64,000 bases of DNA, taken from NCBI RefSeq assembly GCF_019175385.1, contig NC_083339.1:82386120-82450119 (forward strand), written 5' to 3'. A program made the position numbers and the translations under genes. The notes under the pieces were generated by a model. The model worked only from the letters and a program-made list of their open reading frames with translations. It did no database searches and was not told the DNA's origin. This DNA is from Lycium barbarum (taxonomy: Eukaryota; Streptophyta; Magnoliopsida; Solanales; Solanaceae). Shown here one piece after another: positions 1-64,000 of this stretch. Positions within the stretch are counted from its first letter, which is position 1, and every line of letters starts with the position of its first letter.

Positions 1-3000
1 GCTGGAATGGTAGCTGTTATTATAAGAAAATTCAATCAATGGCAAGTGATCCTCCCAGCTACCTCTGAAATCAATAACACAGGCTCGCAACATATCTTCA
101 AGCGTCTGGATAGTGCGCTCAGCCTGTCCGTCACTTTGAGGATGGAAAGCTGTGCTCAGGCTCAGCTGAGTCCCTAATCCTTCCTGAAAAGATCTCCAGA
201 AGTTCGCCGTGAACTGAGCACCTCTGTCAGTGATAATAGATATAGGAACTCCATGAAGCTTCACTATCTCTTTAATATAAAGCCTGGCATAATCCTCGGC
301 GGAATAAGTAGTCCTGACGGGGAGAAAATGGGCTGATTTTGTCAGCCTATCAACAATAACCCAGATGGAATCATACTTCCGTGGAGTGCGAGGTAACCCT
401 GTAATGAAGTCCATATTAATGATCTCCCACTTCCACGTCGGAATTTCCATTTCCTGCAACAGTCCACCCGGCTTCTGGTGTTCAATCTTGACCTGCTGAC
501 AATTGGGACACTGGGCGACGAACTCTGCGATGTCCCGTTTCATGCCATCCCACCAGTATAAGCATCGGAGATCATGGTACATCTTCGTAGACCCAGGATG
601 GACCGAATAGCGAGCATAATGTGCCTCGCTCATAACCTGCTGCCGAAGGCCTGCAATATCAGGTACACACAACCTGCCCCTAAATAATAAAGTCCCGTCC
701 GGAGTGAACTCGAACGGAGTCTTCTCCTTATCATAGGCTGTGTCTCTGTACTGTGCCAAAACAGGATCTTCATATTGATGCCGTTTGATATCTTCCTTAA
801 TAGATGATTCAGAAACCCCTCGGACAGAAATTTGTGTACCTCCAGAATCGACCAGACGAACCCCAAGGTTAGCCAACTGATGAATGTCACGTACTATCTC
901 TCTCCTGTCTGGCTGTAAATCGACCAAGCTGCCCATAGATTTCCGGCTAAGCGCATCTGCAACAACATTAGCCTTGCCCGGATGATACAGAATATCCACA
1001 TCATAGTCTTTCAGGAGCTCCAGCCACCTCCGCTGCCGCAAATTAAGCTCTTTCTGCCTGAAAATATATTGGAGACTCTTATGATCTGTATAGATATCAA
1101 CATGAACGCCATATAAATAATGTCTCCATATCTTCAGGGCATGGATCACCGCCGCAAGCTCCAGATCGTGAGTAGGGTAATTCCTTTCATGCTTTTTCAA
1201 TTGCCGAGAAGCATAAGCTATAACTCTGCCGTGCTGCATCAATACACAGCCCAATCCCACGCCAGAAGCGTCACAATAAATAACATATCCATCGGGTCCC
1301 TCTGGAAGAGTCAGAACTGGGGCTGTGGTCAGCTTCTCTTTCAGCAACTGGAAGCTTCGTTCACAAGCATCAGTCCACTGGAACCTGGCTCCCTTCTGAG
1401 TTAGCCTTGTCAAAGGCGCTGAAATCGAAGCAAACTTTTCCACAAATCTTCTGTAATAGCCTGCTAACCCCAGGAAACTACGTACCTCTGTGGGCGTCGT
1501 GGGTCTGGGCCAATTTTTCACGGCATCAATCTTCTGTGTATCCACCCGGACCCCATCAGCTGCAATAATATGGCCCAGGAATGCCACTGAAGCCAGCCAG
1601 AATTCACATTTAGAAAATTTGGCATATAATTTCTGATGCCGAAGTACCCCTAATACCGCTCTCAGATGATCTGCGTGCTCTGCCTCGGACCGAGAATAGA
1701 CCAGAATGTCATCGATAAATACAATTACGAACATATCCAAGAATGGCCTGAATACCCGGTTCATTAAATCCATGAATACCGCAGGAGCATTAGTCAGCCC
1801 AAAAGACATAACTCTGAATTCATAATGCCCGTATCTGGTCCGGAATGCTGTCTTCGGAATATCGGCCTCCCGTACCCGTACCTGATGATAGCCAGACCGA
1901 AGATCTATCTTCGAAAAATACTTGGCGCCCTGCAACTGATCAAACAAATCGTCAATTCTGGGGAGGGGGTATTTATTCTTTATGGTTACCTTATTCAGCT
2001 GTCGATAATCAATACACATACGCAACGACCCGTCTTTCTTACGCACAAATAATACCGGGGCTCCCCAAGGCGAAGTGCTGGGTCTAATGAAGCCTTTTTC
2101 TAACAGATCCTTCAACTGCTCTTTCAGTTCTTTCAATTCTGCCGGTGCCATCCTGTACGGGGGAATAGATATCGGCTGAGTATCTGGAAGCAAATCAATA
2201 GTAAAATCTATCTCCCGCTCTGGAGGAAGGCCTGGAAGCTCTTCTGGGAACTCATCTGGAAATTCATTAACCACGGGAACTAACTGAAGAGTCGGCGTTT
2301 CTGCTGTCAAGTCTTGTACCCGAACCAGATGATAAAAATAACCCTTTCTGATCATTTTCTTTGCCTTAAGGTATGAAATAAACTTACCTTTCGGCGATGC
2401 TGTATTACCGGCCCATTCTATAACTGGCTCCCCAGGAAACTGGAAACGAACTACCTTATTTTGGCAATCAACATTTGCATAACAGGAGGCTAGCCAGTCC
2501 ATTCCCATAATAACATCGAACTCGACCATATCTAACTCCACCAGATCTTCCTTAGTGTCACGGCCACATACAATTACAGAACAGTTCTTATATACCTGCT
2601 TTGCTACAATAAAGTCCCCAATCGGTGTGGCTACCTCAAACGGCTCTATAGGTTCAGACGTTATACCAATTTTACTAGCAACCAGAGGCGAAATATATGA
2701 CAAGGTCGAACCTGGATCAATCAATGCATACACAGACCTAGAGAAAACTGATAATGTACCTGTAACGACATTAGGCGATGCCTCCTGATCCTGGCGGCTG
2801 GACAGAGCATAGATGCGGTTCGAAGGACCGCTAGTACCCGAAGCTCCACCACGGCCTCTGCCGCGACCCACTGGTGCTGAAGTACCTGGCCCCGTAGGGC
2901 GCATAGCCACTGATGAAGATGAAGACCCGGCGGCTGATCCGGTAGGCTGCGCTGCACCACCCGAACTACCCTTATACGGGCAATCTCTCACAGAATGGCC

Positions 3001-4221
3001 CTGACGGCCACAAGAAACACATGCACCGGTGGCTCTGTAGCACTCCCCAGGATGGTATCTGCCACAGTAAGAACACTGAGGCCTAGGTGGCCTCGTCTGA
3101 CCCGAACCCCTGTCTGTCTGCGAACCTGAAGCCCTGGAGCTCTCACCTGCTCCTGAATAACCTGGGCTGTCAAATCTGCGACCTGTAGGCTGTGGAGGTG
3201 CGCTCTGTGCCGGCTGGGATGGATGTCTGCTAGGCTGCTGCGGCTGCTGAGGCTGCCTGCCCCGAAAATCTCCAGAATACCCAGATGATCTGGCCCTCTT
3301 GGGCTGTCTCCGATCCTGGCCTCTATCAGGCTGACGCTCCCTATGCCGGTCCTCCATGCCCTGGGCGTGGGCCTGAATCCGGGCAATATCCATGCCGGGC
3401 TGAGCAGCCAATACCAAACAGCTGTCGACAAAATAACGGTCCAGCCCCATAATGTACCTGTGCATCCTGTCAGCCATAGTAGCTACCACAGCGGGTGCGT
3501 ATCGGGCCAATGAGTCGAACTCCATACTATACTCTCGAACACTGCGACCCCTCTGTCTTAGCAATAAGAATCTGTCAGCCTTGGCTCGCCGTAGCTCCGG
3601 AGGCAGAAAGTGGCTAAGAAAAGCCTGAGAAAAATCATCCCAAACTGCTGGGGGAGCGCCGTCGCCTCTGGATAACTCCCATGACTCGTACCAATTTGCC
3701 GCTACATCATATAACCGGTACGAAGCCAATGCAACTGACTCTGTCTCGGAAGCATTAATAAACTGTAAGGTGCGCCGCATCTTCCTGATGAACTCCTCGG
3801 GATCCTCCTCGGGCTTTGTCCCGAAGAACTCTGGAGGGCCACAAGTCAAGAACTCACGGGCTCTCGAACTGTCACGCCTGTAAGCCCGGTCACCTCCCTG
3901 TCCATGCCCCTGAACCTGTCCTGCCACAAGTCTAGTCAATAGCTGGACTGCCTCTCTCATAGTCTGATCCTCAGTCCCTGGCCGTGGAGCTGGAGGCTCA
4001 GGTACTGGAATCTCGGGAGCTGGCGGTGGAGCCGCCCCTCGACCTGCAGCCGCTGCTGCTCCAATATCCTCTACGTGTGGCGGGGTGGAAGAGCCCTCTG
4101 CCGGGGGCAAAATATCAGGAGCAATATGAGCATGGGCCCTGGTAACCCTCTGGGCCTGACTAGTCTCTCCCACAGCTGCTGCCTTGGCCTTTTGGGCCGC
4201 TGTCGCCTTCTTTGGAGGCAT
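1..4221 (-). CDS. gag-pol: Gag-Pol polyprotein of element A, open frame, C-terminus cut by window edge
   Basis: I checked every codon from the ATG at 4221 down to base 1: 1407 codons, no stop. In order: a basic, Pro/Ala-rich N-terminus starting MPPKK; the Gag core (about residues 128-240); two Cys/His knuckles (CX2CX3HX3C from residue 383 and a canonical CX2CX4HX4C, C401, C404, H409, C414); protease with DPGST at 502-506 in place of the commoner DSG/DTG; RT with D773 and FIDD (D837, D838); RNase H with D984, E1021, D1046; integrase with H1201-x6-H1208-x29-C1238-x2-C1241 and a DD35E triad D1271, D1332, E1368. The ATG matches the start in all sister elements and lies 2 nt after a predicted splice acceptor. 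The GPY/F module and chromodomain expected by homology with B, E and G lie left of the window. The best candidate for a recently active copy. Confidence 0.95.
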
Positions 4222-4327
4222 AACTGCAAATGTAACAATTCGTTAGGGAGGAATCATCCTGATAACACAGCTCTATCGCACGATCTAAGACAGAAAGAAG
4301 GGTAGTATCCTAAATGCCCTGTAGCCT

Positions 4328-4367
4328 CCTGTTTATAGGTGTGGTGCACAACACACCGATAAACAAG
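4328..4367 (-). promoter_or_regulatory. Leader hairpin with palindromic loop (A)
   Basis: 40 nt between PBS and gag fold as a 16-bp stem (15 of 16 positions pair, one as G-U) closed by the 8-nt loop TTGTGCAC, which contains the self-complementary hexamer GTGCAC. Equivalent hairpins occupy the same place in B, C, D, E and G. Placement and form resemble retroviral dimer-initiation stem-loops; the role here is inferred. Confidence 0.6.
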
Positions 4368-4408
4368 ACTCTACTAGACACGGTCTGTAGACATTCCGAG
4401 GACGAACC

Positions 4409-4420
4409 GCTCTGATACCA
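4409..4420 (-). promoter_or_regulatory. Primer-binding site, initiator tRNA-Met (A)
   Basis: Sense TGGTATCAGAGC, four nt (AAAG) after the LTR end, complementary to the 3' end of plant initiator tRNA-Met. It fixes the LTR boundary at 4425. Confidence 0.9.
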
Positions 4421-4424
4421 CTTT

Positions 4425-7400
4425 TGTCACGACCCAACCCCGTAGGCCATGACTAGTGCCCGATCTGGGCACTAAAACTTATTCTAGTATATGGCAGAAG
4501 CCGACAAGGCTTCATTTCAAATTCAGCTAATTTTTAGAAAAATTTTGGCAGAGTTTCCTTTGTTTTATGGACTATCCCAAATATCCTGCACGCAGAAAAT
4601 ACCAACAAAGGCCACACAGGGCCAACAAAGCAACATCTAAATATATGCGGACCGGCCGCCGCGGCGAATGGGATCGCCCAAACACAACATAAGCACCCAA
4701 CTGTACAAAAAGATCCCAACCCACAACATGTCCACAGACCTCTAACAAACCGACAGAATCCTATGACGGGACAGGGCCCCGCCGTACCCATGAACGAGAA
4801 TATACATATATAGAAGTGACAGACTATACCAAAAGATGGCTCTGAATAAAAGAGCGCTCCAAAAATAGCAGAATGAGATCCTAAGCAGACGGATCAGCAA
4901 ACCTGTCGTCGGTACCTGCGCGGCATGAAAACGCAACCCCCGAAGAAAAGGGGGTCAGTACGAAATATGTACTGAATATGTAAAGCCTGAGTTGCAGAAA
5001 CAAAATCATAACTGGTGCAGAACATACGGAAAGTAAATGGAAAATCCAAAGTATCAGATACATATTTCCAAAACATGCAGAGTGTGTACAGAACATATGT
5101 CATATCAAATCCGGCCCCTGCCAAGGGACTCGGCCGACAGAACGTGGCCACCCTCCCGACGCTGGTGCCACAACACAGAAGAATCAGAATAGGGGCATAA
5201 CCCCATGACATAACATATCATAGCAGATGGCCATAGTAAATCATATCAGAACAAGCGTACATGGCACAGCATACTCCACAAACCCATGTACGCGTATACC
5301 TGCCCCCTCACATCGAGGCACGGCGAACAATGCAGAGGATCACGCTTGACAACATATCCTGGCCCGGGCTCAGTGTGGGAAACATTGGGGTATCCACGAA
5401 TAGAGTCCTGAGAAACTAATGCAAGTAAAATATCATAAATGTTTCCATAGACTCGATGAGGCATATCAAAGACAAACCGATCCGATGAAGTCGGAAGGAA
5501 TCATAGTAAATGAGTTTCGAGTATCAAAACAATTTAGCAGACTTAATGGAATATTTAAAACCATATTAGTTAGGTAATTAAAAGGGTAGTCGAAACATTT
5601 CTTTCAAAAATCGTTCAAAGAGGGGACTTTAGTACATTAAGGGCAAAACCGGGAATAGCGGGCCCACCTCGGAACAAGCAAGGCGGTGGGCTCAAATTAC
5701 GCCCTTTGAGCTTATGGGGTCACCTATAAAGGTTCTACGGACATTCTATAGCTTTTCAAGGAGTCTAGAGAAAGTCAACATACTTTCAGGAAAAGCATAT
5801 AAAAATGGTTCAATTCTACTGAGGGAAAAACTGAGATTTTCTCTTGCGGATTCCGATGGCCAAGAAGGTCTTTTGAGGCCCGAATCCGATCCTAAAACAC
5901 TTAGACATGCCAAAAGAAGGATCGGGGTAGCTTTACATACCTTTTGAGCTTTTTAAGCCTATCCAAGCTCACTCTCCGTTTCGTCGAAAATCTGCAAATG
6001 GTCACATTTACCAATTGTAAGTTATAGATGCTACAAATTCAATTCAACTCTTATTTGTCTACCGAAATTTCGGCAGCATTTCCCCTATACATATAGCACC
6101 CCCGAGAATTCAACTCGGCCAAATCAATCAACAACAACCCAACAACAACACCCACAACAACCACAATCAATACAAAACACAATATGACATAACTAGTTCT
6201 ACTTGCCGACATAATGCCATAACCTTCACTTTAACCTTAACTTTCAAACTAAGCTCAACGATTTCACATTCATTATCAATCTAGATCACCACAACATAGT
6301 TTAACAGCATTTCATAGCATTTCCACAAAATATTCATACGATATACATAATATACAAACTTCCCGCTAAAGTCATAACTCGTCCGAAACTTCTAATCTTT
6401 AACAAACATACTCATAATATGTTTCTAGCTTCCAACTTCATCAATACTCATCATAATTTGCAACTTAATAACTTTATTTTCATAATGTCATAAAATCATT
6501 CTAAAACGACATAAGCCACTACATTCCATTTCAATGCAAACTTACATCATTTTACCTTCATCTACATTGCAAGGATCACAACAACACCACTAACATATTA
6601 AACAACATTAATTCATTCCCATTTCTTCAAGAAGTGCCACACGGCCAAGTGCCCATTTTACAAGTTCAACCAAATTAATTTAACTTCCACTTCCAATATA
6701 ATTCCCACCATAACCACAATTAGAATACAACATAAAATTCAACTCATTTTTGCCTACACCACATTGCACACACACGGCTACATATATATCTATATACCCA
6801 CTTGGCAAACTTCCATATTTCCATACTTTCTACTCATCCCTACATACTACAACACAAACAAACCTTCATAACATAATAAAAAGGGATGAGTTCTTACCTT
6901 TTTCTCCAATCTTCTTCACTTGAGTGAGTTGTCAATTTGAAGAAACAAGTCCTCTTCCTTCCAAACCAACTACACCAAGTTGTAAAGGACACTTAATTTA
7001 GTAGACAAACCACAAGATAAAAATTTTTGGAGGAAGATTTTTGAAGGTGAATTTGTGAGGGTTTGGCCGAATTCCCTTCAATTTTTGCTCTTCTTTTGTT
7101 TTGTTCTTTCTTTTCTATGCTTCTTGAATATTCCAATAGATAAGGGATTCATATATTAATTCCAACACATGGAAAATATTCATTAAATTGGTGGGTTTTG
7201 GGCCTACATGGCCGGCCATCCCTTAAGTGTTGGGCCTAAATTTTTCATTCAATTATTTTGGCCCAATGACTTATAGATCCCATTTGTAATTCCCGAAACT
7301 AATTTCCGAAATTCTAATTTTTGCCCTTGGCCTTCTTCAACACTTCCACATTAATATTCTTTCATGAACAACTCATGGGTTACATAAATTCAATATGACC

Positions 7401-7463
7401 TTATTTCCTACAAGTCCAAATTATTTCCAATTTTCCAAAGGTGTGAAAACACGGGATATAACA
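4425..7463 (-). repeat. 5' LTR of element A (3039 bp)
   Basis: Bounded in sense by TGTTATATCC (7463) and GTCGTGACA (4425). It holds a TATA-like box near 7155, a splice-donor-like site at 6898/6897 and the twin hairpin at 4921-4985. Its order of modules matches LTR J (59480-62470) and solo LTR F (49917-53098). I see no gene in it; short open frames are incidental. Confidence 0.88.
4921..4985 (-). promoter_or_regulatory. Twin-hairpin motif in LTR A
   Basis: In sense, TCAGTAC and GTACTGA form a 7-bp stem with a 7-nt loop, followed at once by a second stem CCCCC/GGGGG and then a conserved ATGCC...GCAGGT tail. The second stem is CGTCC/GGACG at the same place in B, C, E and G, so pairing is kept while sequence changes. 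Confidence 0.6.
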
Positions 7464-7854
7464 AAAGGAGCCTATTGAAGATAAATAAGATTTCAAGTTC
7501 TTCCAACCTGGATTGATATTACGAGACTACGAATGGTCTTGTGTTTATTGCAAGACAGAAAGTAAGTTGGAAAAGTCGAGAAGTAAGCTTCCAGGTATTT
7601 TAAGGCTATCCCTTCTTTTCATTGTCATGATTTCTACTATCAACCACCTTGACTATTCACACCAAGATATGCTATTCATGAAGATTATACTCGGGTTACC
7701 ATGACCTTATTGCGATAACTCTCTTAAGTTAAGGACGGGTATAAGAATAGTCAAGTTATATAAGATGATAGAATGATAGAAGGTATAACTAGTGTATATG
7801 TTGTTTATAGGCTATTATGTTGCCTTCGAGTTATCATTTTATGTATACGCCTAG

Positions 7855-8095
7855 CCTACAGGTCATGGAGTTATCACCTGGTCGACTAGACATGGAGTTG
7901 TTTCCTGACCGACGGGTCACGGAGATGCGCATACCTGACCTACGGGTCATGGAGTTGATTATACCCGACCTACGGGTTATGTAGTTGATTATACCAGAAC
8001 TACGGGTCATGGAGTTGATTATACGTGGCCTATGAGCCATGGAGTTATTACCTGGCCTATGAGCCACGAAGTTGTAGCCTGGCCTATGGGTAAGT
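7855..8095 (+). repeat. Minisatellite in LTR H, about nine units of 27-33 bp
   Basis: Degenerate direct repeats built on CCTACGGGTCATGGAGTT. Other LTRs here have GC-rich 30-60 bp repeats at the same relative position upstream of the twin hairpin, for example near 9920-10050 in B and 52190-52250 in F. Confidence 0.75.
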
Positions 8096-8210
8096 GAGAT
8101 ATATAAAAGTATTATATTGCATTTCATTTAAGACAGGTCAGATGAGATTTTCAGGCATTCTTTGGCTTCCAAATTTTATTATTTTCAGTTCAGTTTCAGT
8201 TATTCCCTTG

Positions 8211-8281
8211 CCTTACATACTCAGTACATTGTTTCGTACTGACGTCCCTTTTGCATGGAGGCACTGCGTCCATGCCCGCAA
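8211..8281 (+). promoter_or_regulatory. Twin-hairpin motif in LTR H
   Basis: First stem is CAGTAC against GTACTG; the second stem is imperfect (GACGTCC against GGAGGC). The ATGCCCGCA tail is kept. Confidence 0.5.
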
Positions 8282-8400
8282 GTTCGGGTAGCCAGACAGA
8301 TGATCCATCTCAGTAGGTTTTCACTCAGCTGTAGTCAGGGCGCTCCATTTGGTTTGGAGCTGCAGTCCCTTTTGGTATGCTATTTTGACGTGTATGTCTG

Positions 8401-8405
8401 ATGAT
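8401..8405. other. Target-site duplication of B, left copy ATGAT
   Basis: ATGAT directly precedes the TGTTACACC start of B and is repeated at 37693-37697 directly after B's terminal GTGACA. Confidence 0.85.
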
Positions 8406-8759
8406 TGTTACACCTTGGAAATTTCAAGTCGTCGTGTAGTGAATGAACCAATGCGAGCTTAAGGGTAACATGAAGATCTTAGTACTATAAACGGATATTT
8501 AGTGGTCTTAGAATGCATACGCTAAGATTTTGAATCCATATGAATTGATGAAATAAGGAATGATAGGACAAGTGGAGTATAAGTGGGGTTTAGGAAAGGT
8601 TTCGTAAATTATTGCATTAAGAATTGTTTGGTAGGGCCTTGAGGGCGAATTATAGGGATGTTTAGATCAGTGATGAAGTACTGAACAAGTGTTAAGAAGG
8701 TTGTGTAAGGATTGGAGATCAAACGAAACAACTAGGACAACTTCGAAAAAACGGTGAGT

Positions 8760-8990
8760 TACACGACCACCTTATACAGACCGTGGAACTTTATACAGAC
8801 CGTATAAGGGTCCGAATAACACCCAACAGAAGTGGTATTTTGCCTGATGGTGAACCACGATCACTTATACGGACCGTGGAACTTTATACGGACCCTATAA
8901 GGGTCCGTGTAACCCAACAGTAACAATGTTTTCCATGGTGGTGAACCACGGACACTTATACGGACCGTATAAGTGGTCCATATAAGTCCC
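8760..8990 (+). promoter_or_regulatory. U3 palindrome array of B
   Basis: Repeated imperfect palindromes of the type TTATACGGACCGTATAA, separated by 15-40 bp, ending about 25 bp upstream of TATAAATA (9013-9020). Also in the 3' LTR at about 26540-26790. Possibly protein-binding sites of the promoter; inferred. Confidence 0.65.
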
Positions 8991-10240
8991 GATGGACTGA
9001 TTAAGTTGCAACTATAAATACATGATCCCACTTTATTTTCTCATTCTTTCCACTTCTCCACTTCTCTCCAAGCTTCTAGAGGGTTCCACACACTTCATAT
9101 ACAAGAATACAATGGAAAGCAAAGATCAATATCAAGAATTCAAGTGAATCAAGTGCAAGAAGCTCACTAGGGTCCCTCCAAGTCAAGAATTCTCCTGGGA
9201 GTGAAACTAGGGTTTTGGCTCAAGTGAAGTATTTCCACTCAGGGCTCATTCCCAAACTATCTAAGGTAAGTTTCATGATCATTCCATGTTGTTTAAGGTA
9301 TTGAGAGGCTGGAAGACTTAGATTATGAAAGGAAATAGAAAATGTGTTATAAAGATGAAAATAATCTGATTTTGAGTAGTAGCTTGAGATGAGTCATGAT
9401 CTTTGATATGTTGTGCTTATAAAAATGTTATGAATGATGTTGAGAGCATGAGAGAAATGTTAGATGAGAATGAATGTAATGATGTGCTATGATCATGATT
9501 ATGGATGACTTTGAGAGGAAATTATGGGGATTGGATAATGAGGAATTTGATAAAATTTATTGATGATGATATTATGAATGTTGTTATTAACGTTTGGGAG
9601 TTGATGTATGATATAGAGAAAGTAGTATAAATAAAGGAGACGCTGCCCAATTTTTTTTTCTAGCTTAGTTCAAACACGCTTATGTTATCGATTATCTAAT
9701 ATGAGTATGAACTCCCTTGAAGGTAAAGACGTGAGCAACGAAGAAGAACGATCCAACGATAGAGTAGCTACACAAAAATGGTATATAGGGCAAATCCTTT
9801 CCTTCTAAGGCATGAATATTCCTAATTCTCTATGATCTTCTTATATAATGGCAATTATGAGTCCATGACTATACATAGCTGTATACGCACATGACAAAGA
9901 AAGGAGATATGTTACAAGTATGATAATGGTCGGGCATGTCTCCGCGAAGGCGGGCTGCATACGATTCCACCGTGCCTAAATGGCCGGGCATGTCACCGCT
10001 AAGGTGGGCTGCTATGTTTACAATGAGCCTAGAGGGCCGGGCATGATCACCACTAGTGGGCGGCATATGATGGTTACCCGGACGCGGGTTAACGATGATT
10101 ATTTATATGATACGACAATGTATGCGCTCTGATGATACATGTACTATGATTATATATATGATGTATGTATGAAATGTATCCACCCTTAAAAGTTACGCAG
10201 GTTGTATCTTCACCTTATGACTTATGTTTCCTCTATCATG

Positions 10241-10310
10241 CCTTACATACTCAGTACAATGTTCGTACTGACATCCGTTTTCTTTGGACGCTGTGTTCAT
10301 GCCCACAGGT
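10241..10310 (+). promoter_or_regulatory. Twin-hairpin motif in 5' LTR of B
   Basis: CAGTAC/GTACTG first stem; second stem ATCC against GGAC, with one mutated pair relative to the 3' LTR copy at 37210-37281, which has CGTCC/GGACG. Confidence 0.55.
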
Positions 10311-10724
10311 AGACAGGGAGGTGATCCAGACCCGTAGAAGTTATCAGCAGACTTACAGGAGCACTCCATTATTCCAGAGGTGCTATTTGGTTTATTCTTT
10401 TGAGTATGTATATGTATATGTATTTTGGGCACGACGGGGTCTTGTACCGTCCATATGTCTAGTACTCTAGTAGAGGCTTGTAGATACGCATGTGTGGGTA
10501 GTATGGTCTCACAATGTTACTATAGTACCTATATTATTATTTTGTTAGCCGAAGGGCTTATGTATATAAAAGTAATTATGTTTCCAAATGAAAAATAGTT
10601 TTCCTATGATTGAGTATAAATTAATGAATGTACGCTTAATGAGTATGATAAGTAATAGAATGAGTGGTGCTCGGTGGTTATCCCAGGGTACCCGTCATGG
10701 CCCCTAGTTGGGTCGTGACAAAAG

Positions 10725-10736
10725 TGGTATCAGAGC
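10725..10736 (+). promoter_or_regulatory. Primer-binding site, initiator tRNA-Met (B)
   Basis: TGGTATCAGAGC four nt after the LTR end. Confidence 0.9.
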
Positions 10737-10779
10737 AGTTCAGTCCTAGGAAGTGTCTACGAGTCGTGTCTAGTAGAGT

Positions 10780-10818
10780 CTTGTTTATGGTGTGTTGCAC
10801 ACCACATCTATAAACAGG
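10780..10818 (+). promoter_or_regulatory. Leader hairpin with palindromic loop (B)
   Basis: 39 nt: outer arm CTTGTTTAT against ATAAACAGG, inner arm GGTGTG against CACATC, loop TTGCACAC containing TGCA. Same place as in A, C, D, E and G. Confidence 0.5.
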
Positions 10819-10926
10819 AGGCTGCAGGGCATTTAGGAAAAATGACCATCTTTCATCTTAAGAGATCGTGCGATACAGCTATGTTATAAGATTTTCTCCT
10901 CTTAATGGTGTGCTATAATTTCATAA

Positions 10927-12046
10927 ATGCCGCCAAAGGCAAAAAACTACAGCCACCCAGAAGGGCAAGACTATAATGAAAAGGCGGGTAGAACGAGAGC
11001 CGCCAATGAATGTAGAATAGGGCGAGTCACATAATGAGGCCCCATCTAATACTTCCTCTACCCCGCCCAATGTAGGAGAACAAGGAGGAGCTTCAGCTCC
11101 AGTTCCTCCACCGGTTGCTTCGAGTCAACAAGTGGCCGAGGCTATTCATATATTGACACAGTTAGTTGCTGCCCAAGCACAGTGGCAGAATGCGGGTCCA
11201 AGTGATAGGGCAGCTAGTACCAGAGCCCGTGATTTCATGAGTTTGAGTCCTCCGGAGGTTTTCGGGTCAAAGCTGAATGAAGACCCGCAAAGTTTTATTG
11301 ATGAAATGTTGAGGACATTAAAGATTATACATGCCTCCGAAACCGAATCCGTGGAGTTGTCATCTTATAGACTCCGAGATGTGGCGGTATTATGGTATAA
11401 TAATTGGATATCATCAAGAAAAGAGGATGCGCCTCCTCTCGTTTAGCAAAAATTCGTAGATGCCTTCATCTGCCACTATTTGCTCCGAGGTCCGCCGAGC
11501 TACAGCGGATAAGGTCCTAAATCTAAAACAAGGAAATATGAGTACCCGGGAGTATGGCCTTCAATTTAATTCCTTGGCTAGATATGCCCCGACTAAGGTG
11601 GCTGACATGGGAGATAGGGTGCACAGGTTCATGAGTGGCTTAGGGAAACATTTGTTTGAGGATTGTTTGACGGCTTCGTTGCAAGATGGGATGGATATTT
11701 CCTAAATTCAAGCCCATGCGAAGAATCTATAAGGACAACAACATCCGCAAAGGGGTGATCGTGATATTGATAGAAGGCAAGGCAAGAGGGCTAGATCTAT
11801 GGGGGCAGGTAGTGATTATAGAGAGGGATCAAGGTAGACATATCCTAGATATTCAGGCCAGTCGGCCACTAGTGCGCCTCCACGATTTGCAGATAGGAGA
11901 TTTGATCGCTCCTTTCCTTCAGGACAGGGTCAGAGTTTGAGAGTTTCAGGTTCTCAGTTTGGGGTGATCATAGTCAGAGGAGACCACCAGTGCCACGGTG
12001 TAGTTAGTGCGGCAAATTACAATCAGGGTTATGTCACTAGGGTACA
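10927..12046 (+). pseudogene. gag: gag of element B, 5' part, interrupted by G
   Basis: Begins ATGCCGCCAAAGG like its sisters, but an extra A in a following A-run shifts the frame early. The Gag core is readable at about 11132-11446 and 11500-11700. Damage: TAG at 11444 where sisters have TGG (Trp), a small indel near 11475, and TAA near 11706. The Arg/Ser-rich linker and first knuckle-like segment (CX2C...GL) follow to 12046, where G is inserted. The rest of the zinc-knuckle region resumes at 22329. It cannot make a working Gag. Confidence 0.85.
12042..12046. other. Target-site duplication of G, GTACA (first of three copies)
   Basis: GTACA directly precedes G's 5' LTR. Further copies stand directly before G's 3' LTR (19840-19844) and directly after it (22324-22328). 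Three copies rather than two show that the insertion was later rearranged. Confidence 0.85.
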
Positions 12047-12249
12047 TGTTACACCTCGTAAATTTCTTCGTGAACGTACAACGAATAGACTAATGAAGAA
12101 TACGAGTATACGATGCCTTAATGAGAAGGGATGCCTTAATGAGAAGTACGATTTCAAAGGCAATAGGAACAAGAGATAGGTTATGCTCCAGAATGACTAA
12201 TTATAGGTTTTGAAGACTTGAAAGTTACAGATTTGCACTTTGGCCCGGT

Positions 12250-12520
12250 TGGTCGTAAAGTGAAATACGAACCGTAAAGTGGTATACGGCCCGTAAACCA
12301 CCATGTCGTATTTCAACTCACAAAACTTCAATTTTCTGTCAAATGTTCAAATGGTTAAATATGACTTGGAATACGGACCGTAAATTGAAGTACGACCCGT
12401 AAACTGCGATCGTAAATGACCATGATCCTCAGCATACCTTTTTGGTTTTGATATACTTAAATACGACCACGATATAGGGCCCGTAAACTGGAATACGGAC
12501 TGTAAAATGGGTTTACGACC
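12250..12520 (+). promoter_or_regulatory. U3 array of G
   Basis: Six or more spaced copies of TACGGnCCGTAAA and half-sites such as TTAAATACGACC. The same array is at about 20050-20320 in the 3' LTR and, in the minus sense, in both LTRs of E. Confidence 0.65.
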
Positions 12521-14030
12521 ACTGTGCACCTCAGTCACAGTTCATTCCTGTTTAGATTTTAAGTCATTAAAAGGAGACCTAACCTCATTCAATTCATTTC
12601 AACTCCACGATATTTCTCACAAGAAGCCTCTAGAATACTCTCTACTCTTCATCACAAGAAAACCAAAGGAAATTAGTGATCAACTACATAAAACCCACGA
12701 AATCAAGTGTAAGAATCACAGTAAAGTTCATCTTTCTCAAGAAAACCCAAAAGAAGTAAAGTAGGGTTTTGGTGGTAAAGGAGTAATTCCATTCAAGGCT
12801 TGTTCAACCATCATCTAAGGTAATTTTCATGACTAAAACATGTTGTTTAAGGTATTAGAAGGTTAAGACACTTGAATTGTAAAAAGACATAGGAAATGGG
12901 TCATTTATGAGTGAATAGTGTCATGGTTGGATAGTAGTTGGGTTGAACCATGAATATTGGAGTGTTGTGATTATGAATACGTTATATATGACATTTATGC
13001 CATGAAATAAGTATTAAATATGAGGAAACACGATAGTAAGCTATAACCATAAATGTGGAGAAATTGAAGGGAAATGGTGGATTGTGGTCAATGTATATAT
13101 ATATGATGATTGTGGATTGCAATATTGTGAATGTTGTTGTGAGCGTGTGGGAGTTGATATAGAATATGGGAAAAGTAGTATAACCAAAGGAAGTGTCGTC
13201 CAATTTTCCTCAGAAATAGTAGCACGTTCTTATAGTCGATTAACTAACGTAAATGCGAATTCTCTTTTGAAGGAAGAAACGTGATATCGAAGGAGAACAA
13301 GCGAACGATAGCTTAGTTAAACATCAAAGGTATGTTAGGCTAGTCCCTTCTTTCTAATGGCATGAATCTCATAGCATATTTTTTCCTCCTCTTCATGAGT
13401 TCCTATATTCCGGAAAGCTAAAAGCCTATATCTATGAATGGTAATATAAGATAAGAGATATGATATGATGATCTTAAAATGGCATGATTTTATTTATCGC
13501 TCACACTCACCTTATATGTCAGTTCCTTCAAGGTGAGGCAGAATATCAATAATTGCTCCATAATGAAATCGGGGGATCACGACCTTACGTCACCCCGATA
13601 AAGTAAAGTTGTTCATAAGCCTTATGCATGTATTATGATAAGTATGTTATGATAAGACTATTATGATGAGCATGTATGATGATGATATAACACCGCGCCT
13701 AGTTGGCCGGGCAGTCACCGCCAAGACGGGCAGCTATACGATACACCATGGCCAAATGGCATGGGCAGACACCACTAGTGGGCGGCATAAGATGATACCC
13801 CAGACGAGGGAGGCCTGGACACAGGCTATTGTTATGATTATCATACCGATCCGATATGGACGGGCAGCTTATACATTACTGCACCGCACCTATAGGGGTG
13901 GGCAGCTTATACATTGTGCATACACGATATGATGACGAGTATGAGTAAGACAGCATGAATTAATTCTGTTATACATGACAGTCAGATATAGATGTTCCAT
14001 ATTGATATTTCCATTTCTTTGTTTATGCCT

Positions 14031-14100
14031 CTCATACTCAGTACAATATTCGAACTGGCATCCGTTTTCTTTGGACGCCGTGATCATGCCCATAGGTAGA
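14031..14100 (+). promoter_or_regulatory. Twin-hairpin motif in 5' LTR of G
   Basis: First stem CAGTAC with a mutated partner GAACTG; second stem ATCC against GGAC. The 3' LTR copy (about 21846-21915) keeps both stems intact. Confidence 0.5.
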
Positions 14101-14503
14101 TAGGGAGGAGAGCTCGACCCAGACTAGCAGTAGCTGTCAGCTGATTGAAAGCACTCCTTTCTTCGAAGGTGCTTATGACGATTCTTTTGTATATATTCAT
14201 GTATACGTATTTTTGGGCATGAAGGGGTCTTTTCCCGTCCTTATGTTTAGCACTCCAGTAGAGGCTCGTAGATATGCAGTGTGGGTTAGATGGTCTCACA
14301 AGATGCTATTATATGTATATATTATTTTGATGGCCGAGAGGCAAATGTATATAAGAGTATTTATGTTTCCATATAAAATATGATTTTCCTATAATTTGAG
14401 TATAAAGCTGATAAAAGACCATTAAATAAGCAAGATGAGTAGTAGCATGAGTGGTGCTCGCCCCGGGTACCCGTCACGACCCTTAGCTGGGTCGTGACAA
14501 AAG

Positions 14504-14515
14504 TGGTATCAGAGC
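14504..14515 (+). promoter_or_regulatory. Primer-binding site, initiator tRNA-Met (G)
   Basis: TGGTATCAGAGC four nt after the LTR end. Confidence 0.9.
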
Positions 14516-14558
14516 GGTTCAGTCCTAGGAAGTGTCTACGAGCCGTGTCTAGTAGAGT

Positions 14559-14597
14559 CTTGTTTATGGTGTGTTGTGCGCAACATTAATAAACAAG
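14559..14597 (+). promoter_or_regulatory. Leader hairpin (G)
   Basis: Outer stem CTTGTTTAT/ATAAACAAG is a perfect 9 bp. The inner part can pair as TGTTG/CAACA around TGCG, so the loop differs slightly from the sisters. Confidence 0.55.
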
Positions 14598-14704
14598 AGG
14601 CTACAGGGCATTTAGGAAAAATGACCATCCTTCCTTTTATGAAATCGTGAAATAGAGCCATGTATATGACCTTATCCTCCCTAATAGTGTGTTATGATTT
14701 CAGA

Positions 14705-16060
14705 ATGCCGCCAAAGGGAAAATCTACAGCCGCCCAGAAGGGCAAGACTACGGCAAAGAGGCTGGTAGAAAGAGAGCCTCTGATGAATGTAGAAGAAGGC
14801 GAATCACATAATGAGGCCTTGTCTAATACTTCTTCTACCCCGCCTAATGTGGAAGAACAAGGTGGAGCACTAGCTCCAATTTTTCCACCGGTCGCTTCGG
14901 GTGAGCAAATGACCTAGGCCATTCATTTATTGACACAATTGGTCGCCGCACAGACACAACGGAAAAATGCGAGCCCAAGTGATCGGGTACCAAGCACCAA
15001 AGCCCGTGATTTTATGAGTCTAAATCCTCCGGAATTCTTCAGGTCAAAGCCGGATGAAGACCCGCAAAGTTTCATAGATGAGATGTTGAGGACATTGAAG
15101 ATTGTCCATGCCTCTGAAACTGAATCCGTGGAGTTGGCATCTTATAGACTTCGGGATGTGGCAGTTTTATGGTATAACAACTGGGCATTATCAAGAGGAG
15201 AGAATGCGCCTCCCCCGTTTTGGCAGGAATTTGTGGATACTTTTATTCGTCACTATTTACCACCCGAGGTGCGCCGACCTAGGGCGGATAGATTTTTGAA
15301 TTTGAAGCAAGAAAGTATGAGTGCCCGAGAGTATAGTATGCAATTTAATTCTTTTGCCAGGTACGCCCCGGCTATGGTGACTGACATAGGAGATCGTGTT
15401 CACAGATTTGTGAGTGGTTTGGGACCACAATTATTCAAAGATTGTTTGACGGCTTCATTGCAATGATGGGATGGAGATTTCCCGTATACAAGCCCATGCC
15501 CAGAACATAGAGTTGCAATAGCAACCATCGAGGGGTGATCGTGATGTGGACAGGAGGCAAAGCAAGAGGGCTAGATCTATGGGATCGAGCAACGAGTACA
15601 GAGGGGGATCGAGGCAGAATTATTCTAGGCAGTCAGGATAGACGGCGACTAGCACACCTCCCAGATTTCCAGATAAAAGGTTTGACCGCTCCTTTCGCTT
15701 GGGACAGGGTCAGAGCTCGAGGGCTTCAGGTCCTCAGTTTGAGGGTGATTATAGTCAAGGGAGACCCCAGTTCCACGGTGTAGTCGGTGCCTCAAATTAC
15801 ACTAAGGGCCATGTCGCTAGGACACCGATGCCTGTTATGTTAGTGGGTAGATTGGGCATACGATGCGATATTATCCCTCACGGTATAGTAGAGGTGGGGT
15901 TCAGCCCACAGGCTCAGCAGCTGGTTCCTTGTCAGCGGGCCCGGTAGGGCAGGCTCCCCAGATGTCCGCAGGCCGAGGTAGAGGCAGAGGGGCAGCATCT
16001 ACTTTAGGTGCCACCCAGCCCCGCGTATATGCTTTAGCCGGACGAGGGGATCTCGAGTCC
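14705..16060 (+). pseudogene. gag: gag of element G
   Basis: Starts MPPKGK, one nt after the predicted acceptor. TAG at 14915-14917 interrupts the Pro/Glu-rich N-terminal part. The Gag core is open to about 15464, where one extra T (CAATGATGG against CAAGATGG in B) shifts the frame. The Arg-rich linker is readable in a second frame (15535-15783) and the zinc-knuckle stretch is badly eroded (about 15780-15900). A Gly/Arg-rich tail then leads into protease at 15863-16354. Several breaks, so no intact Gag. Confidence 0.88.
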
Positions 16061-17329
16061 TCTCCGAATGTGGTTACAGGTACATTGTCTATATTCTCCC
16101 GTGATATGTATGCATTGATACATTCGGGTTCTATATTCTCTTATATTACTCCATATGTTGCTGGTTGTATTGGGGTGAAACCCGAGTCAATTAATCCTTT
16201 TGAGGTACTCACGCCGGTTGGTGATCCCGTGATAGCACGACAAGTGTACAAAAATTGTGTCATTGTGATATGTGATCGTCAGACCAAAGCTGATTTGATT
16301 GAGCTAAAAATGATAGATTTTGATGTAATCATGGGTATGGATTGGTTGGCCTAGTGTTATGCAAATGTTGATTACCGCACAAAAGTGGTTCGATTTCAAT
16401 TCCCGGGAGAGCCCATACTTGAATGGAAGGGTAACACGGCATCCCCAAAAGGTCGGTTTATTTCCTACCTTAAGGCAAGAAAGATGATAGCGAAAGGCTA
16501 TATTTATCATCTAGTTCGGGTGCATGACACAGAAGTAAAGTCGCCAACATTTCAATTCGTTCCAATATTAAATGAATTCCCAGATGTATTTCCAAATGAA
16601 CTCCCAGGTCTTCCCCGAGAAAGAGGAATTGATTTCGCCATTGATGTGTTGCCGGACACTAAGACTATTTCTATTCCTCCTTATCGAATGGCTCCGGCGG
16701 AATTGAAAGAGCTAAAGGAGCCATTGAAAGACTTGCTTGAAAAGGGTTTTATTAGGCCCAGCTCATCACCGTGGGGAGAACCGGTCTTGTTTGTAAGAAA
16801 CAAAGACGGATCTCTACGAATGTGTATCGACTACAGGCAATTGAATAAAGTGACGATAAAGAACAAGTATCCTCTTCCAAGGATTGATGACTTATTCGAT
16901 CAATTGCAAGGTGCTAAGTGGTTTTCAAAAATAGATTTGAGGTCGGGTTACCATCAAGTGGGAGTTAGAGAAGCGGATATTCCCAAGACGACCTTCAGAA
17001 CGAGATATTGTCACTATGAATTCCGAGTGATGTCGTTTGGGTTGACTAATTCTCCGGCCGTGTTTATGAATTTGATGAACAATGTATTCAGGCCTCTCTT
17101 GGATTTATTCGTGATAGTATTTATTGATGATATTCTGGTGTATTCTCGCACGGAATCGGAACATGCCGATCATTTGCGAATTGTTCTTGGCATTCTTCAA
17201 GCCCGAGAATTGTATGCGAAATTTTCAAAGTGCGAGTTTTGGCTAATTTCTGTGACATTTCTGGGCCATGTTATTTCAAATGATGGCATTCGAGTCGACA
17301 CTCAGAAAATTGAAGCTGTGAAGACTTAG
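16061..17329 (+). pseudogene. pol: Protease and RT of element G
   Basis: The protease motif reads IHSGS: the catalytic Asp codon is CAT (His) at 16121-16123, so the enzyme would be dead apart from other breaks. GMDWL follows at about 16335, then a TAG. RT is open from 16385 to 17329 with the FPDVFP/ELPGLP linker, KIDLRSGY and FIDD (Asp codons at 17125-17130). It ends at TAG 17327-17329, where TGG (Trp) is conserved in A. Good RT conservation suggests a fairly recent loss. Confidence 0.88.
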
Positions 17330-17995
17330 CCAAGGCCTACAACGCCTACAGAAGTTCGTAGTTTTCTGGGTTTGGCAGGATACTATAGAAGGTTCGTAGA
17401 GGGCTTTTCATCTATTTCAGCCCCATTGACGAAGCTAACCCAGAAGTCTGCCAAATTTCAGTGGAATGATGCTTGTGAGCGCAGTTTCCAAGAGTTGAAA
17501 GGCAGATTGACATCAGCTCCAGTCTTAACACTTCCAGAAGTGTCAGATGGCTATGTGGTATACTGTGACGCTTCCGGTGTCGGATTAGGATACGTATTGA
17601 TGCAGCATGGTAGAGTTATTGCATACGCTTCGAGACAATTACGGAAACATGAAAAGAATTATCCGACTCATGATCTCGAATTGGTTGCGGTTATTCATGC
17701 CTTAAAAATATGGAGGCATTATTTGTACGGTGTGTATGTTGATATCTATACAGATCATAAAAGTCTTCAGTACATTTTTAAGCAAAAGGAGTTGAACCTG
17801 CGACAGAGGCGGTGGTTAGAATTATTGAAGGATTATGATGTGAACATTTTGTACCACCCCGGAAAAGCGAATGTAGTAGCCGATGCGCTTAGCCACCGAT
17901 CAATGGGCAGTTTATGTGATGTCCCTCCGGAAAATAAAGAGATGGTTCATGAGCTCCACCAATTTGCTAATCTGGGAGTACGTGTGATTGATTAA
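17330..17995 (+). pseudogene. pol: RNase H of element G
   Basis: Open from the [14 protein letters not shown] region to TAA at 17993-17995. [23 protein letters not shown] and [10 protein letters not shown] supply the family's Asp, Glu and Asp. It then runs into [14 protein letters not shown], the usual lead-in to integrase. Confidence 0.88.
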
Positions 17996-19484
17996 GGTAA
18001 TGTGGGGATTAGTATCAATGATCCCACAATTTCATCCTTGGACAAGGAGGTGAAAGAACGGCAATATGAAGATCATAAATTGTGTCGTTACAAAGATACA
18101 TCTCATCGAAAAGAAAAGTCTTCATTCGAAGTTTCTATGGACGGAATTCTTTGATACCGAGGTAGGCTATATGTGCCGAATGTAGCAGAATTGCGCCGAC
18201 GAATTCTAGAAGAAGGACATTGTTCCCGGTATTCTATTCACTCGGGTGCGACTAAAATGTATCGTGATCTCAAGATGATGTATTGGTGGGATGGAATGAA
18301 AAGAGATATAGCCGAATTTGTAGCAAGTAAAAATTGAACATCAGAAGCCAGGAGGCTTATTGCAAGCAATGGAAATCTCTACTTGGAAATAGGAAGTGAT
18401 TAATATGGATTTTATTGTGGGATTACCTCGTTCTTGAGGCAAGTATGATTCGATATGGGTGATTGTGGATAGGCTCACAAAAGCAGCCCATTTTCTTCCA
18501 ATTAGAACCACGTACTCAGCAGAAGACTATGCGAGGTTGTATCTCAAGGAAATTGTGCGACTCCATGGTATACCATTATCTATTATAACAGATAGAGGAG
18601 CACAGTTTACAGCCAAGTTTTGGAAGTCCTTTCAAGAAGGGCTAGGCACCCAAGTGAAGCTTAGCACGGCATTTCATCCGCAGACCGATGGACAAGCTGA
18701 GTGTACTATCCAGACCTTGGAAGATATGCTACGATCGTGTGTGCTGGATTTTGGTAGAAGTTGGGACGATCATTTACCGCTAATCGAATTTGCATACAAT
18801 CATAGTTATCATTCCAGCATTCAAATGGATCCATTTGAAGCTTTGTATGGAAGAAAATGTAGATCCCCAATCGGAAGGTTCGAAATAGGGGAAGCACAAC
18901 TAGTAGGCCCCAAATTTATTCAGCAAGCAGTGGAAAAAGTTAAGGTGATCTGAGATCGGTTGCTGACAGCCCAAAGTCGCCAAAAGTCTTATGCGGACAA
19001 TCGCCGCCGAGACATGGAATTTTAGGTTGATGATTGGGTATTTTTGAAAGTGTCGCCAATGAAAGGAGTGATGAGATTTGGTAAAAGAGGGAAGCTAAGT
19101 CCTAGATACATTGGACCCTATAGAATTATCCGCAAAGTGGGTCATGTAGCCTATGAATTGGACTTACCCTCGGAGCTTGAATCAATCCATCCAGCTTTCC
19201 ATGTTTCGATGCTCCGCAAGTGCATTGGAGATCCTACAAAGATTGTCCCGATAGATGATGTGCAAGTAACAGAAAAGCTGTCCTATGAAGAGTTGCCTAT
19301 CGCTATTCTAGACAGGCAAGTGCGAAGACTTCAAAATAAAGAGGTAGCTTCAGTCAAAGTCTTATGGCGAAACAACAATCGGGAAGAAATGGCTTGGGAA
19401 GCAGAAGAGAGTATGAAGTCTAAGTATCCCCATTTATTTCGACCCCAAGAAGAGATTCAAGACGAAACGCCAACGATATGATGT
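17996..19484 (+). pseudogene. pol: Integrase and chromodomain of element G
   Basis: The N-terminal zinc domain keeps its two His but has lost the CPNC motif through a deletion of about 19 nt near 18325. The core is open at 18459-18950 with the second Asp (TDRGAQF) and Glu (QTLEDML). Stops: TAG 18390 (from TGG), TGA 18435 (from CGA), TGA 18951 (from CGA) and TAG about 19023. The GPY/F module and a chromodomain (about 19285-19440, ending KYPHLF) are readable to the TGA at 19482-19484. The usual 3' UTR is missing. Confidence 0.88.
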
Positions 19485-19844
19485 ATGTATCGCTATTCCC
19501 TAATTCAAGCCCATGCCCAGAATATAGAAGGACAACAACATCCGCAAAGGGGTGATCTTGATATTGATAGAAGGCAAGGCAAGAGGGCTAGATCTATGGG
19601 GGTAGGTAGTGATTACAGAGAGGGATCGAGGCAGACACATCCTAGATATTCAGGCCAGTTGGTGACTAGTGCGCCTCCACGATTTGCAGATAGGAGATTT
19701 GATCGCTCCTTTCCTTCAGGACAGGGTCATAGTTCGAGAGCTTCAGGTTCTCAGTTTGGGGGTGATCATAGTCAGAGGAGACGACCAGTGCCGCGGTGTA
19801 GTCAGTGCAGCAAATTACATTCAGGGCTATGTCGCTAGGGTACA
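19485..19844 (+). repeat. Second copy of B's gag linker, fused to the end of G's pol
   Basis: From about 19493 this segment aligns nearly base for base with B's gag at about 11697-12046, including the final GTACA before an LTR start. It replaces G's 3' UTR, pre-PPT hairpin and polypurine tract. The two copies differ at scattered positions by eye, so the duplication is not recent. Confidence 0.85.
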
Positions 19845-22323
19845 TGTTACACCTCGTAAATTTCCTCGTGAACGTACAACGAATAGACTAATGAAGAATA
19901 CAAGTATACGATGCTTTAATGAGAAGGGAACGATGTTTGACGACCTTAAGTAAGATTTCAAAGGCAATGGGAACAAAAGATAGGTTATGCTCCACAATGA
20001 CTAATTATAGGTTTTGAAGACTTGAAAGTTACAAATTTGCACTTTTGCCCAGTTGGTCGTAAAGTGAAATACGGACCGTAAAGTGGTATATGGCCCGTAA
20101 ACCACCATGTCGTATTTCAACTCACAAAACTTCAACTTTCTATCAAATGTTCAAATGGTTAAATACGACTTGGAATACGGACCCTAAACTGAAATACGGC
20201 CCGTAAACTGCGATCGTAAATCACCATGATCCACAGCATACCTTTCAGTTTTGATATGCTTAAATACGACCATGATATACGACCCGTAAACTAGAATACG
20301 GACCGTAAAATGGGTTTATGACCACTATGCACCTCAGTCACTATTCATTCCTGTTTAGATTTTAAGTCATTAAAAGGAGACCTAACCTCATTCAATTCGT
20401 TTCAATTCCATGATATTTCTTTCAAGAAGCCTCTAGAATACTCTCTACTCTTCATCACAAGAAAACCAAAGGAAATTAGTGATCAACTACATAAAACCCA
20501 CGAAATCAAGTGTAAGAATCACACTAAAGTTCATCTTTCTCAAGAAAATCCAAAAGAAGTAAAGTAGGGTTTTGGTGCTAAAGGAGTAATTCCATTCAAG
20601 GCTTGTTCAACCATCATCTAAGGTAATTTTCATGACAAAAATATTTTGTTTAAGGTATTGGAAGGTTAAGACACTTGAATTGTAAAAAGACATAGGAAAT
20701 GGGTCATTTATGAGTGAATAGTGTCATGGTTGGATAGTAGTTGGGTTGAACCATGAATGTTGGAGTGTTGTGATTATGAATACATTATAAATGACATTTA
20801 GGCCATGAAATAAGTATTATATATGAGGAAACGCGATAGTAAGCTATAACCATAAATGTGGAGAAATTGAAGAGAAATGGTGGATTGTGGTCAATGTATA
20901 TAAATGATGATTGTGGATTGCGATATTTTGAATGTTGTTGTGAGCGCCTGGGAGTTGATATAGAATATGGGAAAATTATTATAACCAAAGGAAGTGCCGC
21001 CCAATTTTCCCTAGAAATAGTAGCGCGTTCTTATAGTCGATTAACTAACGTAAATGCGAATTCTCTTTTGAAGGAAGAAACGTGATATCGAAGGAGAACA
21101 AGCGAATGATAGCTTAGTTAAACGTCAAAGGTATGTGAGGCTAGTCCCTTCTTCCTAATGGCATGAATCTCATAGCATAATTTTTCCTCCTCTTCATGAG
21201 TTCCTATATTCTGAAAAGCTTAAAGCCTATACCTATGAATGGTAATATAAGATAAGACATATGATATGAAGATCTTAAAATGGCATGATATTATTTATCG
21301 CTCACACTCACCTTATATGTTAGTTCCCTCAAGGTGAGGCAGAATGTCAATAATTGCTCCATAATAAAATCGGGGGATCACGACCTTACGTCACCCCGAT
21401 AAAGTAAAGTTGTTCATAAGCCTTATGCATATTTTATAATAAGTATGTTATGATAAGCCTATTATGATGAGCATGTATGATGATGATATAACACCGCGGC
21501 TAGTTGGTCGGGCAGTCACCGCCAAGACGGGCAGCTATACGATACACCATGGCCAAATGGCATGGGCAGACACCACTAGTGGGCGGCATGAGATGATACC
21601 CCGGACGCAGGAGGCCTGGACGCAGGCTAATGTTATGATTACCACTCCATCCGATATGGACGGGAAACTTATACATTACTACACCGCACCTATAGGGGCG
21701 GGCAGCTTATACATTGTGCATACATGATATGATGACGAGTATGAGTAAGACATCATGACTTAATTCTGTTATACATGTCAGTTAGATATAGATGTTCCAT
21801 ATTGATATTTCCATTATGTCATTGTTCCATTTCTTTGTTTATGCCTCTTATACTCAGTACAATATTCGTACTGACGTCCGTCTTCTTTGGACGCTGTGAT
21901 CATGTCCACAGGTAGACAAGGAGGAGAGCTCGATCCAGACCAGCAGTAGCTGTCACCTGATTGAAAGCACTCCTTTGTTCGGAGGTGCTTATGACGATTC
22001 TTTTGTGTATATTCATGTATACGTATTTTTGGGCATGACGGGGTCTTGTCCCGTCCTTATGTTTAGCACTCCAGTAGAGGCTTGTAGATGCGCACTGTGG
22101 GTTAGATGGTCTCACGAGATGCTTTTATATGTATATATTGTTTTGATGGGCGAGAGGCAAATGTATATAAGAGTATTTATGTTTCCATATAAAATATGGT
22201 TTTCCTATAATTTGAGTATAAAGTTGATAAAAGACCATTAAATGAGCAAGATGAGTAGTAGCACGAGTGGTGCTCGGTGGCTAGCCCCGGGTACCCTTCA
22301 CGGCCCTTAGCTGGGTCGTGACA
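19845..22323 (+). repeat. 3' LTR of element G (2479 bp)
   Basis: TGTTACACCTCG to GGGTCGTGACA, collinear with 12047-14499. It is flanked on both sides by GTACA and by B gag sequence, as a solo LTR at this target would be. U3 array about 20050-20320, donor-like site at about 20622, twin hairpin about 21846-21915. Confidence 0.88.
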
Positions 22324-22526
22324 GTACAGATGCTTGCTATGTTTGCGGATAGACTGGGAACTTGATATGAGATTATCCCTCGAGGTATGGTAGAGGTGGC
22401 GTTCAGCCCACAGGATCAGCGGCTTGTTCCTCTTCAGCGCGCCCGGTAGGAGAGACTCCTTAGATTTCCGCAGGTCGAGGTAGAGGCAGAGGGGGGGCTT
22501 CTACTTCAGGTGCCACTCAGCCCCGT
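22324..22526 (+). pseudogene. gag: gag of B, zinc-knuckle remainder
   Basis: Starts with the right-hand GTACA and continues B's zinc knuckle (CYVCG...) with a stop in the GNLI*DYPS stretch where A has GHSVRDCPY. It then gives the Gly/Arg-rich tail that leads into protease. Confirms that G interrupted B here. Confidence 0.8.
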
Positions 22527-23702
22527 ATGTATGCTTTAGCCGGACGACAGGATCTTGAGTCCTTCCCAGATGTGGTTACAAGTACATTGTCAGTATTTTC
22601 CCATGATGTGTATACATTGATAGATCTGGGTTCTACCCTATCTTATATTACTCCGTATGTTGCTGGTCGTATTGGGGTGAAACCTGAGCCAATAAAACCT
22701 TTTGAGGTATCTACTCCGGTGGGTGATCCCGTGATAGCTAGACAAATGTACAAAAATTCTATAATTGTGATATGCGAGCGCCAGACTAAAGCTGATTTAG
22801 TTAAGCTGGAATTGTTAGATTTCGATGTGATTATGTGTATGGATTGGTTGGCCTTAAGTTATGCTAATGTTGATTGCCGAATGAAGGTAGTTCGATTTAA
22901 ATTTCTGGGAGAGCCCGTGTTTCAATGGAAGGGTAGTACAGCATCTCCAAGGGGTAGGTTTATTTCCTACCTTAAAGCAAGAAAGATGATAGCTAAGGGC
23001 TATATTTATCACTTAGTCCGAGTTCATGATACCGAAGCAAAGTCGCCAACTTTTCAATCCGTTCTGATATTGAATGAATTCCCGGATGTATTTCCAGATG
23101 AACTTCCAGGCCTTCCTCCAGAAAGAGAGATTGATTTTGCTATTGATGTATTGCCGGAAACCAAGCCTATTTCTATTCCTTCTTATCGAATGACTCCGGC
23201 AGAATTGCAAGAATTAAAGGCACAGTTGAAAGATTTACTTTAGAAGGGGTTTATTAGACCCAATTCATCACCGTGGGGAGCACCAGTCTTATTCGTGAGA
23301 AAGAAAGATGGTTCCCTATGAATGTACATCGATTATAGACAGTTGAACAAGGTGACGATAAAGAACAAATATCCTCTCCCAAGGATAGATGATTTATTTG
23401 ATCAACTACAGGGTGCCAAGTGGTTTTCCAAAATAGATTTGAGGTCAGGGTATGACCAAGTGAGAGTTAAAGAAGAAGATATTCCCAAAATATCTTTCAG
23501 AACGAGATATGGCCATTATGAATTGCGGGTGATGTCGTTTGGGTTAACCAATGCTCCGGCAGTGTTCATGAATTTGATGAATAACGTATTCAGGCCTCTC
23601 TTGGATTTATTCGTAATAATGTTTATTGATGACATTCTGGTATACTCTTGTATAAAATCAGAACATCTAGATCATTTACGAATTGTTCTTGGAATCCTTT
23701 GA
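22527..23702 (+). pseudogene. pol: Protease and RT of element B
   Basis: Protease has IDLGST at about 22617-22635 (Asp kept). A frame runs through GMDWL-like CMDWL, the linker and the RT start to TAG at 23241-23243 (GAG to TAG). A TGA stands just before 23322 (CGA to TGA), after which RT is open with [10 protein letters not shown] and [10 protein letters not shown] to TGA at 23700-23702. Substitutions and stops make it inactive. Confidence 0.87.
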
Positions 23703-24355
23703 ACTCGAGAATTGTATGCAAAATTTTCAAAGTGAGAGTTTTGGTTGAATTCTGTGAAATTTCTGGGTCATGTTATTTCAGAAGATGGCATTCGAGTGGT
23801 TACTCAGAAATTAAAGCTGTGAATACTTGGCCAAGGCCTACGACGTCTACAGAAGTCCGTAGTTTTCTGGGATTGGCAGGGTACTATAGGAGGTTCGTAG
23901 AAGGACTTTTCTCTATTTCAGCCCCATTGACAAAGGTAACCCAAAATTCAGTTAAATTTCAATGGAATGATGCTTGTGAACGCCGTTTCGAAGAGTTGAA
24001 GGACAGATTAACCACAGCCCCAGTCTTGACACTCCCAGAAGGGCCAGATGGCTATGTTGTATATTGTGATGCTTCCGGTGTTGAGTTAGGATGTGTGTTA
24101 ATGCAGCATGGTAGAGTCATTGCTTATGCTTCGAGGCAGCTGCAGAAACATGAAAAGAACTACCTAACTCATGATCTCGAATTGGCTGCAGTTATCGATG
24201 CATTAAAGACGTGGAGACACTACTTGTATGGGGTACATGTCGATATTTATACGGATCACAAGAGTCTTCAGTACATTTTCAAACAGAAGGAGTTGAATCT
24301 GCGGCAGAGGCGGTGGTTAGAATTATTGAAAGATTATGATGTGAGTATTTTATAA
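23703..24355 (+). pseudogene. pol: RT thumb and RNase H of element B
   Basis: TGC-to-TGA and a one-base loss near 23809 break the RT-RNase H link. RNase H is then readable: [46 protein letters not shown]. It ends at TAA 24353 where sisters have a Tyr codon. Confidence 0.85.
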
Positions 24356-25983
24356 CACCCCGGAAAGGCAAATGTTGTAGCTGATGCGCTTAGCCACCGA
24401 TCGATGGGTAGCCTATGTGAAGTTCCTCCGGAGAAGAAAGAAATAATTCATGAGCTCCACCAACTAGCTAATGTTGGAGTACGTCTAATTGATTCAGTTA
24501 GTGCTGGAATTGGTATTAATAATGCCACAGTTTCATCCCTGGATATGGAAGTGAAAGAGCGTCAATATGAAGATCCTCAGTTGAGCCATTATAGGAACAC
24601 ATTTCATGAAAAAGAGAAATCTCCATTTGAAACTTCTATGGATGGAATTCATAGATACCGAGGTAGGCTATGTGTGCCAGATGTTGCAGAATTGCGCCGT
24701 TGAATTCTAGAAGAAGCCCATTATTCTCGATATTCCATTCACCCAGGTGCGAGGAAGATGTATCATGATCTCAAATTGATATATTGGTGGGATGGCATAA
24801 AAAGAGACATAGCAGAATTTGCCAGCAAGTGAAAATCGAACATCAAAAGCCAGGAGGATTATTGCAAGCAATGGAGATCCCTACTTGGAAATGGGAAGTG
24901 ATCAACATGGATTTTATTGTGGGGTTACCTCGTTCCCGAGGAAAGTATGATTCTATATGGGTGATAGCGGACAGATTGATGAAAGCAGCTCATTTTCTTC
25001 CAGTCAGAACCACCTACTCGGCCAATGATTATGCAAGGTTGTATCTCAAAGAAATTGTGCGACTCCATGGTATTCCGATTTCAATTATCACAGATAGAGG
25101 AGCGCAATTTAAAACCAAGTTCTGGAAATCCTTCCAAGAAGGTCTAGGTACTTAAGTAAAGCTTAACACGGCATTTCATCCGCAGACTGATGGGCAAGCC
25201 GAACGTACCATTCAGACCTTGGAGGATATGCTCAGAGCATGTGTTCTAGATTTCGGTGGTAGTTGGGATGACCACTTACCACTAATCGAGTTTGCATACA
25301 ACAATAGCTACAATTTCAGTATCCAAATGGCTCCGTATGAAGCTTTATATGGAAGGATGTGTAGGTCCCCAATTGGATGGTTTGGAATAGTAGAGGTATA
25401 GCTAATAGGCCCTAAGTTAATTCAACAAGCAGTAGAAAAAGTCAAGGTGATCCGAGATCGATTACTGACAGCCCAAAGTCGCCAAAAATCTTATGCGGAC
25501 AACCGCCGGCGAGACCTTGAATTTCGAGTTGATGATTGGGTGCTCTTAAAGGTGTCACCAATGAAAGGTGTGATGAGATTTGGCAAGAAAGGAAAGTTAA
25601 GTCCTCGATGCATTGGACCCTATAAGATTATCCTCAAGGTGGGTCAAGTAGATTATGAATTGGACTTACCTCCAGAACTTGAATCAGTTTATCTAATTTT
25701 CCATGTCTCCATGCTCCGCAAGTGTGTTGGAGATCCTACGAGGATTGTTCCAATAAAGGACGTTCAAGTGACAAAAAATCTAGTCTATGAAGAGGTGCCC
25801 ATTGCCATATTAGACAGGAAAGTACGGACACTACGAAATAAGGAACTGGCCTCAGTTAAAGTCTTATGGAAAAATAACAACCGGGAAGAAATGACTTGGG
25901 AAGCGGAAAAGAGTATGAAATCCAAGTACCTGCACTTATTCCAACCCCCAGAAGAGATTCAAGATGAAACATTAACATTATGA
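24356..25983 (+). pseudogene. pol: Integrase and chromodomain of element B
   Basis: Open pieces at 24404-24703, 24784-25155, 25219-25401 and 25447-25983, separated by TGA 24701 (CGA to TGA), a deletion of about 19 nt removing the zinc-domain CPNC near 24820, TAA 25153 and TAG 25399. Catalytic positions MDF, TDRGAQF and QTLE remain. The GPY/F module (GPYKII) and the chromodomain (about 25785-25945) are in one frame to the TGA at 25981-25983. Confidence 0.87.
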
Positions 25984-26187
25984 GGTATATATGCTTTCTT
26001 TTCATGCTTTTGGTCGTGTGTGGCCACAAATATATTGATATTGTATTGTGGCCCTGTGAGGAAATATTATTATGGGCTGTTGTGACAGGACGGTAGTGCC
26101 ATATTACAGGGAAAACTCTGGCGAAATTTTTGTAGAATTCCCGAATGCTTAACATTTGAGGACGAATGTTCCAAAAGGGGGGAAGAG
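25984..26187 (+). promoter_or_regulatory. 3' UTR of B with pre-PPT hairpin and polypurine tract
   Basis: About 200 bp without coding. AACATTTGAGGACGAATGTT (26151-26170) is a near-perfect inverted repeat, followed by the polypurine tract AAAAGGGGGGAAGAG (26173-26187) directly before the 3' LTR. The same hairpin and spacing are found in C, E, I and J. Confidence 0.8.
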
Positions 26188-27817
26188 TGTTACACCTTGG
26201 AAATTTCATGTCGTCGTGTAGTGAATGAACCAATGCAAGCTTAAGGGTAACAGGAAGATCTTAGGACTATAAGACGAATATTTAGTCGTCGTAGAATGCA
26301 TACGCTAAGATTTTGAATCCATATGAATTGATGAAATAAGGAATGATAGGACAAGTGGAGTATAAGTGGGGTTTAGGAAAGGTTTCGTAAATTATTGCAT
26401 TAAGAATTGTTTGGTAGGGCCTTGAGGGCGAATTATAGGATGCTTAGATCATTGATGAAGTACTAAACAAGTGTTAAGAAGGTTGTGTAAGGATTGGAGA
26501 TCAAACGAAATGACGAGGACAACTTCGGAAAAACTGTGAGTTACACGACCACCTTATACGGACCGTGGAACTTTATACGGACCGTATAAGGGTCCGTATA
26601 ACACCCAATAGAAGTGGTATTTTGCCTGATGGTGAACCACGATCACTTATACGGACCGTGGAACTTTATACAGACTGTATAAGGGTCCGTATAACCGAAC
26701 AGCAACAATTATTTCCATGGTGGTGAACCACGGACACTTATACGGACCGTATAGTGTTATACGGACCGTATAAGTGCTCCGTATAAGTCCCGACGGACTG
26801 ATTAAGTTGCAACTATAAATACATGTTCCCACTTTATTTTCTCATTCTTTCCACTTCTCCACTTCTCTCCAAGCTTCTAGAGGGTTCCACACACTTCATA
26901 TACATGAATACAAAGGAAAGCAAAGATCAATATCAAGAATTCAAGTGAATCAAGTGCAAGAAGCTCACTAGGGTCCCTCCAAGTCAAGAATTCTCTTGGG
27001 AGTGAAACTAGGGTTTTGGCTCAAGTGAAGTATTTCCACTCAAGGCTCATTCCCACACCATCTAAGGTAAGTTTCATGATCATTCCATGTTGTTTAAGGT
27101 ATTGTGAGGCTGGAAGACATAGATTATGAAAGGAAATAGAACATGGGTTATAACGATGAAAATAATCTGATTTTGAGTAGTAGCTTGAGATGAGTCATGA
27201 TCTTTGATATGTTGTGCTTATAAAAATGTTATGAATGATGTTGAGAGCATGAGAGAAATGTTAGATGAGAATGAATGTAATGTTGTGCTATGATCATGAG
27301 TATGGATGACTTCGAGAGGAAATTGTGGGGATTGGATAATGAGGAATTTGATAAAATTTATTGATGATGATATTATGAATGTCGTTATTAACGTTTGGGA
27401 GTTGATGTATGATATGGAGAAAGTAGTATAAATAAAGGAGACGCTGCCCATCTTTTTTCTAGCGTAGTTCAAACACGCTTATGTTATCGATTATCTTATA
27501 TGAGTATGAACTCCCTTGAAGGTAAAGACGTGAGCAACGAAGAAGAACGATCAAACGATAGAGTAGCTACACGAAAAAGGTATGTAAGGCAAATCCTTTC
27601 CTTCTAAGGCATGAATCTTCCTAATCCTCTATGATCTTCCTATATAATGGCAATTATGAGTTCATGACTATACAGAGCTGTATACGCACATGACAAAGAA
27701 AGGAGATACGTTACAAGTATGATAATGATGATGATGAATATAAGTATGAAGAATCCTAGAGTAATATAAGATGTCCATGAAGCTAATGATCCTAAGTATA
27801 ATTCCATTGATGATTTT
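26188..27817 (+). repeat. 3' LTR of element B, left part
   Basis: Starts TGTTACACCTTGG and parallels the 5' LTR: palindrome array about 26540-26790, TATAAATA 26814-26821, donor-like CTAAG/GTAAGT at 27066/27067. It is interrupted after ATTTT (27813-27817) by element C and resumes at 36623. Confidence 0.9.
27813..27817. other. Target-site duplication of C, ATTTT
   Basis: ATTTT directly before C's 5' LTR; repeated at 36618-36622 directly after C's 3' LTR. Confidence 0.88.
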
Positions 27818-28154
27818 TGTTACACCTCGAAAACTTTTCTGTTGATACGCAGTGAATAGATTATCGAAGATCACAAAGTATACGGTATATCCATAAGTAA
27901 GGAATGACATTTGATGACCCTAATTAAGATTTAAAAAACGTTCGAGAATGGGGGAGAAAGTTTGCCAAGAGGAGCCAAGGCTTACGATAGGTATCGAAAA
28001 GGAATTGCGAGTAACGAGTTAACGAGGATTTAATAATGTCTTGGAGAAGAGTGATAACGTCCCTTAGATTGGTATTGAGGTGTTAAACAAGTGCTAAGAA
28101 GGTTCCATAAGGATTGGAGATCGAACGAGTCGACTTAAACGAACTACAGATCAC

Positions 28155-28310
28155 TGGGGATTATACGGCCAAACATACTGGCCGTATAAAACATACGGTC
28201 CGTATGTTGGATCGTATAATCAGCCCAGAACGACACACTTCGCTGGACCAAACATACGGCCCGTATAAAATGTACGGACCGTATGTTGGTCCGTATATCT
28301 GGTCGGGGGC
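28155..28310 (+). promoter_or_regulatory. U3 palindrome array of C
   Basis: Nested inverted repeats such as ACATACGGTCCGTATGT, ending about 15 bp before the TATA-like box. The 3' LTR copy is at about 34385-34530. Different spacing and flanks from B and G but the same CGGnCCG core. Confidence 0.65.
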
Positions 28311-29871
28311 AGATTGGTTTATTAAATAAAGATCCAAGTCTTATTTCATTTCATTTCCATATCCCACCCCTTCTCTCTAAAATATCTCTCTACATTTATT
28401 GCACAAGAATTCAAGAGGTATTAGTGATCAACAACATAAACTAAGTGAATCAAGTGTAAGAAACCCATTAAGAGATCATCCAAGTCAAGAAATCTCATTG
28501 GAGATGAACTAGGGTTTTGGCTCAAGTGAAGTATTTCCATCAAAATCTTGTTCCTACAACATCTAAGGTAATATTTATGGTATTTCCATGTTGTTTAAGG
28601 TATTTGAAAGTTGAAATACTTGGATTGTAGAAGGATGTAGAAAAAGTGGTCATGAATGTGGAATAGTGCCATTTTGAGTAATAGCTTGAATTGAGTCATG
28701 ATTCTTGATGTGTTGTGATATTGATATTTTATAAACGATGATAAGAACATGGGATAGGAAATGTACATGAATGAACATAGTCGTGTGTTATGACCATGGA
28801 TATGGGTGATTGGAAGCGAATTGAGAAATATAGATAATGTGGATGAATAAAGGCTAGTGTTATGATATTTTGAATGTATTATTGACGTTTGGGAGTTCAT
28901 ATATGATATGGAGGAATGTTGTATAAATAAAGGAGATGTTGTTCAACTTTCTCTAGCTTTAGTCGTGTATGCTAGCTATCGATTTCTAATGATAGATGAC
29001 TTTAATGAAGGTAGAAATATGAATGTTGAAGGAGAATGTGCAAGTGGTAGAATAGTTGAACGGAAAGGTATGTCAGGATAACCCTTCTTTCATAAGGCAT
29101 GGTTCTTTAGCCAATCTTCTAAATCTTTTATAAGTCTATGATGTCCTCCAAATGAATCTATCTTCAAAAGCTATTAAGCTTATGACTATCAATATGTTAC
29201 AATTGTATTAAGTTCCTCATATGACGAGTAATCCTATAAGGAAAGATGTAATGAACGACGATGATAGTGATAACGATACGATAACAACGATAATAGCAAT
29301 GACGATAATGATAGTGATGATAATAGTAAAGATGCTTATAAGCTATTATGTATATTTATCTATGTATGACTATTATGGAACCCCGAGCTTATAAGGCCAG
29401 GTAAAATATGTATATATTTATGTAACACGCGCGCACCTCTACAGATGGTACGGATAACCCTGAAGCCTTGGTAGGGCCAGGTATGTGTAACCTTGAGCCT
29501 TGGTTGGCCAAGTATGTATGATAACCGAACGTAGCTATAGTTGGGTAGGTGAAACACTGAACCTTCTTGGTCAGGCATGCTATATATATGATATAAATAT
29601 GTGTATGATGTAGATATGAGTATGAATACAAATACGAGTAACAATATGTATATGATATGAATATGAATAAGGATATGTATATGGATACGAGTATGGATAC
29701 GAAATGTAAATGAGTACAGATACGGATATGGATGTATGTACACGAATACGCGTTAGAAATGGAAAGTCCCTATGAAAATCAAGTAAGTGCTTATGACGAT
29801 GATTCTACTTTCTCCCATCTAATGCTATTTCTCATGTCGCTTATTATGCTTCTATAGTGATATTGATCATG

Positions 29872-29940
29872 CTTTACATACTCAGTACATTCTTCGTACT
29901 GACGTCCTTTTGTTGTGGATGTTGCGTCATGCCCGCAGGT
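29872..29940 (+). promoter_or_regulatory. Twin-hairpin motif in 5' LTR of C
   Basis: TCAGTAC/GTACTGA stem with 7-nt loop, then CGTCC against GGATG (one pair mutated). The 3' LTR copy at 36109-36171 has GTCC/GGAC intact. Confidence 0.55.
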
Positions 29941-30389
29941 GCCCAGGGAGACAGACTTGGCCCATAGCTACATTTCTCAGGGACTACATAGCAGAGCTCC
30001 ATTTCATTCGGAGCTATAGATTTTGGTACTTATTCTTTTGTGTACATATTTATGGGCATAGCGGGGTCCTGTCCCGCCTATATGATTTGACATACTCTTC
30101 TTAGAGGCTCGTAGATATGTCTATATGGTTAGATGTGTTTGGCCTTGTCGGCCTATATTTTGGATTTCATTTTGTTAGCCTCGTCGGCTTATGTACATTG
30201 ATATGGGAATAAATGCCAATGATGATATAAAGGTATTGTTGTCCAATGGGATTGGTATGATTGATGAATCGAAATGTACGATATAGTATGTGCCGCACTT
30301 AGATGTAAGTGTAAAGATACGCTAAGGGGTGCCCGGGTGGGCTAGCACCAGGTGCCCGTCGCGGCCCCCCTGTTGGGTCGTGACAAAAG

Positions 30390-30401
30390 TGGTATCAGAG
30401 C
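30390..30401 (+). promoter_or_regulatory. Primer-binding site, initiator tRNA-Met (C)
   Basis: TGGTATCAGAGC four nt after the LTR end. Confidence 0.9.
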
Positions 30402-30444
30402 AGTTCCGTCCTAGGGTGTGTCTACGAGCCGTGTCCAGTAGAGT

Positions 30445-30484
30445 CTTGGTTATGAGTGTGTTGTACGCCACACTTATAAACAAG
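30445..30484 (+). promoter_or_regulatory. Leader hairpin (C)
   Basis: 40 nt: two 16-nt arms (15 of 16 pair, including G-T) around loop TTGTACGC. One stem pair is A-T where A has G-C at the same position, a compensatory change. Confidence 0.58.
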
Positions 30485-30594
30485 AGGCTGCGGGCATTTT
30501 AGGAATGATTGACCTTCTTTCTTCATAACATCGTGCGATAGAGCTACGATATAAAAACTTCCTTCTCCTTAACCGTGTATTGTGTATTTCAGAG

Positions 30595-31724
30595 ATGCCT
30601 GTAAAGAGAAAGGCTACAGCAGCCCAAAAGGGCAAGACAGCGGCAAACAAACGGGCTGAAGTAGCACCGCCAGCAGTTGTAGAGGAAATTTAGTCCCACA
30701 ATGCGGCTCAATCTCAGTCCTCCCAGACAGTGCCTATTTCTGAGGAGCGCGAGGGAGCCTCAGCTCCAGCTCCAGCACCTCCGGCTTCTCCCCCGGATGC
30801 TTCAGGCCAAGATGTAAAAGAGGCCATTCATTTACTTACTCAATTGGGTGCTGCTCAGACTCAGCGGCAAAGTGCAGGGCAAGGTGATAGGGCTGTTAGT
30901 GCAAGGGCCCGTGATTTCATTAGCTTAAACCCTCTGGAATTCTTTGGATCAAAGCCGGATGAGGACCCCCAGAATTTTATTGATGGAATGTTGAGGGCGC
31001 TTCGTTTGATACATGCTTCAGACACCGAATCGGTGGATTTAGCATCATATAGATTAAGAGATTTCTTGATCCATTGGTACACGGTTTGGATGGCTTCACG
31101 GGGAGCCAATGTACCTCCCTCGGTATGGCAAGAATTTGTTGATGCTTTCCTCCGACATTATATGCCTCCAGAAGTTCGGCGAGCTAGAGCCGATAAATTC
31201 TTGAATTTGAAGCAAGGTAGCGTGAGTGCTTTAGAGTATAGTCTTTGCTTCGATTCTTTGGCCAGGTATGCTTCGGCCGTGGTAGCGGATATGGGTGACC
31301 GGGTACACCGATTTGTGAAAGGCCTAGGGCCACATTTGATGGATAGGTGCTTGACCGCGTCCCTTCAGGACAATATGGATATTTCACGTATTCAGGCCCA
31401 TGCTCAAAATTTGGAAGAAAGTCTACAATAGCAAAGAAGTGAGCGTGAGCATGATAGGGGACATAGCAAGAGAACTAGATCTTCGGGTCCGATGGGTGAG
31501 TTTAGAGGCGGGCACAGACAGCAGTTTTCTAGGCATTCGGGCTATTCTATGACTAGTGCGCCTCCACGGCTTTCAGGCCAGAGATTTGATAGATCCACTC
31601 ATTCCGGGCCGAGTAAGAGCTTTTCGAGATCTTAGTTTAGAGGTGATTCGAGTCATGCGAGGTCACACGTGCCACGATGTTCCTAGTGTGGGAAGTTGTA
31701 TTGGGGTCCATGTCGATTGGGTTC
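30595..31724 (+). pseudogene. gag: gag of element C, 3' truncated
   Basis: Starts MPVKRKATAAQKGK. One TAG at about 30691 splits the N-terminal Glu/Pro/Ala-rich part; the rest is open from 30730 to TAG at 31429-31431 and contains the full Gag core (FFGSKPDEDPQNFI to LTASLQDNMDIS). The Arg/Ser-rich linker continues to about 31724, where, in the middle of the zinc-knuckle lead-in, sequence jumps straight into RNase H. Confidence 0.88.
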
Positions 31725-32226
31725 AGAGGTTTGTTGAGGATTTTTCTTCTATTTCTGCACCACTCACAAAGTTGACCCAGAAATCAGCAAAGTTTCACTG
31801 CACAGATGCTTGTGAACGTAGCTTCCAAGAGTTAAAAGATAGATTGACTTCTGCCCCGGTCCTGACACTTCCAGAGGGATTGGAAGGATATGTTATTTAT
31901 TGTGATGCTTCAGGCATTGGGGTAGGCTGTGTGTTGATGCTACATGGTAAGGTGATTGTGTATGCTTCAAGGAAATTACGGAAACATGAGAAAACTTATC
32001 CAACCCATGACCTAGAATTGGCTGCCGTGGTTCATGCATTAAAGATATGGAGCCATTATTTATATGGTGTCCATGTGGATATTTATATAGATCATAAGAG
32101 CCTTCAGTATATCTTCAAGCAGAAAGAGTAGAATTTGCGACAACGACGATGGTTGGAATTGTTAAAGGATTATGATGTTGATATCATATATTACCCCGGA
32201 AAGGAAAATGTTGTGGCTCACTCTTA
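31725..32226 (+). pseudogene. pol: RNase H of element C after internal deletion
   Basis: The sequence joins at [16 protein letters not shown]; everything from the zinc knuckle through protease and RT up to the thumb is missing. [23 protein letters not shown] and a mutated [10 protein letters not shown] are present. TAG at 32129-32131 (TTG to TAG) ends the frame shared with the linker. Confidence 0.87.
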
Positions 32227-33830
32227 GCCGTAGATCGATGGGGAGTTTGTGTGATGTACGACCAGAGAAAAAAATGGCTCGTGAGCTCCAACAGATAGCT
32301 AGCCTAAGAGTTCGAGTAGTGGACTCAGGGAGCAGGGGAACTACCATTCAGAATTCAGCAGTCTCGTCGGTAGTAACGGAAGTGAAAAAGCGACAGTATG
32401 AAGATTCCATGCTAATGCATTACAAAGATACACTCCCTCAGATGGAGGAGTCATAATTTGAGATTTCAGAAGATGGAGTTCTTTGATGCCAAGGCAGATT
32501 ATGTGTTCCCGATGTGGCAGGTTTACGCCACCAAATATTGAGAGAAGCTCATTGCTCCCGTTATTCTATTCATCCTGGAGTGACGAAAATGTACCATGAT
32601 CTTAGATCTATATATTGGTGGAATGGAATGAAGAAAGATATAGCGAAATTCGTAGCTCAATGTCCCAACTGCAACAAGTGAAAATTGAGCACCAAAAGTC
32701 GGGCGGATTGTTGCAAGCTATAGAAATTCCAACTTGGAAGTGGGAAGTAATTAATATGGACTTCATTACTAGCTTACCCCGTTCTCGACGTAAGTATGAT
32801 TCTATATGGGTGATTGTGGATAGACTCACGAAGTCAACTCATTTCTTATCAGTCAGAATGACATATGTGGCGGAAGATTATGCAAAGCTTTATGTTAGAG
32901 AGATAGTGCGACTCCATGGTGTCCCAGCATCTATTATCTCTAATAGAGGGACACAGTTTACAACTAATTTTTGGAAGTCCTTCCAAGAGGGTTTAGGGAC
33001 CCAAGTGAGCCTTAGCACGGCATTTCATCCGCAGACTGATGGACAAGCTGAACGTACTATTCATACTCTTGAAGATATGTTACGGGCATGTGTGATAGAT
33101 TTTGGGGGTAATTGGGATGATCACTTGCCACTCATTGAATTTGCTTATAACAATAGTTATCATTCTAGCATTGACATGGGCACCGTATGAGGCTTTATAT
33201 GGGCGAAAGTGTAGATCCCCAATTGGGTGGTTCGAGGCAAGAGAGACAAAATTGATAGGGCCAGACTTGGTCCAGCAAGCCATAGAGAAAATCAAGCTCA
33301 TAAAAGATCGGTTATTAGCAGCCCAAAGTCGTCAAAAGTCCTATGCGGATAATCGTCGAAGGGACTTAGAGTTCCAAGTGAAAGATTGGGTATTCTTGAA
33401 AGTGTCACCGATGAAGGGTGTAATGAGATTTGGCGAAAAGGGGAAGCTTAGTCCCCGGTACATTGGGCCTTATGAGATTGTGCCCAAAATAGGCAAAGTG
33501 GCCTATAAGTTAGATCTACCTCTTGATTTGAAGTCAGTTCACCCAGTTTTCCATGTCTCAATGCTTCGTAAATGTGTTGGAGATCCTACTAGGATCGTGC
33601 CAGTAAATGATGTTCAAGTGACGGAAAAGCTGCCTTATAAAGAGGTACCCATTGCCATACTAGATAGGCAGGCAAGTACGGAGGCTTAGAAACAAAGAAG
33701 TGGCTTCAGTCAAGGTTTTATGGAGAAACAATAAACGAGAAGAAATGACATGGGAAGCGGAAGAAATTAAGCGATCCAAGTACCTGTATTCATTTCAGCC
33801 CTTAGAAGAAATCCAAGATGAGATATCATG
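32227..33830 (+). pseudogene. pol: Integrase and chromodomain of element C
   Basis: Zinc domain with both His and CPNC-like Cys retained (about 32545-32670), then the core at 32615-33190 with MDF, SNRGTQF (Asp mutated to Asn) and HTLEDML. Breaks: frameshift near 32220, TAA about 32454, TGA about 32485, a frameshift near 33175, and a 4-bp tandem duplication (GGCAGGCA) near 33668 that shifts the frame inside the chromodomain. Ends at TGA 33828-33830. Confidence 0.86.
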
Positions 33831-34045
33831 ATCATAAGGTATGTATGTTTTCCTTTTATGCTTTTGGGTCGTGTGTGGCAAAATTCTATTGCTATTATGT
33901 GTGGCCCTGTGAGGCATTGATATTATGGGATATTGTGACAGGATGGTAGTGCCATATTATAGGGGAAACTCTGGCAAAATTTTTATAGAATCCCCGACGA
34001 CTTAACATTCGAGGACGAATGTTCTTAAGGGGGGGGGGGGGAGAA
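33831..34045 (+). promoter_or_regulatory. 3' UTR of C with pre-PPT hairpin and polypurine tract
   Basis: AACATTCG and CGAATGTT (34004-34023) form a perfect 8-bp stem with loop AGGA. The PPT is AA, thirteen G, AGAA (34027-34045), ending at the 3' LTR start. Confidence 0.85.
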
Positions 34046-36617
34046 TGTTACACCTCAGAAAATTTTCCGTTGATGCACAGTGAATAGTCTAATGAAGAGC
34101 ACAAAGTATATGGTATTTCGATAAGTAAGGAATGACATTTGATGACCCTAATTAAGATTTCAAAGATGTTCGAGAAAGGGGGAGAAAGTTTACCAAGAGA
34201 AGGCAAGGCTTACGATAGGTATCGAAAAGGAATTACGAGTAACGAGTTAACGAGGATTTAATGATGTCTTGGAGAAGAGTGATAACATCCCTTAGAATGG
34301 TTTTGAGGTATTAAACAAGTGCTAAGAAGGTTCCATAAGGATTTGAGATCGAACGAGTAGACGAAAATGAACTTCGGATCACTGGGATTATACGGCCAAA
34401 CATACTGGCCGTATAAAACATACGGTCCGTATGTTGGACCGTATAATCAGCCCAGAACTACACACTTCGCAGGACCAAACATACGGCCCGTATAAAATGT
34501 ACGGACCGTATGTTGGTCCATATATATGGTCGGGGACAGATTGGTTCATTAAATAAGGATCCAAGTCTTATTTCATTTCATTTCCATATCACACCCCTTC
34601 TCTCTAAAACATCTCTTTACATTTATTCCACAAGAATTCAAGAGGTATTAGTGATCAACAACATAAACTAAGCGAATCAAGTGTAAGAAACCCATTAAGA
34701 GATCATCCAAGTCAAGAAATCTCATTGGAGATGAACTAGGGTTTTGGCACAAGTGAAGTATTTCCATCAAAAGCTTGTTCCTACAACATCTAAGGTAATA
34801 TTTATGGTATTTTCATTTTGTTAAAGGTATTTGAAAGTAGAAATACTTGGATTGTAGAAGGATGTAGAAAAATGGGTCATGAATGTGGAATATTGCCATT
34901 TTGAGAAATAGCTTGAATTGAGTCATGATTCTTGATGTGTTGTGATATTTATATGTTATAAATGATGTTAAGAAAATGGGATAGGTAGTGTACATGAATG
35001 AACATAGTCGTGTGTTATGACCATGGATATGGGTGATTGGAAGCGAATTGAGAAATATAGATAATGTGGATGAATAAAGGATATTGTTATGATATTGTGA
35101 ATGTATTATTGACGTTTGGGAGTTAATATACGATATGGAGGAATGTTCTATAAATAAAGGAGATGTTGTCCAATTTTCTCTAGCTTTAGTCGTGTTTGCT
35201 AGCTATCGATTTCTAATGATAGTATGACTTTAATGAAGGTAGAAACGTGAGCGTTGAAGGAGAACATGCAAGTGGTATAATAGTTGAACGGAAAGTTATG
35301 TAAGGCTAACCCTTCTTTCATAAGGCATGGTTCTTTGGCCAATCTTCTAAATATTTTATAAGTCTATGATGTCCTCCAAATGACTCTATCTTCAAAAGCT
35401 ATTAAGCTTATGACTCTTGATATGTTACGATTGTACTAAGTTCCTCATATGACGAGTAATCCTATAAGGATAGATGTAATGAACGACGGTGATAGTAATA
35501 ACGATACGATAACGACAATAATAGCGATGAGAATAATGATGACGATAATGATAGTGATGATAATAGTAAAGATGCTTATGAGCTATTATGTCTATGTATC
35601 TATGTATGACTATTATGGAACCCCGAGCTTATAAGGCCGGGTAGAATATGTATATATTTATGTAACGCGTGCACACCTCTGCAGATGGTATGGATAACCC
35701 TGAAGCCTTGGTAGGGCCAGGTATGTATGATAACCGAGCCTAGCCATGGTCGGGTATGTGAAACACCGAACCTTCGTGGTCGGGCATGCTATGTAAATGT
35801 TATGTATATGATATAAATATGTATATGATGTAGATATGAGTATGAATACTAATACGAGTAAGAATATGTATATGATATGAATGTGAATAAGGATATGTAT
35901 ATGGATATGAGTATGGATACGAAATGTAAATGAGTACGGATATGAGTACGGATACGTATATGGATGTATGTACACGAATACGCATTAGAAATGTAACGTC
36001 CCTATGAAAAGCATGTAAGTGCTTATGACGATGATTCTACTTTCTCCCATCTGATGCTATTTCTCATGTCACTTATTATGCTTTTATATTGATATTGATC
36101 ATGCTTTACATACTCAGTTCATTCTTCGTACTGACGTCCTTTTGTTGTGGACACTGCGTCATGCCCGCAGATGCCTAAGGAGACAGACTTTGCCCATAGC
36201 TACATTTCTCAGGGACTACATAGCGGAGCTCCATTTCATTCGGAGCTATAGCTTTTGGTACTTATTCTTTTGTGTACATATTTATAGGCATAGCGGGGTC
36301 CTGTCCCGCCTATATGATATAACATACTCTTCTTAGAGGCTCGTAAACATGTGTATATGGTTAGCTGTGTTTGGCCTTGTCGGCCTATATTTTGGATTTC
36401 ATTTTGTTAGCCTCGTCGGCTTGTGTACAGTGATATGGGCATAAATGCCAATGATGATATAAAGGTATTTTTGTCCAATGGTACTAGTATGATTGATGAA
36501 TGGAAATGTACGATTTAGTATATGGCTCACCTAGATGTAAGTATAAAGATACGCTAAGGGGTGCCCGGGCGGGCTAGCACCGGGTGCCTGTCGCGGCCCT
36601 CCTGTTAGGTCGTGACA
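34046..36617 (+). repeat. 3' LTR of element C (2572 bp)
   Basis: TGTTACACCTCAG to GTCGTGACA, collinear with the 5' LTR and differing at scattered bases and small indels. Array about 34385-34530, donor-like site at 34794/34795, twin hairpin 36109-36171. Confidence 0.9.
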
Positions 36618-37692
36618 ATTTTCCTTGGGTACACTCACCTTAAAATGCTAGTCCCTCCAAGGTGAGATATGACGATTATGATCACTCCATAACGTAGTCG
36701 GGGGTTTACGACCTTACGTCACCTCGACATAGCCATGGTTACCTCCATGTTCTACTGTAGGATTAATGATGAATGTATGATGATGTTAAGTTATGATAAA
36801 ATTATGATATGCCTATGAGATATGCAATAATTGATGAGGTCATGATTGATTATATGACGATACAATTCCACCGCGCCTAGTTGGCCAGGCATGTCACCGC
36901 AAAGGTGCGCTGCATACGATTCCACCATGCCTAAATGGCCGGGCACGTCACCGCTAAGGCAGGCTGCTATGTTTACACCGAGCCTAGAGGGTCGGTCATG
37001 ATCACCACTAGTGGGCGGCATATGATGGTTACCCGGACGGGGGTTAACGATGATGATTCATATGATACGACGATGTATGCGCTATAGTGATACATGTACT
37101 ATGATTATCTATATGATGTATGCATGAAATGTATCCACCCTTAAAAGGTACGCATGTTGTATCTTCACCTTGTGACGTATGTTTTCTCTATCATGTTCAT
37201 TTCATTCATGCCTTACATACTCAGTACAATATTCGTACTGACGTCCGTTTTCTTTGGACGCAGTGTTCATGCCCACAGGTAGATACGGAGGTGATCCAGA
37301 ACCTGTAGAAGTTATCAGCAGACTTACAGGAGCACTCCATTATTCCGGAGGTGCTATTTGGTTTATTCTTTTGAGTATGTATATGTATATGTATTTTGGG
37401 CACGACGGGGTCTTGTCCCGTCCATATGTCTAGTACTCTAGTAGAGGCTCGTAGATACACATGTGTGGGTAGTATGGTCTCACAATGTTATTATTGTACC
37501 TATATTATTATTTTGTTAGCCGAAAGGGCTTATGTATATAAAAGTAATTATGTTTCCAAATGAAAAATAGTTTTCCTATGATTTACTATAAATTAATGAA
37601 TGTATGCTTAATGAGTACGATAAGTAATAGAATGAGTGGTGCTCGGTGGTTAGCCCCAGGTACCCGTCATGGCCCCTAGTCGGGTCGTGACA
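36618..37692 (+). repeat. 3' LTR of element B, right part
   Basis: Begins with the right ATTTT duplication of C (36618-36622) and continues B's LTR to GTCGTGACA at 37692. It includes GC-rich repeats (36850-37030) and an intact twin hairpin (37210-37281, CGTCC/GGACG). About 385 bp of LTR present in this copy are absent from the 5' LTR. Confidence 0.9.
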
Positions 37693-37697
37693 ATGAT

Positions 37698-38060
37698 GAC
37701 GGGCCCTTGTCCTGTCTTTTCTACAGCTCATACACCATAAAGGTCTGTAGATAGTTGTATGGAGTGGGGATGTTATGTAGCCTTGTTGGCCCTCAATTTT
37801 GTTGTTCAGCTTACATAGCAGCCTCATCGACTTGCTCAGTTGGGTATATATATTATGGGTGCGCGTGTGACCAGTTCAGACGAGATAGTCAGCATTTATA
37901 TATATATATATATATATATATCCAGATTGCAGCCTCGTCGGCTTATTGGTATTGTCTGTGTACATATAGGCCTTAGCAGAGTTTCAGATTTAGAGTGGTT
38001 CGCTCGAGCGTAGTTTGGCTTCGGGTGCCGGTCACGTCACTCCGGAGTTGGGGTGTGACA
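37698..38060 (+). repeat. LTR H, right fragment (LTR 3' end)
   Basis: Follows the right ATGAT duplication of B and ends GGGGTGTGACA at 38060. Contains a short TA run (about 37897-37921). It abuts the RT gene of D within the codons after NSVAF, so H is inserted in D's RT; the candidate target duplication is AGAAA (38061-38065). Confidence 0.75.
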
Positions 38061-38700
38061 AGAAAAGCCACAGAATTCAACCAGAATTCACATTTCAAAA
38101 ATTTCACATATAATTCTCGAGTCTGAAGGATTGCAAGGACAATACGCAAATGATCTACGTGCTCTGTTTCTGACTGAGAATATACCAGAATGTCATCAAT
38201 GAACGCAATTAAAAATAGATCTAGGAAAGTCCTAAACACGTTGTTCATTAAATTCATGAACACTGCCGGAGCATTAGTCAACCCAAATGACATTACCCGA
38301 AAATCATAATGACCGTATCTAGTTCTGAAAGCCATTTTCAGAATGTCTTCCTCCTTTACTCTCATTGGTGATGTCCTAACCTTAAATCTGTCTTGAAAAA
38401 CCACTTAGCACCTTGTAATTCATCATACAAATGATTGATTCTCGGAAGCGAATATTTATTCCTTATCGTCACTTTGTTCAACTGCCTATAGTCAGTGCAC
38501 ATTCGTAGGGAGCCATCTTTCTTTCTTATGAACAAGGCAGGTTCTCCCTATGGTGATGAACTGGGCCTAATAAATCCCTTCTCGAGTATATTCTTCAGTT
38601 GTGCCTTTATCTCTTTTAATTCTGCTGGTGCCATTCTGTAAGGAGGAATAGATATGGGTTCGGTGTCCGGCAACACGTCAATAGTAAAATCGATCTCCCG
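38061..38700 (-). pseudogene. pol: RT of element D, truncated by H
   Basis: Readable from the ELPGLP/EREIDF linker (about 38700) through [16 protein letters not shown] and FIDD (about 38195-38206) to [10 protein letters not shown], where H cuts it. A frame is open at 38404-38061; upstream codons are broken by indels and stops. Confidence 0.82.
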
Positions 38701-39330
38701 TTCCGGTGGAAGACCTGAAAGTTCATCTAGAAGTACATCCGGGAACTTATTTACTACCGGGACGGGTTGAAAAGTCAGCGGCTTTGCTTCGGTGTCATGA
38801 ACTCATACCAAATGATAAATATAGCCTTTCGCAATCATCTTCCTCACTTTGAAATAGGAAAAAAAACCTACCTCTTAGAGACGCTGTGTTACCTCTCCAT
38901 TCAAGCACTGGTTCTCCTGGGAATTGAAATCGAACCATCCTTGTTCTGCAATCCACATTAGCATAACAAGAGGTCAACCAACCCATGCCCATAATCACAT
39001 CAAAATCTAACATTTCCAACACAATCAAATCAGTTTTAGTCTAACGATCACATACCACAATCACAAAATTTCTATATACTTATCTAGCCTTTGCCGGGCC
39101 ACCAATAGGAATAGACACTTCAAAAGGTTTGATAAGCTCGGGTTTCACCCCAATACGACCAGCAATATAAGGAGTGATATAATACAAAGTAGAACCCGGA
39201 TCAATTAGGGCATAAACATCATGGGAGAATATGGATAGTATACCTGTAACCACATCAGGGGAGGACTCAAGATCCTATCGTCCGGCTAAAGCCTTACGAC
39301 TAAGGGCTGCTGAGGGCCACTCGAACTAGA
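38701..39330 (-). pseudogene. pol: Protease of element D
   Basis: IDPGST-type active site at about 39190-39210, shared with A. DVIMGMGWL (Asp of GMDWL changed to Gly) near 38985. Stop codons interrupt between 39030 and 39100. Confidence 0.8.
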
Positions 39331-40099
39331 TGCTCCCCCTCTGCCCCTACCACAGCCTGATGATATCTGGGGAGTCTACCCTGCAGGGCGCACGGATGAA
39401 GAACAACCTGCTACTAATCCTGTAGGCTGAGCCCCAACTCTGCCACCCATCGAGGGACAATCACGCATCATACTAGTCTGACCACAGGCATAACAAGCAT
39501 CTGAGCCTCGGCGACACTAACCTGAATGTATCTACCGCACTGGCAACATCGCGGTACCCGTGGTCACCTCTGACTAGAATCACCTCCAAACCGAGGACCC
39601 GAGACCCTCGAACTCTGACCAGGACCAGAATAAATGGGACAATCAAATCTCCTGCCCGTGAATTGAAGAGGTGCACTAGCTGCAGACTTTTCTGAATATC
39701 TGGAGTACTGTTGCTACTGACCCCCTCTATACTCACTACTAGCACTGCCAAATATGTCCCTCTTACTATGCCCTCTATCCATATCACGCTCACCCCTTTA
39801 TGGTTGCTATTGCTTTTCTAAATTTCGAGCGTGGGCCTAAATACGGGAGATGTCCATTCCTTCCTGTAATGAAGCTGTCAAGTAATCTTTGATCAAATGT
39901 GGCCTTAAGTCACTCACAAATTGATGCACCCGGTCTCCCATGTCGGCCACCATGGTCGAAGCATACTGGGCCAATGAATTGAAACGAAGATTATACTCCC
40001 GGGCACTCATATTTCCTTGCTTTAGATTCAAAAACCTATCAGCTCAGGCCCTTTGAACCTCGGGTGGTAAATAATGGCGAAGGAAAGCATCTATGAATT
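39331..40099 (-). pseudogene. gag: gag of element D, C-terminal part
   Basis: Contains the end of the Gag core (MNLKQGNMSAREY, 40031 to 39837), the Arg/Ser-rich linker and eroded zinc knuckles (39440-39560). It joins 53551 across E: the last codons before E specify WQEF and the first after it IDAFLRHYL. Confidence 0.83.
40095..40099. other. Target-site duplication of E, GAATT
   Basis: GAATT directly before E's left end; repeated at 53546-53550 directly after its right end. Confidence 0.87.
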
Positions 40100-42630
40100 T
40101 GTCAGGACCCGTCTAGGGGACCACGACGAGCGCCCGATGCTAGCCCACCCAGGCACCCCTTAACTTACACTTAAGCTTACATCTAGGTGAGCCACATAAT
40201 TAAACACATAATTCTACTCATTCATCATGCTAATCCCATTGGACGACAATGCCTTTATATCATCATTGGCACCTATGCCACGTCAACGTACATGATCCAA
40301 CCAGGCTATCAAAATGACATACAAAATATAGGCCGACAAGGCCAGAAATATCTAACCATATACACGTGACTACGAGCCTCTAAGAAGACCCCGCTATGCC
40401 CATAATTATATACACAAAGAATAAGTACCCAAAAGCTATGGCTCCGAATAAAAAGAAGCTCTGCTATGTAATCTCTGAGTAAGCAACTATAGATCAAGCA
40501 TGTCTCCCAGTGAACCTGCGGGCATGACGCAGCGTCCACAAATAAAAGGACGTCAGTATGAAGAATGTACTGAGTATGTAAAGCATGATCAATATCAATA
40601 TAGAAGCATAGATAGCAACATAAGAAATAACATCGAATGGGAGATGGCAATATCATCGTCATATGCACTTGCTTGCCTTTCTTAGGAACTTTCCATTTCT
40701 AATACGTGTTTGTGTACATACATCATTATCCGTATTCATAATAGTACCCGTACCATATTTCTGCTCGTATTCGTATGCATGCCCTTTATTCACATTCATA
40801 TACATAGTCATATCATATACATAATCATACCATATACATAGAATTTACATAGCATACCCGACAACGTAGGATCGGTGTTTCATACATACTTGGCTAACCA
40901 AGGCTCAAGGTTACTCATACCTGACCCTACCAAGGCTTCAGGGTTACATCTACCTGGCCCTACAAAGGTGTCAGGGTTGTCCGTACCATCTGCAGAGGTG
41001 TGCGCGCGTTAGGTAATCACATACATACTTATTTACATATCTTTACCCGGCCTCATAAGCTCGGGGTTCCATATTAGTCATACATAGACACATAAACATA
41101 ATAGTTCATAAGCATCTTTATTAATTTACATTGTTATCACAATCGTCATCAACATCATTATTACTACTATCGTCAACCATCACATTTACCTTAATAGGCC
41201 TACTCGTGATATGAGGAACTTAGTACAATCGTAACATATCGAGAATCATAAGCTTAGTAGCTTGGAAGATAGAAGAATTTGGAGAATATCATAAGCTCGT
41301 AGAAGATTTAGATAATTGGCCAAAGAACCATGCCTTATGAAAGAATGGTTAGCCTTACATACCTTTTCGTCCGACTATTTACCACTTGCACGTTCTCTTT
41401 CAACAGTTGTGTTTAAACCTTCATTAAAGTCATACTATCGTTAGAATCGACAACTAGCACTCATGGCTAAAGCTAGAGAAAATCAGAAAACATCTCCTTT
41501 ATTTATACGGCATTCATCCATAACGTATATCAACTCCCAAACGTCAACAATACATTCACAATACCATAACAATGGCCATTTATCATTTACGTTAACCACA
41601 TTAACTAGGTTTCTCAATTCGCTCCCAATTCACCCATATTCATGGTCATATCACCCGACTTCGTCCATTCATATAAAATGCCCATTTTCATGATCTTAAC
41701 ATCATTTATAACACATTCATATCACAACACAACAAGAATCATGGTTCAATTCAAACTATCTCTCAAAATGTCACTATTCATCATTCATGACCTATTTTTC
41801 TATACTCATCTAATGTCCAAGAATTTTAACTCTCAATTACCTTGAACAACATATAAATACCATAAATCTTACCTTAGATGTTGTAGGAACAAGCCTTGGT
41901 CGAAATACTTCACTTGAGCAAAAACCCTAGTTTTCCTTCAATAAGATTTTCTTGACTTGAATAATCATAATGGGTTTCCTTACACTTGATTCACTTGATT
42001 TGTGTTGTTGATGACTAATAATCCTTAAAATCTTGTGGAATAAATGTAGAGAGATGTTTTAGAGAGAAGGGATGAAATGTGGAAATGACATAATAAACTT
42101 GGATCCCTTATTTAATGACTTAAAATCTGGTCTGGAGTGAACAACACTGTGGTCGTAAACTTGGTTTACAGTCCGTATCCCAGTTTACGGACCGTCCTTT
42201 GTGGTCGTGCTTAATCATAACAGAACCAAAAACTCAGGCTAAGACGTGGTGATTTACGAACACAGTTTACGGGCCGTAAACCACTTTACGGTCCGTATTT
42301 CAGGTCGTATTTAACCATTTGATCATTTGGCAGAAAGTTGAAGTTTTGGAAGCCAAAATACGACATGGCAGTTTACGAGCCGTATACCACTTTACGGTCT
42401 GTATTTCATTTTATGTGCAACTGGCCAAAATGCAGATCTGCAACTTTCCACATTTTTAGAACCTATAATTATTCATTATGGAGCATAACCTATCTCTTAT
42501 TGCAATTGCCTTCGGAATCTTACTTAGGGTCGTCAAATGTTATTTCTTACACATGAAAACATCAGATACTCGTACTCCTTGCGGGTCCATTCACTTGGAC
42601 AACAATGGAGGATTTTTCCGAGGTGTAACA
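40100..42630 (-). repeat. 3' LTR of element E (2531 bp)
   Basis: In sense TGTTACACCTCGG (42630) to the left end, which reads TGTCAGGACC on the plus strand (one change from TGTCACGACC). U3 array about 42150-42420, TATA-like TTAAATAAGG near 42110, donor-like CTAAG/GTAAGA at 41873, twin hairpin 40515-40587. Confidence 0.9.
40515..40587 (-). promoter_or_regulatory. Twin-hairpin motif in 3' LTR of E
   Basis: Sense CAGTAC with a once-mutated partner ATACTG, then CGTCC/GGACG. The 5' LTR copy is at 48225-48298. Confidence 0.55.
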
Positions 42631-42845
42631 TTCTCCCCCCCCCCCCCCCCCTAAAGAACATTCGTCTTCGAATGTTAAAGTCTTCGGGGATTCTATAGAA
42701 ATTTCGCCAGAGTTTCCCCTATAATATGGTACTACCAACCTGTCACAACAACCCAAAATATCATCGCCTCACAGGGCTACGTCACAATATCAACATATCT
42801 ATGGCCACACACGACCAAAAGCATGAAAAGGAAATCATACATACC
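42631..42845 (-). promoter_or_regulatory. 3' UTR of E with polypurine tract and pre-PPT hairpin
   Basis: The PPT contains seventeen G in sense (plus-strand C-run 42635-42651). A perfect 8-bp stem AACATTCG/CGAATGTT lies at 42657-42676. No coding to 42845. Confidence 0.85.
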
Positions 42846-44474
42846 TCATACCGCTGATGTTTCATCTTGAATCTCTCCCAAGGGCTGAAATAAATGAGGG
42901 TATCTGGATCGCATACTTTCTTTCGCTTCCCATGTCATTTCTTCTCGTTTACTGCTTCTCCATAAAACCTTAACTGAGGCCACTTCTTTGTTTCTAAGCC
43001 TCCGTACTAGTATGGCAATGGGCACTTCTTCATAAGTCAACTTTTCTGTCACTTGCACATCGCTTATTGGCACGATCCTAGTAGGATCTCCAACACATTT
43101 TCGAAGCATCGAGACATGGAAAACTGGGTGAACTGACTCCAAATCCGGAGGTAGATCTAATTCGTAGGCCACTTTGCCCACTTTGCGCACAATCTCATAA
43201 GGTCCAATGTACCGGGGACTAAGCTTCCCCTTTTTGCCAAATCTCATTACACCTTTCATCGGTGACACTTTCAAGAATACCCAATCTTTCACTTGGAACT
43301 CTAAGTCTCTTCGGCGATTATCTGCATAGGACTTTGGACGACTTTGGGCTGCTAATAACCGATCTTGTATGACCTTGACTTTCTCTATGGCTTGCTGGAC
43401 CAAGTCTGGACCTATCAGTCTGGCCTCTCCTGTTTTGAACCACCCAATTGGGGATCTACACTTTTGCCCATATAAAGCTTCATACGGTGTCATTTGGATG
43501 CTAGAATGATAACTGTTATTGTAAGCAAATTCAATGAGTGGAAAATGGTCATCCCAATTTCCTCAAAAATCTATCATACATGCCCGCAACATATCTTAAA
43601 GAGTCTGAATGGTACGCACGGCTTGTCCATTAGTCTGTGGATGAAATGTCGTACTAAGGCTCACTTGGGTTCCTAGACCCTCTTGGAAAGACTTCCAAAA
43701 ATTGGTTGTAAACTGAGTTCCTCTGTCTGAGATAATAGATACTGGAATACCATGGAGTCTCACTATCTCTTTGACATAAAGCCTCGCATATTCTTCTGCC
43801 ACATATGTCGTTCTGACCGGTAACAAATGAGCTGACTTTGTGAGCCTATCTACAATTACCCATATAGAGTCATACTTGCGTCAAGAACGGGGTAATACTG
43901 TAATGAAGTCCATGTTAATCACTTCCCACTTCCAAGTTGGGATTTCTACAGCTTGCAACAATCCACCCGACTTTTGGTGCTCGATTTTCACTTGTTGACA
44001 ATTGGGACATTGAGCTACGAATCCCGCTATGTCTTTCTTCATTCCATTCCACCAATATATAGACTTAAGGTCATGATACATTTTCGTCGCTCTGGGGTGA
44101 ACAGAATAACGGGAACAATGAGCTTCTTTCAATATCTGGTGGCGTAGACCTACCACATCGGGAACACACAATCTGCCTCGACATCGGAGAACGCCGTCTC
44201 CTAAAATATCAAATGAGGACTCCTCTTTCTGAGGGAGTGTATCTCTGTACTGCATTAGCATGGAATCTTTGTATTGTCGCACTTTCACTTCTGCTACTAG
44301 CGACGAGACTGCTGAATTCTGAATGGTAGCTCCCATGCTACCTGAGTCCACTACTCGAACTCCTAGGCTAGCTAACTGTTGGCGCTCACGAGCCATTTCT
44401 CTTCTCTCTGGTCGTAAACCATATAAACTTCCCATAGATCTGCGGCTAAGAGCATCAGCTACAACATTTGCCTT
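42846..44474 (-). pseudogene. pol: Integrase and chromodomain of element E
   Basis: Zinc domain intact in sequence (His, His and CPNC, about 44120-43990), core with MDF and SDRGTQF, QTL then a stop. Stops: TAA at the start of [10 protein letters not shown] (about 44473), TGA about 43878, TAA about 43593, TGA about 43560. From 43493 to 42846 one frame carries the GPY/F module (GPYEIV) and the chromodomain (about 43040-42880, ending RYPHLF). Confidence 0.88.
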
Positions 44475-45380
44475 TTAGGGGTGATACAAAATAGTGACAT
44501 CATAATCTTTTAGCAATTCCAACCATCGTCGTTGCCAAAAATTCAACTCCTTCTGCTTGAAGATATACTGAAGGCTATTATGATCTGTATAAATATCCAC
44601 ATGGACACCATATAAATAATGTCTCCATATCTTTAATGCATGAACCACTGCGGCCAATTCTAGATCACGGGTTGGATAATTCTGCTCATGTTTCCGCAAT
44701 TGGCTTGAAGCATATACAATTACTTTACCATATTGGATCAATACACAGCCTAGCCCAACACCTGAAGCATCACAATAGACAACATATCCTTCCAATCCCT
44801 CTGGAAGTGTCAAGACTGGGGTGGAAGTCAACCTACTTTTCAACTCTTGCAAGCTACGTTCACAAGCATCTGTCCATTGCAACTTTGCCGATTTCTGGGT
44901 CAACTTTGTGAGCGGTGCAGAAATAGAAGAAAAACCTTCAATGAATCTCCTATAATAACCTGCTAAGCCAAGAAAGCTACGAACCTCCGTAGGAGTTGTG
45001 GGCCTTGGCCAAGTTTTCACGACCTCAATCTTTTGACTATCCACTCGAATGTCATCGGCTGCAACAATATGCCCCAGAAATGCCACTGAGTTCAACCAAA
45101 ACTCGCATTTGGAAAACTTTGCAAACAACTCTTGAGTTCGAAGAACTCCGAGGACAGTACGCAAATGATCCGCATGTTCTACCTCGAATCGAGAATACAC
45201 CAAGATATCGTCGATAAATACGATCACAAATGAATCCAGGAAAGGCCTGAACACATTATTCATCAGATCCATAAATACTGTCGGCACATTTGTTAGGCCA
45301 AACGACATTACCCGGAACTCAAAATGACCATATCTTTGAAAACCATTTGGCATCTTGCAATTGATTAAATAAGTCATCAA
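44475..45380 (-). pseudogene. pol: RT second half and RNase H of element E
   Basis: Open from just after a deletion in [82 protein letters not shown] (Lys changed to Asn). Ends at a stop after YHP. Confidence 0.88.
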
Positions 45381-46770
45381 TCCTCGGAAGAGGATACTTG
45401 TTCTTAATTGTCACCTTATTCAATTGCCGGTAATAAATGTACATTCTCAAGGAGCCATCTTTCTTTTGGATGAACAATACGGGTGCTCCCCACGGGGATG
45501 AACTAGGCCTAATAAAGCCTTTTTCAAGCAAGTCTTTCGATTGCTCCTTCAACTCTTTCAATTCCGCGGGAGCCATTCTATAGGGAGGAATAGATATAGG
45601 CTTAGTGCCTGGTAACACATCAATAGCAAAATCAATCTCCCGCTCGGGAGGAAGGCCTGGAAGCTCTTCCGGGAACACATCCGGAAATTCATTTACTACG
45701 GGAACTGACTGAAGAGTCGGCGATTCAGCTCCTATATCTTGAACCTGAACTAGATGACAGATACATCGTTTCGTGATCATTTTCCTTGCCTTTAGATAGG
45801 AAATAACCCTACCTTTTGGTGACGCCGTATTCCCTTTCCATTCTAAAACTAGTTCTCCCGAAAATTGGAAACGAACCATTTTCATTCGGCAATCAACATT
45901 GGCATAACAAGAAGACAACCAATCCATGCCCATAATAACATCAAAACCCACCATTTCTAGATCATGGAAATCAATCATGGTACGACGATCACAAATCATA
46001 ATTACACAATTTCTATATACTCAGCTAGCTATTACCGATTCAGCCACGAGTGTAGACACCACAAAAAGTTTAATCGACTCCGGTTCGACTCCAAATCAAC
46101 CCGCAACATGCGGAGTAACATATGATAAGGTGGAGCCCAGATCAATCAAAGCATATACATCATGAGAGACTACCGATAATATACCTGTAACCACATCAGA
46201 GGAAGACTCAAGATCTTGGCGTCCAGCCAAAGCATAAACAAGGTGCTGAGGACCGCTAGAACTGGGAGCTCTCCCTCTACCTCTACCATGGCCGACGGGC
46301 TCATGTGAACCTGGCCCCATAGGGCGTACCGATGCTGAAGATCTGGCTATCGACCCTGAAGGATGGGTCCTACCACTACCATGAACTGAGGGGCAATCGC
46401 GCATGATATGGCCTGGTTGACCACATGAACAGTAAACATCCGAACCCAATCGGCATCGACCCCAATGTAACATCCCACACTGGGAACATCGTAGTACGGG
46501 TGGCCTTGCCTGACCCGAATCATCTCTGAACTGAGACCCCGAATAACTCTGACTTGGCCCGGAACGAATAGATCTATCGAATCTCTGGCTTGGAAACCAT
46601 GGAGGTGCACTAGTCATAGAATAGCCTGAGTACCTGGACATCTGTTGTATATGCCCACCTCTAAACTCACTCATCGGACCTGAACATCTGACCCTCTTAC
46701 CATGACCCCTATCCTACTCGCGTTCACTTCTCTGCTGCTGTAGGTTTTCTTCTAAGTTCTGAGGATGAGG
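45319..46770 (-). pseudogene. pol: gag end, protease and RT first half of element E
   Basis: The linker and zinc knuckle CX2CGQPGHIMRDC are readable from 46674. Protease has IDLGST (about 46150); a stop follows at about 46094. A second frame (45999-45319) holds GMDWL, the linker and RT to WFSKI, then an out-of-frame deletion of about 75 nt between two AGATA copies removes DLRSGY and nearby residues. Stops at 46768 and about 46711 separate this from gag. Confidence 0.86.
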
Positions 46771-47571
46771 CTAAATGTGTGCAATATCCATGTTTTCCTG
46801 AAGGGACGCAGTCAAGCATCTATCCATCAAATGTGGCCCCAGGCCTTTCACAAATCGGTGTACCCGGTCAGCCATATCCGCTACCATGGCCGAAGCATAC
46901 CTAGCCAAGGAATTGAAGCGGAGATTGTACTCTAAAGCACTCATGTTACCTAGCCTCAAATTTAAGAACTTATCGGCTCTAGTTCGCCAAACTTCTGGAA
47001 GCATGTAATGTCGGAGAAAAATATCAACAAACTCTTGCCATACCGGGGGAGGACCATTGGGTCCCCGTGATGCCATCCAAACTGTGTACCATTGGATCGA
47101 GACATCTCTCAATCTATACGACGCTAACTCCACCGACTCGGTGTCCGAAGCATGTATCAATCGAAGCGTCCTCAACATACCATCAATGAAATCCTGAGGG
47201 TCCTCCTCCGGCTTTGATCCAAAGAATTCCGGAGGGTTCAAAGTAATGAAGTCACGGACTCTTGCACTAACAGCCCTATCGCCCTGCCCTGTACTTTGCC
47301 GCTGAGTCTGAGCAGCAACCAACTGTGTAAGCAAATGTATGGCCTCTTTTACATCTTGGCCTGAAGCATCCGGTGGAGGAGCTGGAGGTGCTGTAGCTGG
47401 GACTGAGGCTCCCTCGCGCTCCTCTAATAAAGGTACTGAACGGGAGGATTGAGATTGAGCTGCACTCTGGGACTCACTTTCCTCTACTACCGGTGGCGAT
47501 GCTCTTTCAGCCCGGTTTTCTGCCACCGTCTTGCCCTTTTGGGTTGCTATAGCCTTTCTCTTTACAGGCAT
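46771..47571 (-). pseudogene. gag: gag of element E, N-terminal part
   Basis: Starts MPVKRKAIATQKGK at 47571 and is open for 267 codons, covering the acidic/Pro-rich N-terminus and the full Gag core to ASLQENMDIAHI. It ends in a TAG where the frame should continue as PHPQNLEE. This is the longest gag frame among the broken elements. Confidence 0.88.
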
Positions 47572-47682
47572 TTCTGAAATACACAACACACGATTAAGGG
47601 ACGAGAATTTCTTATACCATAGCTATATCGCATGATCCTTATGAAGAAAGAAGGTCATTCATTCCTATAATGTCCGCAGCTT

Positions 47683-47722
47683 CTTGTTTATAAGTGTGGC
47701 GCGCAACACACCCACAACCAAG
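47683..47722 (-). promoter_or_regulatory. Leader hairpin with palindromic loop (E)
   Basis: 40 nt, 16-nt arms, sense loop TTGCGCGC containing the palindrome GCGCGC. The lower stem has two changes (GG against AA, and GTTGT) relative to A. Confidence 0.58.
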
Positions 47723-47765
47723 ACTCTACTAGACACGGCTCGTAGACACACCCTAGGACTGAACT

Positions 47766-47777
47766 GCTCTGATACTA
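47766..47777 (-). promoter_or_regulatory. Primer-binding site of E, one mismatch
   Basis: Sense TAGTATCAGAGC, one base from the TGGTATCAGAGC of A, B, C and G. Confidence 0.85.
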
Positions 47778-47781
47778 CTTT

Positions 47782-49916
47782 TGTCACGACCCTTCTAGGG
47801 GGCCGGGACGAGCGCCCGGTGCTAGCCCACCCGGGCACTCCTTAACTTACACTTAAGCTTACATCTAGGTGAGCAACATAATTAAACACATAATTCTACT
47901 CATTCATCATGCTAGTCCCATTGGACGACAATGCCTTTTTATCATCATTGGCACCTTTGCCACGTCAACGTACATGAGCCAACCAGGCTATCAAAATGAC
48001 ATACAAAATATAGGCCGACAAGGCCAGACATATGTAACCATATACACGTGACTACGAGCCTCTAACAAGAGTATAACATATCACATGGGCGGGACAGGAC
48101 CCCGCTATGCCCATAAATATATACACAAAGAATAAGTACCCAAAAGCAATGGCTTCGAATGAAAAGGAGCTCTGCTATGTAATCTCTAAGTAAGCAGCTA
48201 TGGATCAAGCCTGTCTCCCTGTGCACCTGCGGGCATGACGCAGCGTCCACAAACAAAAGGACGTTAGTACGAAGAATGTACTGAGTATGTAAAGCATGAT
48301 CAATATCAATATAGAAGCATAGATAGCAACATAAGAAATAACATCGAATGGGAGATGGCAATATGATCGTCATATGCATTTGCTTGCCTTTTTTAGGAAC
48401 TTTCCATTTCTAATACGTGTTTGTGTACATACATTATTATCCGTATTCATAATAGTACCCGTACCATATTTCTGCTCGTATTCGTATACATGCCCCTTAT
48501 TCACATTCATATACATAGTCATATCATATTAATATTCATATCTTATAAATAATCATATCATATACATAGCATTTACATAGCATACCCGACCACGTAGGAT
48601 CGGTGTTTCATACATACTTGGCCAACCAAGGCTCGAGGTTACTCATACCTGGCCTTACCAAGGCTTCAGGGTTACATCTACCTGGCCCTACCAAGGCGTC
48701 AGGGTTGTCCGTACCATCTGAAGAGGTGTGCGCGCGTTACGTAATCATATACATACTTATTTACATATCTTACCCGGCTTCATAAGCTCGGGGTTCCATA
48801 TTAGTCATACATAGACACATATACATAATAGCTCATAAGCATCTTTATTAATTTACATCATTATCACAATCGTCATCAACATCATTATTACTACTGTCAT
48901 CAACCATCACATTTACCTTAATAGGCCTACTCGTCATACGAGAAACTTAGTACAATCGTAGCATATCGAGAATCATAAGCTTAGTAGCTTTGAAGATAGA
49001 TTCATTTGGAGAATATCATAAGCTCGTAGAAGATTTAGATGATTAGCCAAAGAACCATGCCTTATGAAAGAAGGGTTAGCCTTACATACCTTTTCGTCAA
49101 ACTATTTACCACTTGCACGTTCTCTTTCAACGGTTGCGTTTTTACCTTCATTAAAGTCATACTATCGTTAGAATCGACAACTAGCACACATGGCTAAAGC
49201 TAGAGAAAATCGAACAACATCTCCTTTATTTGTACGATATTCTTCCATATCGTATATCAACTCCCAAACGTCAACAATACATTCACAATACCATAACAAT
49301 GGCCATTTATCATTTACGTTAACCACATTATCTAGGTTTCTCAATTCGCTCCCAATTCACCCATATTCATGGTCATATCACCCGACTTCGTCCATTCATA
49401 TACAATGCCCATTTTCATGATCTTAACATCATTTATAACACATTCATATCACAACACAACAAGAATCATGGTTCAATTCAAACTATCTCTCAAAATGTCA
49501 CTATTCAGCATTCATGACCCATTTTTCTATACTCATCTAATGTCCAAGCATTTTAACTCTCAATTATCTTGAACAACATATAAATACCATAAATCTTACC
49601 TTAGACGTTGTAGGAACGAGCCTTGGTCGAAATACTTCACTTGAGCAAAAACCCTAGTTTTCCTTCAATAAGATTTTCTTGACTTGAATAATCTTAATGG
49701 GTTTCCTTACACTTGATTCACTTGATTTGTGTTGTTGATGACTAATAATCCTTGACATCTTGTTGGAATAAATGTAGAGAGATGTTTTAGAGAGAAGGGA
49801 TGAAATGTGGAAATGAAATAATAAACTTGGATCCCTTATTTAATGACTTAAAATCTGGTCTGGAGTGAACAACACAGTGGTCGTAAACTTGGTTTACAGT
49901 CTGTATCCTAGTTTAC
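47782..49916 (-). repeat. 5' LTR of element E, U5-side part
   Basis: Starts TGTCACGACCC on the plus strand and is collinear with 40100-42630. It is interrupted at TTTAC (49912-49916) by solo LTR F and continues at 53104. Twin hairpin 48225-48298. Confidence 0.9.
49912..49916. other. Target-site duplication of F, TTTAC
   Basis: TTTAC directly before F and again at 53099-53103 directly after it. Confidence 0.88.
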
Positions 49917-52900
49917 TGTTACATCCGACATTTTTGATCATTCGGAAAGTTCAAGATAAATTGACTTGTGATGAATAAGGCCACTATTGGACACTACTTG
50001 GTATGAATGTGTGAGTTATGAATTCAATGGGGTGGAATTACGAAAGGTGGCCAAGGGCAAAATTGGAATTTTGGAAACTTATTCCATGAATTACAAAAAA
50101 AAAATTAGCCAAAGTGGGCTCAATAAAATGAAATAAAGCAAGGCCCAAATGGGAGAGGCCCAACCGGCCACCACCTAGCCCAAGCCCAAGGATTTATTAA
50201 TTTTCCATGTGACAAATCCATATGATGGATAAGTATAAAGAAGCTTCAAGAATAAGGAACCAAGAACAAAAGAAAAAAAAAAGTAGAACAAGGGAGCAAT
50301 TCGGGTTTGGAGAGAAAAAAGAAAGAAAAGAAAGAAAAAAATTTTGGAGCCAAATCTTTGCTTTAAAAATCCAAGTTTTGTGAGATTTGTACTAAGCACA
50401 AGATCCTCTTCAAGTTGGTATAAATATTGTGGCAAGAAAACATTTTCATCCTCCAAGTGAAGGGCTTGAAGAAAGGTGAGAATTTCATGCTTTTGTTGTG
50501 TTAAAAAAATGATATATGTATGTTGTAGTATGTGTGAATGAATGAAAAACATGGAAATTTTGTGTGTTGAAATTTAGGGTGTGTTGGCCGAGAATGTATA
50601 TGCAATTGCATGATTTCAATGGCTTGAATTCTTGTGTAATTTAGTTGTAGTATGGTGGAAATTGTATTAGAAAGGAAAGTGGAATGAATTAGGGGAAGTT
50701 GGGAAATATAGCATGTTGGCCGTGTGGTACTATGTTGAGTATGGGATATGAATTTGATTTTGTTTGTATGCAAATTGTGTCATGGCTTTGTGAAGTAGAT
50801 TGAAGGATAATGGTTAAAGCTAAAACGAAGAAGTTGTTGGTTAAGTTGTTGTCGGAGAGTATGTCGCTTTAGCCTAATGTCTTGAAATTGTGATTGATGA
50901 TAATGAACTTGGAATATGAAAATGTGTTTATGAACTCGTATGTTGAAAGTTAGGAAAAGATCGGAAAAATGGTGATTTGATAGAAAGTTGAATGTTGTGT
51001 AGCTTATGAATATTATGTGAATATGGTATGGATGCCCCGAGGTATGTCGTAATGATCTTGATGGATAATGGATATGAAAATAATAAGTTTTGTTTGGAAA
51101 TGCAAGTTTAAAACGAAAGATGATTCGTTGTGTCGAAAGAGGGCTAATAATGCCATAGTGTATGATTTAGTGTCTATTGATGTCTGTTGTTGTTGGATGT
51201 TATCTCTGGGTTGTTGTGTTGATAAAGTAAGCCGAGCTAAGTCTCGGGGATGTCGTATATACAGAGGAAATGCTGCCGAAATTTCGGTAGGCAAGTATGT
51301 GTAAAGTTGGAATATTGAAAGAATGAAACTAACCAAATGGTAAACTTGACCATTTCCAGATTTTGGACGAAATTTGGAGTGACGCCAAGCGAGCATAAGG
51401 CGCCATCGAGGTATGTGAAGCACTTCTCTACGTTCCTAGGCATGTTCTGGATGTGGTAGGCTCGGTCGCGAGCCTTAAGTACGACTCCGTTCCCCGGAAT
51501 TCGAGACGGAAAACCGCTCCAATTCCTTCAATTCAATTGAAATTATTTTATTGCAAATTGCCTTTAAAGTGAGATTTTGTACAAAACCTCCCCCAAACGG
51601 AGTCGGAACACTTCCAAACGATTATGGATGACCTCATAAGGTCTATTAGCGATAATCTACGTATGTAGCCTCGAGTTGGTCCGAGGCGGGCCCACAAGGC
51701 CCGATATCTCCGGTAAACTTTTAAATACTTCCATTTTGGGTCCGATTTTCTCTAAAAACTTCTGAACTATTATTTTGTGTATATTATGGCTATTTTGGTG
51801 TAATTTATACAACATGATTTCTGAATATCTGAGAATCCCATTCTGATAATAATCTGTCGTGCCTTCCCAATTAGGATATAGGCGCGTACTATGCATACTA
51901 TCTGGATATTCTGATTTTGGCTCGCCGTTTGGCACCCTTCAATTTGATCGAGTCTGTATGTTGAGTCTGTAGGTAGGTGGTTTCTCATTTATCGATTCGT
52001 GTCTGTCTCAATGCATTCTTTCACTGCGACCCGGGCCAGGTTCTGTTATCGTGCATATTTCTCTGCATTGTTCACCGCGTCCCTCGGCGTACGGGCCGGG
52101 ATCTGTATGTCTGTATGATATTATGATCTGTGTATGGGGATGGCGGCAAGGATGGCATATGATCTGATCTGATTCTGTCTGTCCACCGCGTCCCGTACTA
52201 AGAGGGCCGGGTTCTGTTACCGCGCCCCCAGACAGGGCCGGGATCTGTATGAATATATGCGTGTGCCATCTGTATTTATAAAACACACGCCTCTGTATGA
52301 CTCTGTGCTACTCTGCATGCATAACTCTGTCCGATATACTTCTGTTTGTCCGTCTGTGTTACGGCTGAGTCTGTATGTCCGTATGGATTCTGATTCTGTA
52401 TGTCCGTATGGATTCTGATTCTGTATGTCCGTATGGGTTCTGATTCTGCTCGTCTGTCCGAACCACGACCCTGTTTATCTGTATAGAATACGATTCTGTA
52501 TGTCTGTCTGAATCATGACTCTGTCCGTCAGTCTGATTTATAATTCTGTACGTTATATTTCTGTGACTCCGGTTCGGACTATGTTTATATCTGTTATGTA
52601 TCTGCTTTACATACTCGGTACATTTTTCGTACTGACCCCCGTTCTTCGGGGGCTGCGCTACATGCCCGCAGGTACAGACGCACCAGGTGATACGCCGCCC
52701 GCGTAGGCTTCCGACTCTGCTATTTGAAGAGCTCCTTTGACTCGGAGCATATATTTTTGGTATATATCTTCTGTCTTCTGTACACTCTGTATGTATGGAT
52801 ATTCTGGGTACGGCGGGGCCCTGTCCCGTCATATGATTCTGTATGTCTGTAGAGGCCTGTAGATAGATGTGTGGGTTTCGGGTTTCGTCTGTATGTTAGC

Positions 52901-53098
52901 CCTATCGGCTTATCTGTAAATGTCTGTATGTTCAGGTATATGTATATATATATATGTATGTTTGCGCGCGTGCCGTATTTGTATCGGCCTACTTCTGTTT
53001 CAAAAAAAAAATCCGTATGATTCGAAATCTGGTTGGGTAGGTACGTACGGGTACCCAGTTAGGGTACCAGTCGCGGCCCACGGGGTTGGGACGTGACA
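49917..53098 (+). repeat. Solo LTR F (3182 bp)
   Basis: A single LTR, TGTTACATCC to GGGACGTGACA, with its own 5-bp duplication and no internal region: a solo LTR from intra-element recombination. Same family as A and J. TATA-like TATAAAG at about 50234, donor-like GAAAG/GTGAGA at 50475/50476, a 25-bp tandem repeat (52371-52445), twin hairpin 52602-52675, short AT run about 52940. Confidence 0.9.
52602..52675 (+). promoter_or_regulatory. Twin-hairpin motif in solo LTR F
   Basis: CGGTAC/GTACTG first stem (one G-T pair) and CCCCCG/CGGGGG second stem, a complete re-pairing relative to CGTCC/GGACG of other families. Confidence 0.62.
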
Positions 53099-53103
53099 TT
53101 TAC

Positions 53104-53545
53104 GGACCGTCCTTCGTGGTCGTGTTTAATCATAACAGAACCAGAAACTCAGGCTGAGACGTGGTGATTTACGGACACAGTTTACGGGTCGTAAACCACT
53201 TTACGGTTCGTATTTCAAGTCGTATTTAACCATTTGATCATTTGGCAGAAAGTTGAAGTTTTGGAAACCAAAATACGACATGGAAGTTTACGGGCCGTAT
53301 ACCACTTTACGGTTCGTATTTCATTTTACGTGCAACTGGCCAAAATGCAGATCTGCTACTTTCCACATTTTTAGAACATATAATGTTTCATTATGGAGCA
53401 TAACCTATCTCTTATTGCAATTGCCTTCCGAATCTTACTTAGGGTCGTCAAATGTTATTTCTTACTCATGAAAACATCGGATACTCGTACTCCTCGCGGG
53501 TCCATTCACTTGGACAACAATGGAGGATTTTTCTGAGGTGTAATA
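53104..53545 (-). repeat. 5' LTR of element E, U3 end
   Basis: Continues E's U3 array after F (half-sites such as TTTACGGnCCGTA, to about 53340) and ends GAGGTGTAATA on the plus strand, where the 3' LTR ends GAGGTGTAACA. Confidence 0.88.
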
Positions 53546-53550
53546 GAATT

Positions 53551-54060
53551 CCTGCCAAACTAGGGGAGGTGCATTTTCCTTTCCCAAAGATATCCAATTA
53601 TTATACCATAGAACGACGACATCTCGCAATCTATAGGAAAATAAATCCCCTAACTCAGTATCGGAAGCATGTATAATTCTCAGCGTCCTTAATATCTCGT
53701 CTATAAAACCCTGCGGTTCTTTATCCAACATTGACTCGAAAATTCTGGTGGGTTCATACTCATAAAATCACGGGCTCTGGCACTCTGCCGCTGAGCTTGG
53801 GAGGCAACTAGCTGAGTTTATAACTAAATAGCCTCAGTCATCTGCTGACCCAAAGCACCCAGTAGAGGAACTAGAAGCACTGGCGCTGGAGCTGAGACCC
53901 CTTGATGCTCCTCTAAAATAGGCGGAGTGTGAGAGGTATGAGATGGAGCCTCATTATGGGACTTACCCTCATCTATATTTACCGGGGACTCCTGTTCATT
54001 GCGCCTTCGTATCGCAGTCTTGCCTTTCTGGGCGGCAGTTGCTTTCCTCTTTGCCGGCAT
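53551..54060 (-). pseudogene. gag: gag of element D, N-terminal part
   Basis: Starts MPAKRKATAAQKGK at 54060. An acidic/Pro-rich leader leads to stops in the TEAI stretch (about 53825). The Gag core then reads DKEPQGFIDEILRTLRIIHASDTE to LVWQEF at 53551, where E is inserted; it continues at 40094. Confidence 0.85.
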
Positions 54061-54170
54061 CGCTGAAACCATAACGCACAATTAGGGAAAAAGAAAATCT
54101 TATAACATAGCTCTATCGCATGATCTATGAAGAAGAAAGACGATTATTATTCCTAAATGCCCCATAGCCT

Positions 54171-54210
54171 TTTGGTCATAAGTGTGGCGTGCTTCACACC
54201 CATAAACAAG
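54171..54210 (-). promoter_or_regulatory. Leader hairpin (D)
   Basis: 40 nt with 16-nt arms and sense loop AAGCACGC. Pairing is kept in most of the stem although D is old. Confidence 0.52.
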
Positions 54211-54253
54211 ACTCTACTGGACACGGCTCGTAGACACACCCTAGGATGGAACT

Positions 54254-54265
54254 ACTCTAATACCA
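54254..54265 (-). promoter_or_regulatory. Primer-binding site remnant of D
   Basis: Sense TGGTATTAGAGT, two C-to-T changes from the intact site. Confidence 0.8.
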
Positions 54266-54269
54266 CTTT

Positions 54270-56613
54270 TGTCACAACCCAACTAGTGAGCCATGATGGG
54301 TACCCGGAGCTGACTACCGAGCACCACCCATCATGCTACCTATCATACTCGACCTGGACATACATCATTCTCATCACAAGACTTATCATAAAACAATCTC
54401 CAAGTATCTCCCAAAATATGTATATGTGCATAAGCCCACGAGGCTACAAAAAGGATGTACAAAATATACAATGAAGAAGTCACATAGCACCTACAACCCA
54501 CACATTAGTATCTACGAGCCTCTAGCTGGAATACTATAACCATAAGGACGGGACAGGACCCTGTCATGCCCCAAATATGTACACAAAGAATATACCAATA
54601 TCAATAGGCTGCACCTCGGAATTGTAGTAGGGTGCTCCTATAAATCTGTTGACTAAGCTCCTAAGCGTCTGCACCGTCTCCCTGTCAACCTGTGGGCGTG
54701 AACACAGCGTCCATAAAAGAAAATTATGTCAGTACAAACAATGTACCGAGTATGTAAGGCACGTATATCAAACATAATAAAGAAGTAAGAGAACATGAGA
54801 TAAAAAGATAACCTGTAACTGATTGCCTTTTAAGGAGGAATCATGCATTCTAACTTTTATAATAAACAACATCATATCATGTATACATATATAAACTGCC
54901 GGCCCATATAGGTACAGTGTGATCATCATTAGCCCGCGTCTGGGGTAAACATCTCAAGCCTCCCAATAGTGGTGTTTTCCCGGCCAATTAGGCACGGTGT
55001 AATCATCATCATAGCTGCCCACTACGCCTGTCGTAGTGGTGACTGCCCGGCCAACTAGACACGGTGTAATATCACATATACATAATCTAAAGCATGCATG
55101 AGGACTCAATTAAAAGTTTTAACTCTATCGAAGTGACATAAGGTCGGGAACCTCCGATTACATTATGGAATAATTCTCATCACTCTGTTTCACCTTGGAG
55201 GAACTAATATCACGAGGTAAGATAACAACAAGAAGTAACACAAATGAAAGCATAAAGATAAGATTATCAAGAGAATCATAGCATCATTATCATCATCATT
55301 ATCATGGAACATATCTCATCTCTATCTCGTAAGGAGCTCTTAAGGAACTTCCCTTTCTTCCTTTGGGATGTAAGAAGGTCATAGAGATATGGAAAAGAAA
55401 TCATAATATAGAAGTCATGCCTTTGAAAGGAGGGGACTAGCCTTACATACCTTTACATATCCTTAACGACTAAGCGTTCTCCTTCCAAGCTCACAACTCT
55501 ACATTCAAGAGAATTCGTACTACATTAGATCATTAGAAACATGCTTAAGGCTAAACTAAAGCAACTAAGGGCTAACAAAATTGGGCAGCATTTCCTTTGT
55601 TTTGACAGCTTTCTCCGTATAACGTAACAACTCCCAAACATCAATAGCGACACTCATAATATCATAATCAATAGATTTCTCAAGTTAAATATTGTTCACT
55701 TCTCAAATTCACTTCCAACCCATCCGTAACAATGAGAACAAAACAACACCATTTTCGTTCTTCATATAATCCTTCTTCAACGTTACTAACATCATTCATA
55801 AAAATTTCATACACACCTCATACTAAAAATTATGACTCAAATTAATTTACTACTCAAAGTGCCATTATTTCCATATTTGAGCTCATATTCTACATTCTTC
55901 TCCAATCCAAGTCACTCAATATCTTTAATAACATGAAATAAGTGTAAAACTCACCTTTGATTATGTAAGGATAAACTTTGGATGAATATATTTTTCTTGA
56001 GAGAAGCCCTAACTTCAATACCAATAGAATTCTTGACTTCTATCAACCCTAGAGAGCCTCTTTTTCCCTTATTCTCTTGATTCCCCTTGGATTTATGTTA
56101 ATATGATGTAGAGAATATTCTAGAGTCTTCAATACTTGTAAAGAAAGTGGAAACTGAAAAATAAGAGCAATGATTCTCTATTTTTAGGTGGAACTAGAAA
56201 GTTCCAGCGAGGCGGTTCGACGAGCGGGTCGACAATCCATCGACGTGTCGATGGTCCGTCGACTTGCGCCTGCAGATTACAGAAACATGTTGATGGTGCA
56301 CAGTGACGGTCCGTCAACATGCACTGACTGATGTCTGCAAAATGTTTTGAATTAGTTCAGATTGCGACGATTTGATCCCTTCAACTTTTAGTCCTGTAAA
56401 TTACCAGGAATACCTGCTGGTACAATTGTGTATGGGGTAAGACACTCTCTAACTTAAATTTCTCCAATGAGCTTTCATCTCTTGCCTCAAACGTCTTTGG
56501 TAATCTCAATTAGAATCATTAAGTATCCTTTCTTACTTGTAGGGGCATCACATACACCTCAACTTGCGTTAGTCTATTCACCGCACTACAACCCGAAATT
56601 CTGAGGTGTAACA
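54270..56613 (-). repeat. 5' LTR of element D (2344 bp)
   Basis: TGTCACAACCC on the left to GAGGTGTAACA on the right (plus strand). Related to LTR B across R-U5. U3 array about 56195-56335 uses a different core, GTCGAnGGnCC. Twin hairpin 54688-54762, where the second stem can re-pair as CATAA/TTATG. AAAAG (56614-56618) is the candidate target duplication. Confidence 0.83.
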
Positions 56614-56651
56614 AAAAGTATATCATGTTGCCGCGGAATGAACGGCCCGAT

Positions 56652-56807
56652 CCGTAAATATATAATATAATAGTGTCGAGCAATGAACAGCCCGATCCAT
56701 ACCCATATATCCTGCGTCCGGGCATCCCGGATCCGGGACGATATTATATTATACAAACTAATCAGGTGGCTATGCATATATAACGCCTCGTCCTTTTCCC
56801 ATATCCC

Positions 56808-56875
<68 letters not shown>

Positions 56876-57045
56876 ATGTATATATATATCCGTAAATATA
56901 TAATATAATAGTGTCGAGGAATGAACAGGCCGATCCATACCCATATATCCCGCGTCCGGGCATCCTGGATCCGGGACGATATCATATTATTCCAACTAAT
57001 CAGGTGGCTATGCGTATATAACGCCTCGCCCTTTTCCCATATCCC

Positions 57046-57090
<45 letters not shown>
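56652..57090. repeat. 238-bp tandem duplication ending in TA microsatellites
   Basis: Two units starting CCGTAAATATATAATATA at 56652 and 56890, each with the GC-rich CGCGTCCGGGCATCC segment and each ending in a long TA run (about 56810-56880 and 57047-57090). The units differ at a few bases. Confidence 0.85.
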
Positions 57091-57097
<7 letters not shown>

Positions 57098-58239
57098 AGT
57101 AGCATGCATGATAGCGCAAATAAAAGCTAAGACTCTATCGTAGTGATGTAACGTCGGTAACCTCCGATTTATTATTATGGAACAATCATCATCGCTATAT
57201 CTCACCTCGAAGGAACAATTCATAAGGTGAGATCAACAACAATGAGAAATTCAAGGAAAACATGGAATAAACTCAATAGGCTCATCATAGCATTTAAAGT
57301 CATAAGCTTTGAAACTTCTAGAAATGGGATCATCATCATCATCGTCATCATTATCATCTTGAAAACATAATCATCTTTAGCGTCATAGTAAACTTAAAGA
57401 ATCATGCATCTCGAACTTGTGGGAAAAAGAACATCATGGAAAATATATATAAGTTCGCAAAAAAAGAGTCATCATTGTCATCATCGTAAAAACCTTAGGA
57501 ATCATGAACTTCTAGCTTTTCGGGACAAGGATGTTATGAAAGACATATATGGAATCGTAATGTAAGAGTCATGCCTTTAGAAAGAAAGGGGCCAGCCTTA
57601 ACAAACCTTTCGGTCTCCTTAGCGATTCAATATTTATCCTTCCAAGCTCTTAAATCCACATATAAACCATTTGTACTATGGTTAGGCTCACTGTCATATA
57701 CTCGTCCTAAGTCTTGGATCTAATTTTGTGCAAGGTCTGCCGAATTTCGGGTAGCATCTACCCTATTTATATGACTAGCCCGAAATCATAATTCAGCTAC
57801 CAACTACAACAACAACAATACCAACATCAACAAATTATCACCAACACCATTATGCTCCATAAAACATCCCACACGATGTTTTCCAACTTTCTCAACTAAC
57901 GAACTCATTATAAGACTGCTTAATAATTTACCTCCGTAAATAAACTGAAACTAATATTAATAAGGAGAGAATCATACCTTACTCCCTCTAGTATTTCAAT
58001 ATTTTCACTTTCCACCTTGAATTTAAGCCCAAACTCATCGCTACATGATTTTATAATCGCAACTATACGCTGTCTGGACCAGAATCCGGGGATTATACTC
58101 GATTTGCGTTAAAATTTTGTAAGTGGAAGTTGGTTTATTGTTCCAGAAATTTGGGGAGGTTTAGAGGATGTTTCGGAAAAGGAAATCAGGGGGTAACCCC
58201 TTTTCTAAGATTTTAGACTCGGGTTGCACTGGCCTAAAA

Positions 58240-58335
58240 TGTACTCACCGCGTTCGCGGCCACTGGTGGCGCGTTCGCTCTGGATTGGCTCTTGGTCCTC
58301 TGCGCGTTCGCGCTACTCCCTGGGGCGTTCACAAA
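58240..58335 (-). promoter_or_regulatory. U3 array of LTR I, GCGTTCGCG type
   Basis: Four or so copies of GCGTTCGC-like palindromic units spaced 15-25 bp, at the place where B, C, D, E and G carry their own arrays. Confidence 0.55.
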
Positions 58336-58697
58336 GATAAATTTTCCTGACCTGCCAGCTCGACTTGTAACGTCCATATCTGCTCACTCCGATACCATAT
58401 CAATGAGTAGTTTATTGCGTTGAAAACTATACTTCATGAACTTCACTTTAGGCTTTTGCTTTGCCTAAAACCCCCCTTATACCAAAAGATATTCTCTCCT
58501 CAAATAGGGTCAAAATTTCCTCTCCTATTTTCTCCGAAGTCCAACAAGCTTGGTTTCCCTTAATTCACTTGCTCTCCAATTTTCCCATAGCTTATTATAT
58601 AAACTAAACCTTCATACCTATAGGATAAACGCAAATAGCCTCATATGCCTCCTGAAAGGTAGCTCGAATCTCAACATACAAACTACGGGGTGTATCA

Positions 58698-59479
58698 TTC
58701 TTCCCCTCTTTAAAAACATTCATTCTCGAATGTTGCGGCTACGAATCCACGACGCTTTCATCGATTTTGTGAAGTAGTTGCTTTTCTCTTTGACTCCTGT
58801 TGTCTTATCTTTATACTATGAGTTGGTCATCCTTTTTCTCATTCCCTCTTAAATCTTTATTGCACTATTCCCCAAATTCTATAACCTTCTCATACTCATC
58901 GATCCCGTATACACACCACACCATCTTCTTTGTAGTCCATAGATCAGACCCCTTGATTTCCTCACAATCGCATCATAGATACTTTTATAATAGTATTTTA
59001 TTATTGATGAATCCCTACTCTTAGCGGTTACTTGCCTCGACTATCCATTCAAATTATTTTCCAAAATCAACTATAACAATGTCTTCAACACTAGCTCTTA
59101 AATACGTTCCTTGTAGTAGGGTAACACTTATGATAAGCTAATAATCATAATTCAAACTAATTCATTCTTCGTTGGCCTACCGTCGCCATCACTGCCCTTA
59201 CGTCATTCTTATTAGTCATCTCCTTGCGATGGTTGTTCATATAGCTTTATATCACATGCCTTCATATTCAGTATTGCTGGCACCTCCGATATCCTCTAAT
59301 GTCAGGCGGTATTGCTGTCTTTCTATTCATAAGCACACTGCCTCCCTCCTTCTCGAGGATTGCCGAAATGCCTGTTATTATCCTTTTTGTTAAGATCTTT
59401 GTTTCTTCTGACACTAAGATTCCCTTTCGCTGTAACCCAATTGTCCTTTGTCTTCATTTCAAGTTTTCGGTATGTCTTG
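58698..59479 (-). other. Internal 3' end of element I, non-coding as far as seen
   Basis: PPT AAAGAGGGGAAGAA in sense (58698-58711) and a pre-PPT inverted repeat (58715-58734, AACATTC...GAATGTT). The remaining 745 bp is pyrimidine-rich on the plus strand; I recognise no integrase or other domain in it. It is cut at 59479 by J. Confidence 0.6.
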
Positions 59480-62470
59480 TGTCACACCCTAATTCCGCTA
59501 GGGTGTGATGGGCACCCGGCCCCACATCCGGAGCCGAGCGAACTCACAGACCTTTAGGGTACACATAATCTTATTAGACTTTTAAACCAAATAAGGATAA
59601 AATACATAATAACTTTCAAAATACTCTTTCTGATGCATTCCAAATCAAACAGGATCTGTAATCGTATGGAATTTAATACATAATACAGAATGACATATCG
59701 GCTGATGAAGCCGCTTACACAACTGACATACTATACCCACGACTCTGTCTGCAAAGCCTCTAACATCAATCCAGAAAAACATACGTACAAACTCTGACTC
59801 GGCAGCACTCCAGGAGCAAATGGAGCTTGCCAACTCTGTCGGAACATCCTCTATAATAACTTCATATCATCTGGGTGTACCTGCGCGGCATGAAACGCAG
59901 ACCCCGAAGAATGGGGGTCAGTACGGAATATGTACTGAGTATGTAAAGCATGAAGTATAATAAACAGAATCATAACCGGAACAGGAGGTACAGAAAATAA
60001 GTGCAATAATCAGAACATCAGAAATGCTTACTCATATAACATAGATAATGCATGTCAAAACATATGTCATATCCGGCCCCATTATGGGACTCGGTGAACA
60101 GAATGTGGTCGCCACACCGTCACTAGCGCCACCACACATCATACTCCAGAGTGGGGAATAGCTCCGTAACATATCATATCATATCAGAATGTGCACATAT
60201 CATATCATATCATCACATATCAGAATATATGTACATGGCACAGCATACTCCACAACCCATGTACAGGTATACCTGCCTCCTCACATCGAGGCATGGCGAA
60301 CAATGCAGTGGAATACGCGTGATAACATATCCTGGCCCGGGCTCAGTGAAGGAAGCATTGAGGCATCCACGAGTGGAGTAGTGAGAAACTAATGCAATAG
60401 AAAATATAACACATTTACGGAGACTCGATATCATAGCTCAGATGACAATCCATATAAAAGAAATTGAGCGGTAATCATAGTGTATGCCTTTCGGATATCA
60501 CGATGATTTATGTCAAAATAAACTTTCTGAAATCGTTTTCATGTTTCAAAATACATTTTCGGACTTAACGAAATAATTCAACAACTGTCATATAGTAGTT
60601 AGAAGTGTAGCCAAGAGTTTATTTTGGGTTCTACTCCAAAATAAGTCAAATGGAACAATAAAGAAAAATCCGAGAACAGTGGGCCCACCTCGGGTCAAAT
60701 GAGGTGGCATATACAATTTACGTATGTTACATTTCATGATTTCACTTGTGAGAGTTTTAAGGTAGTCGGGTCCTATTTGGTAATTCTTCCAACTATTCAT
60801 ACAATATTTAGTTCAATTCTACTTAATGAAAAAGGGGCAAATTTAGCGCGGATTCCTAAGAGTAGAGTCGTCCCCAAGGCTCGTCTCCAAGCCTATCACA
60901 TCTAAGACATGCCAAGAGAAGGAAAAGTAAAACTTTACATACCTTATTCGCCTTTTATGCTCGTCCAAATTCAAATCCCGTTTCCTCCAAAATCAATAAT
61001 TGGTCACATTTACCAAATATTAATCATAAAGCTTTAAGAATTTAATCTTAACCAATACTTGTCTACATAAATTTGGGCAGCATCTCCCCTATACATACAA
61101 CATCCCCGAGATTTTAACTCGGCCAAAATATCAACAACCATACCAATAGCAATACCAATAATCATCAACAATCGATTTGAAACACATTCTAACATAAATT
61201 GTCTTCTTTTCTAAATAATGTAACAACTTCCAATCCAACTTCGCACTTTCAAATCACTGTCAACATTTCCATATTCATACACTAATTTAAGATCATTCAA
61301 TCATAGGCCAAGAACATTCCAAGAAATCTATACAATATTCAACAATTCCATCAATTCCATATTCCACCCGAATTCCTACATACGCAACAAAACTATCACG
61401 ACGCATTTTGTACTTTCAAATTCATATTCAACAACAACAATCCACACTTTAACAACTTCATTTCCATAATATCATAAAATCATACTAAAATGACATAATC
61501 TTCTACAATCAATTTCAATGCCAACTTGAACCATTTAACCTTCATTTACATTATAAGGATCACAAAACCACAACTAACATATTAAACAAAATTAATTCAT
61601 TTCCATTTTTATCTCCCACCCCACACGGCCCCTTACTCCATTTTACAACTTCAACCAAATCATCAAACTTCCATTTCCAATATAGAGTTTACAACAACCA
61701 CAACTAGAATACTACATACAATTCAACTCATATTGTCTATACAACAATACATATACACGGCCACCTACACATATACGCACCCACTTTGCAAACTTCCATA
61801 TTTCCATAAATTCTACTCATTTCTACATAGTACAACATAAACAAGCCTTCATAACATAATAAAAAGGAATTAATTCTTACCTTTTTCTCCCAACTTCTTC
61901 ACTCGACCAAGTTACTAATTTGATGAAACAAGCATCCTATCTTCCAAAATAACTACACTACGTTGTAGAGGGTCCTTGAATTAGTAGGAATACCACAAGA
62001 AAATAATTTTTGGAACAAGATTTTAAGGGGGGGGGGGGGGGGGAAATTTGAGGGGCATGGCCAAATGGCCCTATTTTTGCTCTTCTTTCTTTGTTTTTCT
62101 CCTTTCTCAATTTGTCTTGAATGTTCTATGTGTGGTATGACTCATATATGGCCCTTTTTATTAATTCATCACATGGATGAATTTACTTGGGCTTGGGTCC
62201 TTTTCATGGACCATGGCCGGCCACCCCTCTCTCTTTGGGCCTCATTTTCTCTTATTATTTTTTGAGCCCAATTGGTTATGGATCTTGTTTTGTAAATCCC
62301 GAAACTAATTTCCAAAATTCCAATTTTGCTCTTGGCCTTCCTCTGTATTTCCACATCAATATTTTTCATGAACTACATATATATTAAATAAATTCAAAAT
62401 ATGGACTTATCCCTCATAAGTCACAATTATTTCAAATTTTTTTCGAATATGTGAAATACAGGGCATAACA
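59480..62470 (-). repeat. 3' LTR of element J (2991 bp)
   Basis: TGTCACACCC on the left to GGGCATAACA on the right (plus strand). Twin hairpin 59879-59950 (second stem CCCC/GGGG), donor-like AAAAG/GTAAGA at 61881/61880, TATA-like box near 62148, and a run of seventeen G at 62027-62043 that the A copy lacks. Confidence 0.87.
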
Positions 62471-62714
62471 TCCTCCCCCCCCCCCCCCCTTTAGAACATT
62501 CGTCCTCGAATGTTAAATTATTCTTATTGGGTCTTGTAAGCATTTTGGGGAAGCTTCCTTATATGGGCAGCATATATAACTCATTCATCAATTAATATAA
62601 CCAATTACGGAATTCAGATTACCTGTGGGTATAGGAAATAGGTGGGTTATTTCTTCTTCGTCTCCTCTTCAATATCTTTCTATTATTGTTCCGTCATAAT
62701 GGTTTTACGGATAC
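62471..62714 (-). promoter_or_regulatory. 3' UTR of J with polypurine tract and pre-PPT hairpin
   Basis: The PPT has fifteen G in sense (C-run 62475-62489). AACATTCG/CGAATGTT with loop TCCT at 62495-62514 is a perfect inverted repeat. No coding to about 62714. Confidence 0.82.
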
Positions 62715-63490
62715 CACATCTTTATTACGCTATCTCCTCACCTGACAATTCGGTATGGCTATTGGTTGTACTTCGTAGGACAATTCCTTTGTCACTTGGA
62801 TGCCTTCCACGGAAAACATTCTGGAAGGGTCACTAATGCATTTGCAAAGCATAGATACGTGGAGCACTGAATGTACCTCCTCTAAGTTAGATGGTAGGTC
62901 TAATTCATAGGCAATCTTGCCCACCTTACGAACAATTCGATAAGGTCCCATATATCTCGGATGAGCTTTCTTCTTCTGTCGAATCTCGTAACGCCCTTCA
63001 TGTGTGACACCTTTAGAAGTATCCAATCATCGACTTAGACTCTAAATGTCGACGTCGGTCGTATGCGTATAGTTTCTGTCGACTCCGGGTAGTTAATAGT
63101 CGTTCCCTAATGAGTTTCACTTTTCAACTATCCGTCGAGGTATATCCGTACCAAATAACCTAGCCTTGTCACTATTAAACCAGCCAAGAAATGGCGCACA
63201 CCTCTTGCCATACAGAGTCTTATATGACATCTTCTGAATGCTAAAATGGCAGCTATTATTACCGGTAACTCAACAGATGGCATGTATCCGTTCTTGCTGT
63301 CTTTGATAACACGCTCAGCCTGTCCGTCAGTTAAAAGGTAATGCTGTGCTAAGACTTATTTGTGTCCTCAATTCCCTCTGAAAAAATTTCCAGAAGCCAT
63401 TGTACACTAGGCCCTTGGTCCGATATAATAGATGTGAGAACCTTGTGAAATCTTACTACTTTCTTGAGGTATAACTTCACCTGGTCCCGA
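62715..63490 (-). pseudogene. pol: Integrase C-terminal part of element J
   Basis: From 63026 to 62730 one frame shows the GPY/F module (YMGPYRIVRKVGKIAYELD), a SMLCKCISDP segment and the start of the chromodomain lead-in (LSYEVQPIAI), then breaks. To the right, in shifting frames, are remnants of [25 protein letters not shown] and SIISDQGP integrase core motifs. Heavily damaged. Confidence 0.75.
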
Positions 63491-64000
63491 TCATCCTGCT
63501 TAAATCATTCCATAATTTTCTTAATTTAACTTGTCATACCTTAAACCTATTACCTCGTGTCACTCTTTTGACTTTAATTCAATTTCTTCTATTACCCTTT
63601 CTCCACGTTATGCTCTCAACCTTTCTGTCCCTCATTAGGTCGCAATCTTTACGGGGACATATGAAAATACGCACGTTAGCTCAAGAAATACCTTCGCGAT
63701 AATTCACCAATCTCTACGCTTTTCCTTGACTTCTCTCAATTATCTTACAATCAGTATCGGGAGGGGTCTTTGATTCAACCCTGACTAATTTCCTACTTAC
63801 CCTTAGTACCGACTCTATCTTGGTAACTTGGTTTAAACCGTCTCCGCATTTTTCTATATCGTATCCAAAATATCATAACTATATTGTTATTCTTGAATCC
63901 TTACTTCTCCGTATCAAGTACTCACTCACTTAGCTTACCTACCGTACAAATATTCATAAATTACATAACCGTTCTTGCATATTCATTTGGAAGGTATTCG
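63491..64000. other. Unrecognised sequence at right edge, probably eroded interior of J
   Basis: No domain, LTR feature or long frame that I can support. By position it should be upstream integrase or RNase H of J, but no motif is legible. Confidence 0.4.

What the first reader, a model, noticed from the sequence alone, without database searches (positions are those of the whole stretch)
4224..6897. Conserved leader intron predicted across several chromovirus families
Seen: A, J, F, B, C, E, G, D and I LTRs each carry a splice-donor match (AAG/GTAAGT, AAG/GTGAGT, AAG/GTAATA or close). In all but I, where I could not place a TATA box, it lies about 225-265 nt after a TATA-like box, and flanking sequence differs between families (CTAAG, AAAAG, GAAAG, CAAAG). 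Just before the gag ATG, A, C, D, E and G have TTTCAG or TTTGCAG, 0-4 nt upstream, and CCTAAC/CCTAAT/CTTAAC/CTTAAT about 25 nt before that, a good plant branch point. B has lost the AG. Inference: a 1.9-2.7 kb intron would remove U5, the PBS and the leader hairpin from the Gag-Pol mRNA, while unspliced RNA stays the genome. Introns are known in other plant LTR elements (Ogre; spliced Ty1/copia gag RNAs); I know of no description of this leader intron.
Basis: partly seen in the sequence, partly recalled or inferred. Interest (0 to 1): 0.88.

Follow-up and report, generated by a model that had tools for sequence, protein, structure and literature searches.

The report
Introns inside retrotransposon LTR leaders
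These plant jumping elements carry splice sites in their long repeated ends, and the host genome holds copies from which one of those introns is missing at exactly the predicted place, which is best explained by splicing of the element's RNA before it was copied back into DNA.

Summary
The single 2.7-kb intron must be revised: 10 of 12 LTR copies also have a second donor, AAG|GTATGT, ending a mini-exon of 51-58 nt (A: 5991-5941). Better model: exon 1 - intron 1 - mini-exon - intron 2 (holding PBS and leader) - gag. In A, exon 1 and mini-exon have no ATG; the introns have 46 and 41. The exon 1|mini-exon junction predicted from the DNA occurs in the host genome 14 times (A lineage) and 15 times (B-G lineage), control 0. 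These are LTRs lacking exactly intron 1, some in near-identical pairs, so RNA without intron 1 was reverse-transcribed, apparently repeatedly. Junctions into gag were not found (0 hits). That is expected if intron 2 holds the PBS, but leaves intron 2 supported by conservation alone. A 2005 paper predicted LTR donors in soybean Diaspora and knew no intron upstream of gag; my searches found no later report.

The parts
4425..7463 (-). Element A, 5' LTR (TGTTATATCCCG...GGGTCGTGACA)
6898..7125 (-). A exon 1 (start set 32 nt after the start of the TATA-like box, an estimate), 228 nt, no ATG
5992..6897 (-). A intron 1, 906 nt, AAG|GTAAGA ... TTTGCAG, 46 ATGs; its counterpart is absent from 14 A-lineage LTR copies in the host genome
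5941..5991 (-). A mini-exon, 51 nt, no ATG
4224..5940 (-). A intron 2 (predicted), AAG|GTATGT ... TTTGCAG, 1717 nt, 41 ATGs, holds the LTR 3' part, PBS and leader
   Evidence: no junction found
4409..4420 (-). A primer-binding site TGGTATCAGAGC
4219..4221 (-). A gag start codon, after 2 nt that follow the acceptor
61880..61880 (-). J donor 1 (G of GT), AAG|GTAAGA; mini-exon 60993-60943, its acceptor AG is lost (TTATTG); donor 2 at 60942
50476..50476 (+). H (LTR inserted in the 5' LTR of E) donor 1, AAG|GTGAGA; mini-exon 51360-51410; donor 2 at 51411
9266..9266 (+). B 5' LTR donor 1, AAG|GTAAGT; no GTATGT donor 2 match in the expected stretch of this copy
27067..27067 (+). B 3' LTR donor 1, AAG|GTAAGT; mini-exon 27522-27579; donor 2 at 27580
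12820..12820 (+). D 5' LTR donor 1, AAG|GTAATT; mini-exon 13273-13329; donor 2 at 13330; TTTCAG before gag ATG 14705
28568..28568 (+). C 5' LTR donor 1, AAG|GTAATA (weak, rank 9 of 172); mini-exon 29011-29067 (3 ATGs); donor 2 at 29068
41872..41872 (-). E 3' LTR donor 1, AAG|GTAAGA; mini-exon 41418-41363; donor 2 at 41362 (5' LTR copy: donor 2 at 49089)
55954..55954 (-). G donor 1, AAG|GTGAGT; mini-exon 55502-55451, its acceptor AG is lost (TTGAAT); donor 2 at 55450

Best explanation
These chromovirus-like Ty3/gypsy elements have a two-intron leader that begins in the LTR. Transcription is assumed to start about 30 nt after the TATA-like box and gives an ATG-poor exon 1 of about 220 nt. Intron 1 (about 0.45 or 0.9 kb) and a mini-exon of 51-58 nt follow within the LTR. 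Intron 2 runs from GTATGT at the end of the mini-exon to TTTCAG just before gag and holds the PBS and leader. Shown indirectly, from genomic DNA: intron 1 is removed at the predicted GT and AG, and the RNA so spliced is still reverse-transcribed and integrated, which it can be because it keeps the PBS. Inferred: the fully spliced RNA is the Gag-Pol mRNA. Losing 1.7 kb with the PBS and dozens of upstream AUGs would make it translatable and unable to serve as genome. RNA that keeps intron 2, with or without intron 1, is the genome. The choice at donor 2 would then sort transcripts into an mRNA pool and a replication pool.
For: Predicted exon 1|mini-exon junctions occur 14 times (A type, up to 3 mismatches) and 15 times (B-G type) in the host genome, 0 for the reversed patterns. 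blastn: in the A lineage the upstream match ends at the last base of exon 1 in 12 of 14 loci (in L042 and L043 it ends earlier) and resumes at the mini-exon in 14 of 14 (against A in 13, against J in L041); in the B-G lineage the upstream match ends within 3 nt of the donor in 15 of 15 and resumes at the mini-exon's start in 13 of 15 (L051, L053 some 15 nt inside it). A pattern open to 0-30 nt between the halves gave 6 hits, all with the predicted 12 nt; all 6 are loci already. A tree of 42 LTR rows (13 with the intron, 29 without) needs at least 8 changes of state, 7 forced by well supported branches; 0 of 200 bootstrap trees allow one. Seven neighbouring couples of intronless LTRs, taken as pairs, are 94.0-99.9% identical in the compared part. 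Donor 2 GTATGT is intact in 29 of 29 intronless loci while the mini-exon before it varies. The gag acceptor AG is intact in 21 of the 24 loci with this leader type among 30 sampled, also where the ATG lies further down (L080, L086-L088). In A, exon 1 and mini-exon hold 0 ATGs, the introns 87. The acceptor-side pattern GCAGATTTTNGACGAAACG has 5137 matches.
Against: No transcript data. No copy joining mini-exon or exon 1 to gag was found in five searches, so use of the gag acceptor is unproven. In the B-G lineage AAGGTA or a close match stands at both ends of intron 1, so there the junction alone cannot exclude deletion between repeats. Donor 1 is weak in C and D. The mini-exon acceptor AG is gone in G and J, and no donor 2 match was found in B5 and C3 (2 of 12 LTR copies). 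The C mini-exon holds 3 ATGs, those of G and D3 one each. Part of the ATG gap in exon 1 is composition. The tree program flagged long branches (L052, H, G), and the rows were not evenly sampled.
Confidence: 0.82

Rival explanations
1. Only intron 1 is real; intron 2 is not used, and gag is reached on the long leader by another route such as ribosome shunting or reinitiation.
For: All five searches for a junction to gag gave 0. Conservation at donor 2 extends to about +16, more than a donor needs, so that site may do something else.
Against: RNA without intron 2 has no PBS, so its absence from the genome is expected. The acceptor and branch motif are conserved islands in a variable stretch. A has 41 ATGs in intron 2. 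The acceptor persists where the ATG has moved.
Confidence: 0.13
2. The intronless LTRs arose by deletion between short repeats during reverse transcription, not by splicing.
For: In the B-G lineage AAGGTA or a close match occurs at both boundaries.
Against: In A the two ends share only AG, and the same junction is found in 14 A-lineage loci. All 6 hits of a pattern open to other spacings had the predicted one. The junction was predicted from splice signals before the search.
Confidence: 0.04
3. The intronless LTR is the older state and intron 1 is an insertion gained later.
For: I fetched few intron-bearing copies outside the A family and the window, so the root state is not tested directly.
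Against: Intron 1 is at the same place in both deep lineages (A, H, J and B, C, D, E, G). Intronless copies lie among intron-bearing ones with at least 8 changes.
Confidence: 0.03
4. The motifs are chance matches in AT-rich LTRs.
For: The LTRs hold 100-256 GTs each, and C's donor ranks only ninth.
Against: Predicted junctions occur 29 times in the genome with no control hits.
Confidence: 0.01

Closest known systems
Diaspora (soybean, Ty3/gypsy, Athila lineage), PMC1142308, passages seen
   Same: Splice donors were predicted in the LTR and acceptors at the gag start; the authors note that the unspliced 5' UTR would be exceptionally long.
   Different: Prediction only. They state that no intron upstream of gag was reported in any retrovirus or LTR retrotransposon. 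Here genomic copies without the intron point to real splicing, and there is a mini-exon.
Ogre intron (pea, Medicago), passages on it in PMC6317226 and PMC12786077
   Same: A plant Ty3/gypsy element with a partly spliced intron.
BARE1, EVADE and copia short-gag splicing, PMC3735527 and PMC12786077, passages
   Same: Splicing separates RNA pools and tunes gene expression.
   Different: There splicing gives a gag-only RNA from an intron in gag/pol; here the introns would lie wholly in the 5' leader and keep gag-pol together.
Foamy virus leader splicing, PMC7828637 passages; that the major donor lies in R and that gag comes from unspliced RNA is recalled
   Same: A donor early in the leader, upstream of the PBS; small noncoding upstream exons occur in env mRNAs.
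   Different: Foamy virus splices to pol and env; here gag itself would need the splice.
MLV SDARE, starts of abstracts in a search listing only
   Same: A spliced retroviral RNA packaged with the genome; that it is reverse-transcribed is recalled.
   Different: The MLV intron lies downstream of the PBS (recalled); here the lost intron lies in the LTR, so both LTRs of the new copy lack it.

Membership tests
Ty3/gypsy LTR retrotransposon | LTRs, tRNA PBS, gag, protease, RT-RNaseH, then integrase | tested here: met
   LTRs and PBS; in E (- strand) Retrotrans_gag 46771-47589, RVP_2 45319-45999, RVT_1 and RT_RNaseH 44475-45380, Integrase_H2C2 43881-44435, in that order, as separate ORF pieces
Chromovirus | Chromodomain at the integrase C-terminus | tested here: inconclusive
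   Chromo PF00385 in B (E 0.00044) and E (E 0.0052), both below the curated cut-off; SH3_Tf2-1 strong
Chromovirus, Tekay/Del clade | Place in a polyprotein tree | not tested
   The name is recalled; no tree of RT was made
Spliceosomal (GT-AG) intron | GT and AG ends, branch-like motif, precise removal (intron 1) | tested here: met
   inferred from genomic copies, no RNA
Spliceosomal (GT-AG) intron | Precise removal of intron 2 | tested here: inconclusive
   Sites conserved; 0 junctions found
Ogre-type retrotransposon intron | Intron between gag-prot and RT-INT frames | tested here: not met
   The introns described here lie upstream of gag; introns elsewhere in the element were not looked for

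The most novel reading that the evidence does not exclude
A large group of plant retrotransposons keeps its primer-binding site and leader inside an intron, so that one splice turns a transcript for good from genome into mRNA. A second intron in the LTR, which can be lost through reverse transcription, has left a natural record of spliced genomes in the host DNA.
Probability: 0.75. Interest if true: 0.9.

Novelty: new variant of a known kind. Interest (0 to 1): 0.85.

Why it matters
How an LTR retrotransposon divides one RNA between translation and replication is an open question. An intron holding the PBS would answer it in one step and would fit LTRs of 2-3 kb and leaders full of upstream ATGs. 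It would also explain a kind of LTR length variant: copies lacking intron 1 as products of spliced RNA. Related leaders and mini-exon acceptors are abundant in this genome (1139 and 5137 pattern matches), and leader introns can be tested in existing RNA data.

Tried and rejected
A single intron from 6897 to 4224: no copy joins the two ends (0), and a conserved mini-exon lies between. Copies of the fully spliced mRNA: mini-exon|gag junction searched in A, the B-G lineage, the A lineage with gaps and the abundant family, 0 each. Counting intronless against intron-bearing copies with matched patterns: the GCAG half was answered (5137); the AAAG half did not complete, so I give no ratio. Nine paper searches for an earlier report of a leader or LTR intron (two returned no paper) gave listings, from which I opened passages of five papers; the only forerunner I saw is the Diaspora prediction. 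The library has no preprints and few subscription papers, and terms such as '5 UTR' search poorly.

Full report
What is there. The window is a nest of LTR retrotransposons. I resolved LTRs A (4425-7463, -), B (8407-10720 and from 26190, +), D (12048-14499 and 19846-22323, +), C (27818-30386 and 34046-36618, +), E (3' LTR 40098-42630; 5' LTR split, -), G (54270-56612, -), H (49917-53098, +, inside the 5' LTR of E) and J (about 59300-62472, -). D sits in B's internal part, C in B's 3' LTR, E in G (read). Gag, protease, RT-RNaseH and integrase domains are present in pieces; chromodomain matches in B and E are below the curated cut-off, so 'chromovirus' is likely but not proven here. A looks young: the copy taken as its other LTR, just outside the window, is identical over the 501 bases compared.

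They are there. In A the donor is AAAAAG|GTAAGA at 6897 and the acceptor TTTGCAG ends at 4224; two bases follow, then the gag ATG. By a simple consensus score with recalled weights the donor is best or joint best in A, B, D, E, G and J, fifth of 256 in H and ninth of 172 in C. Exon 1 is ATG-poor and ATGs become common at the donor: 5 against 93 in 200 nt either side, summed over eight families; part of this is composition, since a dinucleotide model expects 16.7 before the donor.

What was missed. Inside the LTR, 10 of 12 LTR copies examined have a second donor, AAG|GTATGT or GAG|GTATGT (B5 and C3 had no match). In the nine copies measured a mini-exon of 51-58 nt lies before it, with an acceptor or its remains at its start: TTTGCAG in A, TTTCCAG in H, TTGAAG or ATGAAG in B, C, D and E; in J and G the AG is lost, and the start there is set by homology. 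In A the parts are exon 1 228 nt (0 ATG; its start is estimated), intron 1 906 nt (46), mini-exon 51 nt (0), intron 2 1717 nt (41), then 2 nt to the gag ATG. In C5 the mini-exon has 3 ATGs, in G and D3 one each.

The test. If intron 1 is spliced from RNA that keeps the PBS, reverse transcription would give LTRs without intron 1. I searched the host genome for the junction predicted from A. It occurs 14 times with up to 3 mismatches, 0 for the reversed pattern. In the 14 loci exon 1 runs straight into ATTT...GACGAAAC or GGCGAAAC (GATGAAAC in L038), then GGTATGT. blastn against A and J ends at the last base of exon 1 in 12 of 14 (L042 and L043 end earlier) and resumes at the mini-exon in 14 of 14. 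For the B-G lineage I left the spacing open (8-38 nt); 15 of 15 hits read CATCTAAG|G(T/C)AGAA, control 0, and blastn to D-, C- or E-like LTRs ends within 3 nt of the donor in 15 of 15 and resumes at the mini-exon's start in 13 of 15; L052 is 96% identical to D before the junction and 92% after it. A second open pattern for the A lineage gave 6 hits, all with the predicted spacing and all among the 14. I conclude that intron 1 is removed by splicing and that the product is mobile: L048 and L055 have the junction, a PBS (one mismatch in L048), TTTCAG and an ATG in order. PBS matches lie downstream within reach in 5 of 15 B-G loci; none was seen downstream in the 14 A-lineage loci, where in A itself the PBS would lie just beyond the fetched flank. 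Seven neighbouring couples, taken as pairs of LTRs, are 94.0-99.9% identical in the compared part. The tree of 42 rows needs at least 8 changes between the two states; rows were not sampled evenly, long branches were flagged and elements recombine (L039 is 90% like A after the junction and 71% before it), so this is a rough count.

Intron 2. GTATGT is intact in 29 of 29 intronless loci, none dropped, whereas the last bases of the mini-exon vary (the window rows and L090 in that table were picked for having the donor). At the other end, 16 leaders show CYTAAY and TTTCAG as the conserved islands between the leader block and the ATG (rows were anchored on TTTC or TTTGC, so only the AG and the branch motif are free tests: AG intact in 13 of 16). 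Among 30 sampled PBS loci, 24 have this leader type and 21 of those keep AG; L069, L079 and L089 do not. In L080 and L086-L088 the acceptor is kept although the next ATG lies further down. Against this, five searches for a copy spliced into gag found none. Such RNA lacks the PBS and could enter the genome only by another machinery, so the absence is weak evidence.

Mechanism. Shown indirectly, from genomic DNA: splicing of intron 1 and reverse transcription of the product. Inferred: removal of intron 2 makes the Gag-Pol mRNA and takes away the PBS, the leader and the upstream ATGs, so the decision at donor 2 sorts RNA between translation and replication. Where transcription starts, whether the R region includes donor 1, where polyadenylation lies, and how intron 2 is kept in genomic RNA are not known.

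Known work. A 2025 review says plant LTR elements generally lack introns, with Ogre and EVADE as notable exceptions (PMC12786077, passages). The BARE paper names Bagy2, Ogre, CRR and BARE1 as spliced; its passages mention no intron upstream of gag (PMC3735527). The Diaspora paper predicted LTR donors and acceptors at the gag start in an Athila-lineage element and says that no intron upstream of gag had been reported (PMC1142308, passages). My ten paper searches covered open-licence PubMed Central papers only. I therefore call it a new variant of a known kind, retroelement splicing, with the place of the introns new as far as these searches go.

Noticed in passing
L068 and L084, about 200-270 nt after the PBS: The leader acceptor TTTGATTTCAG is followed about 60 nt later by GCAG|GTAAGC or GCAA|GTAAGT and no gag ATG there: perhaps a further leader exon, or a non-autonomous family.
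   Followed up: no
A 5940, H 51411 and the same place in other LTRs: Conservation at donor 2 runs on to about +16 (GTATGTRAGGCTA..CC), more than a splice donor needs.
   Followed up: partly
LTRs, about 140 nt before donor 2: A block like GGAAATGCTGCC(G/C)AAATTT recurs inside intron 1 in A, G, H and J, and in changed form in B, C, D and E; no function known to me.
   Followed up: no
L064: A different leader type also has an acceptor-like AG directly before an ATG (CTCTCGCAG|ATG), so leader introns may be wider than the families studied.
   Followed up: no
L039 and L040: These intronless LTRs are about 90% like A after the junction but only about 71% before it, as if recombinant.
   Followed up: partly
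window 37694-38060: A short + strand stretch ending in an LTR-like terminus (GGTTGGGGTGTGACA) between the B 3' LTR and the remains of G.
   Followed up: no
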